Source of the DNA: Nitzschia sp. pyKryTriq1
Taxonomy: Eukaryota; Bacillariophyta; Bacillariophyceae; Bacillariales; Bacillariaceae
NCBI GenBank assembly: GCA_956465555.1
Contig: OY101125.1
Coordinates: forward strand, 126,501 to 190,500
DNA: 64,000 nucleotides
Reading direction: 5' to 3'
The notes under the pieces were generated by a model that was not told where the DNA came from, made no database searches, and saw nothing but the letters and a program-made list of their open reading frames with translations. Made by a program: the position numbers and the translations under genes. Each line of letters starts with the position of its first letter. The stretch's first letter is position 1. Positions 1-64,000 of this stretch are shown here, piece by piece.

Positions 1-231
1 AGCACCGAGATGAGCCCAGCTCAACGACGACCTCGTCCTCCTGAGCGAGAGCTTTCTCTTTCACCAGAACAACAACCACAGAAGCCTGGCTCGATGCTAA
101 CAAATTTGCTCGACACTCTCTACGACTCCTATCTGGATCCAAAGGGTAGCGATGACGAAGACGAGGATGATTTCAACAACCTCCACAACAGTGTTTCACG
201 ACTTGATATGAGCCTCTCAAGCCTATTTTAG
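1..231 (+). CDS. 3' end of a gene cut by the window edge; acidic C-terminal tail
   Basis: The reading frame is open from the first base and stops at TAG 229-231. An ATG at 10 is in frame, but the frame is also open before it, so this is more likely the last exon of a larger gene than a 73-residue protein. The visible tail is Pro/Arg/Glu rich and then has an acidic run (GSDDEDEDDF) and a short hydrophobic end (SLSSLF). No domain is recognisable and no function is proposed. Confidence 0.5.
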   Translation, partial: STEMSPAQRRPRPPERELSLSPEQQPQKPGSMLTNLLDTLYDSYLDPKGSDDEDEDDFNNLHNSVSRLDMSLSSLF

Positions 232-1596
232 AGAAATAAAACGATATGCTAGAAAGTAAAATATTCTTGATCCACAAGCTAATAAAAAAATACAGAACAT
301 ACAGTACACTGATAGACTGCAAACGAATACGAATTATTATTAATCAATGCAGAGAGAGCCTAGGCTCTGGCATAAACTGACTTTGCAGTCTTCTAATTTC
401 GAGCAAAAGTCGTATAAATGAAACCGTATTCCAAGAAGCTCCACAAACTTCATATAGAGGTCAACTTCGGAGCAAAATCCCTTTAAGCAGCCAATCCTGG
501 CACCTTTGACACTCAAACATTCGCCTCAAGGTCTCATCAAGATTGTATTCATCGACTTGTGGTCTGTGGAGTCAACGTCGCGACAATGTGCACAAATACG
601 AACATGACAGGAGCTACAACCCCTAAGCAAATCCGCATTTAGATAAATACAAAACAACACATTTATCCATCGATGTTGGTACTGCAACAAACACCTCCAA
701 AACTAACAGAAAGAGTCTAAAGTAGCCGTTATAGCACCGATGACGCAAAGTTTCATTCTCCAACAATCTGATCCGCAAATGAATCAGACAAACAAAAACG
801 GTATGGGTCAAAGTAAGCCTTGCTGGGCATACGTGGTGCATAATTCTTATTTTTTCGATGTGATTGATGGAGTTTTGGTTTCTGGCATTGTTTCATTTGC
901 GACTGCATCGAGACAAGATTCAACATTCTCAGATACTCGGCGTAACTAGCCTTCGTTGAATACTGTGTCCGTGAATATTTGATGTTCAGCTCATCAACTA
1001 GCGTTCAATGATCTTTTTTCCCCTGTAGATAGAAACTCGACATCATAAGTCCAGCACGACTTAAATTCACACGTATAAGGAGGATGCCCGACGGAAATAT
1101 CATAAAACAGTACCTTTTTCACTCCAATCAGTTCAGCGAATCACCCATGAAGACAGAATGTAAGGAATAGCCATGCACTTTGTTCCGAAAATATACCTCT
1201 TGAATTCGGATGTTGCTTTTCAATAGAATATATAAAATACTATATTTGCATTTTGCGTGAAAAAGATATATTTGCAAACCACACAAACCACGATAATTTT
1301 AAACTCGTCTGACGAAATAACTATAATTTATTCAAACCAAAAAATTTCATATTAATACAAAGATTTCTCATTTTCTCTTATAGTGATCGATTGATTCAAT
1401 TATGAGCCTCACTCCCTAAAAAAAATGAAGTCTGTTTATAACCGACCGAGGCTACTAGAGTCTCGACCCGGCCCGGGCGCCTACTCATGGAGCGAGGTAT
1501 ACACTGATTTCCTAAGATATCAGGTTTGGGATAAACAGGTTGGCAATGCAATCACGCGAGATTGCGCTGGGTTAGACTGTCGCGGATCGCTGGTCT
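232..1596. other. Gene-free AT-rich stretch
   Basis: Only short open frames occur here (for example 740-949 plus and 623-841 minus). They lack coding-like composition and overlap one another on opposite strands. Stops are frequent in all frames after 950. I see no RNA gene or obvious repeat. This is taken as the 3' flank of the first gene plus intergenic DNA. Confidence 0.6.
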
Positions 1597-1920
1597 TCAA
1601 AGTTCGATCCAATCTTCCAAGCCATCAAGATTCGGGCGATGTGTAACATGTTTTTCCGCTGTAGCATGTGGGTAGATATGGCGATCTGCTGGCATAATGT
1701 GATCACGATAGCTGTATAGTTCTTCGAGCTGTGATGTCAGAAATTCCCGCCGCTTGAGTTTTTGTTCCGCCAAGTCTTTCCCGTGTCGTTCCTTGTTTCG
1801 AATTTCCCACAGGTCAAACCATGCGGATAACAACTGTGTGCCCAACTTACGGACCCACGCTGATCCGTCGGATTCCTTCTCTGACAATGCTTGCCTCATA
1901 GCGTAGTTGGAATGCAACAT
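1597..1920 (-). mobile_element. C-terminal remnant of a reverse transcriptase-type element (LINE-like)
   Basis: A 107-residue minus-strand frame contains W-x-D-L-W-E-I-R-N-K-E-R-H-G-K-D, followed by a Lys/Arg-rich helix and a Leu-Tyr-x-x-R-D segment. In my recollection this W/RN/HG pattern occurs near the C-terminus of the abundant endonuclease-less or LINE-type reverse transcriptase proteins of diatom and oomycete genomes. No RT palm motif (YADD type) and no endonuclease is visible on either side, so only a tail remains and the copy must be dead. A domesticated or chance ORF is the alternative. The family call rests on pattern memory only. Confidence 0.4.
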
Positions 1921-4062
1921 TTTCCATTGGATGCACCACCTCGTGATAGCGATCGGAGTGCTATGGCAAGATTCTTAGAGACAAAACATCATGATGTGCA
2001 ACATTATCGATGAATATCTGCGCCAGCGCTATGCGTCAATGTTCTCATAGGATTATCTATTACACGCTGTAAAATGAGAAGCTAGCATACGATAAGGGAA
2101 TGACCGAGACTATTTCATCATAGAAGAATCGCTTTGTTTTCTGACTCGGTATTTTAATATAATGCCACAAAACCCAAATAATCGGTAGTGTTTCGTCCAA
2201 AACTCCACACAAGTTGCATAATTGCGGTGACAATAAAATTTTTTCTTAAATAGTGATGGTATTGTCAAAACATTTCCAAATATTCAGATTACCAATGGTA
2301 CTTAAGTCTCAAATTGTTCGAACACTCATAACACCCTGTTCGACATCGATTTATGTTAAATAAATTTCAGCCAGAAAGTGTTTCATCGGCCCTTCCCCCC
2401 TTGGGCAAGCTTTTTGAAAAACCTCGCAATTACACTTTTTGAAATATCATCAAAGATTTTTATTCTCTTTGTTAAAGAAATTGTCGGAGAACAAATACAA
2501 CCGATAATTTATCAAGCAACAGCTAGATGATAGTAAAAGTGCCATCATCGAACCAGAATTGGCTAAATAGTTATGTAAACGTGCATGATAATAGTACATG
2601 CGCAGACTGCCGAAAAATCAATTGTCTTTCGTGTTGATAATGACTGGAAGGAGTTTTTCAATCTGAAGCCACCTCCATACATGGTGTCAACAACTGAGCG
2701 TCTTGTGAATTGAACTTTGTTATTGTATGAACTTGAGCCATTGAGGGTGGCTAGAGATGTCTTTCTATATAGAAGTGCCATGCCAGCAGAATCATAGATT
2801 TCTTCAGCAGTGGCTTTGCTAGATACAATTTTGAATTTTGAAGTCTCTTATTGTTGAAAGATTTTGTTGTTGTTCTGACAAAGCAAATAGGTTCACTATT
2901 GCTACAGTGCGCAAAGAGTTTCAGTTGTTTCTGATGCTTTTTCCAGCGGTACATGGCGAGAAGTCATCAAAGACATTTTCCCATTCACTTCTTGCACTCG
3001 GTGCTGAAATCAAGTATGTAGTCAAAAGAGACATTGACTACAGGGTCAGTTAGATTTTGACGATCCACCATCACCTGTGACAAACCCAGGGGGCCACAAG
3101 GAAAAACGTTGTTGTATTATAAGGTAAACAAAAAACCCCATTTGGACCAAGAACAACTTTCCACAATCAATGCCCCAGTTACCAACACTTTTTATATCCC
3201 CAACCTCTCCAAATTATTTCACCATGCCCTCGCACAACCGTTCAAAAAAGTCTTGATTGGCCCACCTCATTCACATCACAGACCTACCGAACGGCGCAAA
3301 AACCTCCTCACTAGTTTCAACAAATTCTCTATTTTAGCTGCTGAAAAGAAAGAATCATAATTCAAAAGAACCACTTGCATGTGACCAACACAACACAACA
3401 CAACACAACCTTCTACCATGGAACGATGACTTAGCAGATGCTACTACTAGATTAGGGCTCTCAACGTCGACTATGCCGCGAATGGAGTTACGTCACACAC
3501 CTAACCTCACTTCTCCCCGAACAGAAACCGTGACGTCCCTGTCACCCCCGGGTTGTTAACGCCTCCCCGTAGATCTCTGCGATTGTCCACTCCTCTGGGA
3601 ATGGCTACCAAAGGACTACGTAAAATAGATATTCATATTGCTATTGCTAGATTAGGGCTCTCAACGAAGAGGAGAGGATCGTGCATCGTGCATGCTACGT
3701 AGCTAGTATTGCACAGAACCCAGAACCGCGGTATTTTCTCGGGCTGCCTCGATCTTGCTTGAATGGGTTATGAGCGTTTTTATTCATTCCAAAAGATCGC
3801 GCAGAGCCTTCGTTCGTCCCTCCGTCGAGGCGGATTTTCAATTTGGGGACGACACGCTCGCGATCGCGATATGTGGAGAGTGTTTTGCTGCTGTTGTCTC
3901 GTAAGCCCTTGCAGTTTGAAGTACTGTAGTTTGTGGAGATAGCAACATAATGCTCCGTATGCTCCTTGCTCATCATCTACAGTCCCATCTCGAGACCAAG
4001 CTCAAGCTCAAGGTGCTATTGGTGGTGTTCTAGTTGTTTCCGCTACCGTGTTTCGCCCCACC
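1921..4062. other. Gene-free stretch, probably decayed repeats plus the 5' flank of the TPR gene
   Basis: Open frames here are under 95 codons and interrupted. Two adjacent minus-strand frames (2563-2781, 2751-2954) are Lys/Ser rich, and a plus-strand frame 3109-3360 has no recognisable motif. A short ACAAC-type microsatellite lies near 3389-3411, and a 20-bp direct repeat spans 3447-3666. CG content rises towards 4,000, where the next gene begins. Nothing here can be called a gene. Confidence 0.5.
3447..3666. repeat. 20-bp direct repeats bracketing 180 bp
   Basis: CTAGATTAGGGCTCTCAACG occurs at 3447-3466 and again, identical, at 3647-3666, exactly 200 bp apart. The 180 bp between them has no ORF, no A or B box and no poly-A tail. 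The pair could be a target-site duplication around a short non-autonomous insertion, or the remains of a local tandem duplication. Confidence 0.6.
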
Positions 4063-5538
4063 ATGACTTTCATGGGAAAGAGTTCGATTCATGCTGGCGT
4101 CGTTGCTTTCCTGCTGTGGAGTGGCAATCCAACTTTGGCGGGTTCAAACGGCGGCGGCGGCGGCGTTGAGACGCAACATCTGCAGCAGCTTTCGTCGCGC
4201 GACCTTGGTTGCCGTGGTGAGAGCGATGTGCTTGTCCATGGGCATGCCCATATGCGAGGCGGGGCCTGCCCCGACAAAGGCGTCGAGGCGGAGCTGTCAA
4301 CGGCGGAAGCAAGTGCACGTGCAAGTCTGTCCACAGACGACGAAGCAGCCGACGAAGTCGACTCAGAAGATCAAGATGCCACTGTGCCACAAGAGGACGA
4401 TGCGGCTGTGGCAGCGCCCGACGTCGCTACAGATGGAGAAGTAGAGGTAGAGGTTGATATTGGGGCCGAGGTCGACGTGGACGTAGAAGTCGACGTCCCT
4501 GACGATTCCTCGCGCTTGAAAGCGACGGAATTGAGGCTAGCAGGAAAAGAAGCGCACGACAAGGGGGATTATGAACTAGCCGCAGAACTCTTTCAGAAAG
4601 CGGCAGACGCCATACAGTCACCGTCCGAGGAATATGCGACGTGTCGGTTGCACCAGGCGCTATGCTATCTCAAATCAGAAAATTATGACGAATGTCTGGA
4701 TGCTTGTTCCGACATCCTGGACCGCGATGCAACACACACTTCAGCGGTCAGGGCTAGGGCATATCACCGACGCGCAAAAGCGAAATTGGCCTTAGACGAC
4801 CAGACTGGCGCTCTTCAAGACGCACGATCGGCTGCTTTTCTAGGGGATCGAAAGGCTGTGGCACTGTATGGGCGGCTGATGCGCGAGTCCTCGTCGTCGC
4901 TTTCCCTGCCGACGAATGCTGCATCCATTACGGATGGTTTCGCCTCGTCTGCCTCTACGAGTAGTCCCAGTGCAGCACTGTTTGAATCGATCATGTCGAA
5001 AAGCGCACCACGAGACCAGCCAGGGATAAATCCAGCTTCCATGTTGTTTGGTGGAGAGAACAGCTTGTTGAACTCGTTGGGAAATTCGGGGGGTATGAGT
5101 AGTGGTCTTGCCAAGTCGGTCATCAGTTCTTTATCAAAACGACTTGACGACGAAAATACACAGACATCAATTTCCGCATTCCTGCAGAACACAAATAAGG
5201 CGCAGTTGCAACAATTTGCCTCCATGGCAGGTATGGAAGTTCCAGAAACCTGGTTGGATAGAATCGAGCGTGTTTGCCATGGGGTCACTCCAAAGACTAT
5301 CCGGCGAACGCTCAAGACCACCAGAGGGGCTGTGTATGTTTTCCGCATCGTGAGGCGGATTTCCAGGCTTCTGCAGAAATACAGGAGTCTTATCGTTGCC
5401 TTGGTCCTGTTGCAGTGGACGAAGAGTGCGATCCTGAGGCCAATACCGGTGGATCGAGTCTTGGCGAAAAAACAGGCAAAGGCGGCATTGAAGGACGCAA
5501 TGAAGGAGAATCGTGCGGGTAAAAATGCGCCTAGGTAG
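4063..5538 (+). CDS. TPR protein with signal peptide and C-terminal membrane segment
   Basis: This is a single-exon gene of 491 residues. The first in-frame ATG (4063, context CCACCATGA) gives a hydrophobic leader ending about residue 26 (TLA/GSNG), consistent with a signal peptide. Residues about 80-150 are very acidic (Glu/Asp/Val repeats). Residues about 155-275 hold three TPR-like helix pairs, recognisable from GKEAHDKGDYELAAELFQKA and the Ala-Gly-Tyr spacing. A basic C-terminal region contains one hydrophobic segment (YRSLIVALVLLQW) and a Lys-rich end. TPRs usually dock partner proteins such as chaperones. Secretory or plastid-ER placement with the tail in a membrane is inferred. The longer frame starting at 4048 begins with GTG and is not preferred. 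I do not recognise a specific orthologue. Confidence 0.8.
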   Translation: MTFMGKSSIHAGVVAFLLWSGNPTLAGSNGGGGGVETQHLQQLSSRDLGCRGESDVLVHGHAHMRGGACPDKGVEAELSTAEASARASLSTDDEAADEVDSEDQDATVPQEDDAAVAAPDVATDGEVEVEVDIGAEVDVDVEVDVPDDSSRLKATELRLAGKEAHDKGDYELAAELFQKAADAIQSPSEEYATCRLHQALCYLKSENYDECLDACSDILDRDATHTSAVRARAYHRRAKAKLALDDQTGALQDARSAAFLGDRKAVALYGRLMRESSSSLSLPTNAASITDGFASSASTSSPSAALFESIMSKSAPRDQPGINPASMLFGGENSLLNSLGNSGGMSSGLAKSVISSLSKRLDDENTQTSISAFLQNTNKAQLQQFASMAGMEVPETWLDRIERVCHGVTPKTIRRTLKTTRGAVYVFRIVRRISRLLQKYRSLIVALVLLQWTKSAILRPIPVDRVLAKKQAKAALKDAMKENRAGKNAPR

Positions 5539-6576
5539 CAATTCCACATTGAATATGGCCAAATCATACAGTCACAGCACTTGCACTTCACTCTCCTTCC
5601 GTCACCATAGTAGCACAGCCATTCAATTGTCGTAGAAACACGTTAGGGACTGTTCCAAGGGTGGGCGGCGACTAACTGCTCACGAATTTTGAAAATTTTC
5701 CTCCTCTTTACAAGAGGAATGAAACCATGACAAAATCCAAATTCCAAGGCCTTTGAAGACAGTGAACGTAGCTCGCCCAGAGGAGGAATATCGACTGGAG
5801 TACGAAGTTCAAGCAGTTAGACTTTGTTATCTTTCTATATTCTACTTGCTACAGTGCGAAATATCTCTACTAATACTACTATTAAATTGCTCTCGACCGT
5901 CAAGGTAGTAACTAATTTAGACAGTGCACTTTTTCGCTGTTTTACGAGCATAGAGCTCTACAAGTACAGCTCATCGTGGTCTTCCGATTTCTGCGGTCGT
6001 GGATACAGGGATGAACTACAAATAGTAGAGCCGATCGGCAGTGCGGGGGGAGCGGGGAGGGCAGAGAGCCTTCCGTGCGCGGCATGCGCATCTCGTCCAC
6101 CACCGCACATCATCTCGTCCACCACCGCACATTGTTTTGTTTTATGGAAGAATCTGCGAAGAATCATCATCATCTTCATCATCAACTCCGCGCGGCGGGA
6201 TGAAGGACGCACGGCGGAGTCTACCGGTACTACAAGCAGTACGAGTCCTACAGTACCAGCAGCGGTACTTGCATAGTACCAGTACAACCAACAAAACACA
6301 AAACACATGAACTCTAGGTGCGCTATGAAGAGAAGTGAGAAGACCAAAGTGTTTGTTCAGTCCCCATTGCATAGCAACATCTAACGTTGAGAGGACGAAG
6401 TTACCAGCACCCCGTTGGAAATGTGCATTCTTTCTTTGACTTCTGGATAGAGATAGACTAGTCAAACTTGCAACTGCACCGTCGCCGTACAGATTTGTGC
6501 TCCGCACTCCGAAGTCCGCATCGAGTCGGTTTTCTCATAAGAGGAAGCAGCAGCAACAACAACAACACATCGAACG
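5539..6576. other. Intergenic: 3' flank of TPR gene and 5' flank of ITPK1
   Basis: No convincing gene. The 150-codon plus frame at 5824-6276 and the minus frames overlapping it are low-complexity. The region holds a perfect 22-bp tandem duplication (6089-6132) and a short ATC/TTC microsatellite near 6163-6184. CAG/CAA-rich sequence (6546-6568) directly precedes the ITPK1 start and is probably its 5'UTR. Confidence 0.5.
6089..6132. repeat. Perfect 22-bp tandem duplication
   Basis: The unit CATCTCGTCCACCACCGCAC plus AT occurs at 6089-6110 and is repeated without mismatch at 6111-6132, in the upstream region of the inositol phosphate kinase gene. This is a simple local duplication of no known function. 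Confidence 0.8.
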
Positions 6577-8082
6577 ATGGACTTCAAGTACAAGGACCAC
6601 CAGCATCATCCCTGTAATTGGGAAGACACTGATAGCGTGACTGCTTCTCATGATCACGACAACGACAGTCAGAGTTACTGCTCCGCACCGTGGCAACATG
6701 ACCCGATTGTGGTAGGTTACTTGTTTGCAGAAAAGAAGATGAAGTCGATGGGCGTTGTGATGGCGGAGGCGTCGCGCGTTCCCGTCATTCACGAAGAGGC
6801 GGAAGAGTTCTTTACGTTCCCCGAGAGAGCTGATGCCGAAACCGACCCCGATGCCGACGATACACAGGAGTGCTCAGACCCGGGTGATGGAGATCGTTGC
6901 CGCTCCAAGATGCCTTTGACTAGAGCAGCGCTCCACGATTTCGAACGAGGGCCGCAGCAGTCTTCAACGATCATCACTCTGGGAAACTCAAACGAGACGG
7001 ACTTGAAGCACATCGTTCGCTATTTTCAATCCTCGTGCTCCTCAGCGGGCTCCATGAGTGAGACGACGGTCTCAACCCCCACCACAACCACCACTTTCAA
7101 CTCCAAGCGCTCGCAGCGATTATCGCCTGTTCGCATTTCGTTCGTCCCCTTGAATCCGGACATTCCACTGGAAGAACAGCACGAAGGCCACTTCGATTTG
7201 ATCCTGCACAAGCTTACCGAAGATATTCTCACTTGCTCCTTGGACGATAAAAACAAGGCAGCCTCTTTGCAGCGAGTACAGTCGCTCAAGAGGTACCAAG
7301 AGCTCATCAACCCAGAGTGCTGCTTGGTGGATGACCCAGCGCACGTGCAAACACTCATGAGCCGTTCAGACATTGCAGAGATACTTCAGAAGTGCTTGCG
7401 AAGCGTGCGCTCTCTCAGCGGTATTCCGGTGAGAGCGCCCAAGTTCGTCGTTGTGGAGGCAGCCAACGACCCTCCAGATGGCCCCATACTGCAACAGCAA
7501 CTCAAACGCAATGGCCTCTTCGCTCCTCTCATTGTAAAACCACTCGTTGCCGCTGGAACTAAGGAATCGCACTTCATGACCGTCATATTGAAATACTCCG
7601 CTCTGTCAAAGCTGACTTCTCGATCTATCATCCAAGAGTACGTCAACCACAATGCCGCCTTGTACAAAGTATACGTACTGGGAGATCGCGTCTACGTATA
7701 TGAACGCTCGTCGCTGCCCAATCTGCCTTCAACAGATGAAATTGAGACAGCAGTCGATTCCCTGGAATTCGATTCACAACGGCCGTATCCTTGCATACAA
7801 GATTTCGGGATTCAGAGCCACCAGCAAGCTTCGTCCACTCACGCAACGACGGTGTCCGTCACATCGGACGAAGTACGCCCTATTGTTGAGAGCCTTCGCC
7901 GAGCATTCGGATTAGAACTCTTTGGATTCGACATTCTTTTGTCGCACCAGAACAGCGAATGGCTGGTCGTTGACGTCAATTATTTCCCGAGTTACAAAGA
8001 AGTACCGAACTTTCCATCGCTCTTAGCTCACTACTTGACGCAACGAGTCCTGGAAAAACGAAGGCAGCAAAATCTACGATAG
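6577..8082 (+). CDS. ITPK1: Inositol-tetrakisphosphate 1-kinase (ITPK1 family)
   Basis: Single exon, 501 residues, ATG at 6577. ITPK1 enzymes phosphorylate inositol tris- and tetrakisphosphates in the soluble inositol-phosphate pathway, and plant members also make InsP7. The C-terminal two thirds match the family's ATP-grasp fold in order. HFDLILHKLTEDIL and a Leu-Lys-Arg-Tyr/Asn-Pro-Glu segment lie near residues 205-245. The lysine-bearing strand FAPLIVKPL is at about 310-318. IIQEYVNHNAALYKVYVLGD (about 350-369) contains the His/Lys nucleotide and substrate residues. The metal-binding end is LLSHQNSEWLVVDVNYFPSY (about 462-481). The first roughly 190 residues are low-complexity and acidic or Ser/Thr rich; they are absent from plant ITPKs of about 320 residues and may be regulatory. 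No targeting signal is evident, so the enzyme is probably cytosolic or nuclear. Confidence 0.92.
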   Translation: MDFKYKDHQHHPCNWEDTDSVTASHDHDNDSQSYCSAPWQHDPIVVGYLFAEKKMKSMGVVMAEASRVPVIHEEAEEFFTFPERADAETDPDADDTQECSDPGDGDRCRSKMPLTRAALHDFERGPQQSSTIITLGNSNETDLKHIVRYFQSSCSSAGSMSETTVSTPTTTTTFNSKRSQRLSPVRISFVPLNPDIPLEEQHEGHFDLILHKLTEDILTCSLDDKNKAASLQRVQSLKRYQELINPECCLVDDPAHVQTLMSRSDIAEILQKCLRSVRSLSGIPVRAPKFVVVEAANDPPDGPILQQQLKRNGLFAPLIVKPLVAAGTKESHFMTVILKYSALSKLTSRSIIQEYVNHNAALYKVYVLGDRVYVYERSSLPNLPSTDEIETAVDSLEFDSQRPYPCIQDFGIQSHQQASSTHATTVSVTSDEVRPIVESLRRAFGLELFGFDILLSHQNSEWLVVDVNYFPSYKEVPNFPSLLAHYLTQRVLEKRRQQNLR

Positions 8083-8465
8083 CATTTGATTGCATGCTTC
8101 GGCTTCATCGCATTGCATAGGACTATGCTGGTACCGGTAACGCATACTCGTACCGCAGGGTTTCTCGCGACTCGCAACAAGCACTGGACCACTACTATTA
8201 GCTACTAGAGGGAACAGGAAATACTGCCACCTAAGGATCAATCTGGGAGATTCATTCCTCTGGTATTTTTTAAAAAGAGAGGGCAATATATAATCAATAG
8301 TCACTCAGTGCACAACTTCAAAATGTCCATGAAGAGTGCATCGAAATAGTTAGGGACCCCCAGTACCAGTTACCGGTACAATGACTTCCGTTTGCTAAAG
8401 GCTACCGGTGAACAAACAAAAATACAGGCGATATGAGTTTAATTTTCGCTTTTGGATGTGCTGAT
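8083..8465. other. Intergenic between ITPK1 and the tRNA gene
   Basis: No gene is visible. Several TACCGGTA-type motifs occur (near 8129-8137, 8372-8380 and 8402-8409). The only open frame of note (8074-8304 minus) overlaps the ITPK1 stop and looks random. Confidence 0.5.
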
Positions 8466-8537
8466 TCTCCTGTAGTGAAGTGGTTATCACTCTTGACTTT
8501 GAATCAAGCATCCGAGGTTCGAATCCTCGCAGGAGAA
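8466..8537 (+). tRNA. tRNA-Gln (anticodon TTG), intronless
   Basis: A complete cloverleaf can be drawn. Acceptor stem TCTCCTG 8466-8472 pairs with CAGGAGA 8530-8536, and A 8537 is the discriminator. D stem GTGA/TCAC is 8475-8490. The anticodon stem CTTGA/TCAAG has loop CTTTGAA with anticodon TTG at 8499-8501. T arm CGAGG/CCTCG carries loop TTCGAAT. The internal B box GGTTCGAATCC (8516-8526) matches the Pol III consensus, and a TTTT run at 8541-8544 fits a Pol III terminator. CCA is not encoded, as expected for a eukaryotic nuclear tRNA; the CCA-adding enzyme encoded at 37.1-39.1 kb would supply it. The acceptor opens with U1-A72. Confidence 0.93.
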
Positions 8538-9028
8538 TTGTTTTGCTACTTTCCCCTCTTTTTTCCGTATTTCGCTACGGTAAGAGTATACGGTACCGGT
8601 ACTCGTACAGTGGTATTATGCAGTACCACTATGTAAATCATCTCACCAAAGCTACTCAGTTGGTTCGTACCGGTACCGTTTTGCGCATCTCTTCATTCTC
8701 TTCAGGTATCATCATTCTACATTCAGTACAAGTAGACTATGATGTTATCGTCGACCATCCACTTTTTTGATTGCAATACCGGTAAAATAAGAGGATGTGA
8801 CTATTCAGTATGCAAAATGCGCGTGTGTGCGGGGAGCCACATATGAATCATCAATCATCATCATCTGGCACCACGGTGCACCTCGCGCTTCTTGGTGCAC
8901 CGTCACCTTCATAATATTGAATACTGAAAAGAAGTTGCCTTTTCCCAGGCATCCAGTTTGGACATTAATTCGTGTACTCGTACCAGACATTGAAATTGAA
9001 AGCGAAAGCGAAGCTGCAACATTTTGAC
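8538..9028. other. Intergenic between tRNA-Gln and the small unknown gene
   Basis: Apart from the Pol III terminator there is no RNA or protein gene. TACCGGTA-type motifs occur at about 8590-8600, 8668-8680 and 8776-8784. An imperfect palindrome with GGTGCAC cores lies at 8874-8902. Confidence 0.5.
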
Positions 9029-9547
9029 ATGCCCAGCATCGAAGAACCTGTGTTTCCTAGCCAACTGTTTGACGGAGTGGTGGAGCCTTCTGAAGCCGCG
9101 TACGATGATATCTTCGTGAAAGGAAAGAAAGTTGACATGAAGTGCATCTCTCTTTTCTCTTCGCAGGAGCAGTTTTATTCGGAAGAGCTCAATGACTTCA
9201 CTGGCAGGTTCTCCCACGAGGTTTACTACAAAGGAGAAATGGTCTGGAAAACTGAGACGGATGTAAACGACCAAGATGGAGGATTTCGATCGAGTTGTCG
9301 TCTGGCATCTGGTTGTCTGGAGATGGTAGTCATATTCGATCATACTAGGAGCGACGCGGCAAAGGCACGAGGCAAGCCGTTCATGCGAAAGAAACAACTG
9401 GACCTCGACTCGCTGGTTCGCGGCTCGGCAGCCGCTCATCAACTCTATTCCGCCGATGATGAAATTGAGCAGAAATGCGGAGTCGGGGAGATCTCTAAAC
9501 AACCTGGTTCTGGATTTCTTGGGAAAATGGTCAGTTCGCTGTCATGA
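9029..9547 (+). CDS. Small protein of unknown function (172 residues)
   Basis: The first ATG in the open frame is at 9029 (MPSIEEPVF); the frame upstream to 8972 would need a GTG start. The protein is soluble-looking, acidic and of balanced composition, with alternating hydrophobic and charged stretches typical of a folded protein (FSHEVYYKGEMVWKTETDVN, CLEMVVIFDH). It has no signal peptide, membrane segment or motif I can name. A 197-codon open frame on the opposite strand (8909-9502) is Arg/Leu/Phe rich and looks like an antisense shadow. Real gene status is likely but not certain. Confidence 0.5.
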   Translation: MPSIEEPVFPSQLFDGVVEPSEAAYDDIFVKGKKVDMKCISLFSSQEQFYSEELNDFTGRFSHEVYYKGEMVWKTETDVNDQDGGFRSSCRLASGCLEMVVIFDHTRSDAAKARGKPFMRKKQLDLDSLVRGSAAAHQLYSADDEIEQKCGVGEISKQPGSGFLGKMVSSLS

Positions 9548-10557
9548 GTCAATGTCGCCCAAAGAAGAGTATTTCACGCCCTTCGCTCTCGGGTGGAGCC
9601 TCTCTAGTCTAGCTACTACATACTCTAGTAGATGGAGAGAGCAGAAAAGAAGAGTCGGCAGTCACGAACACACGTAAATCACATCATTATTGTATTGGTA
9701 GATCTAGTATGAACATTGCATAGCCATTTTCTACTCTCTGCTAGAGCTACGGTAGGGGTAGGGAAGTAGATAACCACATCCTGTAGTAGGGGTCTACTAC
9801 TCGTAGACTATTCTCTCTACAAGAGTAGAGAGAGGAGCTACTGCATTTTAAACGTAGTAACATGAGAGGGTACGAAGTATGTCCTTCTTAGACGGTAGCA
9901 ATTCTCGTGTTGCATACGAAAGAGAGATCGTAGAAGTAGAGTGGAAGAGGCGAGACGCGGGTACGGAACATGGCTCGTAGTTGCACTACTGGTACTTGTA
10001 CTATACCACGTTGGAATTCTGATTGCGAGAATAGAACTTGGGCGTCAAAAGCACAAGTTGTGTTTTGGTATCTTTTTTTTAGAGTGGTGCGTGTGCGCTA
10101 CCGATGATCCTCAGAAATCTGATTTGGGTGTTCTCTTGCCTGGTCGTTGATACATATATCCGACTTCTAGAGAGAGAGGCGCCTGTTGTGTCGTTCGTCA
10201 GGTTCCGATCATGTCTCCCTCGCCCCACTACCGTACGTACAGTAACACAAGTATCTGGTACCACCACGGGAGACCCTCTCCTATTACACGTACCGTATGA
10301 ATGATAATATGTGATGATGATTGATTGGTTCATTGAAGATTCTTTCTCTGTTCTGTGTTGCTTCCATTATTCTCAGTGGTAGTAGACCCTAGAGCTGGAG
10401 TACTACTCGTAGTCGAGAGCGGAATGCACTTGCGAAGTAAGTATTCGTAGACTACATACTTGGCCATCCGTGCTTGCATCACAACTGAAAATCAGCACAC
10501 GAAGTACGAGGGAAAGAGTAGTCGTCAGCCGTCAAGTCTCAAGCATTGAATTTTTCC
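9548..10557. other. Gene-free 1-kb stretch upstream of the ankyrin gene
   Basis: The DNA is dominated by CTAGTAGA/GAGAGAG and TACTCGTAG-like short words (9598-9660, 9725-9850, 10378-10460), giving a low-complexity feel. Open frames are under 90 codons and overlap on both strands (9941-10150 plus, 10079-10333 minus), so none is called. The last part is presumably the promoter and 5'UTR of the ankyrin gene. Confidence 0.5.
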
Positions 10558-11703
10558 ATGGGAGGCTCTCAGTCTCTGGAAGAAGATGTGGAAGCCAATG
10601 TGCTGCTTCCGCAGCTCCTTGAAACCAACGCTGACGTCGATTGGCAGTTAGTCCGGCGATGTCTTCGACGCAGCCCAGAACAAGCCTGCTTGTACGCCCA
10701 TGGGGTCGAGCCGAGCATGCTGCTCCGAGCAATCCAGCGATCAGCTCCAGTAGATGTGGTGGAGCTTTTGATTGATAGCGATGAGGACGCAAAAGATCAA
10801 TTCTCAGCCAGCGGCGAAACAGTGCTGCATTCTGCCTGCAACAACAGCGCAATTGCGAGTCTCCTTCTGAAGAGATGCCCCGGGCAGGCGTCAACAAAGG
10901 ACCACCTCGGGCGGTTACCGTTGCATCTCTGCACAAATGTCGATGCGGCACATCGCCTGATCCAAGCCTATCCAGCTGCATTGGCTGTGCGATCTGGAGA
11001 ATTTGGTTCCCTCCCTTTGCACTGTGCGCTCGCTCAGGAACGATTGGACGTTGACCTGTTGCGGGCATTGGGAGACCAATCTTTGCACCTGCTTAGAAAG
11101 GGGGGTGTATTGGCAAGGGACAAAAAGGGCAAGACGCCACTTCTGCAACTGTTGGACCGTCTAGAAAGCGATCTTCAAGACGACCTATGGAACGTGCTGA
11201 GGGAGTGGATGGCTCGATTCTGCCAAGGTGGACTTGAGCTACATACGCATATTGAATATGGCTGCTGCAAGTCGCAACGGTTGATGGAAAAGGCACTCGA
11301 GAGTTTTCCTACAGAAGAAATTATGCGGCGAGACAAGTGGGGAAGGACGCCGTTACATCTCGCCGCCATCAATGGAGAATGCGACGCCGATGCGTTGGAA
11401 ACTCTGATCAAAGCAAATCCAAAGGCCCCACGTATGACTGACAATGATGGACGCCTCCCAATAGATGTTGCAGCAGAGTCCCCTAACACCAAGCCTCAGT
11501 GCCTGGCACTTCTGATGAAAGGAGAGCCACGAGCCATTAGCACGCGTGACTTAAAGAATCTGTACTACCCTTTCTTGACTTCAGCCTTGGCACCTGAGCA
11601 AAACGCGACAAATACGTATTTCTTGTTGAGGGCCCAACCTGAGGTTTTGGCGATAAGTACACGTACACGCCCGGAAGTTCTTGCATATTATCAAAAACCA
11701 TGA
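10558..11703 (+). CDS. Ankyrin-repeat protein
   Basis: Single exon of 381 residues starting at the ATG at 10558 (MGGSQSLEED); the longer frame begins with TTG. Ankyrin helices are seen at GETVLHSACNNSAIASLLLK (about residues 85-104), GRLPLHLCTNVDAAHRLIQA (about 117-136), GSLPLHCALAQERLDVDLLR, GKTPLLQLLDRL, and the best-formed copy GRTPLHLAAINGECDADALE (about 261-280) followed by DGRLPIDVAAE. Spacing between copies is somewhat irregular, as in many diatom ankyrin proteins. Ankyrin repeats bind proteins. No enzymatic domain, signal peptide or membrane segment is seen, so a cytosolic scaffold or adaptor is the most one can infer. It is convergent with the alpha-MPP gene, 136 bp away. Confidence 0.85.
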   Translation: MGGSQSLEEDVEANVLLPQLLETNADVDWQLVRRCLRRSPEQACLYAHGVEPSMLLRAIQRSAPVDVVELLIDSDEDAKDQFSASGETVLHSACNNSAIASLLLKRCPGQASTKDHLGRLPLHLCTNVDAAHRLIQAYPAALAVRSGEFGSLPLHCALAQERLDVDLLRALGDQSLHLLRKGGVLARDKKGKTPLLQLLDRLESDLQDDLWNVLREWMARFCQGGLELHTHIEYGCCKSQRLMEKALESFPTEEIMRRDKWGRTPLHLAAINGECDADALETLIKANPKAPRMTDNDGRLPIDVAAESPNTKPQCLALLMKGEPRAISTRDLKNLYYPFLTSALAPEQNATNTYFLLRAQPEVLAISTRTRPEVLAYYQKP

Positions 11704-11839
11704 TCGATACCTCCACGAGCATCGGAAACATTGCTACATTACGAAATCCTCCTACTCTGCTCAACTATGAACAAGATAAACTGTATAGTCCTACAGTAGA
11801 TGCATGTACTTGGAAATAAATTGCGCCCAATTTTTACAT

Positions 11840-13725
11840 TCACCGAAACCATTTCGATACCTCCTCGTGCACCGGGACTCGATCCAAATGGCTCCCCGTC
11901 GACGCAAGCGTTGGGTTTTCTTTTAACATATCCTGTACCAGTCTTTGAATATCATCGGCCGAAACGGCATCAATCTTGGCACACGTAGTCGCAGCACCCT
12001 CTCGTTTGCCGTAAGTCAAGACCTGGCGGCCCATATCCTCAAAAAGAATCAACCTCGACTCAAGTTGAGTCAACACATTGCATTTCAGCATGTTTCTTGC
12101 TCTGGAAAGTTCAATAGGACTTACTGGCTGCACAGCTAGGCGAGCCAGTTGGTCTCCTAGAATGGTGACGAGATCAGTGATTCTTGTTGGCACGGCCGTA
12201 CTGGCACTGACCCCAAATAGACCACCTTCCTCTGCGAAGCTAGTGAAAGCTTCCGCTGATTCCAGAAAACCATATCTGTTGAGTACCTGTTGGTACATTC
12301 GAGAATACATCCCCTTGCCAGGCCCTCCAGCAGAAAATGAGCTGCCTCCACCTAGAAGCATCTGCAGCACACATGCAGTGACCATTGAGTCCGAGTGCCA
12401 GCCTCCTACCGGGAATGCCAATGCGACATGGCAGTACTCTTCGGATGGTAGTGTCTGAGAGTAAATCGACGGTTGCTCTGACTTCCCAATCTGATAGGAC
12501 CCCCCTCTGTACTTGCTTGGAATAGTGGTTGGTGCAGACTTTTGAGACACATGGCCAAAGAATTCTTTTGTAAGACCAACTAAACTTTCGTGTGAGATTC
12601 CCGCCCCTGCCACAACCATGTTCTGCGGATTATTCCTGATACAACTGTTGAAGAATTCTTCAACGAGTGGCGGGGAAAGCAGAGGAATTGTCTCGGGCGT
12701 TGCGAAGTGAAGTTTCCCCAGTTGTTGATCAGGTCCGTATGCAGCAACTTGCAACGCTTCTCCCAAAACAAGTTGCGGCATTTGTTCCTGAGCTTGGAAA
12801 GCCATGACATCCAACGCATGATAAAAGTCTTCTACAGCATCCGAAATTTTTGGTTCCAGGACAACATCCGCCAGCATGCCCATCGCGGAACGCACGTTTG
12901 GTCTGAGAATATCTATACAATGGAGTGTCTGTTCTCTTGAATGGCTGACAAACCTGGTGGCCCCCCAGTCCTGTAAAAGTTCAGTGATCTCCATGCCTGT
13001 GAAATTTTTGGTCGATCCGAATGCCATTGTTTCCAGCACGTGGATGATCCCCGGCGTAGGCTCGTGGCGACTACCCACATTTGTTAATACGCCGATCGTT
13101 GTCATTTGGCCGTATGTCTCCTGCGAAATGGCAAAGGTTGAGCGAATATCACGATAGTCTATTGCGAACAAATTCAAAAAAAAGACTCCTTGCTTAAAAA
13201 CAGATGAATGTATTCGTAGCTCACCTGAGAAACGACTCGAATGCCATTCTCCAGTTTTGTGATACAAGTCTCTGGCGCTGCCAGCTCGTCCGAGGGAAAG
13301 TTTGGGGGTACAAAGTTGGGTACAGCTTTAGTGATTGGCAGGCTGTTGAGCTTGAGGGAATCTAGAGAGCGTTTCGTTTCATTTCGCAGCTGTTCCCGTT
13401 GTTCTCTGGTTAGCGCGGAGCGATCGTCGAAGGGGTCTGCCGGAGAGTGCAGCTTGGGAGACGTGGATTGATCGATTTTCTCGGGAGAGACATCTTTGGC
13501 GTTCGTCACGGTGATCTCCGGTGCCTCTGTTCGAGTGGGGTACTCGTAGATCGAGAACGACGGGGTTTCGGTGGATGCAGAAAAGGAACGGGAAAGAAGA
13601 GGTGCAAGAACTCCTGCAGGAACTCGTGCTTGTGCAGCGAGTGGAAGTACTCGTAGCGCTCTTATCTTTCCGCCCAGAGTGCTGCGTGCCACAGCGACAC
13701 CTCTCCTGGAAGCCGATGCAAACAT
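11840..13725 (-). CDS. PMPCA: Mitochondrial processing peptidase, alpha subunit
   Basis: Two exons: 13725-13225 and 13120-11840. The intron 13224-13121 has donor CAG/GTGAGC and acceptor TTCGCAG, and the product is 593 residues. The start MFASASRRGVAVARSTLGGK is an Arg/Ser/Ala-rich mitochondrial presequence. Alpha-MPP pairs with beta-MPP in the matrix (or within complex III) to remove such presequences. Diagnostic features are the degenerate zinc motif HVLETMAF, in which the second His of the beta subunit's HxxEH is replaced, and the glycine-rich substrate loop GGGSSFSAGGPGKGMYSRMY near residue 380. The exon join reads GIRVVSQ/ETYGQMTTIGVL, continuous with the family. The roughly 115 residues before the peptidase domain are longer than usual. 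Confidence 0.93.
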
Positions 13726-14248
13726 AATAGCACCAATACAATGCTTGTTTTGGAGTATTACTCCTGTGAAAGACGACAAGAGTGCGGCGGGTCCATTTAT
13801 GCGTGCTTGATTCTTTCTCTCTACCGACCGGTATCATCTCGTCTGCTTTCATCGATCGGGCGGTCACCATCAAACAGACGCAGTAGACGAGTACCAGGTA
13901 CTCAGTACATACGGTACGTGTATTGTATCGCTACACGTACCGGTACTGTACTCAGACTACCTAGAGGTATTATCGCGCGTGATCCGTGCGCGTACCAGCT
14001 ACAGACCGTCGAATCAATCGCGTCAAACCCACCGCGGCAGTCTCAAAAGTCCAAACACGCACTGTGAGCGCCACTAATATTATCCAGTGAAAGCGGTATG
14101 AATACTGGTAAGGTGATGAATAGATTATACCCATGTACTTTTGCGACCGCGGTAGACAATGCATCCTCATCATATTATGCATCCGCATACCGCATACCGC
14201 AACATCATACATAATACCATATTCTCAATACAAATCGACTGAAAGAAC
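13726..14248. promoter_or_regulatory. Divergent promoter region between alpha-MPP and U2AF1
   Basis: 523 bp lie between the two start codons of oppositely transcribed housekeeping genes, so both promoters and 5'UTRs must be here. A run of GGTAC/TACCGGTA-type words covers about 13891-13950. No TATA box can be assigned with confidence. No other gene is seen. Confidence 0.55.
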
Positions 14249-15423
14249 ATGGCGGCCCATCTTGCAAGAATTCACGGCACCGAGGAGGACAAGGCAAGTT
14301 CATAGTTATATGTTGTACAATATATATTGTACATTGTACGAAGTGTACTGCGGCAATGTGGCACGAGGTTTTTGCGCACCATTTTCATTTCAGAGGCGTC
14401 GCCAATCGAGGACGACTCGTAACCGTACTCGTGGCTTTCTTTCACTCTTACTCTCTCACTCACACACACCCGCTTCATTTCAACAGGTCAACTGCCCCTT
14501 CTACTACAAAATAGGAGCATGTCGCCACTCCGATCGCTGCTCTCGCCTGCACCACAAGCCGGCTTTCAGTCCCACGTTGTTGGTCAAGGTAGGTGCAGTA
14601 TTCGTGCTGTACGAGTATCACTGTGAAGACTAGCTTCGATTATCCTCCCCGTCTCACCCACGCGCTTTTTGTTCAAAACAAAGCATCTCTACCGCCACCC
14701 CCAACGCCTGGCAGAGCTACAGCAGGCGGCCACAGCCGGGCCCGCAATCGTAGATCACGAGAAGGCGCAGGAGGACTTTCTCGTTTTCTACGAGGATCTA
14801 TACATGGAATTCTCAAAGTTTGGTAGAATCGACGCCTTGCATGTCTGCGATAATCTAGGTGATCACATGATCGGACACGTCTATTGCAAGTTTACAGATG
14901 AGGAGGATGCGTCAGACGCGCTTCAAGTCATGAACGACCGCTACTATGATGGACGGAAGATGGAGGTAGAATTCAGCCCTGTCCAGAATTTTCAAGAGGT
15001 AAGAACACACCCAGCGTTCATATTCAAAGGTGATGGTAATGGCAATGGCAGCGATAACGAAGTACTTGTCTCACAACTATGCCACCATATCACCAGGCTC
15101 GCTGTCGAGACTTCGATGAAGAAAATTGTGCTAGGGGGGGATTCTGTAATTTTATGCACGTCAAACCTGTGCCTCTGTGCTTGGTCCGGTCACTTGAGGA
15201 AGACGCCGAACATGATCGGCGTCGAGAAGAAGATGAGCGTAGGGACAAGGAAAGGGATGAGCGCAGAGCTCGTAAAAGGGCGAAGCGAAAGAGGCGAGAT
15301 GATCGGGATTCTTCGAGGAAGCGTTCGCGGAAATCATCACGGCGATCAAGAAGTCGATCGGTCAGTTCGGAAGGTTCTGGTGACGACGACGACGACGATG
15401 ATGATCGCTCCTACGAAAAGTAA
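14249..15423 (+). CDS. U2AF1: U2 snRNP auxiliary factor, small subunit (U2AF35)
   Basis: Four exons: 14249-14293, 14487-14588, 14684-14998 and 15097-15423, giving 262 residues. The U2AF small subunit recognises the 3' splice-site AG in the nucleus with U2AF65. Zinc finger 1 is C18-x8-C27-x5-C33-x3-H37 ([20 protein letters not shown]). The central pseudo-RRM contains [20 protein letters not shown], which matches the conserved [15 protein letters not shown] of animals. Zinc finger 2 is C157-x7-C165-x5-C171-x3-H175 ([16 protein letters not shown]). The tail is Arg/Ser/Asp rich with an RSRSRS element. Intron 1 has a GC donor (AAG/GCAAGT), while introns 2 and 3 are GT-AG. The gene is divergent from alpha-MPP. 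Confidence 0.96.
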
Positions 15424-16029
15424 AAGTGGGCGCTGCTCCAGCAGTCCACTACTCGTATTCAGGTAGAAGTTGGCTGCACCTACTTTTGGATACTTGGAGA
15501 TGAGCGGCGGGATATGTCATGTTTTCGCAAATCGACTCGTCCAACGTTTACGTTGAACTCGGTCGCTTCTATAACACTTCAAATAGAAACGACAAGTATC
15601 TACTCCTGTACTATTCATTATACTATGTATCGATAGTACACCAAAACAAATAGTTGTTTCGTTTTGTCATTCCTCTGAAGTAGAGAGTCTTTCGCAACAA
15701 TCTGAAATCTGTTACTCCGTGGCTGATGGCTGACAGACAGACGTATTTTCAGGCCAATTCGGGGGATTTTGCACGGTAGGGTAAACATTATTTGCCAGCA
15801 GGCTAGAAACCCCAAAAGAACGTATCTTTTTTGCCTGGGAGCTTGCTGTGAGATCCATATCGGTACTATTGTACCGGTACCTGGTACCGCACCGGTACAT
15901 ATGCGCCGCCGCGATCGATCATCTCTTTTCGCGTAACACTAACTACTTGTCCTGTACTCCGGGCTCCGGAATGTATGTGCTGCATTCTTTCTACTTTGAA
16001 TTGATCTAACCCTCCATAACAAGTCAAAG
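15424..16029. other. Intergenic between U2AF1 and the fucosidase gene
   Basis: No gene is supported. A cluster of TACCGGTA/GGTACC words lies at 15861-15900 in the upstream region of the fucosidase. Minus-strand frames of 62 to 92 codons (15618-16148) overlap each other and cross the fucosidase start; they are taken as chance. Confidence 0.5.
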
Positions 16030-18060
16030 ATGCTGTATGCACTGTTGTGGCTCTGTTTCCTGCCTCTGCTCTCCGTTGCCTTCGACGCAACATGGGAATC
16101 ATTGGACTCTCGAAAGCTGCCGGATTGGTATCCCGTAAGTGCACGCATGCTGCGCTACACTGCTTCTAATCAACGCAAAACCTACAGCAGAGAAACTACA
16201 TCGACTCTCACAATACCTCCTCTCGCACTTGATGGTACACGTACTACCACTACTACCACAAAATCAGGACGCAAAGCTTGGAATCTTCATTCACTGGGTA
16301 GGTTGTTTGGAAAGAGAGAAAGAGACAGGATGCTGCCAGAAGCACAATTTTCCCGATTTTCTTCTAATTCCTGAGTGTTCGTTTCGCATCAATACAGGGC
16401 GTGTTCAGCGTTCCTTCCTACGGATCAGAGTGGTTCTGGAATCGCTGGGCCGACCGGAACAATAAGGAATACAATGTAAGCACGCACTGGAGAGTTTACC
16501 TCTGTTCAAAAATGGGCTAGCGTCTAACTTGTTTGTTTTGAACTGTAGCACTATCAGGCTTTTGTAAACGCTACAGAAAATACCCGCTTCGCCTATCCAG
16601 ATTATGTCCATCGTTTTGGTGAGTTCTTGTTCTCATGTTGTAACCATTCATAGCCTTGCTTTCTAACATTATGTATAATAAACACAAACAAGATGCTACT
16701 CTTTATGACCCGTCGTTTTGGACTGAGATTTTCGCCAAAGCGGGCGCTCAGTATGTCGTCTTGACAAGCAAACACCACGAAGGTAAGACTGCCACACACT
16801 TTGGAGAGTGCAAGTTTGTAGAAGCCAAACACGTCTAACTTCGAGCAGGTTTTTGCATGTGGGATAGTCGGAAGATCCCCAGTACATGGAATTGGAACAG
16901 TCTAGATGTCGGACCACGCCGAGATTTGTTGGGTGACCTGGCAACGGCAGTACGAAATGGAGTATCGGTCCAGACTAAGAAAAATCTTAGGTTCGGGGCG
17001 TACCATTCATTGTACGAATGGTGAGTGCTTGTGGGAAATGGTCTTTGCAGTTATACGATGCACATCTCTCTTGCTTGAAGGTGGCTCATCACCTTATTTG
17101 AACGAATGCAGGTTCAACCCGGCATATCTCCATGACAAAGGCAACAATTTCTCGTCAAGCCTTTTTGTAGACAGCAAGACAATGCCCGAGCTCTACGAGT
17201 TGGTTGAAAAGTATAAACTTGAAGTGATCTGGAGTGACGGTGACTGGGAAGCTAGTCCCGAGTACTGGAAGAGCAAAGAGTTTCTCGCTTGGTTGGCGAC
17301 GAATTCCAGTGTGAAAGATACAGTAGTTTGGAATGATCGATGGGGGCAAGGCACAAGATGCAAACACGGATCTTATTGGAATTGTGCAGATCGTTATTTG
17401 CCCAATTCGACAGTCGACCACTACTTCGAGTCCTGTATGACATTAGATAAGTCCTCGTGGGGCGCGAATCGCAGATCTTCAGCCGAAAACTATTTGACGA
17501 CCAAGGAGCTTCTCGACACGTTGGTTAAGACGATATCTCGGAACGGAAATCTCTTAATCAATGTAGGGCCATCGGCTGATGGGACGATCAATCCAATCAT
17601 GGTCGATAGATTGCTAGAGATGGGAAAGTGGCTCTCTGTGAATAGCGAGGGCGTGTACAGCACGAGATCCTGGGCGAACTGTTCAGAAGAAGATGAAACA
17701 ATCATGTATACACGGTCGGTGGGTCTAGAGGGTGGTGACGTGCTTTACGTCTTTCTTACGAAATGGAAAAATGAGATCACACTATCTTGCCCAGAACCCA
17801 CTGCGTCTACGAGGGTGCGCATGCTGGGAGTAAAGGAAGGCAGCGCACCCAAAGTGGTGGTGAACCGTTCCGACCCGTCGGGATCTTTGAAAAAGGAAGC
17901 TATGACCATTGAGCTACCTTCCCTCACACCAGACATTATCCCTTGCCAACACATTTGGGTACTTGCAATCGAAGGTCTGGGAAATCTAGACCTCCAGCCA
18001 CATTCAAGTGTGGGAACAACAAAGGAAGCAGGAGCGACAACAAGGTTGCAGATGACATGA
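16030..18060 (+). CDS. Alpha-L-fucosidase, glycoside hydrolase family 29
   Basis: Seven exons: 16030-16134, 16268-16297, 16398-16475, 16549-16618, 16693-16782, 16849-17020 and 17112-18060. All introns are GT-AG of 66-133 nt, and the product is 497 residues. A signal peptide ([18 protein letters not shown]) sends it to the secretory pathway. GH29 enzymes release alpha-linked L-fucose with retention. Family landmarks run in order: [46 protein letters not shown], and VIWSDGDW, in which Asp224 is the expected nucleophile. These are followed by the [14 protein letters not shown] segment. Exon 2 is only 30 nt. The last 120 residues form the usual beta-sandwich-type tail with N-glycosylation sequons. 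A lysosome-like or extracellular role in fucosylated glycan turnover is inferred. Confidence 0.95.
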
Positions 18061-18297
18061 TCGATGTAGATTAATTCGATTCTCCTATGACATTCGTTGC
18101 TGGTATCTAGATGGAAGCTCCAAGATTGCTTGGGCCGATCCAGTTCTTTTTAAACATTTTCAGGATCACTGCAATAGAGAGTACAGCTATTAGTCCTATT
18201 AGATGGTCCAGTCTCGCTACAGAGTATTGAGAATTGCTTTAGATACCTTTTATACCCACGACTGACTCGACTCTCACCTAAATTACGGTAGGACTTG

Positions 18298-18396
18298 TAC
18301 CGTACCGTACCGGTACAGTACAGAACAGTACCAGTGCTGTGGTACAGCACACTGGTACCGGTACCTGGGTACGGTACAGTACCTGGTACCCGGTAC
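18298..18396. repeat. GTACC/TACCGGTA-rich tract
   Basis: About 100 bp composed mainly of GTACCGTACCGGTACAG, GGTACCGGTACCTGG and CCTGGTACCCGGTAC words. Most of it is locally self-complementary and could fold into hairpins. It is not a clean tandem repeat, since spacing varies. Confidence 0.7.
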
Positions 18397-18735
18397 AAGA
18401 CTGGCGCGCCCCGTTCCTCTTGGTAACATACCGCGGTTGACTACATAATCTCGTCGTTGTTCATAACCGGCGCCGCCAGCACACTGCTGCGGCGGCGACC
18501 GATACGAGTATTTCGCGATGATGATGACGCGATGACAGATATGATGGAAATGCATCTTCATTCTTCCTTGCTGCAGGCCGAGATCCGAAATCAAACACCA
18601 TCATAAAAAGAAAAAAGACCAGACCCTCAGTTACCCAGTAGAAGTACAGTACCAGAAACCACGATATCTAAAATGAGTGTGCCGATGTGTAAGTTGAGCG
18701 CTGAGCGTTGAGCGTTGACCGGGAAAATCGTTGTC

Positions 18736-18784
18736 TGTACCGGTACTGCGTACCCGTACCGGTACCGGTACCGGTACCGGTATG
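18736..18784. repeat. Tandem (GGTACC)n-type palindromic tract upstream of elongin B
   Basis: The tract holds TGTACCGGTACTGCGTACCC and then an unbroken run of CGGTAC hexamers (18754-18782), which is perfectly self-complementary. It lies in the presumed promoter or 5'UTR of the elongin B gene. Confidence 0.75.
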
Positions 18785-18837
18785 CTTGTAGATACGAAAT
18801 ACGGGTTGTACTTCTACTTTAGTCGTGCAGTACCGCT

Positions 18838-19272
18838 ATGGCCAATCCAACCAGGTCACCTCGTCTCACTCCTCTTCTAGACTTACGCGTCAAGCGACAG
18901 AACCAATGCTATTTCATCATGTGCCAGCCGGAGGATACGGTGGGCTTTGTGAAGGAACAAGTAGCGTTGGCCAACAAGGTGAGCAGAGACGGATGGATTT
19001 GTCGAGTGAACATGAACATGAACATGAACACCGCTACTCGCTAGTCGTAAGAAGTCTTCAGTCTCACCAACCGTTCGCTCAAGGAATACAAAGCGGACCA
19101 AATGCGACTGATCATTCCTAAAGACAATACGATTCTCGCTGACGACGACAAGCTCCAAAAACACGAGGACCACATCAAAAACGAGGCAGAACTGCACGTA
19201 GTTTTCCAAATCGCCGACGGGGAATGGGAAGACGTCGCCATAGCAGAGACACAGGCTGGAGACAGGCCATAA
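18838..19272 (+). CDS. ELOB: Elongin B-like ubiquitin-fold protein
   Basis: Two exons, 18838-18978 and 19084-19272, giving 109 residues. Elongin B is the ubiquitin-like partner of elongin C in cullin E3 ligases and in the elongin elongation factor. The first exon gives a beta-hairpin and helix (QCYFIMCQPEDTVGFVKEQV). The second continues EYKADQMRLIIPKDNTILAD, then HVVFQIADGEWEDV, which parallels elongin B DEQRLYKDDQLLDDGKT and GLAFRADDTFEAL. Exon 1 ends in phase 0 at AAG/GTGAGC. The only AG acceptor nearby that keeps the frame without a stop is CTCAAG/GAATAC at 19083/19084; the earlier TAG and AAG candidates break the frame or hit a stop. The intron holds a short AACATG microsatellite. Other ubiquitin-like proteins remain possible. 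Confidence 0.72.
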
Positions 19273-19432
19273 AAATGCCTGACGACAGATGACAGCTCAT
19301 CCACTCCACAAATTTGGGTGATGAGATGCTATGGAAATACGACCCAGCAACAATCTCTATTACTCTTTCAGGAGAAAAAGAAACTAGGCTGCGCCTTTTG
19401 CCCCACCAGTCGAACGTTGTTACTTGTTACTT

Positions 19433-20617
19433 CTATTCGACCTCCAAGATTTCTTCTTCGTCGTCGTCATCTTCACGCAAAGTTTCTTCCAGAATCTCCT
19501 CTTCGTCATCGTCTTCCCTCCAAGTCTCTTCGACAATTTCGCATTCAGCATCTTCGTGAATCGTTTCCTCTACTTCTACTTCATCATGCTCCGTTTCGTC
19601 AACAAACTCCTCAAACGATCGTTCGCTCTCCCCCATCAATAGACACGACGCGCCGAGATCCGTCGTCGAATCAACCAGCACGTCTGCATCCAGTACTTGA
19701 CTGTCCTCCGAATTGGGACCTGGTAGAAGTTCACACCCCTGATCATCACTCGATTGTATTCGTACTCGTATCGGCGCCCCTCGGCTCTCGGTCTTCAATA
19801 CCTCGCTCGTCATTCCCCCCTTTCCCCCTTGCGCAGTTTCGCCCCCATGTGAATGCCCGGCAGACCGTCTCTTAAAAAGATTTTCCAATGAGGTCTGCGC
19901 TTCCCCGGATTTAGTTTCCTCTTCTGTGAGATCCTGCTTGACCTCCTTCTTGTAATCGTAGTGCTGCTTCAGATATTTGTACAGTTCAGGTAGCGGTGTG
20001 CGTCTCATCATAGTTTCAGCATTCAAATTCTCCCCCTTGTATACGATTGGAATGAGAGCTCTACAGGCTGCTTCCATATCTTCTGGTTCGGGGTCACGCT
20101 CAAACCAACGTTCGATGACCTGTTCTTCGTACTCATATGCCTCGGAACCATCGTCCTCTGCATCTACTTCTACTCTTACCGAATCTACCACCTGGACTTT
20201 TGGACTGGCGGCAGCAGCGGCCGCGGCAACCGCAGCCTTTCTTTCGCGGAAGAGCTTTTGCATCGAGGAATGGACTGATTCCATGTAATCTTCGTCGTCC
20301 AAGTCTTCGCCTGGGTCTGGGTCTGATGGGTCGGGGGCTGCTTCCACTTCTTGCTCCGAAAACGACCCTGAATTCTCCACTATCTCTTCGTATTCAACGG
20401 CGGTATCGCCAGCAGACGCAGATTCCTCGTGCTGTGCCGGCATCTTTGCCTCCTTCGCAGCCTGCAGTTGGCGCGCCTCTGCCATCAAAGAAGACTTGAT
20501 GGAAGCCAGAAAATCCTCGTCTCCCAACGACTCCTCATCGTCCACAAACTCTTCATCCACGAACTCTTCGTCTTCATAGTATTCTTCGGTCATTGCTTGC
20601 ATCTCTATGCACTGCAT
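19433..20617 (-). CDS. Acidic protein sharing modules with the neighbouring giant protein
   Basis: Single exon, up to 394 residues. ATGs at residues 1, 6 and 9 are possible; the third (MTEEYYEDEEFVDEEFV) aligns best with the start of the giant ([19 protein letters not shown]). Two copies of a motif of form D-E-D-[FY]-[LM]-x-S-[IV]-x-S-S-[LM] occur near residues 34-50 and 110-125. Residues about 168-226 hold one copy of an unassigned module (IERWFERDPEPEDMEAACRA, then LPELYKYLKQHY). The C-terminus is strongly acidic with a repeated EEILE-type ending. There are no membrane segments or signal peptide. It lies 563 bp downstream of the giant gene on the same strand, so tandem duplication and divergence is the simplest origin. 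Function is unknown. Confidence 0.8.
   Translation of the reverse strand: MQCIEMQAMTEEYYEDEEFVDEEFVDDEESLGDEDFLASIKSSLMAEARQLQAAKEAKMPAQHEESASAGDTAVEYEEIVENSGSFSEQEVEAAPDPSDPDPGEDLDDEDYMESVHSSMQKLFRERKAAVAAAAAAASPKVQVVDSVRVEVDAEDDGSEAYEYEEQVIERWFERDPEPEDMEAACRALIPIVYKGENLNAETMMRRTPLPELYKYLKQHYDYKKEVKQDLTEEETKSGEAQTSLENLFKRRSAGHSHGGETAQGGKGGMTSEVLKTESRGAPIRVRIQSSDDQGCELLPGPNSEDSQVLDADVLVDSTTDLGASCLLMGESERSFEEFVDETEHDEVEVEETIHEDAECEIVEETWREDDDEEEILEETLREDDDDEEEILEVE
19940..20116 (-). other. Module A, copy in the small acidic protein
   Basis: This is a 59-residue segment with the pattern [IV]-E-[KR]-W-[ILF]-E-R-[ND], P-E-D, A-C-R-x-L, [YH]-x-[GD]-[ED], [ML]-[LM]-R-R, L-Y-x-Y-L. It matches three copies in the giant protein (33626-33772, 33067-33252, 32515-32700). 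Predicted all-helical from its composition. I cannot name a family for it. Confidence 0.75.
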
Positions 20618-21180
20618 GCTACTCGACGAAGCAAGGCTTACAAAATACCTGTAGCGGCGGAGCCTACCGGTAGCGACGACTGTAGGGTACAGGTACTGTA
20701 ATGTGAAAGTAGTTGAATAGAATTGAATATCTCTTTGTTCCTATGCGCTATCGTGTAGTGCGTGCTATGCGGTGTGAAAAAAAGTGAAAAGTCGATAGTC
20801 GATGTCGCGGTCGATCCGGTCATTTATCAAAAACCAAAATAACGTCGAAAAACAAGTTGCTTTTGTAGCGAAGACCTGAAAAAAGCCAGCAAAAGAGCAT
20901 ACGAATTGCGCGCCCGCACCCTCAGTGACGCGAGGCAGACGTGCGAAGTAGAGTACAGTAGGTACCGGTACAGTACACTGTACACTGTACAGTGCTGTAC
21001 TGGTACCGGTAAGATTACTACAGTACGTACGGTTGACAATTCAAAATACTGTACCGTAGGAGGGGACGAAGAATAGACAGGAGTGATACACTACTACTAC
21101 TACTAGAAGTAGAGAGAATAGGGTAACTTATGCACATGAGGCATCACCAATTTCATCGATTACTAATGTCATCCGTATCG
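20618..21180. other. Intergenic between the giant gene and its small relative
   Basis: This 563-bp gap holds the 3' flank of the giant gene and the promoter of the small acidic gene (both minus strand). A palindrome-rich tract (20961-21012) combines GGTACCGGTAC with nested ACTGTACA/TGTACAGT words that could form a long hairpin. A CTACTACTACTACTAG microsatellite lies at about 21089-21106. No gene is seen. Confidence 0.55.
20961..21012. repeat. Palindrome-rich GTAC tract
   Basis: GGTACCGGTACAGTACACTG is followed by TACACTGTACAGTGCTGTAC and TGGTACCGGTA. Several nested inverted repeats are visible by eye, so a stem-loop in DNA or in a 5'UTR is plausible. Confidence 0.65.
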
Positions 21181-24100
21181 TCATGACCCCTTTTCGATTT
21201 CGATCATACGAGCTTCTAGCCCAAACGCGACCAATTCATCCAATTTGCTCTGAACTCGTCTACTTTGGGGGTCCCCAGAGAGACGGACTACGTCTGCCCA
21301 GTGACGACGTAGATTTGAGAGCTTCGGTAGCTCATCTGACCCTCGGATCGAAGACAGGAATCTACCGATATCTGCTTCCGTTGGACCATCCATTGAAATA
21401 AACGCCAATCCAAGTAGTGAAACTTTCAAAACGCCATCCTCAGACACGTCCTTCATCTGATCAGCCAGTGGTGAGCTACTCGTAGTTTCGCGCCTAGAAA
21501 GGACAAACGAAGGTCGAGTGTCGTCCGTCGAATTACGTCGGAACCAGTCCCTTCCAACAACAAAACTATGCATATCGGCCAGCGGTAATGCTTTAGCCTG
21601 CTCTGCTTCTTCGTCATCTTCGTACTGCTGGGCGACTGATAACAACGATTTGCATACGGTCTCGAGCTTTTTCTCATACCGACGTATGAAACCTGAAAGC
21701 CTGTCAGCCTCACGCACCATCTGCGGCACAAGGGCCGATTTTGCGATATTGCTGATTGGTTCTGCAGTACGAATACTTTTAATATCCGAGGTGCTGGTTT
21801 GGAGTGCTTCTGGTTGGGGCTCTTCTTGTGGTTGTACCGGTACACTTTCGGTATAGCCCTTCAGCTCCAGCACCTTCCTTGTGTCCGCCGCAAGTTCTGC
21901 TTCCGTTGCGAGCCTCACTTCCCTGGCACGCGCGCTCTTTTCCGAAAGACGCTGAGCTTCCGCCAATCGCTCCGATCGCTTTGCGTCTACCCCTTGTGCT
22001 TCCCTCGACGACGGCAAAATATTTGTTCGGCCAGCATTTCTTGTTGCTAGCGCCCGAGCCCGGGCCTCAGCAGCTTTCCGTCGCTTTTCCTCGAGTGTTG
22101 ACGGTGTGATGCTGCTGGCATTCGATCTCTTTTCGTTTTCTTTCCAAAACTCAAGTTTATTTCCAGTTTCCGCTTTTTTACCCGGCGAATCGGCTGCCTT
22201 GGCCCAGGCACGAGCTCGGACAGATCCCATCGGCTCGTTTGCATCGCTAACCCCCACGTTGTCCGCACGTGTCTGATCGGGATCTTTATCACTGCTTGGG
22301 CCAACCTCGGTCGATGAAGATTCGATCTTGGCTCTAGCTTGAAGTGCCTTCTGTCTTCTTTCAGCAATGAGTCGCCGTTTTTCTGCGAGACCGTTTCCGG
22401 TGCTACTAGTAGTTCCAGACTCTTGTGCGGGTCTTGTCTGCTGGCCTAATTTTTCCGCCACTAGACGCTTCCCATTCTTTCTCCACCATTCAAGTCGAGC
22501 ACTGGCGTTGACTTCTTCGCCGTCTTCTGCTTGAGTCTCGACAGCTGCATGATCAAGAGCTTTTGCCCACTCTGCTGCTCTGTCTGTCCCCGTGATAGAT
22601 GTACTTTTCTGAGCAACGTGAAGCGAAGCGATTGACTTCTGGACGAGCCCGCTTTGAGGACTTGGATTAGGAGGGATCTGCGCCTCTCTGGGTGACTCGG
22701 GTTGAACACTACTGGCATCTCTTGTCTGCGACGCTGGAATGTCATCGGCACCACTGTCCTCGACGGGCGCCGCCGATGAACCAGGAGTCGTCACTAATTG
22801 TTTCGACGTATCAGCTGGACAAGGTTCTGATTTATCTGTTGACTGATCCAGAACTGGGTCTTCTTGTGGACGGATGCTTGCCTTTTCATCAGACGGGGCA
22901 GAAGCTTGCTTAAGCGCCTCCAGGAGCCCTCCTTGCTCGTTGGCTGCTTCAAGAACAGAAAAATTGCCAAAAAATGTGGTTTCGTTTTCTTCCTTGACGA
23001 AAAATTGTGGGTACATTCCGCGCACTCCGCTCTGTCCAAACAACTTGTTGCGCAATTCTTTCTTCTCTGGATCTGAGCCGTCAATGATTTCCGGATCGAT
23101 CCCCAGTGCACGGAGAATCACCAAGGATCTCTCTTGTTCTACCTCTTGAGCACGCGTAGTTGGAGTTCCCGATAAAAGTACCAACACCCAGAGACGACTG
23201 CTACTCGGTGGCGGTGGACCAGGAACTGCAGCTCTACTTGATAGCTCTCCATTGCCCTCGTTGTTTCCACCACTGTCAATCGGGACGCGCGTCTCCTCTG
23301 TAAATCCGTTCAAGGAGGGGTGCGATTCAGAAAAGCTATGATGGAATGAACTTGCACTCGATTCCAGAAAAAGCTGCGCTTCCTTCAACAGGCGCCCTCC
23401 AAGCCCACCCCCTTGCCTTTGCTTTCTTTTCGGACTAATCCCGGACTTCGAGAGAGAGCTCAAAGTGGTATCGCCCACTTCGCCCTTTCCCAATTCAAAA
23501 GATTCAAACGCAAGACTTTCTTCCGCATTTTCTGTGGAAATAGGTAATTCTTTGTTAGCTGGAAGATTCTCCTTCGCGGGGATCGGAAACATTTGGTCTA
23601 TCTTTCCTCCCCGAGCAGCTTCTGCTCGATTCAAATCTTTGTCAGCCTCCAATTTCTCCCCCAGTCCAGCCGTTTGTCCCTCTTCGAACGACATTTTTCC
23701 CTCGCCCAGACAATCTTGTACGCCCGTAGGTTGTACTCCGTCGTTTTCGTCAAACAGTGTTTCTTCCTCGGTTTGAAGGCGAGACGCTTCCACTCCTTCG
23801 ATAGACCGTGCTGCATCTTCGGCTCTAAGACGAGCGTCTTCTTCTTCAGCCAACCGAGCTTCTTCCTCGGTTTTATGTCGAACCACTTCTTCTTCTGCCA
23901 GCCGTGCATCTTCCTGGGCTGTTAGTCGTTCTGCATCGTCAGCTGCAAGACGAGCATCTTCCTCGGTTTGCATTCGAGCTACTACATCTTCTTCTTCTGC
24001 CAGCCGTGCATCTTCCTCGGCTTGCATTCGAGCCGCTTCTTCTTCTGCCAGCAGTGCAATTGTTTCGGCTTTCAGTCGAGCGTCTTCTTCTTCAGTCAAT

Positions 24101-27100
24101 CGTGCATCTTCCTCTGCTTTCAGTCGTTCCGCTTCCTCTTCAGCTGCGAGCCGTGCATCTTCCTCGGCTTTCAGTCGTTCCGCATCTTCTTCTGCCAGCC
24201 GTGCAATTGTTTCGGCTTTCAGTCGAGCGTCTTCTTCTTCAGTCAATCGTGCATCTTCCTCTGCTTTCAGTCGTTCCGCTTCGTCTTCAGCTGCGAGCCG
24301 TGCATCTTCCTCGGCTTTCAGTCGTTCCGGATCTTCTTCTGCCAGCCGTGCAATTGTTTCGGCTTTCAGTCGAGCGTCTTCTTCTTCAGTCAATCGTGCA
24401 TCTTCCTCTGCTTTCAGTCGTTCCGCTTCGTCTTCAGCTGCGAGCCGTGCATCTTCCTCGGCTTTCAGTCGTTCCGCTTCTTCTTCTGCCAGCCGTGCAA
24501 TTGTTTCGGCTTTCAGTCGTTCCGCTTCCTCTTCCGCAAGCCGTGCATCTTCCTCGGCTTGCAGGCGCGCCGCTTCTTCCTCTTCTGCCAGCCGTGCATC
24601 TTCCTCGGCTTTCAGTCGTTCCGCTTCTTCTTCTGCCAGTCGTGCATCTTCCTCAGCTTGCATACGAGCCGCTTCTTCTACTGCGAGCCGTGCAATTGTT
24701 TCGGCTTTCAGTCGAGCGTCTTCTTCTTCAGCCAATCGTGCATCTTCCTCGGCTTTCAGTCGTTCCGCTTCCTCTTCAGCCAATCGTGCATCTTCCTCGG
24801 CTTTCAGTCGTTCCGCTTCTTCTTCTATAAGCCGTGCATGTTCCTCGGCTTTCAGTCGTTCCACTTCATCTTCAAGTGTGAGCCGTGCCTCCTCCTCGGC
24901 TTTCAGTCGTTCCGCTTCCTCTTCCGCAAGCCGTGCATCTTTCTCGGCTTGCAGGCGCGCCGCTTCTTCCTCTTCTGCCAGCCGTGCATCTTCCTCGGCT
25001 TTCAGTCGTTCCGCTTCCTCTTCTGCCAGTCGTGCATCTTCCTCAGCTTGCATACGAGCCGCTTCTTCTACTGCGAGCCGTGCAATTGTTTCGGCTTTCA
25101 GTCGAGCGTCTTCTTCTTCAGCCAATCGTGCATCTTCCTCGGCTTTCAGTCGTTCCGCTTCATCTTCAGCTGCGAGCCGTGCATCTTCCTCGGCTTTCAG
25201 TCGTTCCGCTTCCTTTACTGCCAGTCGTGCATCTTCCTCAGCTTGCATACGAGCCGCTTCTTCTACTGCGTGCCGTGCAATTGTTTCGGCTTTCAGTCGA
25301 GCGTCTTCTTCTTCAGCCAATCGTGCATCTTCCTCGGCTTTCAGTCGTTCCGCTTCCTCTTCAGCCAATCGTGCATCTTCCTCGGCTTTCAGTCGTTCCG
25401 CTTCTTCTTCTATAAGCCGTGCATCTTCCTCGGCTTTCAGTCGTTCTGCTTCATCTTCAGCTGTGAGCCGTGCCTCCTCGGCTTTCAGTCGTTCCGCTTC
25501 CTCTTCCGCAAGCCGTGCATCTTCCTCGGCTTGCAGGCGCGCCGCTTCTTCCTCTTCTGCCAGCCGTGCATCTTCCTCGGCTTTCAGTCGTTCCGCTTCC
25601 TCTTCTGCCAGTCGTGCATCTTCCTCAGCTTGCATACGAGCCGCTTCTTCTACTGCGAGCCGTGCAATTGTTTCGGCTTTCAGTCGAGCGTCTTCTTCTT
25701 CAGCCAATCGTGCATCTTCCTCGGCTTTCAGTCGTTCCGCTTCATCTTCAGCTGCGAGCCGTGCATCTTCCTCGGCTTTCAGTCGTTCCGCTTCTTCTTC
25801 CGCAAGCCGTGCATCTTCCTCGGCTTTCAGTCGTTCTGCTTCATCTTCAGCTGTGAGCCGTGCCTCCTCGGCTTTCAGTCGTTCCGCTTCCTCTTCCGCA
25901 AGCCGTGCATCTTCCTCGGCTTGCAGGCGCGCCGCTTCTTCCTCTTCTGCCAGCCGTGCATCTTCCTCGGCTTTCAGTCGAGCGTCTTCTTCTTCAGTCA
26001 ATCGTGCATCTTCCTCTGCTTTCAGTCGTTCCGCTTCGTCTTCAGCTGCGAGCCGTGCATCTTCCTCGGCTTTCAGTCGTTCCGCTTCTTCTTCTGCCAG
26101 CCGTGCAATTGTTTCGGCTTTCAGTCGTTCCGCTTCCTCTTCCGCAAGCCGTGCATCTTCCTCGGCTTGCAGGCGCGCCGCTTCTTCCTCTTCTGCCAGC
26201 CGTGCATCTTCCTCGGCTTTCAGTCGTTCCGCTTCTTCTTCTGCCAGTCGTGCATCTTCCTCAGCTTGCATACGAGCCGCTTCTTCTACTGCGAGCCGTG
26301 CAATTGTTTCGGCTTTCAGTCGAGCGTCTTCTTCTTCAGCCAATCGTGCATCTTCCTCGGCTTTCAGTCGTTCCGCTTCCTCTTCAGCCAATCGTGCATC
26401 TTCCTCGGCTTTCAGTCGTTCCGCTTCTTCTTCTATAAGCCGTGCATGTTCCTCGGCTTTCAGTCGTTCCACTTCATCTTCAAGTGTGAGCCGTGCCTCC
26501 TCCTCGGCTTTCAGTCGTTCCGCTTCCTCTTCCGCAAGCCGTGCATCTTTCTCGGCTTGAAGGCGCGCCGCTTCTTCCTCTTCTGCCAGCCGTGCATCTT
26601 CCTCGGCTTTCAGTCGTTCCGCTTCCTCTTCTGCCAGTCGTGCATCTTCCTCAGCTTGCATACGAGCCGCTTCTTCTACTGCGAGCCGTGCAATTGTTTC
26701 GGCTTTCAGTCGAGCGTCTTCTTCTTCAGCCAATCGTGCATCTTCCTCGGCTTTCAGTCGTTCCGCTTCATCTTCAGCTGCGAGCCGTGCATCTTCCTCG
26801 GCTTTCAGTCGTTCCGCTTCCTTTACTGCCAGTCGTGCATCTTCCTCAGCTTGCATACGAGCCGCTTCTTCTACTGCGTGCCGTGCAATTGTTTCGGCTT
26901 TCAGTCGAGCGTCTTCTTCTTCAGCCAATCGTGCATCTTCCTCGGCTTTCAGTCGTTCCGCTTCCTCTTCAGCCAATCGTGCATCTTCCTCGGCTTTCAG
27001 TCGTTCCGCTTCTTCTTCTATAAGCCGTGCATCTTCCTCGGCTTTCAGTCGTTCTGCTTCATCTTCAGCTGTGAGCCGTGCCTCCTCGGCTTTCAGTCGT

Positions 27101-30100
27101 TCCGCTTCCTCTTCCGCAAGCCGTGCATCTTCCTCGGCTTGCAGGCGCGCCGCTTCTTCCTCTTCTGCCAGCCGTGCATCTTCCTCGGCTTTCAGTCGTT
27201 CCGCTTCCTCTTCTGCCAGTCGTGCATCTTCCTCAGCTTGCATACGAGCCGCTTCTTCTACTGCGAGCCGTGCAATTGTTTCGGCTTTCAGTCGAGCGTC
27301 TTCTTCTTCAGCCAATCGTGCATCTTCCTCGGCTTTCAGTCGTTCCGCTTCATCTTCAGCTGCGAGCCGTGCATCTTCCTCGGCTTTCAGTCGTTCCGCT
27401 TCTTCTTCCGCAAGCCGTGCATCTTCCTCGGCTTTCAGTCGTTCTGCTTCATCTTCAGCTGTGAGCCGTGCCTCCTCGGCTTTCAGTCGTTCCGCTTCCT
27501 CTTCCGCAAGCCGTGCATCTTCCTCGGCTTGCAGGCGCGCCGCTTCTTCCTCTTCTGCCAGCCGTGCATCTTCCTCGGCTTTCAGTCGTTCCGCTTCCTC
27601 TTCTGCCAGTCGTGCATCTTCCTCAGCTTGCATACGAGCCGCTTCTTCTACTGCGAGCCGTGCAATTGTTTCGGCTTTCAGTCGAGCGTCTTCTTCTTCA
27701 GCCAATCGTGCATCTTCCTCGGCTTTCAGTCGTTCCGCTTCATCTTCAGCTGCGAGCCGTGCATCTTCCTCGGCTTTCAGTCGTTCCGCTTCTTCTTCCG
27801 CAAGCCGTGCATCTTCCTCGGCTTGCATTCGAGCCGCTTCTTCGTCTGCTTCCATGGCCAACCTGGTTTCTTTGGAACTAGATACGTCCACATCCCTAGT
27901 AGACTTGATAGTTCGGCTTTGGTTGACGGCTTGGTCTGCGTCATCCCGTTCTTTGTTGGACTTTTCCATTGCCTCTGCTTCTTGAGCCAAAATTGCCTCC
28001 TCCTTTAGCCATTTCTCTTTAAGAGCGAGCGCGTTCACTTTGATTTTTTCTTCTGCCTCAATTATAATTTGCCTCTGTCGATTCGCCTCGCTTGCCAATT
28101 TGTGTATGCCATCATTGTAATCCTTTTCAACGTTATTTTTCTCTTCTGATGTCCAGGCTATGTCTTGCGTGTACATCATACCGAGATCCTTCACGAGATT
28201 ATTCAGCGTTTCTTCCTCTTCACGGTATTTTGCTTCCAATGCTTTGGAGTCCTGCTCGAGGTTGCCTTCTTCTTGGAAGATTTCTTTTTCGAGAGAGCGG
28301 GCCTTTTCACCTAGTAGCGCCTCTAACTCCTGCCTTGCTATTTCAACAATTCGAAGTTCGTCTTTGACGGCCTCTTGTTCGTCTTCGGTGGCCTTGATTT
28401 CTTGTTCTAGTTCCATTTCCCTCAATTTCCATTGCATAAATTTAGCTTGCTTCTCCTTCTCCTTTTCCAAATCCATGCTTTTTCTCCTGGCACCAAATAC
28501 ACCAAAAATACCCCCTCCTTTCTCTTGTCCATCTGCTGGGGTGTCTTGCAACGACTCTTCCGCCGTTTCCCGCTCTTTGTCGAACTCTATTCTTGCAGAT
28601 TGGAGCCTTCCACGCAAAACCTGCAATTTCTGCGAGAAAAGTGCCTCGTCGGAGAGCCGCTTCTCTTCAAGCGCGCTGCTTTCCTTCTCCAATCCTTCTT
28701 CGGCAATTTGTCGCTTCTGCTCAAGAGCGTGTACTTTGATTGCAACCTGCTTCTCCTCAGCCTGGCGAGCGGACGCTAGTATCTTAAGCTTTTGTTCCAC
28801 TTCCTTCAAATCCGAGTTGTGCTTTTCCCCAAGCAGCCTAGCAGATTCCTCAATTTCTCGAAGTGCCAACTTTCTTTTCTCCTCTAGCTGCTTCTTTTCG
28901 TCAGATATCTTGGCCTCAAACTTTATTCTCATCTCATGGAGAGCATTAGCTTCTTCAGAGAGTTTGGCCTTGTCCACCCGCCGCCTGAATTCTAGTATCT
29001 GCGTCATTTCCTCGAACTGACTTACTTTTTCTTCCATGGATGATACATCGGTGTGAGCTGAGAGCACAGCAGAATTCTCGTTTTGCCCCGACTTGAGCTG
29101 GTCCACTTGGTTCTCTGAGTTATCAATAGTTACACTATCCAACGTCGTCGAGGCAGGCTCATCAAACGATGGTATTTCTTTTTCAAATAGCTCTTCATCA
29201 GCCAACCAAGCATCTCCGGATTCTTCTATCTCTGCCTTCAAGACTGGTTTTTCCTCGCTATGCGATTGGGCTTCTTCTTCTTCCTCCTCCTCAAGTCGTA
29301 CTTCTTCTTCTTCTACTTCTTCAGCCAACCGAGCTTCTTCTTGTTGAACTTCTGCTTCGGCCAACCGTGCATGGTACTCGGCTTTGAGTTGCGCCTCTTC
29401 GCATTCTGCAGCGAACCGAGCTTCTTCTTGTTGCTCTTCTGCTTCGGCCACCAGTGCATCGTCCTCGGCTTGAAGTTGCGCCTCTTCTTCTTCTTCGTCT
29501 TCAGCCAACCGATCTTCCACTTCTTGGTTTTCTGCTTTGAGCAACCGTGCATCTACCTCGGCTTGAATTCGAGCCCGTTCTTCCTCTTCAGTCAACCGAT
29601 CTTGCTCTTCTTGGAATTCTGCGTCAGCCACCAGTTCATCGTCGTTGGCTTTGGGTTGCGCCTCTTCTTCTTCTTCAGCGAACCGATCTTCCTCTTCTTG
29701 GTTTTCTGCTTTCAGCAACCGTACATCTTCCTCGGCTCCAAGTTGCGCATCTTCTTCTCCTTCAGCCAACCGATCTTCCTCTTCTTGGTTTTCTGCTTCG
29801 GCCACCAGTGCATCGTCCTCGGCTTGAAGTTGCGCCTCTTCTTCTCCTTCGTCTTCAGCCAACCGATCTTCCACTTCTTGGTTTTCTGCTTTGAGCAACC
29901 GTGCATCTACCTCGGCTTGAGTTCGAGCCCCTTCTTCCTCTTCAGCCAACCGATCTTGCTCTTCTTGGAATTCTGCGTCAGCCACCAGTTCATCGTCGTT
30001 GGCTTTGGGTTGCGCCTCTTCTTCTTCTTCAGCGAACCGATCTTCCTCTTCTTGGTTTTCTGCTTTCAGCAACCGTACATCTTCCTCGGCTTCAAGTTGC

Positions 30101-33100
30101 GCATCTTCTTCTCCTTCAGCCAACCGATCTTCCTCTTCTTGGTTTTCTGCTTCAGCCACCAGTGCATCGTCCTCGGCTTGAAGTTGCGCCTCTTCTTCTT
30201 CTTCGTCTTCAGCCAACCGATCTTCCACTTCTTGGTTTTCTGCTTTGAGCAACCGTGCATCTACCTCGGCTTGAATTCGAGCCCGTTCTTCCTCTTCAGT
30301 CAACCGATCTTGCTCTTCTTGGAATTCTGCGTCAGCCACCAGTTCATCGTCGTTGGCTTTGGGTTGCGCCTCTTCTTCTTCTTCAGCGAACCGATCTTCC
30401 TCTTCTTGGTTTTCTGCTTTCAGCAACCGTACATCTTCCTCGGCTCCAAGTTGCGCATCTTCTTCTCCTTCAGCCAACCGATCTTCCTCTTCTTGGTTTT
30501 CTGCTTCGGCCACCAGTGCATCGTCCTCGGCTTGAAGTTGCGCCTCTTCTTCTCCTTCTTCAGCCAACCGATCTTCCACTTCTTGGTTTTCTGCTTTGAG
30601 CAACCGTGCATCTACCTCGGCTTGAGTTCGAGCCCCTTCTTCCTCTTCAGCCAACCGATCTTGCTCTTCTTGGAATTCTGCGTCAGCCACCAGTTCATCG
30701 TCGTTGGCTTTGGGTTGCGCCTCTTCTTCTTCTTCTTCTTCAGCGAACCGATCTTCCTCTTCTTGGTTTTCTGCTTTCAGCAACCGTACATCTTCCTCGG
30801 CTTCAAGTTGCGCATCTTCTTCTCCTTCAGCCAACCGATCTTGAGGATTCTCAGATTTTCCCCCAGTGTCCCCGATATTCTTTTCGTCTCCTTCGTAGTC
30901 GAGGGGAATCGCGAGCTTGTCCATGTACTCGTAGTCCAATTCATCATTTTGCACTATATCACCAGCAACAGCTCTCAGAGCAGCTGCATACGCAGGCGGA
31001 AACTCCTCCGAGGTTTCTTTGCCATATTCGTCTCCAGCCGCATCAAGTAGTGAATAGTTCAGTATCGATTGCGCGACGGGGAGTAGATAGATCATTTTGT
31101 CGCAGTGGACATCGTAGTAAGCTTTCAGGTAAGCCACCTTGCTTGCAGCAAGTCTCAGGGCTGAGATGGCTGTTTGCTCAAAGGACTCGTCCATCTCTTC
31201 GGATTCTGTCCGTTCTATTATTGAAGACAGTTCTTGTTCGATTCTTTGCTCCCTCAAGCTGCCGACGTGCAGTTCTTGATCGGATCTTCCTTCCAAATCT
31301 AAATCGGAGTCGTCGTTTGAGTTTTTAGTGGACGGCGAGTCACCTTTCCTTCCTTTTCCAGCATCAGGAGGCTCGTCCCGATTCAATTCAACAGCGAGTC
31401 TATCCATGTACTCCCAATCCAAATCAAGTGGCTCTAGCTGCTGGGTAGCGATCGATTTCAATGCAGCTGAATATTCAACTGGGAAATCATCAGGATCATC
31501 ATAGCCTAATTCAACTGCAGCTAGCTCGATCAAAGAGTAGTCCATTATGGTCCTTGCCACTGGAGGAATGAACACCATCTTGTCCTTAAACACGTCGTAG
31601 TATTTTTTGCGAAAGGCAACTTTCTTCGCCGCCGCAATGAGGCTTTCCACAAAATCTTTTTGAAAAGGCTCTTCGAGCTCCTCATCTTCGGCACTTCTGA
31701 TTATGCGGACGATCTCTGCCTCGACAATTTGATCCAGATTATTGAGGTCGAGGTCGTACAGGGCGGCGACGGGAAAACCATTTGATTTCTCAACCCCATC
31801 CTCATTCATTCTTGAGTTATCGGCACTCCTCAGTGAGGTCCAGGACATGCCCTGCCCAGATTGGTCACCTTCGGAAAAGTCACTCCGCCGCCGTTTGGTT
31901 TGCGAGCCCTCATCATTGTCCCCCTGCCGCTTGGATTTCAATCGGGAAGGCTCTCCGACGCCACCAGCATCCTCGTCGCCAAAGCAATCATTGGATGAAT
32001 TAGGCTCGCCCTCAGAAGATTCATATCGATCGTCTTGCCCGTCACCGTGTTCCGACATTTCTCGAAGCAATGACTTTGTTGAATCTTTCACAGAGTCTGT
32101 CTCGCAGTTCTGCTGGTCGATATTTGACCACGGCTGTGGAACATGATCGCCCGAGTTCACCGAGGAATCGTCCTTGTCTGAGCCACCGTCCAAAGTGTTC
32201 CAGGATGCACTCCCTTGTGATGAATCCCTTGTCGAATCTTTTGAGAGTGTACTTTCTGAGCGATGTGCATCGCCCTCCATTTTTTGAAGATCATGAGGCT
32301 CGCCGTCCAGCTCTTCAGTCCAGGTTTCCTGTATGGCGTACGAATGTGCGCTTTGTGGTGGCAAGTCCTTTTCCGTCTCTTCATCGGCGACACTTTTGCT
32401 TTGTTGCCTAGATGACAGCTGTTTTTCTAGATCTTCAAACGCGTTAGTATGACTGTTCGTTTGTGGTGGACTATCATCGAGATGTACCAAGTGGATATCC
32501 TTCTCGTTGAGTTTGCCCTGGCGCACGTGATACGAGTACTCATTGGCCAAGTAGCGATAGAGATCTTTGGGGTCTGCTCTTCGGAGCATAACATCAACAT
32601 CATGATCTTCATCATCCTTATACAAAAGTGTAGCGAGCTTACGGCAGGCAAGATCAAAGTCTTCGGGATCGTCGGCATTACGTTCAAGCCATTTTTCAAC
32701 TGCAGGTTCCTGCGCTACAAGGATTTCGTCTTGCACCTCGTGCTCGATTTCCTCCTCTTTTGCATTGGATATTTCATCAGCCTCATCGAGCGTTTCGGCA
32801 ACCATTTCTTCTTCTTTTTCCACAAGAAATTCTGATACCTTCATGGTTTGGTCCTTGACTTTTTGATCACCGGTCGTACCGGCGGTGCTCCATGTCTGTG
32901 TAATGGCCAGTTCCATTTCTTGAGAAGTTTCGGCCTCATGGCTTGACTCTTTCGCAGCGACACTCGTCCTTTTAATATGCTTGATTACTTGCTGGAGGGG
33001 AACCACTTTCTTTTCGGTGGAGATTGTGTCTGTCTCTGCACTCGAACTTAGTTTTTCGTGTATGAGCCCTGTGTGTTCAAGAAACCAGTACTGGTTCTTG

Positions 33101-34227
33101 AGGTACTGATAAAGATCGGCCGGTTCGGATCGACGGAGCATTGTGTCTGCGTCATGGTCTTCGTCGCCATGGTACAAAATAGCGATGAGCTTCCGGCAAG
33201 CATATTCGTAGTCTTCCGGGTCGTCGGCGTTTCTCTCGATCCACTTTTCGATTTGTTGCGAATCGGCCGTTTCGTTTTCCCCACCTCCACTTTCGTCTTC
33301 GTCTTCGTCATCCGAAACATGCGCGGGCAAGCCAGCTTCTGAGTCGGTCGATGCGGAGCGTGGGAGTCGGTTCGCTTCCTCGAACGAAAAGTCATTTTTG
33401 TTTGTGACGGCAGACTCGGTGGGTTGTTCGAAGCCCCAGGGATCTTGTGAACCATCAAATCCCCAGTCTTCGTCGGATTGGTCGGCAGCGGGCGTATTCC
33501 CATCCCTGTGTGAATTTGAAGATGTAAAAGGGGGTGGATCGTCCATGAATTCTTCTGATTCCTGGTCTTCGAAAGATTGCCAAGGAACATCAGTGGACTC
33601 TGCGCTTGTATCCTTCGATTTTTTGAGAAGATGTCTGTGCCGTTGTTTGAGGTTCCTGTACAGGTTTGGAAGATCGCATCGCCTGATAATGTCGTCTGCA
33701 TCGACGTTTTCCCCCTGATGAACGATGTCAATGAGATCCCTACAGGCCCGTTCGTAGTCCTCCGGTTCTTCGTGCGAGGATTCGGACATGCCGTCTTGAT
33801 AGCTACCCAGGTCGAATTCCACGCTTGCGGAGTCGTCTACTGAGAAGGAACCACTTGCAACGCTGGGATTGGTGTCCTTCGAGGCTTGGTCGGGCGCTGA
33901 AAAGCCGCGGTCTTCTTCTTTGATGGAAGCTAGCGAGTTGCTGCGGTGCGCGGCCATTGAGGCGCGGCCGGTGGCGGCGCTCTGGGCCAGTTTCTGGAAG
34001 GAGCTCTGCACTTGATTGAGAAACTGCTCGTCTGAAAGAGCGCCTCCGTCGTCATCCCAGACCTCTTCGATTTCCTCCTCAAAGTCCTCCTCCTCGAACT
34101 CGGCATCGGCCTGGGCATCGTCCGGGGCGGCAGAAGCGCTCTGGGCTTCGTCGACCCATTCTTCCTCTTCAAACTCGGAGTCTTCGACGAACTCTTCTTC
34201 CACAAATTCTTCCTCTTCGTAGTCCAT
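21181..34227 (-). CDS. Giant repeat protein (4,348 residues) with charged-helix arrays and a glutaredoxin-like domain
   Basis: One uninterrupted 13-kb exon. The first ATG is at 34227 ([13 protein letters not shown]); a GTG seven codons upstream is ignored. Approximate residue order: 1-60 acidic; 60-90 the D-E-x-F-L-x-x-V-x-S-S motif; module A copies at about 152-200, 326-387 and 510-571; two module B copies of about 125 residues between about 820 and 1112; array I about 1128-1600; a Lys/Glu coiled-coil stretch about 1720-2080; array II about 2123-3487; an SH3BGR/glutaredoxin-like domain about 3675-3772; a linker with repeated EKRR-x-A-E-x-R elements; and an unassigned C-terminal region about 4165-4348. 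There is no signal peptide or membrane segment. Glu, Ala, Arg, Leu, Asp and Lys dominate, as in trichohyalin-like single-helix proteins. A long structural or linking filament is inferred; no orthologue is recognised. It is divergent from COX19. Confidence 0.85.
22910..23206 (-). other. SH3BGR/glutaredoxin-like domain within the giant protein
   Basis: [20 protein letters not shown] provides the first beta strand and helix. [35 protein letters not shown] and TFFGNF follow, in the order seen in the SH3BGR-like thioredoxin-fold family. That family reads I-D-G-x-D-P or similar after strand 2, then a cis-proline (here YPQFF). There is no Cys at the CxxC position, so redox catalysis is unlikely, as in SH3BGRL proteins. 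The call rests on motif order. Confidence 0.75.
23765..27858 (-). repeat. Array II: about 1,360 residues of 16-residue charged-helix repeats
   Basis: In the giant protein's frame the unit is close to [16 protein letters not shown] (48 nt), itself made of two similar 8-residue halves. Variants read [30 protein letters not shown] and [13 protein letters not shown]. Period-3/4 Leu and i to i+4 Glu-Arg/Lys pairs predict a long single alpha-helix or coiled coil. Copies of the variants recur in the same order, showing block duplications (1,608 bp and 390 bp). The complementary strand is almost free of stops for 4 kb because of codon usage in the repeat. Confidence 0.92.
24359..27588 (-). repeat. 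Near-perfect 1,608-bp tandem duplication inside array II
   Basis: Sequence from 24359 to about 25980 reappears 1,608 bp higher (25967 to about 27588), including order-specific variants such as the CTTTACTGCCAG and CTTCTATAAGCC segments. In the parts I compared the only mismatch noticed is C at 24952 against A at 26560. 1,608 is a multiple of 48 and 3 (536 residues), so the frame is kept. A 390-bp duplication (about 25470/25860, repeated at 27078/27468) is nested within it. The near-identity suggests a very recent event, or an assembly artefact. Confidence 0.85.
29430..30843 (-). repeat. Array I: four 117-118-residue (351-357 bp) repeats
   Basis: In the giant protein's frame, four copies each begin [12 protein letters not shown] and proceed through [40 protein letters not shown] and [20 protein letters not shown]. 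Boundaries are near 30841, 30484, 30130, 29776 and 29430. Copies 1 and 3 share QLEAEED and EEGARTQ, while copies 2 and 4 share QLGAEED and EERARIQ. A two-unit block was therefore duplicated after the first duplication. Small in-frame length changes occur in the Glu runs. A degenerate shorter version continues to about 29262. Confidence 0.9.
30890..31758 (-). other. Module B: two tandem copies in the giant protein
   Basis: Copy 1 (31758 to about 31377) and copy 2 (about 31256 to 30890) align over about 125 residues. Shared signposts are an N-terminal acidic helix ([19 protein letters not shown] against [19 protein letters not shown]), K-V-A-[FY]-x-K-x-Y-Y-D-V, D-K-M-[VI]-[FY]-x-x-P-V-A-x-[TS]-I-[ML]-[DN]-Y-S-L, the E-[ED]-F-P-x-x-Y-x-A-A-L-[KR]-[SA]-[IV]-A segment, and the Y-M-D-[RK]-L-A ending. 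This looks like a folded helical domain. I cannot assign it to a known family. Confidence 0.75.
32515..32700 (-). other. Module A, third copy in the giant protein
   Basis: [20 protein letters not shown] opens the copy, followed by [20 protein letters not shown] and [11 protein letters not shown]. It is closest to copy 2, with the same ERNADDPED core. Copies 2 and 3 are separated by about 120 residues of acidic linker. Confidence 0.75.
33067..33252 (-). other. Module A, second copy in the giant protein
   Basis: [20 protein letters not shown] opens the copy, followed by [20 protein letters not shown] and [18 protein letters not shown]. This is the most complete copy and the best query for a profile search. 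Confidence 0.75.
33626..33772 (-). other. Module A, first (shorter) copy in the giant protein
   Basis: [20 protein letters not shown] opens the copy, followed by [20 protein letters not shown] and LKQRHRHLL. The leading W-x-E-R part of the module is missing, so this copy is truncated at its N-terminal side. G-E-N matches the copy in the small acidic protein. Confidence 0.7.
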
Positions 34228-34751
34228 CGTGGATCTTGGGCCTTGCACTGTTAACTGAGGCTTAGAAATGCACTAGCGGCAGTGGAGGTGGAAGGCTAGA
34301 GGTGCGTCTACGAGTACAGCAAGCTTGATGTTTGTGCTTGATATGTGCAATCAAGGAAATGCGACTTGCCATCGCATCTTTTCTTGCCGGGGCCGGCGGC
34401 TGGCATTTTTGGCTTCAGTCAAAATTTGATTCAGCATGAACTATGACCTTTGTGACGTCATCCGGTCCGGTTCTGCTGTCCGGCTTTGTCCGTGGCCCGC
34501 GGACTCGGGCAAAACAAGTCGAATGAGTCGTCGTCATCGGCAACGAAAACCCAAACTTTCGAAAATCGAAAACAACGCAACCAAGATGACGCGACGCATC
34601 GTTCACGCTTCACGCGTCCTCCTTTATTTCCATCCACGGTACACGTAGGATATACCGGTAGCACCGCAGCAACGACCGCATCATCGCCACTGTTAAAATC
34701 AACCCTATAGCCAACTGAGCAAAGCAGTAACCAACCACAAGATAGAGTACC
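34228..34751. promoter_or_regulatory. Divergent promoter region between the giant gene and COX19
   Basis: 524 bp separate the two start codons, so both promoters must lie here. A GGATATACCGGTAGCACC motif is at about 34648-34665. A CGTCATCCGGTCCGG GC-rich patch is at 34456-34470. No further gene is seen; small frames on either strand are chance. Confidence 0.5.
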
Positions 34752-35487
34752 ATGTCGTCCATGAATTTCAGTACGTCCAAACAATATGTTCGCCCTCCGG
34801 CTCGTGGAATTTTTCCATTAGATCACGATGCGTCTTGCCGGGCGAAGATGGAGGTATGCGCCATAATGTGCCCTCGTGTCCCGATGTCTTGCTTTTGCTT
34901 CAATGGATTCGATTGACTCGTCGACTAACCGGCGATATTGCCTCTTCTAATCCATCTCAGACATACTTGGAGTGTCTCAAGGGATCCAAGGACGTGCACC
35001 ACAAGTGCAGAGAGCTTTCTCGGGACTATCTTCAATGCCGAATGGACAATACGCTCATGTCCAACGAAAATCTCGACGATGTAAGTAATCTTACCCAGTA
35101 TTCTACAGTACTGCTGTTGCTGTTGCTATTCTGGCATTCCTATTCGAGTGCCCAGTTCTGCTTCTAATGAATCGACTTTGTTTTCCAGCTCGGATATGCC
35201 AAGGACAAAGAAGTTGTGGGGGCCAAGGAATACGACAAGAGGTACGCACTTCTCTACGAGTAAACGCATCGATCAGATCTCATTCCTAAACGTTTTCTCG
35301 TCAACCACCTATAATACCTACTCCTACTCACTTTTCAAACTTTTCCCCTTCTTCTGAACAAACGAATTTCAGCAAAGAAAAGGCTGGATACATAGCAGGG
35401 AAGCACATCCAAAAGAAATCGAAATGGTGGTTTCAATCATCCAAAAAAGATTGGTATGGCGATGATAGCAATAAAGATGGAGAGTGA
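34752..35487 (+). CDS. COX19: COX19-like cytochrome c oxidase assembly factor (twin CX9C)
   Basis: Four exons: 34752-34853, 34961-35080, 35189-35241 and 35373-35487, giving 129 residues. COX19 acts in the mitochondrial intermembrane space in copper delivery to complex IV and is imported by the Mia40 disulfide relay. The twin CX9C signature is intact (C29-x9-C39 and C50-x9-C60, within the CHCH fold). The N-terminal RPPARGIFPLDHDASC matches the RPPDKGSFPLDH of known COX19. The region after LMSNENLDDLGYAKDKE also parallels the family. The basic and aromatic tail (KSKWWFQSSKKDWYG) is longer than in yeast or human. Intron positions are supported by GTATGC, GTAAGT and GTACGC donors with CAG acceptors. 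Confidence 0.94.
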
Positions 35488-35576
35488 GTCGTTCAGTCCC
35501 TCGTTATGATTATACAAACAGTACAGTGTTCGTACGTGTGCCAGTGACAGCATTGGGGACTGTTCAGTCATGGACA

Positions 35577-36518
35577 CTATAGAAGAAGATCTTCCGCCCC
35601 ATTGGATGGATTGTCCGAGAAACCACCACTTTGGGGTGCCATGTAGCTGTTGGCGTTATTGGACCGCATCGATAGGTCTTCTGCTCCTGCTCCGTTTTGA
35701 AATCCGTTGTTGCTGTTCTCCACAACCGACGGCACCGTCGCTTCATCTACGGAGCCCCCTAGCTGCTTCAATTCTTCCATCTTGCTCTTCTTGCTTGCCT
35801 CCATTCGTTGTAAGTCCCCACGGCAGGTATCATAAATATTTCTGACTTGCCTGTCGGTGGGCAGGTAGCCTCGAGTATCTTCCGCCTCGCTGAGCGTTGC
35901 GAACAACGCCAATCCAAAACTTTGTTTGTGACCCTTGATTTGTCGATCCACCACCGCCAACTCCGCCTTTATTTTTGTTTCCGCAGTGTGCATGACGCTC
36001 GCCTTTCCAAAGTTCATGAATTTCTGTCCCACACCCTCCGCCGCTGTGGGGAAGGAGCCCGCCCGCTTGGCCTCTGCTGCCGCCAGCGCCTCCTTGAGTT
36101 TGACTCGCTTGGCAGCCAACGCTTGTATTTCCTTTTGGGCGTTGATCAAGTGCGGTCTCTGTTACGAGTGTGTTGCGAGTATGTTGCGAGCAGTTGAAGT
36201 TCGATTTCGTGAGAGGCTACCGGTACACTAAAACACGCGCATACACTACCTTGGCAATACTCGTACGTGATGTACATTGTACTTGTACTTTTCACTTACC
36301 AAAATGTTGGTCAAGTCATCCGTGGCCGCGTAGAAGTCCTGCGATTGACTGAGAGGCGACACGTGATCGTACATGGCCACGCCAAAGGCCTTCTTTCGGT
36401 TTTGAATGTCGCGGTCGATCATGAGCATGTCCGTCCGCAATTTGGTCTTGTGCGCCGCGAGCTTGGTCACATCGCCGGCTTTCTTGGCTCCGGCTTGCAG
36501 CGTGTCCCAGAACGACAT
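35577..36518 (-). CDS. Helical protein with an internal duplication, function unknown
   Basis: Two exons: 36518-36300 and 36158-35577. The intron 36299-36159 has donor TTG/GTAAGT and acceptor AACAG, and the product is 266 residues. The starting ATG gives MSFWDTLQAGAKKAGDVTKL, an amphipathic start. Each half contains a similar helix unit: TKLRTDMLMIDRDIQNRKKA followed by FGVAMYDHVS in the first, and TKIKAELAVVDRQIKGHKQS followed by FGLALFATLS in the second. The pattern D-R-x-I-x-x-[RH]-K-x-[AS]-F-G recurs in many stramenopile proteins in my recollection, with no assigned role. A coiled-coil or membrane-sculpting role is possible but unproven. The C-terminal 60 residues are Asn/Ser/Gly rich. 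It is convergent with COX19 at 89 bp. Confidence 0.75.
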
Positions 36519-37131
36519 TGTTTTAGTTTGGTTTTGGTTTCTGACTCGTACGTGTACTCGTATAGAAATCGAGTGCAAGGATCAATAAAGATGATAAAGT
36601 CAAGTAGACTGGAACTAACTGCGAATGTTCATGGAATGAAGCATCAGTTCAACATGCTAATGGCCTACTCGTAATATCCGCTGTCTCTGCACTCGCGTGC
36701 TAGCGTGGCACACGCCGCGACCCCCTCAACAATCAACACCAATGATTATTGTGATCATTGTTTGCTACTACGTATTATTTACGCGTTGTTTCGATTACTT
36801 TGCCCTTGAAGGGATTGCGCGAGCGAGAGGCGCGACAGTTAACGGACGCCGGCTGGACGAACAATACAGGTCGATGTGGTCGAACAACGTCAGTCCTCCG
36901 GTGCGTCAGCCTCGGCCTCTCCTCACCTGCGCGTTGCGCGTCCCGTCGTTGCTGAGGGGTCTAATCAAAGTGGTCAAATAGAGTTCAAAATCGATGCGAT
37001 GACTTTTGCAATTTTGACTGCGTCGAGAGGAGTGAGTCGTCGTCGTCGAGACGATGTATTGTGTTGAAGAATTTTGATCCGCAACTCACTATTCATACCG
37101 GTACCGGTAGAACTACACCTGGCATCCGTAG
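36519..37131. promoter_or_regulatory. Divergent promoter region between the helical protein and the CCA enzyme
   Basis: 613 bp hold both promoters. TACCGGTACCGGTAG at about 37096-37110 lies 22 bp before the CCA-enzyme ATG and is therefore probably within its 5'UTR. A 94-codon frame at 36697-36981 has no coding features and is not called. Confidence 0.5.
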
Positions 37132-39065
37132 ATGACAGAGCCTCTACATGCACTCGGAAACGCAGCGGTAAGAGTCCACGTAGTGCCAGTGCCAGCGACT
37201 GTGCCAGCCGAACTGATGGACATCGATATCGACAATGCCGAGCCTCTCAGCTGGCCGACACGGATCGTGGGATTGGGCCAAGCTCGCAATTCTTGTGCCT
37301 CCCAGACCCTAGAACTAGAACTGGACGATGAAGAGATACGGCTATTTGATTCGCTTAAAAATGCCGCCAAGGCCCTGGAAGACGGCTCCATCAATGCGAG
37401 TACCGGTACAAGTAACGACAAATTAAAATACACCAACAAGCCAGTCCAAATCAGGGTGGCGGGTGGATGGGTCAGAGACAAGCTCCTAGGATTGTCGACC
37501 CACGACGTCGATGTCGCCTTGGATACGTGTACTGGCGTAGAATTCGCGCACATTGTCAAGGACTACATCAGCCGCTTCGAAGAAACGAATGATCAAAAGA
37601 AATGCGGAAGAATTGGAGTCATCGCCGCAAACCCCGCGCAGTGAGTACTCAGAACCTGGTACTGAGGAAGTTCAGTTTTACCACTCGACTGGCACAAATC
37701 ATGGTTGCTCCTAACATCCATGTTGCTTTGTTTTCTACTTACCACAGGTCAAAGCATTTGGAAACCGCAACAATGAAGATACATGGAATCGAAGTAGACT
37801 TTTCAAATCTAAGGAGTGAGACATACGCTAAAGACTCAAGAATACCAACCACCGTCATTGGCACGCCGATTGAAGATTCATATCGAAGAGATTTCACGAT
37901 GAATGCACTATACTTCAACCTACAAACACAAGAAGTCGAAGATTGGACAAGGCGCGGCCTCGCCGATTTGTTAGAAAACAAAGTAGTCGTGACACCACTC
38001 GAGGCTTTCCGAACATTTCATGATGATCCTCTCAGGGTCTTGAGAGCTATTCGCTTTGCGGTGCGTTTCGATATGGAATTGGCGCACGATTTGAAGAAAG
38101 CATCTATGGATGTTCAGATACACAAGGAACTGCACCGCAAAGTCAGCCGCGAGCGAGTGGGCAAGGAATTAGAAGGCATGCTTTCAGGAAAGCACGCCAA
38201 CCCCCAAAAAGCGCTGCAATTGATTTGTGATTTGCACCTCGCGGGGGGAGTCTTTTGTGTCCCACCACCGAATGTGTCGACAAGGGGAACCATTGGGCAA
38301 ACCCACCTGGAACAAGTTCCATACCTCGGCGAAACCGAAGAAGATCTAGCTCACCTGAGGCAGCTTGCATGGGAAGAGGCACGGCAATGCCTTTTTGTAC
38401 TTCCGATGCTTCTGAACGGTCTTCCTCGGCCGAAGGCAGGCGGTACAACTATTGATAACCGCCTCGTTTTTCTGGCTACTGTATTGTTGCCTTACGAGCA
38501 TTTACAATACGAAGATAAGAACAAAGTCAAGTATGTCGCAGAGTACATGATGCGTGACGGAATCAAATTCAAGAATAAAGACGTGCAAGACATTGTCACC
38601 TTGACACTCAATCTTGATGACATGGTCCAATTATTACAGCGCTATCCAACTATGACAGCATCTGTGCGATTGCAGGCTGGACTGCTTTTGAGAAGTACGA
38701 AAGAGCTTTGGGTCACCCTTTTGACAGTAGCGACAGTAGCCCTGATGCGGCGAAAAGGGAACGACCCGTCGATGGACTGGAAAGCCAGAGCGAACGAGTG
38801 GTATACCACCATCACGGATGAGTTGGAAATGGACGGATGTTGGAAGGAAAAACCTCTCATGAACGGAAAGGAGCTAATGAAAGAGCTGGGGTTGGACAAG
38901 GGCCCGGAAGTTGGGATCTATAACCAAGAGCAGTTGCATTGGATGCTAATGAATCCGAAAGGAACGCTAAAGGAGTGCATCACCTTCCTGAAAACCTTTC
39001 AAAAAGAACGAGAATTCGAGGAAGATCAGGCAGCCCAACACATTTCGAAGAAGATGCATCTTTAA
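37132..39065 (+). CDS. TRNT1: CCA tRNA nucleotidyltransferase
   Basis: Two exons, 37132-37640 and 37748-39065. The intron has donor GTGAGT and acceptor CCACAG, and the product is 608 residues. The enzyme adds CCA to tRNA 3' ends and belongs to the class II nucleotidyltransferase superfamily. The head domain shows VRVAGGWVRDKLLGLSTHD-type sequence, with GGWVRD and the metal-binding D-V-D (THDVDVALD) near residues 108-128. The splice join reads NPAQ/SKHLETATMKIHG, which matches the family. Later motifs are RRDFTMNALYFNL (about 240) and FHDDPLRVLRAIRFAVRF (about 290), the base-recognition region. The N-terminal 75 residues lack an obvious presequence, although alternative starts could serve several compartments. 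The body and tail are longer than in animal TRNT1 (about 430 residues), as in plants and fungi. Confidence 0.95.
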
Positions 39066-39931
39066 TTAAGAAGCACGCACAGAAATGGAATCTTGTGCCA
39101 CGACGATGAGATAAGAGAATTGCGATACTACTGTAAACGTACCGGTACCGTCTTTGCGAACGTTTTGTAGATCGCAAGTCTAGACTGGCGTAGAAGGACG
39201 ATAGTGTGTCTTTCTCTATGTAGCTTTCTAGCTCCACTCGCTTGAATCGATTTGACGCGACATGAAGCGGCCAACAAAAGCCCAAGTCAAACAAGGTAGT
39301 ACTATTTTAGAATATTCGTACCAGGTACTGATGGTACCTATACAGATAATAACATGACAGAGAACGGACGACGGCCAGACTTGATGCCCCGCAGGGAGGA
39401 GGGACGGTGAACGGGCAGGCGCGGCGGAAGGTTCAGGATTGATCAGTACTTTTACTGGTACAGATAGGGCCACTTCAGGAGTACTCCTGGGCTGCTGTAC
39501 CGGTACGTTAGATTGACACTTGACACGTCATGCGCGACACGAAAAAATGTCAAAACGTCAGCACTTTCCCTGCCATGGGATGAGCAACCAAGCCAGCGGA
39601 AACGCGGCGTCTCTCTAAGTACCGTAGTCCCGCGCCCAGCCTTACGAGTACAATACCAGTATCGAACCGTACATATCGGTACTGCGTAATAACCCTTCCC
39701 GCTCTACTACTTAGTAGTTGTGTACTCGTATTTGTATTGCACTCCTCGCTCGTCGCGTTTTTCGTCGCTCTTTGAATATTCCCATAATGCCTTTTCGTCT
39801 TTTTACGATACCACCGGCAGAGCATTCAATCGATGCGAAGAAGGGCTTGCACTTTGACTCGCTCCGACCCAAACCTTCTCTTCTTCGACCTGGTCATGCC
39901 GAGGAGTACCGTAAGGAGTTAAGTCATAACC
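39066..39931. other. Intergenic between the CCA enzyme and the STAND ATPase
   Basis: No independent gene is supported. TACCGGTA-type motifs occur near 39139-39150 and 39498-39507. From about 39760 the composition becomes coding-like, and a 60-codon frame from ATG 39787 runs into the ATPase gene in another frame (listed separately). Confidence 0.5.
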
Positions 39932-39969
39932 ATGAGCGAAATAGGGGACGGGAAAGACTTCTACGATGA
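39787..39969 (+). other. Upstream ORF overlapping the ATPase start, or an unspliced first exon
   Basis: ATG 39787 opens a 60-codon frame (MPFRLFTIPPAEHSIDAKKG and onward) that ends at a stop 35 bases past the ATPase ATG at 39932, in a different frame. Its composition is protein-like up to about 39905. It could be a uORF that limits translation. Alternatively the real first exon may splice into the ATPase frame; a weak GTAAGG donor lies at 39911. Confidence 0.35.
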
Positions 39970-42900
39970 GGGCTACGAGGACGACGACCGGAGCACCAAC
40001 AACCGCATCACATTTTCTCAAGAGAAGTTCTACGGCCGGCAGGACGAGCTCGTGACTCTGCACGGCGTGTACACACGGCTCTGCAGTCAGCGAAACCTGC
40101 CGACCTCGGAGGAGATGCTTGCGGCGGCAGAGTCGCCCGTGATCGTAATCAGCGGTTATTCGGGAGCTGGAAAATCCTCCCTGGTGGAACGCTTCATCGC
40201 CGAGCTGGACCAGCGAAGACAAGAAGCAACCACAACAGGGACTGGAACGGGAACGGGGACCACCAAGGACTTCTTATTCCTGGCAAGCAAGTTCGAAGAG
40301 CTGCAGACGCCGGATCCCCTCTCTGTCATCGCCCAAGCCTTCCAAGGACTTAGCCAGTCCCTCTTGCAGGAGAGTCGGAAGGCGACCCTGGATCGCCTGC
40401 GAGGGTCTATCGACGCCTCTCTGGGGGCTGAGGCAAACACTCTTGCCTCGATAATACCGGGCTTCAAAGAGGTTCTCGGCAAGACAGAAGTGCCGCCGCT
40501 GACTGCCGCCGCACCGTCTGATGGTAGCTGGAATCGACTCCACTACCTCTTTCAGAAGCTGCTCAAGGCACTTTGTCATGAAGATTGCCCGGTGTTGATG
40601 TTCCTCGACGATCTACAATGGGCGGATTCGGAGTCAATTCGTTTGCTGGGAGCCCTGCTCAATGATTCATCGCTGAAGAACTTTATGTTTATCGGTGCTA
40701 TGAGGGGAGACGAGATAGACAAGGAACACGCGGTCAGCAAGCTCTTGTCCGACGTAGAAAAGGCGACAGGGAAGACTATCGAGAGAATTGAGCTGTTGAA
40801 TTTGTCAATCAGAGATGTCGGATACTTCATTGCAGATACACTCAATCTAGAAGTCGACGAGTGTGAGCCTTTGACGGAGTTTGTCTACGGCAAGACTCGA
40901 GGAAACATTTTCTGGGCAATGCAGCTCTTGGAAGAATTGGAAAGACTCAATTTGCTCTACTATTCCATGATCATTTTCAGATGGGAATGGAATCTCGAAG
41001 GAGTGGAAGTCAATGCTGCTCTCTCGGAAAATTTAGATGACGCCGTGGCTGGAAAGATTCAACACGCTCCAGAAAAGATGCAGAAAGCGCTTATTCTTGC
41101 ATCTTACACCCGATCAGCCTTCCATGTGCAGGCATTGCATGTATTGATGGTGGCAGACGGCTGTGAAGTGAAAAAAGAAGAGCTTGTTCGACTTCTTGAT
41201 ATGGCTGTGCTAGAAGGCTTTCTCCTTAATAACGTGGGCTCGTGGACGTATCGATTTGCTCATGACAGAATTCAGCAAGCTGCTTATTCACTGGTCAAGT
41301 CAGGAAAATCACGAGATGATCTTCGTCGCATGATAGGCACTCAGCTATTCGAGTTGGTCGAAAACGGCGAAGGTGAAGATTGGATGCTCTTTGTGGCCGC
41401 AGACCACCTCAACTCCTGTTCGATCCATGGTGGCTATTCCCTTACCCTTGCGAAATTAAACCTTCTTTGCGGGGAGAAGGCAAACGTGGTAGCGGCCTAT
41501 GTTCCAGCATCGATGTACCTTCAATTGGCTATGAAAAGTCTACGAAAATCGAAAGATCACTGGGAGTCTCAATACGACTTGAGTCTTCGACTTTTCCGAG
41601 CACTCTGTAACGTGGAGCTTTGCCTTGGAAACTTCGTATCTGGAGATCAACTAGCCCGAGAGGTGATCGAGAACGCCAGAAATCTTCAGGATCGATTGCC
41701 AACTTTTTTGTCTCTAGCAATTGCAAAAGGTAGACAAGAGAAGCATGCCGAGGCCTACGAAATATGCCAGAGGGCGCTACTTGATCTGAAAGCCGTCCCA
41801 CAGCACTACCATGCACTTCATGTCCTGAAGGACAAGCACATCATCCAGCGCAAGCTGAAGAAATACTCTGATTATGATATCCTTCTTCTTCCCCAACTAA
41901 AGAATGAAAGGAAGCAAGCTATTGCAAGGTTTCTTGCGGAAGGACAACTTCGTGCATATTATTGTGGTGACATGATGGAATTCATGTTTTGCTGCCTCAA
42001 AAGTATGCGTATCGCGTTCAAGTATGGTATATCGGCAGCAAGCGCGTACGCTTTTGTATCATATGGATTATTTCTCGACAGCGTGTGTGGAGACCACGTG
42101 GGGGCGCTTCGAATGGCTGCACTCGGGAGGCAAATATTGACTAGGGTAGAAGATACTATGTACAGCAAGACACACACGGCACTCACGCTGACAATAATCA
42201 GTTTCTATATTGAGGCATGGAGCTGTCCTCGTGACCAAATTTTGTCCACTGCTCACCTGGCTCACGAGGTACGTTTTTTTCTAAGAAATATGTTTCAGTT
42301 CGAATACGTGCGAATACACACAATCTGACCTCTGTCGATTGCATAAGGCCGGGATGGCAAGTGGAAACGTCGACATCGGTTTCCTCAATTGGATCATTGC
42401 TCATAATTTTGCCTACGCAACTGGCTATCCATTGGATGTTGTCGAGAAAAGTGGCCGCGAGATCTTACAGCAGTTGCAGCTATACAACGCCGAGTCCATC
42501 CTGTCGATGTTCCGTCAAATTCGCCTTCCGGTAAGATATTTACTAGGTCGCGAAAATAACGACATTGACTGGGAGAAGCTTGCGAGCTTCGACACTATCA
42601 GCTTCGACAAAAAATCAGAAACATACCGTTCGAGTTTAGGCTTTCTTGGACGTCTCGAACTGGCGCTATTTTATGGTAGATTGGAGCTGGCCCTGGTATT
42701 TTCAATCAATCTCAGGCCATACACTACCCACGAGGCCAGTTACGTACTCGTCGTGAAGAATTTATTCTACACCGGGTTGGTATATTCTGGACTCGCAAGA
42801 AAAGGCGGCCCGATGGCAGTTCGGTATCGATCAAAGGCATCGGCCCTCTGCAAAGAGATGGAGAAAATCTGCCGCACAAAAGGGCTCAGCCCTCTCCACA

Positions 42901-43484
42901 AAAGTCTTATAATGAAAGCGGACACCCTTGCGTGTCGGTCCAAAGACATGCTCAAAATCGCAGCAGCATACGATGACGGGATCAGTGCCGCTGTCAAAAT
43001 GGGTTTTTTACAGGATGCTGCGCTCGCTTCAGAGATTGCGGGGGAGTTTTTCTTGGCAATGTCTGATCAATTCAAAGCCAGGCAATATATTTGTCAGGCT
43101 TCTGATATCTACAGAGAGGTGAGTCTTCATTTATGTTGTCCGGAGTAAACGCGCAAGAACAGGCGCTTTGCAACGTCATCTAACTGCATCTTTTGTGGTC
43201 AGTGGGGAGCGATGGCGAAGGTGAAAGATCTATCTCACCGTCGGCCATCCTTCTTTGGCGCATCCATCCACGACAAAGCAGCTGCAAGGGACGGCGTTCA
43301 TTCGACGTGGGTATCGGCTGACCTCAGCGAATCCCAGAATGCAATTGATTTGGACTTGCTCTCCGTCCCGATCCCCAGAACTGAACTGCCAGATATGTCA
43401 ATCGCTGCAAGTGGTCGTACTCCAGCACGGGACCGCGATGAGATTTCAATCTTGACCGATCCTTCCTTAGAACGAGGAAGTTAG
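39932..43484 (+). CDS. STAND/AAA-type signalling ATPase with helical-repeat tail
   Basis: Three exons: 39932-42268, 42348-43118 and 43203-43484. Introns have GTACGT and GTGAGT donors, and the product is 1,129 residues. Residues about 33-40 (FYGRQDEL) form the usual entry of Orc1/AAA_16-like ATPases. Walker A is GYSGAGKSS (75-83). Walker B is VLMFLDDLQWAD near residue 220, with the sensor-like FMFIGAMRGDE after it. FAHDRIQQAAYSLV near 445 is typical of the predicted-ATPase region found next to kinases and adenylate cyclases. From about 470 to 1,035 the protein is TPR/MalT-like alpha-solenoid. The last 93 residues are polar and probably disordered. The family works as a nucleotide-switched signalling hub. 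No kinase, cyclase or DNA-binding domain is present here, so the output is unknown. Confidence 0.85.
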
Positions 43485-43558
43485 AATTTCAGCGCTGACG
43501 AAGGTTGAGAAATCAGACGAACCGTTTCCCAAACAAGGTGACTGTTGAGATTGCAATG

Positions 43559-45334
43559 TTATTTTACTTTGAACATTCTTTCTTTCTGTGCTTGATCGTG
43601 TGTGATCCAAATTGCAGACATGCCTGATCCAGCGCAGTGCTCCTTGACGCTCGTTTCGACTTTCATCTTGGATAGAGAATCCATGGCGGACGTACTCTCA
43701 TCAAGTAGAATCACCCTTGGATGGAATGACAACGCCAACGCGAGCAGCACCCGTTGACTCTCGCCTCCGCTCAAAGCCTTCCATTCCGACTCAAGAAGTG
43801 CTAGATTCATTCCCCAATCCGAAATAAGTTGAAATGTTTTGGTCTTCAAATCAGTGTACGCAGAAGTTTTTTCATAGTACCGAACTTTGAACGAGGAGAT
43901 TTTCTTCATGAAATCAATAGGAGTGCCTGGAATATCGACCTTAGTTTGAGGAACGTACAAAACTTGCCTCCTCCATGACGACATGTCGTTGAATGTCGAC
44001 ATTCTCTTTCCCAACAGCTCAATGGTACCCTCATCAGACGCTTCGAGTCCGGCCAAGATGCGGAGCAGAGTGCTCTTGCCAACACCTGACGGCCCGTCTA
44101 CAAGCGTCTCGCCACCTGTCTGCACTATTAGAGAAATATTTCGAAAAAGAATACGACGTGTTGGCGTGGTTCCATCTTCTAAACTTTCCTGCTGCTTAGA
44201 CCCGGCTCCGTTTTCGTCTTTTTTCTGAAACGAGTAGCTCAAGCTGGAGACACTAAGGCAAGTCTCGTCTGCATTCGCACCTTCCGCTGATGTTATGATA
44301 CGAATCTCTCCCTGTGGTGCAAGGAATTTCGATTCATCCGTAATGAACAAAGAAGACGAAGACATGCGGTGCGCTTGTCTTCCAGGAACCCGAAAGTAAG
44401 TTACTGCGGCTTCGCATACCTGCCTGATGAGGGCAAGTGCGTTTGGCTTGGTCTCGCGCTTGTGGAGTCTGTCCGTCCTCAAAATCATTCTCGAATCGAA
44501 GCAGATCCTTAACACGAAGAAGATCTGGGTGAATATGGTGCCAAAGGAGCACGCTGCAATCAAGTAAATAATCAGAATTTGATATCGTGCTGCATCTGTG
44601 ACGCTGGAGCCCCCCAAGATTTGTCCAGTCATCATACCCGGAATGGAAATGATACCTACGATTTCGAGATAGTGTGTTAGATGATCTTGGCAAAATATAT
44701 TGCAAGCTAAGCCCGCTGAACTTGACGTACCGATAATGGCCATATTGTTTAGCTGAGGCATGGCACCAATGCGGGCGGCCTCCTTTAGCAATCGAGAACA
44801 TGCCTCGTAGCTGTTTGCCCCAAAACAGAGCAGAAGCTCCACTTCTCGGGACGACTCGACCATTGAAGTTAGCATTGAGTTGATTGACAAAGATATACCA
44901 TTGATGGTATTCCCCAGGAGCATCCCGACTATCGGAATCACATACTGTGGATCCCACAAAGGGCTAGGCTGCAAAATGATGCCGAAGGCGAAGAGGGAAA
45001 CCCAAGTCACGTTCATCAAAATTACGACGAGGACGTACCAAAACATCCCATCGAAGAAGTACTTGGATCTAGACGAGGATTCAAATGTCGCCAATAGTAC
45101 CATGATGAGAATATAGCCGATTACAACCCACCATAAAGTCACTCCCCAGGAGAAAATCGGGTTCAGGATAAAGCTCAATATGGTAAGTTGTATGGACGTT
45201 CTCGCTATGCCGACGAGAATCGGACTCTCTAAGCCCAGCTCCAAATACCAGGAAAACGCAGCGATGACCAGTAACGGCGTCATCGTGAGTGCGATATGCT
45301 CCGGTGAGACCTTAATGAGCGTTTCGGTGGACAT
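43559..45334 (-). CDS. One-chain FetB/FetA-like (ALS3/STAR1-like) ABC transporter
   Basis: Exons 45334-44731 and 44655-43559 give 566 residues from the first ATG; a GTG 15 codons upstream is ignored. Residues 1 to about 275 form a UPF0014/FetB permease with about seven membrane helices, including LLGNTINGISLSINSML and the NNMAIIG/IISIPGMMTGQI stretch typical of the family. Residues about 340-566 form an ABC ATPase with Walker A DGPSGVGKST, signature LSGGESQRVL, Walker B VILLDESTSAMD and switch His in WITHDQAQ. Bacterial FetA/FetB export iron, and plant ALS3/STAR1 act in aluminium tolerance; metal or UDP-sugar substrate here is open. In bacteria and plants the two parts are separate proteins, so this is a fusion. 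The 75-nt intron (donor GTACGT, acceptor TCGTAG) is itself in frame and stop-free. Confidence 0.9.
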   Translation of the reverse strand: MSTETLIKVSPEHIALTMTPLLVIAAFSWYLELGLESPILVGIARTSIQLTILSFILNPIFSWGVTLWWVVIGYILIMVLLATFESSSRSKYFFDGMFWYVLVVILMNVTWVSLFAFGIILQPSPLWDPQYVIPIVGMLLGNTINGISLSINSMLTSMVESSREVELLLCFGANSYEACSRLLKEAARIGAMPQLNNMAIIGTSSSAGLACNIFCQDHLTHYLEIVGIISIPGMMTGQILGGSSVTDAARYQILIIYLIAACSFGTIFTQIFFVLRICFDSRMILRTDRLHKRETKPNALALIRQVCEAAVTYFRVPGRQAHRMSSSSLFITDESKFLAPQGEIRIITSAEGANADETCLSVSSLSYSFQKKDENGAGSKQQESLEDGTTPTRRILFRNISLIVQTGGETLVDGPSGVGKSTLLRILAGLEASDEGTIELLGKRMSTFNDMSSWRRQVLYVPQTKVDIPGTPIDFMKKISSFKVRYYEKTSAYTDLKTKTFQLISDWGMNLALLESEWKALSGGESQRVLLALALSFHPRVILLDESTSAMDSLSKMKVETSVKEHCAGSGMSAIWITHDQAQKERMFKVK

Positions 45335-46287
45335 GCTGGACGTTGGACGTTGGATGTTGGATGTTGGAGCGGTGTCCACTCATTGACGACTGAATCAAAT
45401 CTCTCGACCTGATTTCAGTTGTTTCCAACAAAGGAAGAAGTTGTTTCACGGAAAACGCCGATGTTCAAAGTTCAAAATCAAATAATTATGAATTTCTCGC
45501 TTGTGCCACTGAGAATGCTGGATTGGACGATGGGATATGGGAATGGTGATAAAATTTCAAATGCTGAAAAGGGGGGAACGCGAAGGGAACTGTGACAACA
45601 ACAGCAGGCTGGCTGAATCGATATCAATCGTACGTACTGTACGAAACGTCTCGGGATTTTTTGTGAACATCATCGTGCGTGCGCGGCTGGATCTTCTCAT
45701 CTGGCGGACTGTGTAACTACAGTAGCTGTACCAGTAGATGCCATACATACTGTAAAAAAATGGTACCGGTACCGGTAGTACAGATGCGATGAATAATGAA
45801 TGAATCTTTTCTTGTTAGTGCGAGCGAAGGACTGACGTAAAATTGACTGCTTCGATCGGAATTTCGATTCTGCGGGACCACAAAAAATCGGGACTGACGC
45901 TGGCCGCCGTGCGTGCGTGTAGCAGTGCCTGTGGTACCTGGTACGGGTACCGGTAGATGTACAGTACCTGGTACTGGTACTGGTACCGGTACCGGTATGT
46001 ATGTGCAGACATGCAGACATGCTGCACCGGTGACGTGGTCTGCATCTCCGCTGCCCGCTTTTTGCCGCCAACACGCGCCAGCTCAACCCCCTCTCATTGT
46101 CATCAATGTCGTCAACATCACTGTCGGTATCCATACGACATATCACAGCTACTCGTACGACTGCAGATGGGATTCCACCACATCGACACAATCGACAGAA
46201 CTTTTTCAAGTCATCCTTTGTCGTCTCCATAATAAATAATATCAAGGTGAAACAACAAAGCACCAAGCGACACCAGTCGAAACCACC
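45335..46287. promoter_or_regulatory. Divergent promoter region between the ABC transporter and ABC1K kinase
   Basis: 953 bp. It contains an imperfect heptamer repeat (TGGATGT/TGGACGT, 45337-45368) just upstream of the transporter ATG, a TACCGGTACCGGTA motif at 45761-45780, and the denser tract at 45932-46000. Minus frames of 76 to 189 codons here translate the GTAC tract and are not considered genes. Confidence 0.5.
45932..46000. repeat. GGTACC/TACCGGTA-rich tract upstream of ABC1K
   Basis: GGTACCTGGTACGGGTACCG is followed by GTACAGTACCTGGTACTGGT and ACTGGTACCGGTACCGGTAT. These are the same hexamer words as at 18298-18396 and 18736-18784. The tract ends about 290 bp before the kinase ATG. 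Confidence 0.7.
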
Positions 46288-49200
46288 ATGACAATGAAAA
46301 AACTTTTGCTGCTGCCGCTGCTGCTACTCGGGGCGCTAACCGCGACGGCATCGGGATTTTCGACTTCGACGCCCGCCGGACACCCAACGTGTGCGTTTAT
46401 CACGAGTTCGAACACTAGACGGCCGACTTCGAGGACCAGTAAGTCGAGGATACTTCCGCTGTCGGCGTCGACCTTGGACGAAGTCGAGAAATCGAAATCT
46501 TCTTCGAAGCAGACCGCGCCCGAGACCCAAGATACAAGTACAAGTACAAGTACAAGCACAAGAAAAGCGCCACCTGCCAAGACCAACGGATTTCGAGACC
46601 GCATCGCCAGTTCGGGCGTCGCCAGCGCTGCCGCCATGGCAACCGCGGCCGTCAACGCAGCAGTTTCGATGAAAACTCTGGAGGCGCCCGACGTCGAAAA
46701 GTCATACATCGCGCTGGACAAAACGAAAAAGGAGCTGGACGAGGAAGGGCTTCCCCTTGTATATGATAAGGACTTGATTCAGCAGTACTGGAGCAAGGAA
46801 CGAGGGGCGCTCAATCAGAGATGGGGCTACTTTGTGGGGAAGGCGGTTCCCTTTCTAACAAAACTCACCACTCTGTTTATTCGCGACGGCAAAATTGCCG
46901 ACAGCGAAATTCCAGAATTGAGCCGACAAGCGCGTGAGGATCTGCAAGATTTAGGTCCGACTTTTATCAAAGGTACGAATGGAATTATGTTGGCGAACAT
47001 GTTGATGAGTTGATGATTCCACTGTTGTCGTCTGTCGTTTGAGGACTCCTCTCACTGGATGCTCGTATCAATCTCGATTACGAATAATAATACCAACGAT
47101 TTCTAGCTGGACAAATGATGAGTGTACGCCCCGATGTTCTTCCACAAGCGACCCTGGATGAACTCACGAAACTACAGGACTCCGTCGTACCGTTCGATAC
47201 GGAAATCGCCGTTCAGCAAATTGAGCGCGAACTCGGAGGACCGCTAGGACAGTTTTTTACCTCCATCAGTGAGGAACCTGTCGCCGCCGCTTCCCTCGCT
47301 CAAGTGTACTTGGCAACCTTGAATGACGGCAACGACACACGGGTGGCGGTCAAAGTACAACGCCCTTCTGTGCTTGGAACCGTTTCAAAGGTGAGTAATG
47401 GTAAAGACTCGGATCAGAGCATACTGTCATTGTTTGTCTAATTTAATATTGCTTCGTTTTCCGTTTTTAGGACTTGTACGTTCTGAGACGAGCTGCCGAA
47501 GTCTTTCAAGGGCTGGTAGATCGCTTTGCACCGCAACAACGGACCAACTACGTCGCATTGCTCAATGAATGGTCGATAGGCTTCTACACAGAGCTAGATT
47601 TCAACAACGAAGCAAAGAATCAACAGCGACTGCGTGATATCTTGATCAGCAAAAATGTCAAAGGAGTCTGCGTCCCCAAAGTGTACCCCGAGCTGTGCAC
47701 CAGACGGATTTTGGTCAGTGAATGGATAGACGGAAAGAAACTGAGCGATGCATCTACATCGGAGATTGCTAGAGTCACGCCTCTTGCGCAGGAAGCATTT
47801 TTGACCCAACTCTTCGAGGCAGGCTTCTTTCACGCAGGTACGTACCGACCGTCTCTGTATGCTGATTCGATGTAAAAATAATTTTTCTTCTCCGTTCTCA
47901 CAAACATGTTTCCTGTGTGCTACTCTACTAGATCCCCATCCCGGAAATCTGTTGCTGCTCAATGAGCCCAATGAAGACGGTGCCGAGTTGGCGCTCATCG
48001 ATTGTGGTCTCATGGCCAGTATTTCAGAAGAAGACCGAGACTCGTTTGTGAATGCCGTAATTCACCTTGCCAATAAAGATTATGCTAGTCTTGTGGATGA
48101 TTTCATCAAATTGAAAATTCTCCCGCCTGACTCGGACCGAGCGGCAATCATTCCCCTGATGGACAAAGCACTCAGCCCTTACGTCAAGGGAGGTGGTGCG
48201 AAAAAATACGAAGAAGAACTCAAAAAACTCTACGGGATGGAAGACGGATCGGTCCAGTCGACGGTTGGAGGATTCCAAGCCATGACACAGGATGCTTTGA
48301 CGGTTCTGAATGACGTCCCCTTTTCGATCCCAAGTTACTTTGCTATCTTGGGTCGTGCCATTGTGACACTGGAAGGTGTAGCCCTGACCGGAAATCCTAA
48401 CTACGGAATCATCATGGAGGCCTACCCATTTATTGCTAGAAAGCTCCTACAAGAAGATCGGCCTGAAATCCAGGCAGCTCTTCAAGAAGTGCTGTACAGC
48501 GGGGGCGATGAAAACGAGAATAAGAGCTTGAAACTATCTCGCTTGTTGGCTCTTCTGAATAACGCGGCAGGGGCTGTACAAACAAAGGAGGGCGCTGCCT
48601 TTGTCGACCTTGATGGCGTACCAGAGGATGGACTAAGCTTCCAAGACGGATTGAAGTTCTTGCTATCCGACAAAGCGGAGGGCTTGCGAGTTCTTTTGGA
48701 GGACGAGGTTGATACCATTGTAGACATTTTGACTCGACAAATCTTCCGACAAGGAATGAGCGAGGCTGTGGTCGCTCTCACGCCACCTCGTCCTCCCGCA
48801 CTACCCTTTCTGGGGGACATTCTTCCGCCCAGCCCCAAGCTTGACGAGATTCCGTTACCACTTCTACTACCTGGGGCGGAAGGAGTGCGTACTCCAGGAC
48901 TAGCGGTCGTGACTCTGAAGCAGCTAACAGAGGCCGTGGCACCCAAGCTATCGCAACAAGACGAGCTCTTTGCCTTGGGACTTTCAGATGCGGCAACGGA
49001 ATTCTTTGGGGAAGGAGTTGGAAGCTTTGTACGGGGGGAGAGTGTATTGAGTGTCCAGAGCGTGGAATTACTTCTAGCAGGCCTCCGATCTGGAGTCATT
49101 GGACGCACCGACGTGTTGAGTCCAGAAGCCACCCAAGCAATTGTGGATGCCACCGCCAATTTACTCTCGCTTGCTCGATCGGGTTCGTCCACGGACTCGC

Positions 49201-49343
49201 AACTTGAGAAGGAACTCACAGCAGCAATCGGTAGTCTGGACGAAGCAGAACGAACAAGACTCGATTCCATTGTTCAAGAAATAGCGAGGCGAAGCATCGC
49301 ACGTTCGCTGACGAGGTTGTCGTCCATTGATCGATTGATCTAA
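46288..49343 (+). CDS. ABC1/ADCK/UbiB-family atypical kinase, probably plastid-targeted (ABC1K)
   Basis: Four exons: 46288-46972, 47107-47390, 47471-47837 and 47932-49343, giving 915 residues. A signal peptide (MTMKKLLLLPLLLLGALTAT) runs into A-S-G-F, followed by a Ser/Thr-rich basic stretch, which resembles diatom plastid bipartite targeting. Family motifs in order: K-x-G-Q (K228-A-G-Q231, joined across intron 1), the Ala-rich nucleotide loop AAASLAQVYLA, the VK of RVAVKVQRP, ELDFNNEAKNQQ, DPHPGN (446-451), and a metal-binding D-x-G present as D469-C-G where DFG is usual. Plant ABC1Ks sit in plastoglobules and control quinone and tocopherol metabolism. The C-terminal roughly 300 residues after the kinase core are a typical ABC1K extension. 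Divergent from the ABC transporter. Confidence 0.92.
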
Positions 49344-49879
49344 ACACAACACCCTAGCTTGGTGTCTTTTGGTTCCATCTCTACTAGCTAGCTACGAACG
49401 AAGAAGAGGGCAAAAAACGTAGTGTATCGTCTACGTACTATGCTTCGTACTGGCACATTACGTACAATAATAATACGGGTACCTTTTCACCGTTGCAGAT
49501 TAGATGGACGACGTTTTTAACTAATACAGAAGGTCATATTGATCGATAGGATCATGATGATCGATACCAGATGTACTTCCACGTGGAGGTCATTTGGGCT
49601 CTTCGCAGCATAAAACGTGTAGTACGGACGGTACCAGTACAGACAGTCAGTACAGTATGTACTCGCGTACACAGCATAATAAGCACTGCATCAAAGAAAG
49701 ATGCATGAATATCTTTTGTATCACATCACGCGTTATTATGTCCCGTGTCCCATCTCCCCACTTCCCATCTTCCCTTCACTCGTATCAAACCCATGGAAAG
49801 CATAAATGGGTCTATTGAATTTACTATTATCAAAGTAGCATCTGCTTTTTGTAGTGTAGCCTCGTCCAGCCGTTCCAGC
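49344..49879. other. Intergenic between ABC1K and the GH3 gene
   Basis: This holds the 3' flank of ABC1K and the promoter of GH3. Short GTAC-rich words occur (49627-49640). An in-frame ATG at 49793 could extend the GH3 N-terminus by 29 residues but would bury the signal peptide. No separate gene is seen. Confidence 0.5.
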
Positions 49880-52396
49880 ATGTGGCAACATATCATCATG
49901 TTTCGTCTGTTGGCCGTTGTTGTTCCGTGTCTGGTCCAGGTCTGCTGGGCGGAGCCTCTTTGGTCGTCAATGTGCAGCGACGATCATCCAGCGGCTGATC
50001 TTCCCTTTTGTGATTCGAATCTCGATCTTGAGGAACGAGTAGACGACTATGTGGGCCGCATTCCAGTCGAGCAGCAGCTCGCCATGATGAGCCATGACGC
50101 GAGTGGATACGACCCTCTCGCGATTCCTCCGTACCAATGGTGGTCGGAAGGACTCCACGGACCCTTGGAGCCTTGCGTCGACTACCAGGGCGATACAAAG
50201 TGTCCCACAAGCTTCGCCTGCCCATCGGGATTGGGAAACTCATTCAACACAACACTCTTTCGTCAAATTGGAGCTGCCGTGGGATTGGAAGGGCGAGCGA
50301 TTTCACAGTTACGGAATCATGACATGTCTATCGGGGACGGCTTGACCTACTGGAGTCCGAATGTGAATATGCAACGGGATCCGCGATGGGGGCGGAACCA
50401 AGAAGGTGCGTTGTGCGTCTGCGTGATAATATTCGGGTTTCAAGGTATTGCCATCTGTGTTATCTGAGCATCATGCCTTTCTCTCTTCCTTTCAGCGCCT
50501 GGGGAGGATCCTCTTCTGACCTCGCTCTACGCAAGAAATTTTGTAAAAGGACTACAGCAGCCAGTCAACAATAGTAGCAACATTGGCGACAATGATAGAT
50601 TGAACGTCGGCGCGTGCTGTAAGCATTTCGTTGCCAACAGTTTGGAGCACTGGAAAGGTTATTCCCGACACACTTTTGATGCCCACATTTCGGAAGCAGA
50701 TCTACAAAATTACTACTTTCGACCCTTCCGAGAGTGCGTCAAGGCGGGGGCGGCGGGTGTCATGTGTAGCTACAATGCTGTGAATGGAGCCCCTGCTTGT
50801 CTTAGCCATGATCTTCTTAGGAAGACACTTAGAGGGGAGTGGGGATTTGATGGCTATTTGGTGACGGATTGTGGAGCCTTGGCGGATACCATCTGGGGCC
50901 ATGGCGCAGCAAAATATCCGGTAGAAGCGTCTGCCCTAGCGAAAGCCGCAACCGTAGACGTGAATTGTGGAAATATTTTTCGCAAAGCCCTTATTCCGGC
51001 TTACCAGGAAGGACTCATTCCGAAGTCCATAATCTCTGACTCCTTTCGAAGACTTGCAAAGATTCAGTTTCGACTAGGCCTCTTCGATGCCAAGGACTTC
51101 GAACCAGACCAAGCCATAGATTTAGTGGGTTCCCACCATGAACTGGCACTGGAATCAGCTCTTCAAAGTATCGTACTCTTGAAAAATCAAGAAGGAATTT
51201 TACCTCTGGACCCCAATCAAAAAATTGCCATGGTCGGTCCACATATATTTGGAACAGCAGTATTCTTGAGCAACTACCATGGCAAAGTTTGCCCCGACAA
51301 TAAGACAAAGAAGAAGAACAGCGCCGAAGATAGTTCATATGCATGCATCGAAACTCCTGCCGAAGCGTTTTCGAAAATATCAAGTCATCCAATCGACGCT
51401 GTGGTAGGTTGTCACGTCGACGACACCGACCTTAACGAAATCGACAAGGCCGTCGAAATCGCCAAGGAAGCGGATGTAGTTGTGGTCATGGTGGGCTTGG
51501 ATCAGACGCAAGAAAGAGAAGAATATGACAGGACAGAAACCTTTTTGCCAGGTCTCCAACGAGACCTGGTCCATTCGATTCTTGACGTGGCCTCGAAGAA
51601 GACCATAATTGTCCTGATTCATGGTGGGGCAGTATCTCTGGGTAGTGACATACTATCAAGGGCTCCTGGTATCCTTTCGGCATCCTATGGTGGTCAAATG
51701 GCGTCCCAGGCACTAGCTCAAGTCTTATATGGGTTTTACAATCCAACAGGGAAACTTGCCGCAACAATGTATCCTCCTTCCTATGTGAACGACATTCCAC
51801 TCACAGAAATGGGCTTGAATGTTGGGGTAGGACGCACTCACATGTACTACTCCGGGACTCCAGAATTTGCGTTTGGACACGGTCTATCGTACAGCTACTG
51901 GGTGATAGAATGGACTGCCTCTACTACCGCTACTACCACTACTACCACTACTACCACTACTACTAACGTCGAGTCACAATTGCTCGTCTTGGATCCAAGT
52001 CGCTCATCCTTGAAGCTCGGTATCAATGTTACAAACCTTGGACCAATGAAAGGAAGTCAGACCGTCCTGCTGTTTTGGAGCCCCATCACCATCACGGAGA
52101 ACAACAAGAATGGTGGAGGAGTTCGACAAAAGCTCGCCGATTTCAAAGGAACTTCGCTTTTGGACGTGGGACATTCGGAAGTATTAGAATACGAAATCGG
52201 CTATGAAGTGTTTGCAATGTGGAATGATGACGACAATCTTGGAGGCTCGATGGTTGCAGCAGCTGGTACGTATCAGCTTGAAGCTAGGGTATCGCATGAT
52301 GTTTCGTCAACGAATTCCATTGCTGTTGTCGTCTTGCTGGAAGAATTATCATCCTCCTTTGGTGAAGTACGGACAAGTCTCGGTAGGAGCGTGTAG
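49880..52396 (+). CDS. Secreted glycoside hydrolase family 3 (beta-xylosidase/beta-glucosidase type)
   Basis: Two exons, 49880-50405 and 50496-52396. The intron has donor GTGCGT and acceptor TTTCAG, and the product is 808 residues. The start at 49880 places the leader (MFRLLAVVVPCLVQVCWA within residues 7-24) as a signal peptide. The GH3 N-domain shows YQWWSEGLHG, TYWSPNVNMQRDPRWGRNQE/APGEDP and KHFVAN. The catalytic nucleophile is Asp300 in DGYLVTDCGAL, the form usual in plant and fungal beta-xylosidases. The C-domain includes GLDQTQEREEYDR (the region of the acid/base) and VGRTHMYYSGTPEFAFGHGL, followed by a fibronectin-III-like end. A CTACCA microsatellite codes for an Ala/Thr run at about residues 652-665, at the domain boundary. 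Substrate choice between xylosides and glucosides cannot be read from sequence alone. Confidence 0.94.
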
Positions 52397-52751
52397 AGAT
52401 CTATTTCTCGATCTCTAATACAATAATGCAATGCCTATGGATGAGTGTTGTCTACTGCATTAGCTCTACTAGCTAGTAGGGTAGTAGCGACTATTTAGAT
52501 GTGTATGAGAATGCATATCCATAGTCCCTCCGCTACGTTCTTTTCTGATTTGATTTTGTGACTGACGACTCCTGATTCGATTATCGGCGCCCGTTGAAGA
52601 ACAGACTGTCGCGCCTTATTTCCATTGAGAATGACCCTTTTGACCTTGCGACGATGAGAAATTCTATCCAAGCATCATTATGTGCACCCAACTGTGCTGC
52701 GGATTCCTTTAACTTGACATTGAGACATATTGTACATTCTGGCAACAAAGA
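52397..52751. other. Intergenic between GH3 and the Cys-rich membrane protein gene
   Basis: 355 bp of 3' flank and promoter. A CTACTAGCTAGTAG palindrome lies at about 52466-52480. Nothing else is seen. Confidence 0.5.
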
Positions 52752-54173
52752 ATGGCGGGGCATGGCGGTACCGACAACGGCGGCAGCGCGAGCGCGAGCT
52801 ATCCCTACACGTACGACCCCGAGCACGTTACCGTCGTGATGAGGGACGTCAACCTGTCGGATCCAGAAGAGCTGGAAGCGCATCTTCAAGTCTTGGACGT
52901 TCGGCAGAGACTGCGGCAGCGGCGGAGGCGAATGATTCAATGTTTCACTATGGCAGTGGTGACTATTGTCGTCCTCTTTCTGGTAAGGATGGGCTTGACA
53001 TCGAGCCCGACGGGTGAAGCAGGGAACGGCGGTGTGTCGACCATGGGTTCCACCACGATACTGCCGTCTCCCCCAGCCGATCTCTCCAGCAAATGCAGTG
53101 CGATATCTGTCAGCTCCGACCAAGGTGTACGAGTTTGCGAAGAAGCGTGTGAGATAGCGGAATGCTGCGACTTTCCAGAAGGATTTGCCCTGTCTTGCAT
53201 GGTGGCCAATCCGGTCGTCTGCCCTCAATACCAAAGATACTGCGACGTTCTGCATGAAAGTGCAGGTATGGGATATGTTCCTCCACCCGAGCAAGATGGA
53301 GAGTCCTCGACGGAAACGACGCCGGCGCCTGGTCCAACTCCATTTACGTTTTCCGACCGCGTCGATCAATTGTGTTCGGAGGTGGTCGAAGCCATCAATG
53401 CGCCTGATGGACAGGACTCGTGTGAGACTCTCTGCGCTCCCAGCCTTTGCTGTTTCAGTGAGTATTGTGTTCCTGGCCCTAACATCGAATGCTCGGATTT
53501 TTCGGGATGTTACGTGTTGTATGCGGATATGGACAATTTCGACGATGACGACGCCCCCGCGCTCGACGGCACGCCGACACGGGCATCGGAGATTCATGAT
53601 GCGTGTTTTGCGTCCGGCACGATAGCAGATGCCGCATCCAACACTGCGTGTACGTCACTTTGTGCACCAGGGGCTTGCTGTTTTGAACCCAACCTAGATT
53701 GCGTCTCTGTCGATTGCGCAATTTATGCGGAATGCAACATGCTATATCCTTCCTTTTTGGCTGTCAGCCAAGCCGAAGTGGACGATGCTTGCAAGAATCA
53801 TCGCGACGTGGGGACAGCGAATGGGGAACCCACTCTCTGTGAGCAAGTGTGTTCTCTCCAGGTGATGCAGTGTTGTTTTCATCAAAACAACAAGGAGGGT
53901 TGTGATAGTGCCATGCAGGCTCCTGGAACAGCTTTCTGCAATAAGTATGCGGCTTGTGAAGTGCTCGGGACATCGGCATCCGACTTGAGAGACTCTCATC
54001 AAAGCGAATTGCAGGAAGCATGCTCTAATTCACAGAAAAGAGCCAAATGCATATCCCTCTGCTCGGCAGCTACATGTTGTTACGCGACGAGTGTCGCGGA
54101 AGAGTGCGCCAACGTCGATGCCTCGATAACTTGTGAAGACTACAGTGCGTGTGATGTCCTCTACAATTCCTAG
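52752..54173 (+). CDS. Type II membrane protein with five Cys-rich repeats, unknown family
   Basis: Single exon, 473 residues, ATG at 52752. Residues 1 to about 60 are polar and end in a basic cluster (RQRLRQRRRR). One membrane helix follows (MIQCFTMAVVTIVVLFLV, about 61-78). The basic flank on the N-terminal side predicts a cytosolic N-terminus and a lumenal or extracellular C-terminus. The ectodomain has five units of 50 to 70 residues, starting near 115, 208, 282, 343 and 421. Each follows C-(x about 15)-C-x3-C-x3-5-C-C-(x about 6-12)-C-(x)-C-x2-[YF]-x2-C-x-[VM]-L. Examples are CETLCAPSLCCF with CSDFSGCYVLY, and CISLCSAATCCY with CEDYSACDVLY. An even number of cysteines per unit suggests disulfides. 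No enzyme motif is seen; an adhesion or cell-surface role is a guess. Confidence 0.82.
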   Translation: MAGHGGTDNGGSASASYPYTYDPEHVTVVMRDVNLSDPEELEAHLQVLDVRQRLRQRRRRMIQCFTMAVVTIVVLFLVRMGLTSSPTGEAGNGGVSTMGSTTILPSPPADLSSKCSAISVSSDQGVRVCEEACEIAECCDFPEGFALSCMVANPVVCPQYQRYCDVLHESAGMGYVPPPEQDGESSTETTPAPGPTPFTFSDRVDQLCSEVVEAINAPDGQDSCETLCAPSLCCFSEYCVPGPNIECSDFSGCYVLYADMDNFDDDDAPALDGTPTRASEIHDACFASGTIADAASNTACTSLCAPGACCFEPNLDCVSVDCAIYAECNMLYPSFLAVSQAEVDDACKNHRDVGTANGEPTLCEQVCSLQVMQCCFHQNNKEGCDSAMQAPGTAFCNKYAACEVLGTSASDLRDSHQSELQEACSNSQKRAKCISLCSAATCCYATSVAEECANVDASITCEDYSACDVLYNS

Positions 54174-54523
54174 CTAGATAGTCCACTCGTATAATAGGAG
54201 TGCTTTATAATAAAGACAAGTCAAAGGTTCAAAAAATGTCATCTAGAAGGGTGCAAGTAGTGTCATTCGTGTGTCGACAGTTTCATCGTACAGTATTGTC
54301 AGGAAACAAAAAGCCGAATTGGAGGAGTAGTCCGATAGGGTATTCTTTGTCGCCGTCATTCGCTGTACTTGAAGAACCGAATCACAAACTAGCTTGCGTC
54401 GAGGGGATTTTATCTCCGCGTGTAGAGCAAAGCAAAGAGAAGGAATGGAGGGGATAAGTGCTGCGTGTGTGCATACCTCATCCTCTACCCTCTGCCGCTT
54501 TGCTGTCTACACGCTTAACTGGA
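54174..54523. other. Shared 3' intergenic region (convergent genes)
   Basis: 350 bp lie between the stops of the Cys-rich protein and SelO genes. An 85-codon frame at 54200-54457 lies wholly in this 3' region and lacks any motif, so it is not called. Confidence 0.5.
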
Positions 54524-56646
54524 TCAGGACATGAACGCCGTTCCACCGCGAGCTGCGGCAGATTCGGGTGCTCGGCGATAGTATTCCTCATTTTGCTTGG
54601 GCGTCCCTTCATCGTAAGGGGTCTGAATCAATTCATATAGTTCATTGAGAATAGTATAATCTTCGTCGGCCGCCGTCGAATAAGCGTCGACCAGCATCCA
54701 TTCTCTCAATACATATTTTGGATTGCTTGTTCGCATCAACTCAAATACCTCGTCAGAATCGTGTTGACAGGCCTTGACGACGTCTCTCCAATCCTTGATC
54801 CAAGCAATCCACTGTCGTCGCAATGCTGGTGTCATCTCTTCGTAAAAGGTGCCACTTGGTCCCGACAAGTCTCCCTCCAGCGTTTTCATCATCTCATCGT
54901 AATCTTCTGATTCCATATCCGGAAAGTCTCGCATAACATAAGACAGTTGCCGCCAGAAGATGGTCCAATCCGCACGGGATTCCTGCAACAATTTATTTTT
55001 CAAGGCATCCCATAGATCGTCGGCAGCGTCCGCGTCGGGAGGGAGACCCAGTTTGGATCGAATGGCGGCATCTAAAGCATCGTTAAAAACTGTGTGAGCC
55101 TTTTGGATCACCTCATCCGCTACCTTGTCGGTGGAATCGTCGCCACGAGCCGCAGCAATGACAGGAGCTACCGATTCGACCAAGACTTGGTAATTGGCAA
55201 AACCTGCAGATGGCTGATTCAAAAATCCAAAGTGTTGCCCAGAACCTGTCCATTTGGCAAAGAGGGGATTGAATTCTTCCATCCATCCAAAGGGACCATA
55301 ATCCCTGAAGTACACAACATAAATTGGAATTAGGTGGGAGTGGAGTGCGTCGTTAGAAAAGGAACAATGGAGAAACACAAAACCCCTCTTTGGATCAAAG
55401 AAAAAGGCATCACTTACATTGTGGATCCTCCGACGAGTGCATTGTCGCCGTTATAGTTCCCTTGCGCAAAGCCTATGCGGACCCAATTCGCAACCATCGT
55501 GGCGATCTGAGTAGCTGATAGTTCCAGCAATTTACTGGCAGCTCCTGCAATGTCCTTCTTTTCGATGAATGGATCGTATGCTTCTGCCTTGAATTCTCTC
55601 TTGCAAGCATGCCAAATTAATTGTTCCAATTCGTTCCATTCCCGGGTCGATTGGTTGAATCGATTGCCAGTCTCCTTGGAGGATTCCAAGCTCGCCTTCT
55701 CGGCCCTTCTCGAAAACAAATCCAGATGCCCAATGCGCGTAAAGGAGGGTGCCACACGACAGGTGATAGCACAGGGTTCAGTGATCATAACGTCCGGATC
55801 TGCTTTTGCCTGCGTCTTTAATTGCTGAATGATTTGTTTCCGTTGTTCGGGTGTGTATCTTGCCAGGCGTACGTCGTCCATGCTAGGAACCGAAACTGTA
55901 GAGTCCCCCGAGTACCATGGTCGGTTGACCCGATCCGATTTAGATCGAATCAAGGACAAGGCTCTCGTCGTTTTGACTCCCAGATAGTGCATAGCCTCGC
56001 TCGCTAGAAACTCTCGAATGCTCGATCTCAGAACCGCGCGTCCATCGGCGCCTCGGTGGAAAGGAGTCTTGCCCCCACCCTTGAGTTGCAGTTCGTGTCC
56101 ATGGAACTCGGCAATACTGATCGCTCTCCCGTCTCCATACCCGTCCCCGGTTCCATAGGGACAGTTGCTCGTGTACGGAGTCCCCATGATACTCAACGCA
56201 TAGGGCGTCGCCCAGGTTTCTTCCAGGACCATGTTTCCACTGAGCCACTGGACGAAATCATCGGATTCGATTTGCTCCTTTGTCAGCCTCAAAACATTCG
56301 TCGCGACATCCTGGCTCACTAGGATCATCTCAGGATTCCACAATCCCGTTGGTTTGACTGGCACATAGTGTCCGTTAAAGACGGGGCGGCGGGTTCGATT
56401 GTCGTCGGTGGTGGCATCCAGCTGCTCGCGATCCCGTGATTTCTTGAGATTTTCCGGGGTCTCCGGCGAGAGTTCTCTTGGCCACGAGTTGTCCAGTTCG
56501 ATCGACGCGAGAGGCGACGAGGAAGAGACCTTGGTACTCATGGGCACCATGGACTGGAGTGCCATCGTTGGGGTGATGGGAGAATGCTGGTGGGAGAAAG
56601 TGGAAGAAAGAAACGCGGCGGCCAGTGCAGATGAAGAGAATTTCAT
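54524..56646 (-). CDS. SELENOO: SelO-family protein AMPylase (UPF0061)
   Basis: Exons 56646-55418 and 55304-54524. The intron has donor AAT/GTAAGT and acceptor CTTCAG, and the product is 669 residues. SelO is a pseudokinase that transfers AMP from ATP to protein Ser/Thr/Tyr, usually in mitochondria. Conserved segments run in order: Y-A-L-S-I-M-G (family GxxxGD region), GDGRAISIAEF, QLKGGGKTPFHRGADGRAVL (nucleotide-binding Lys/Arg residues, about 215-234), SSIREFLASEAMHYLGVKTT, and IGFAQGNYNGDNALVGGSTM joined across the intron to DYGPFGWMEEFNPLF. The ATG at 56646 gives a Ser/Ala/Phe leader consistent with an organelle signal; an earlier in-frame ATG at 56745 is possible. The C-terminus (GGTAFMS) lacks the Cys or Sec motif found in many family members. 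Confidence 0.93.
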
Positions 56647-57168
56647 GCTATTCTTCCTGCGAAAGTTTGATGGAAGGCCGGTCTGCTGGAAGGAAATCAA
56701 AAGTCGGAACTGGTGTCTACTACTTCTACTTGTAACAGCAATCATCAACAATCATGAATCGCATGCCATGCGAGACGAAAGTATTTGAGGTACCCTTAGT
56801 CGGCTTTCGCCATGGTCAAACGAAAAAAAAGAGGAAAAAAAAACCAGAAACAAAAAACAAGAATGCGCGATTGAAACACGTGGTGCCGCGGACACGCGGC
56901 TTCTGACACGCCCGCGCTGAGCATCTCGGTGTTTGGTGGGACGTTTCTGATGTGATTCCACGTGGAGTTTTTCAAACTATGGGTCCAATAAGTCGAAGCA
57001 AAACGTCCGCTTCCACAAGAAACTGCAAATTCGAAATCGACAATGACGACAAGGATAACATGACGAGGGCGCCGCGCTCTCTCGCTCATCTCGCAAGGAT
57101 CACTTACCACATCCTACACGAAAGCAACATAACACAGAGGAATTCACAAACACTCATAGCAGCCCAAC
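56647..57168. promoter_or_regulatory. Divergent promoter region between SelO and the RecQ helicase
   Basis: 522 bp between the two ATGs. It contains an A-rich run (56820-56862) and a GC-rich patch with CGCGG/CCGCG palindromic words (56881-56915). Minus frames of 69 to 104 codons here are not supported. Confidence 0.5.
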
Positions 57169-60100
57169 ATGGCTTCCCTAGTAGTAGGAGCGGAAGAGGA
57201 CCGGGGAAGTCAAGTCGCCATGCTCCAAAAGCTGCATGCGCGGCGAGAGAGAAAGCGGAACGAAGGAAGCGCTCTCTTTCAACGAAAACGAGACTTGCGA
57301 GAACAGATGGAGAAACTGGAGGCCGAAATGAAGCAAGTGGAGGAAGCCTCGATAAAGTTGCGCTCTGTTCTTTTTGACATGGACGACAAGATCGCTGAGC
57401 TCGAAGAGCACTTGGGGACAACCGCCGGAGAAGTTGCTGCCGGCTCGGGGGTGCAGCCTCATCAAGTGCCAGCCGGGGACTTGGACTCGGACAACGACAC
57501 GCCGCCAGGATCTCAAGCGATGCCTTTGACAATGCACCCAGAAGAGATCTTGCCAGATCCCTCCATGACCCAACTGACTCAGGCTGGCGACATCCTGACG
57601 GACCCTCTAACCTCCACTCAGTCGCTCGCAACTGCTCCTTTTACTGCAAATACCCGTGCTAGTAGGGGTCCGATTGAGCTACTAGAGGACGATGACGATG
57701 ATGACGACGACAGACCTTCTGTCGCTCGAGTATCCACATCCTCGTATTTTTCGAATGCTGCAAGTAGACCGCAGCTGGTCCTTCAGCCTGTCAATCACAA
57801 TACCAATGCAGGTCCAGGAACTTCCAACCAATACAGAGGAAGCCACCAGCCGTCCGATCACCTTCGAAAACCCGCTCCTACCCCATCTTCTTCATCTCCA
57901 TTTCCCGCTTCTCGCTTTCATCAAGTCTTGAACCAGACCTTTCGCATTCAAAACTTTCGAGAAAATCAACTTGCAATTATCCAAGCGACTCTTGCCCAAG
58001 AAGACTGTTTCGTCATCATGCGGACTGGTGGCGGCAAGTCACTCCTCTATCAACTTCCCGTGGTGCTAGAACGACCCAAAATCACACTGGTCATTTCGCC
58101 ATTACTGAGTCTCATGCAAGATCAACAGGATCAAATAAACGACTTCTGCCCCAAGGTTTGTGTGTCGTTCCATTCGGGCCTCTCAAAGACGGAACAAGCG
58201 GAAAACTGGCGTCGGGTCCGAGATCCAACACAAAACGTGGGCATGATTCTGGTCACACCGGAACGAGTCTACAAGAGCAATCTTCTCAAATCGGAACTAC
58301 AAAACCTGTATTCCAATAATCGATTCGCCAGAATCGTCATTGATGAATGCCACTGTTGTTGTCAGTGGGGACACGATTTTAGACCCGATTACGCCAAATT
58401 GGGGGTCCTGAGAAGCACGTTTCCAAGAGTTCCCATCCTGGCGGTTACAGCAACCGCTTCCGATCGAGTTCGAGAAGATTGTGGGCGTATTCTCAAACTG
58501 AATCCGAACTATCGTTTCTTTAGGAGTTCAGCCAATCGACCAAATCTGACCTACTCCATCAAACGGAAAGACGGGTCGGCAACAGATACCCTGGATGACA
58601 TGGTCGAGTGGATTCAAAGCAACCACAAAAATGAGGCAGGTATTGTCTATACACGCACTCGAAAAGAAGCTGATACTGTGGCAAAGCAATTAAAGGAACG
58701 AGGGATTGGAGCTTCCGCCTATTACAGCGAGTATGTACAAAATAAATCACAATTCTCTAATCGAGTGATTCCCAAGACGCCATGTCACTGACTCACTCCT
58801 TTTCTTCTTTTTCGTTTTCATGAATGTACTTGCAGTGTCGCTCCCGCCAAAAAGGAGAAAATTCATAAAAGTTGGATGAAGAACAAGACACAAGTTGTGG
58901 TTGCTACCATCGCGTTTGGCCTGGGAATCAATAAACCCGATGTACGGTTCGTCATTCATCATTCCATGAGCAAAACTCTCGAAGCCTACTATCAAGAATC
59001 TGGACGCGCCGGACGAGATGGAAATCCAGCCGATTGTGTCTTATATTACTCACCGAAAGATGTGGCGAAACTCATCAGCATGACACACGGGGATCAGTCC
59101 TCTCAACTCATGTGGACCATGATCAAATATGCCCAACATTTTGGATCCGATGCAGTATGCCGTGCAATTTTATTGCAAAATTTGGGTGGAGAACCGAATC
59201 ATGATATGGAAACGGTATTGAAACAGCATGATGCTACCGTCGCACCCAGAGACATTTTGAGCCATTCACAAACTCTTTTGCAGCTACTGTTCACGATACA
59301 AGACGAAAAGGTCACGATGGCAATGTTGGTCAAGGAGTGGCGGACAAAGCCGGAAAATGCTCACGACTGGTAAGTGTTCCGACAAGTGCCAATGTCGGCT
59401 TCAACCAGCATCTATGATACATCGACTGATTCTCACGTTTGGTGGCTGATTGTATTTCCAGTGTCAAACAGAATCCTCCTTTTAAAGACTTGACCGTGTT
59501 CGAATGCGAGTACATCGTTGTTGCTCTCATGTTAAACGAGCTTATTGCTGTCGATGTTCAGTACACAGCATATGAGTAAGTTTGCGCTGCCTAGAACAAA
59601 TGGGAACGATTTCTTATCAAGCACGCCTCCTTTTGCTAACCTTGGACGTATCTCACGTTTTATAGCGTTGTCGTGTATTTGAGATGCACCGATAGAGCCG
59701 AACAATTCCTCACGAGTCCTAGGGCACAAATGACAATTCGATTGCCACCTGCCGAAGCCAAGAAAGCCAAAAACCAAGCCTCAAGAAAGGCTGTCACCGA
59801 TGATGTAGGATGGATCCAGACCAAAAAGCCGGCTGCCAAACGGAAAAGAACAGCTTCCGCGTCAACCACCACCAGCAAAGGAAAGCGCGCCAAATCCACC
59901 AAGAAGGCCCCTGCTAGCAAAGCGGCTGCTACAGCTCGTGCCAAGAAAAAAGCTCCCAAGGCCAAAGCAACAACAGCATCGTCAAGCAAAGCAGCAAAAT
60001 CTGCCAAGCAACGTAGTATCGATGATTTTGCCACCGCCAGTGGAGCATCCCGAACGGCGTCCAACCAACCACCGCTGGGAGCAGAGATCATTGATATTGA

Positions 60101-60275
60101 TGATGACGATGACGATGACTCGGCGGGTGCCGATGACACCCGTGCTCTAGATGACTTGATGGTAGACTCTGACGAGGATTATAAATTCGAAGAACGAGCC
60201 AATGGTACCCGTGGAGCTGCATGTCTAGATGACTTGATGGTAGACTCTGATGAGGAGTATGAATTCGAAGGATGA
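57169..60275 (+). CDS. RECQL: RecQ-family DNA helicase, RECQ1-like
   Basis: Four exons: 57169-58730, 58836-59369, 59462-59575 and 59666-60275, giving 939 residues. RecQ enzymes unwind DNA 3' to 5' in repair and replication in the nucleus. An N-terminal coiled coil (about 30-85) precedes an acidic linker. Helicase motifs: FRENQLAIIQATL (motif 0, about 265), MRTGGGKSLLYQLP (I, about 284), ISPLLSLMQDQ (Ia), VIDECHCCCQWGHDFRPDY (II, DECH), AVTATAS (III), VATIAFGLGINKPDVRFVIH (V) and YYQESGRAGRDG (VI). The winged-helix part (FTAY-like QYTAYDVVVYLRC) resembles human RECQ1. Where RECQ1 has the four-Cys zinc site only one Cys (VCRAILL) remains. The tail is Lys/Ala rich, contains Q-R-S-I-D-D-F-A (PIP-box-like) and ends with a duplicated DDLMVDSDE element. 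Confidence 0.93.
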
Positions 60276-60898
60276 GCAAGAGCCACTTCATCACTACTAC
60301 TAGTAGATTCTGCTGTCAATTTCCGCCCTTCCATGGAAGAGCAAAGCATCGATTGGACCACCATCATCCATCTTTTGCTGTAAGTAGCTTGTAGCATGAA
60401 CATGGGCTCTAGCTACTGTACAGTATGAGTATGATACTTCGTGCAAGATAGGCTACCGGTACCGGTACTTGTAGTACCGGTAAGAGTTTTAGTTCATCTG
60501 CTTGGCTTTGTTTTTTTGGGCGGGTCGGGGGTGGACGGAGGATGACTAAATATTCGACTAAGACGACTGATTCACGGATTGATTTATTCGACCGTGCGCT
60601 TTCTGGTCGCATACAGCGACCGTTACGTTTTACAAAAGTAAATTCATCATATATCTCCAGCAACGTAGATGATATTAACGACGAGCAAGCCGACGTTCGA
60701 GAAAAAATGGAACAGACAAACAAGAAGTCGAGGTTTTTTTGGGAAGGAAACCACAACTTTTTCTGCTTGCGTCTCTCTCGACGATACCAGACACATACCA
60801 CATACAGACTCCTCATCATAGTTCGTACATTCGTCGTTATTCGCGGCTTCGGTAGACTAGCCAGGTCTATCATAGCGCGTCACACAATCCTCAGCAAC
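60276..60898. other. Intergenic between the RecQ and glycosyltransferase genes
   Basis: TACCGGTACCGGTAC and GTACCGGTAAG lie at 60452-60484. The glycosyltransferase frame stays open back to 60542, adding up to 119 residues of basic, unpatterned sequence. I treat that as upstream region because the hydrophobic anchor follows the ATG at 60899. No other gene is seen. Confidence 0.45.
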
Positions 60899-62047
60899 AT
60901 GCGAAGAAAAAGCACAAGAATGAGCACCCGAAGGAAGAGGCCGATCCAATGCTTGCCCCTGCTCCTTATCTTTGCCGCTCTCTACCAAACGAAAGGTTCC
61001 ATCAAAGACAGCATTTCGATACAAGTAGAGCTGGATGCCATCTCTGCTGAAATAGCCTCCAATTCATCCTTTTCAGTCATCTACGAACCGACTCTGCAAC
61101 CACCATCAGTCCCCGTCGAGACAGCCATGGTACCCGAAGAGGCTACGAGGCAAGGGGACGATGGAGATAACGATGGCACGATGACTCGGGCAATTGTAGC
61201 CATCAGTATGGGAGCGAAGGCTGCTGAGTCGAAGATGGTCGAGCGTTTCGTGTGGTCTGCACGTCACAAGGGGGGGTTCAAAGGCTACATTGTACTTCTC
61301 ACGAACGCTCCAGCAGAAAGATACGAAGGCATCTCGAACTGGACAAATAACTTCATCACCATAAATCCTCCCGACGAACATTTCTCCACAGAGCACAAAT
61401 ACTTGGAAATGGCACGCAAGCGATTCAAAACGTATGTTTTGGAATACCTCAATCTCGACTCAAGACTCGATTCCATCAAATTGGTATACTACCTTGATGT
61501 TGATATTGTTTTTGGAGGTCCGATCCAACCTTTCTTCGAAGGTCTTGAGGAAAAATACCAGATCGGCCGCACTCTGCCAGACCCTGACAAACCTGCCAAC
61601 ATGTGGATGTTCGAAGGCAACACCGATAAATGGTCAATTCAAGGCGGACAAATGATTTTGGATAGGGCGACGTCCCAGCCTTGTTTGGAGCAATGGAGAT
61701 GGTACATGGACAGTAGGTTGTCGGTGTTGAAGGATCAAGTGTTGTTGAACATGATGGTTGATGACGAGAAGAAAGAAAAGAAATTAAAGTGCAAGATTGT
61801 TGCTATGGAACAGAAGGGCTACATTGAATTTCCAGAAAAACAAGACATGATTGATGTTTCCAATGAAGTAAAGAACTCAGAGAATCGAACTTCAGGACGT
61901 ACGTACGCCCCACTTGTTCATATTCGCAATACGGGAAATATAAAAAAGACGAGCAAGTGGAACTACAAGTCGTATTTGCTAGATGTGTTGGGAATGAAGA
62001 AGGAAGAGGATACACTCGACATCACTTCGAAACAGCTGTTGGGTTGA
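60899..62047 (+). CDS. Type II membrane glycosyltransferase-like protein (GT-A fold)
   Basis: 382 residues from ATG 60899. A basic N-terminus (MRRKSTRMSTRRKR) and one hydrophobic segment (CLPLLLIFAALY) make a type II signal anchor, as in Golgi transferases. The lumenal part begins with AIVAISMGAKA, a typical first strand. YYLDVDIVFGGPIQPFF (about 195-211) is a good metal-binding D-x-D site, and SIQGGQMILDR (about 243-253) matches the region after it in GT8/GT-A enzymes. HIRNTGN near the C-terminus could be the final His ligand. Donor and acceptor sugars are not readable. The frame is open upstream to 60542, so a longer N-terminus cannot be excluded. It is convergent with the next gene at 71 bp. 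Confidence 0.75.
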   Translation: MRRKSTRMSTRRKRPIQCLPLLLIFAALYQTKGSIKDSISIQVELDAISAEIASNSSFSVIYEPTLQPPSVPVETAMVPEEATRQGDDGDNDGTMTRAIVAISMGAKAAESKMVERFVWSARHKGGFKGYIVLLTNAPAERYEGISNWTNNFITINPPDEHFSTEHKYLEMARKRFKTYVLEYLNLDSRLDSIKLVYYLDVDIVFGGPIQPFFEGLEEKYQIGRTLPDPDKPANMWMFEGNTDKWSIQGGQMILDRATSQPCLEQWRWYMDSRLSVLKDQVLLNMMVDDEKKEKKLKCKIVAMEQKGYIEFPEKQDMIDVSNEVKNSENRTSGRTYAPLVHIRNTGNIKKTSKWNYKSYLLDVLGMKKEEDTLDITSKQLLG

Positions 62048-62118
62048 TTGATCCGGCATCGCTATCATGTTCATCTTGTGCTATTAGTTCATCTTAGGAA
62101 GCAACTTTTTTTACTGCA

Positions 62119-64000
62119 TCATCGACGAGTTTCGACATGACCAGCGAAGTTCACCGCTTTGCTGGGGCTCTGTCTTTGGTCGTGCCTATGTAAAGATGCA
62201 TTGTCGTCCGAGTCATCGGAAGTATCTCCGTGTCCTTCTGGAAGAGGCAGCCGATTGAGTCTCTGTATTGAGCGATATCCCCCAAAGACGACAAGAGCAG
62301 CGAATCCAAGGCAGACACCCAGGACGACAGTATCCCGGTGTAGAAGTAGCTCTGCGACAGAAGGTTCTTCGCCGAGCTCTTCTTGAACCGCGACAAATAA
62401 ATTAAACATGCAAAGATGAACCACTGATCCCCAGAATACAGATCGGCTAAGTCCGATGTGAACTAGGGCTCGCTTCTTGCTGTTGAACCACTTCTCCAAC
62501 ATCTCAGTCGGTAAAGCTCGTCCTCGTTCGTCGAAAGCCTCCAAGAATTTGATCTTCTCCGTAGTGCCATCCTCAGTCTTGATTTCCATACCGAGATCGG
62601 TCGGTACCCAAAGGAATTCTCCTGCACACACGATAAATGGGTCAGCCAAGGCCATCAAGGACAGCCCATAATTGGCTACTGCAAATTTCACTACCAAAAG
62701 TGCCAAGAAGCCACTCGCTACCCAAAGGTCCCACCAATCTGTCTCTGTTTCTGGCGCAGACTCGAACACAAGCCTTCTCGCCGCTGTCGCATTGGTGCAA
62801 ATAGAGGTATTTCCAAGAAAAGTGATATTCTCGTTCGGTGTGTAGAGCATGCCTAATATACCGTATACACAAATAGAGAACCAAAACGACACGCATTGAA
62901 TGAGATGATGTGGAAATGCTTTGACGCACTTCATGGCCCGGACAAAACTTACAGTCGCTACCAGAGTATCCGTCTTCACAGACCTCAATAGGAACGTCAA
63001 ATCCTATCCTGGTCGCATTCTGAAGAAAGGCTTCTCGAATCCCTGACATGTGCTGGTTCGGGAAGGGGCAGCCACAATCGTCCTCGAAATGCACTACTTC
63101 CTTCAAGGTATCAATGATCGTGATTGCCGAAGAGCGGAACTGTGGTACCATTGGCACCAACTCTTCACATATCTCATTCAGTACCCATTGTCGATCCAGC
63201 AGATAGTCAGCGTCAACAAAACAAGGATCTCCGGCCCGCAGATTGTTCACAAACAATCGAATATCTGGGCTGTACCAAATGCCTCGAAAATATTCAACAC
63301 CCCACCATGCGGCAACAACAATACAAATAAAATATGGCTTTTGGACGCCAAATAAGAATCGTTTGATACCAGCCCATGCTGGCATCCGAAATAGGATCAA
63401 TGGCGAGGGGAAGAAGAGTGCAAGACACTGGTACCCAATGTACAGATAGCTGGCAACATCCACTTGGAACAAAATCTTCTCGGCTGTTTTCGTGGCAGTC
63501 GAAACAACGTTTTCAGGCACAGACACTGGGAAGCCCATAGTATAATTTCGACGTCGTTGTTCCGCGAATTGAAATTGATGGAATCGGTAGTCGTCCAGTT
63601 CTTGTTCATCTTCTGCCGTATGCTTTGGACATGGATAGGGGAAGGAGATGCACACCTCCCCACAGAATCTCTCACCGGCAAGGCCAGTTGCTTCGAATAC
63701 GATAGAATCCGGCAAAGTAGGACAGTCACACACCTCGGAGATGCATTCTCGACTCTGAGCTGCATCAATGGCTGCTTCAAGCGCCTTTTCGCAGTAACCT
63801 GGGAAGAACGAGCCCTGCTTCGTCCAGTCCTCCTTCTTGCCGGATACGACACCCGCGTTGGGGCATTGGAATGGCGGAACTCCGTACAATGCAGTGTCAT
63901 TGATAAGAGCTTGGTGAAAATTGGACATCAAGCCGAATTGTTGCCTCGCAGTTTCCAAGTTTGTCATGGTGAGCAGGCTCTGCCTTAATTCAGCAACCCC
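62119..64000 (-). CDS. Large polytopic membrane protein, 5' end beyond the window
   Basis: Exon 2 is 62852-62119 and exon 1 runs from 62953 upward. The intron 62952-62853 has donor GACT/GTAAGT and acceptor TATTAG. The frame is open past the ATG at 63967 to the window edge (VAELRQSLLT precedes it), so the N-terminus is probably missing. The visible part is about 580 residues. Its first half is Cys-rich and lumenal-looking (ECISEVCDCPTLP, FCGEVCISFPYPCP) and is followed by two membrane segments near YLYIGYQCLALFFPSPLILF and PYFICIVVAAWWGVEYF. A second Cys-containing loop ends in an EGF-like CEDGYSGSDC that forms across the splice. Three more helices follow (WVASGFLALLVVKFAVANYG, VFWGSVVHLCMFNLFVAV, VVLGVCLGFAALVVFGGY), then a charged tail. 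No family is recognised. Confidence 0.75.

Follow-up and report, generated by a model that had tools for sequence, protein, structure and literature searches.

What kind of protein is encoded by a stop-free frame of 13 kb in a diatom, and what might such a protein do? The frame lies on the minus strand of the window, the whole 64,000-nucleotide stretch of DNA analysed here, and runs from an ATG at 34227 to a stop at 21181-21183. Its 4,348 codons predict a protein of 489 kDa with a pI of 4.3. A preliminary description of this DNA had proposed a single 13-kb frame with no stop and two repeat arrays. Our analysis confirmed this and showed that modules A, B and C each recur within the protein. The features of the frame, and of a smaller ORF downstream, are listed below.

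21181..34227, minus strand: giant-protein open frame, 4,348 aa plus stop
34048..34227, minus strand: very acidic N-terminus, aa 1-60, recognised by eye, resembling the start of the downstream ORF
33583..33786, minus strand: module A copy 1, aa 148-215, by sequence comparison
33043..33270, minus strand: module A copy 2, aa 320-395, by sequence comparison
32503..32730, minus strand: module A copy 3, aa 500-575, by sequence comparison
31885..31932, minus strand: bipartite NLS-like motif KR-x10-KRRR, aa 766-781, one match
31363..31746, minus strand: module B copy 1, aa 828-955, 41% identity to copy 2
30883..31275, minus strand: module B copy 2, aa 985-1115, 41% identity to copy 1
29248..30750, minus strand: array I, aa 1160-1660, repeat unit of 118 residues, one proline in each
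27853..29010, minus strand: middle helical region, aa 1740-2125 (to about 2160), by heptad counts
23788..27741, minus strand: array II, aa 2163-3480 (1,318 residues), octad repeat, single-alpha-helix-like
24335..27603, minus strand: 1,608-bp block in array II, two head-to-tail copies (24335-25995 and 25943-27603)
22888..23202, minus strand: glutaredoxin-like domain lacking CxxC, possibly a thioredoxin fold, aa 3676-3780
22258..22584, minus strand: module C copy 1, aa 3882-3990, 39% identity to copy 2
21973..22230, minus strand: module C copy 2, aa 4000-4085, 39% identity to copy 1
21184..21780, minus strand: C-terminal region, aa 4150-4348, no family in Pfam or NCBIfam
19433..20617, minus strand: downstream ORF, 394 aa, similar acidic start, one module A, no array

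At the stop density found elsewhere on the same strand (0.0356 per triplet), 4,348 stop-free codons would arise by chance with a probability of approximately 3e-69. The repeat periods found by TRF (21, 30, 48, 87, 180, 195, and 354) and the 1,608-bp block are each divisible by three. A scan of the frame for five strong splice-donor hexamers returned a single copy of one of them, GTAAGT at codon 1735, and the gene, as read from DNA, appears to be one exon. The synonymous-codon score did not distinguish the real giant frame from shifted frames. An ORF of 1,346 aa on the opposite strand (23968-28008) was discarded as a gene from codon-position changes. Between array II repeats at offset 16, 272, 405, and 603 changes fall at sense positions 1, 2, and 3, respectively. 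The third codon position of the antisense ORF coincides with sense position 1, where changes are fewest, so this ORF has most likely arisen as a by-product of the repeats. No signal-peptide-like or transmembrane stretch was found in the giant protein (best 19-residue hydropathy 1.3 for the whole protein and -0.62 for residues 1-80), so the cell-wall-associated filament suggested in the preliminary description is unlikely.

TRF placed the tandem repeat of array II at 23838-27849, with units of 48 and 195 bp. The array proposed earlier is real, but it measures 1,318 residues rather than approximately 1,360. Its repeat is an octad, R-L-[K/A]-[A/E]-E-E-[D/A]-[A/E], with a step of exactly 8 in 131 of 159 cases and Glu at position 5 in 127 of the 131 length-8 units, and the longest run free of Pro and Gly extends over 1,259 residues. 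The array contains 12.3% Arg, 4.8% Lys, and 25.4% Ala (about 1.8 Ala per heptad), with a net charge of -0.21 per residue. In the available portion of PMC5812594, some Arg- or Ala-rich designed repeats are described as having aggregated, which counts against a stable helix here, but the Ala density of array II is under the three per heptad cited there. At the DNA level, the two copies of the 1,608-bp block are 99.3% identical over 1,661 bp in this assembly (11 mismatches). Differences among the array II repeats are biased toward third codon positions; single-site codon differences were synonymous in 226 of 357 cases at offset 16 (131 non-synonymous), and 184 were synonymous versus 123 non-synonymous at offset 65.

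Trichohyalin and plectin both have charged helical repeats, and plectin rods are heptad coiled coils. A plectin-like array II had been suggested by composition; the pattern of the sequence did not agree, as the best heptad occupancy was 0.26 versus 0.30 in shuffled sequences and the heptad expected through the main rod of a plectin or intermediate-filament protein was not found. The charge and hydrophobic periods coincide at 8.12 (aa 2171-3440), and the leucine/hydrophobic angle is 88.7 degrees per residue, compared with 102.9 for a heptad. A coiled coil was thus discarded for array II, which instead carries a ladder of salt bridges. Acidic residues flank Arg at both i-4 and i+4 in 150 of 162 cases (mean 23.6, maximum 39 in 300 shuffles), and all 162 Arg have an acidic residue in at least one of these positions (mean 100.0, maximum 121). 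The longest step-4 ladder of alternating charges is 25 residues (shuffled mean 5.6, maximum 10). Opposite charges at i,i+4 occur at 0.127 per residue in one order and 0.150 in the other, where 0.066 would be expected for each, and like charges at 0.037 versus 0.176 expected; the salt-bridge score lies at z = 22.4 relative to 300 shuffles. Array II thus combines opposite-charge i,i+3 / i,i+4 pairs beyond composition with the absence of a heptad hydrophobic seam, and by these sequence patterns it carries the signature of a single alpha-helix (SAH) rather than a coiled coil. The very long helix of the preliminary description is borne out as a pattern, and array II would span approximately 198 nm if entirely helical. 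A further source cited among the support for this reading, as far as its available text goes, is PMC4183817.

We also scored SAH character in 49-residue windows, using weights of our own choice that differ from the published matrix. By these weights, array II scored 0.31 overall, whereas human Myo10 scored 0.48 (0.57 in its best window). Nine runs reached at least 0.25; together they cover 1,172 of the 1,232 residues from aa 2146 to 3377 and are separated by dips 1-25 residues long; aa 3378-3480 scored under 0.25, and no run of windows in the array attained 0.35. This rough score suggests SAH character for about 1,230 residues, more weakly than for human Myo10.

Comparison with known proteins places array II close to the SAH/CSAH domains such as that of myosin 10. 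As described in the accessible part of PMC5812594, these are likewise rich in E, R, and K, have i,i+3 and i,i+4 opposite-charge pairs beyond composition, show no heptad excess, and lie between other domains. Array II differs in being Ala-rich and net acidic, in scoring under Myo10 by our weights, and in its approximately 1,318 residues, where, in the sections of PMC5378345 available to us, SAH domains average about 75 residues and the longest myosin examples reach about 200. Such a long helix would not be unprecedented, since an excerpt of PMC12863079 reports a predicted single alpha-helix of ~2,000 residues in Giant5, a surface protein of Apilactobacillus kunkeei for which coiled-coil models found no consistent support. 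Giant5 differs in being bacterial and extracellular with beta-sheet domains, whereas the giant protein here has no signal-peptide-like start. NUP-1 of the trypanosome nucleoskeleton, as portrayed in the portion of PMC3313915 seen, is similar in its size (>400 kDa), its pI of 5.07, and its near-identical long helical repeats between end regions. It is described as a coiled coil whose 17 repeats are 144 residues each, whereas array II is an octad without heptad excess, and a NUP-1-like coiled-coil repeat was found neither there nor in array I (heptad occupancy 0.31 versus 0.31 shuffled).

Array I is of a different nature. TRF identified 4.3 copies of a 354-bp unit at 29309-30842 with 95% matches, and each repeated motif carries one proline (aa 1171, 1288, 1406, and 1524), leaving proline-free runs of 116, 117, 117, and 135 residues. 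Because a proline recurs every 117-118 residues, array I cannot be one continuous helix, which rules out the 70-80 nm helix proposed for it. It is more acidic than array II (net charge -0.33 per residue) and has a low salt-bridge score (0.13). No purifying signal was present among its single-site codon changes at offset 118 (10 synonymous, 33 non-synonymous). In the middle region that follows, heptad occupancy was 0.48 versus 0.42 shuffled, and a coiled coil there is plausible but weak.

The N-terminal modules have a relative nearby. The 394-aa ORF, 563 bp downstream of the giant frame, is a paralogue of its N-terminal modules; module A copy 2 matched it at E=6e-15 in a single comparison, and 15 columns are invariant across the four copies of the module (three in the giant protein and one in the downstream ORF). 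Its acidic start, read by eye, carries EEFVDEEFVDDEE. The NLS-like pattern was picked post hoc; among 2000 shuffled versions of aa 1-1160, 7 contained one.

On the other side of array II, the glutaredoxin-like label of the preliminary description is weak, with no Pfam or NCBIfam match at E up to 10. Neither CxxC nor CxxS is present, and none of the 11 Cys of the giant protein falls within aa 3676-3780. Using hhalign, the domain aligned with two E. coli glutaredoxins over 67 collinear columns around PQ[IF]F and GGL. The score of 19.22 was matched by none of 200 shuffles, yet a non-overlapping tile of the giant protein reached 18.06, and the glutaredoxin-like identity is suggestive only. We take SH3BGR-type thioredoxin folds to be a possible comparison.

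Searches of the collections named below found no relative beyond the window. No part of the giant protein or the downstream ORF had a Pfam match above the curated cut-off (weak matches E 0.02 to 0.15), and Pfam showed no plakin or lamin-tail domain in the giant's ends, the best being Gemini_BL1 at E 0.053, below cut-off. None of six pieces matched NCBIfam. By sequence, the PDB gave no match for array I or the middle region and none at E up to 1 for either end; E values were 1.5 and 1.6 with the glutaredoxin-like piece, 0.77 with module A, and 0.84 with module B. Only array II had stronger matches, to a designed helical protein, HeliScrew4 (1.4e-6), as well as to a Dot/Icm substrate chain (6.3e-6); we read these as a composition effect. 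Scans with a few short peptide patterns found no relatives in viral contigs nor, for the glutaredoxin-like piece, in genome contigs, and the C-terminal piece had none in phages by tblastn; as these collections contain no eukaryote genomes, the results say little on eukaryote relatives. Two AlphaFold models were obtained, both at low confidence (mean pLDDT 52.1 for module B and 46.0 for aa 3640-4348). Literature searches on giant proteins and SAH in diatoms, on SAH in trichohyalin and in giant proteins generally, and on coiled-coil cell-wall proteins and the nuclear lamina of diatoms found nothing on this protein.

We favour, as somewhat probable, a soluble intracellular giant tether or spacer in which array II is a near-continuous charged single alpha-helix. 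About 1,200-1,300 residues would form one nearly unbroken helix, with nearly every Arg bracketed by acids four positions to either side in R-E-R-E ladders that may keep it straight without a partner strand. This rod would hold the N-terminal region, with three module A copies, two module B copies, the acidic segmented array I, and the middle helical region, apart from a C-terminal region with a possible thioredoxin-fold domain, two module C copies, and a C-terminal domain. Its length could be altered through in-frame exchange or duplication of repeat blocks. Array II behaves by pattern as a very long helix, and the mechanical spacer proposed earlier is probable; we infer that the array folds as a monomer, that the ends bind partners, and that the function would be spacing or elastic tethering. 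A more specific version, a lineage-specific intracellular (perhaps nuclear) molecular ruler whose ~200-nm helix of about 160 octads, with its Arg-Glu ladder nearly uninterrupted, sets the distance between anchoring ends and whose length changes via in-frame block duplication, is speculative and rather unlikely.

Other explanations share parts of this evidence. The arrays may instead dimerise and polymerise into a coiled-coil filament or lamina-like mesh of the plectin, intermediate-filament, or NUP-1 type. The NLS-like motif, the weak heptad excess of the middle region, and the precedent of NUP-1, a giant acidic protein of helical repeats that has a role in the nucleus (PMC3313915, in part), are consistent with this, as is the expectation, in the available part of PMC5630835, of new lamina types in lineages without lamins. 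The absence of a heptad excess in array II, its 88.7-degree angle, and the lack of lamin-tail or plakin matches in Pfam, make it unlikely. An acidic polyelectrolyte brush, mostly disordered and binding cations or basic proteins, with the helix pattern incidental, would suit the pI, the net charge of both arrays, and the prolines and low salt-bridge score of array I. Such a brush requires neither an R-E ladder far above composition nor mostly synonymous codon differences, both of which array II has, and we regard it as rather improbable.

It is also conceivable, if quite doubtful, that the ends are ordinary scaffold domains and that array II expanded through unequal exchange to little effect, its length being unselected. 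The duplicated 1,608-bp block, the downstream paralogue with module A and without an array, and the 10 synonymous versus 33 non-synonymous changes in array I point this way; the octad and ladder maintained along array II, with 150 of 162 Arg bracketed and 226 of 357 differences synonymous, argue against it. Finally, the frame may be an artefact, either of at least two genes read through as one or of a duplication made in assembly, where near-identical 1,608-bp copies are difficult to place. Given the stop-free length and array periods in multiples of three, this is very improbable, and an assembly error might alter the copy number with the main picture untouched.

Should array II be a single monomeric helix, its length would be several times that of the longest SAH of the myosins (about 200 residues in the part of PMC5378345 available) and comparable in scale to the bacterial prediction of ~2,000 residues (PMC12863079, likewise in part). 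Its simple octad would then offer a natural test of the limit to which an Arg-Glu ladder alone can keep a helix straight, and a single chain with a rod of ~200 nm may provide a way to find out if helices of this kind serve as rulers in cells.

The giant frame runs on the minus strand from an ATG at 34227 to a stop at 21181 and encodes a protein of 4,348 residues (489 kDa, pI 4.3). With the stop density taken from the rest of the same strand, the chance of such a stop-free frame was about 3e-69. The protein contains two repeat arrays (I and II) and three kinds of repeated domain (modules A, B, and C).

Features of the giant protein in order (aa, residues of the giant)
N-terminus, minus strand: acidic start
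About aa 148, 320, 500, minus strand: module A copies
aa 766, minus strand: NLS-like motif
aa 828, 985, minus strand: module B copies
aa 1160-1660, minus strand: array I
aa 1740-2125, minus strand: middle helical region
aa 2163-3480, minus strand: array II
aa 3676-3780, minus strand: glutaredoxin-like piece
aa 3882, 4000, minus strand: module C copies
To aa 4348, minus strand: C-terminal region

Array II is built of octads. We found 160 [R/H][L/M/H] dipeptides within aa 2160-3480, and their 159 spacings were 8 in 131 cases, 9 in 22, 7 in 4, and 10 and 16 in one each. Among the 131 units exactly 8 long, 127 had Glu at the fifth octad position, and the period was 8.12 for charge and hydrophobic residues alike. 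Among i,i+4 pairs, opposite charges occurred at about twice and like charges at about one fifth of expectation. Acids flanked Arg at both i-4 and i+4 in 150 of 162 cases (shuffles: mean 23.6, never above 39), and the longest alternating ladder reached 25 residues, compared with at most 10 in 300 shuffles. Heptad occupancy was 0.26 vs. 0.30 in shuffled sequences, and the longest run free of Pro and Gly was 1,259 residues. Because of the octad, the i/i+4 ladder, the low heptad occupancy, and this run, we read array II as a predicted charged single alpha-helix (SAH), which requires such a pattern, and not as a coiled coil, which does not. At 0.15 nm per residue, its 1,318 residues would span 198 nm.

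The mean length reported for SAH domains is about 75 residues, with the longest in myosins at about 200 (PMC5378345), and a single helix of 2,000 residues has been predicted in a bacterial giant (PMC12863079). Extreme helix length alone is therefore not new. By our own approximate SAH scoring, array II reached 0.31 and the Myo10 SAH 0.48. A threshold of 0.25 split array II into nine runs from aa 2146 to 3377, separated by dips of 1 to 25 residues, with the last ~100 residues below the threshold; no run reached 0.35. Array II is also net acidic with more Arg than Lys, a composition linked to aggregation in some designed repeats (PMC5812594). Array II may be a monomeric helix or an aggregate.

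The continuous helix proposed in the preliminary description held for array II, with its octad, ladder, and lack of heptad excess, but not for array I, where each 118-residue unit carries one proline. Array I had a net charge of -0.33 per residue and scored low for salt bridges (0.13, z 4.2). Of its 31 Arg residues, 16 were flanked by acids in both directions vs. 5.8 when shuffled. It may form a chain of helices, each up to ~117 residues, rather than one rod. Changes among its repeats (10 synonymous vs. 33 non-synonymous) did not suggest purifying selection. The middle region had a weak heptad excess (0.48 vs. 0.42) and may dimerise.

Differences among array II repeats leaned to third positions and synonymous change (226 vs. 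131 at offset 16; 184 vs. 123 at offset 65) in a crude comparison made without a tree or substitution model. A 1,608-bp block occurs there in two head-to-tail copies (24335-27603; 99.3% over 1,661 bp, 11 mismatches), which may stem from duplication or homogenisation in the recent past or from the way the sequence was assembled. Because the copies are near-identical, the copy number of array II may vary or be mis-assembled. The 1,346-aa ORF opposite array II (23968-28008, plus strand) was judged non-coding; it stays open since no stops occur in this frame of the repeats.

No part of the giant or of its downstream neighbour reached a curated Pfam cut-off, and none of six pieces matched NCBIfam. 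Copies of modules B and C shared 41% and 39% identity, respectively. Module A has 15 invariant columns common to four copies. Three of these lie in the giant, and the fourth is in that neighbour, a 394-aa ORF (19433-20617) that starts 563 bp past the giant's stop; copy 2 matched this ORF at E=6e-15 (single comparison). A six-frame search of the window, with the end and middle regions of the giant and this neighbour as queries, recovered the giant and this ORF but no further related gene.

HMM searches gave no match for the glutaredoxin-like piece. Aligned to a profile of two E. coli glutaredoxins, it gave a collinear 67-column match (E 0.011 for one comparison only, probability 3.7%) that paired PQFF with PQIF and GGL with GGL; the module B control aligned over 16 columns. 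None of 200 shuffles scored as high. When 39 real tiles of the giant were compared, the best (19.32) overlapped the domain and the next, without overlap, scored 18.06. The likeness is suggestive, not established, and a dithiol redox role is not likely, since the piece has no CxxC.

No signal-peptide-like or transmembrane stretch was found in the giant. An extracellular or cell-wall location is therefore unlikely as judged from sequence, which leaves the earlier cell-wall idea unsupported. One KR-x10-KRRR motif is present, and shuffling aa 1-1160 produced one in 7 of 2000 cases, but the pattern was defined only once it had been noticed.

ORFs around the giant matched inositol 5/6-kinase, ankyrin, M16 peptidase, alpha-L-fucosidase, ABC1 kinase, GH3, and SelO families, in keeping with a eukaryote; a photosynthetic stramenopile is a putative source. 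Two domains are fused in a single ORF (43559-45379, minus strand): one is a UPF0014 membrane domain (PF03649, E 1.5e-59), the other an ABC ATPase (PF00005, E 9e-23). A large AAA_16 ATPase ORF (39932-42328, plus strand; E 1.8e-24) has weaker STAND-like matches and adjoins an ORF without a Pfam match (42339-43148, plus strand). A 473-aa Cys-rich ORF (52752-54173, plus strand) showed repeated CxxxCxxxxCC-like blocks by eye and no Pfam match at E up to 0.001. The DEAD-box helicase domain at 57169-58791 (plus strand; E 3.1e-26) runs on into a separate ORF (58792-59373), so an intron or frame break is probable there.

We consider the giant real and unusual, with a plausible mechanism and a function that we infer. 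As a whole, it would be a giant protein with a long SAH-like rod, formed by array II, between ends without an assigned family.
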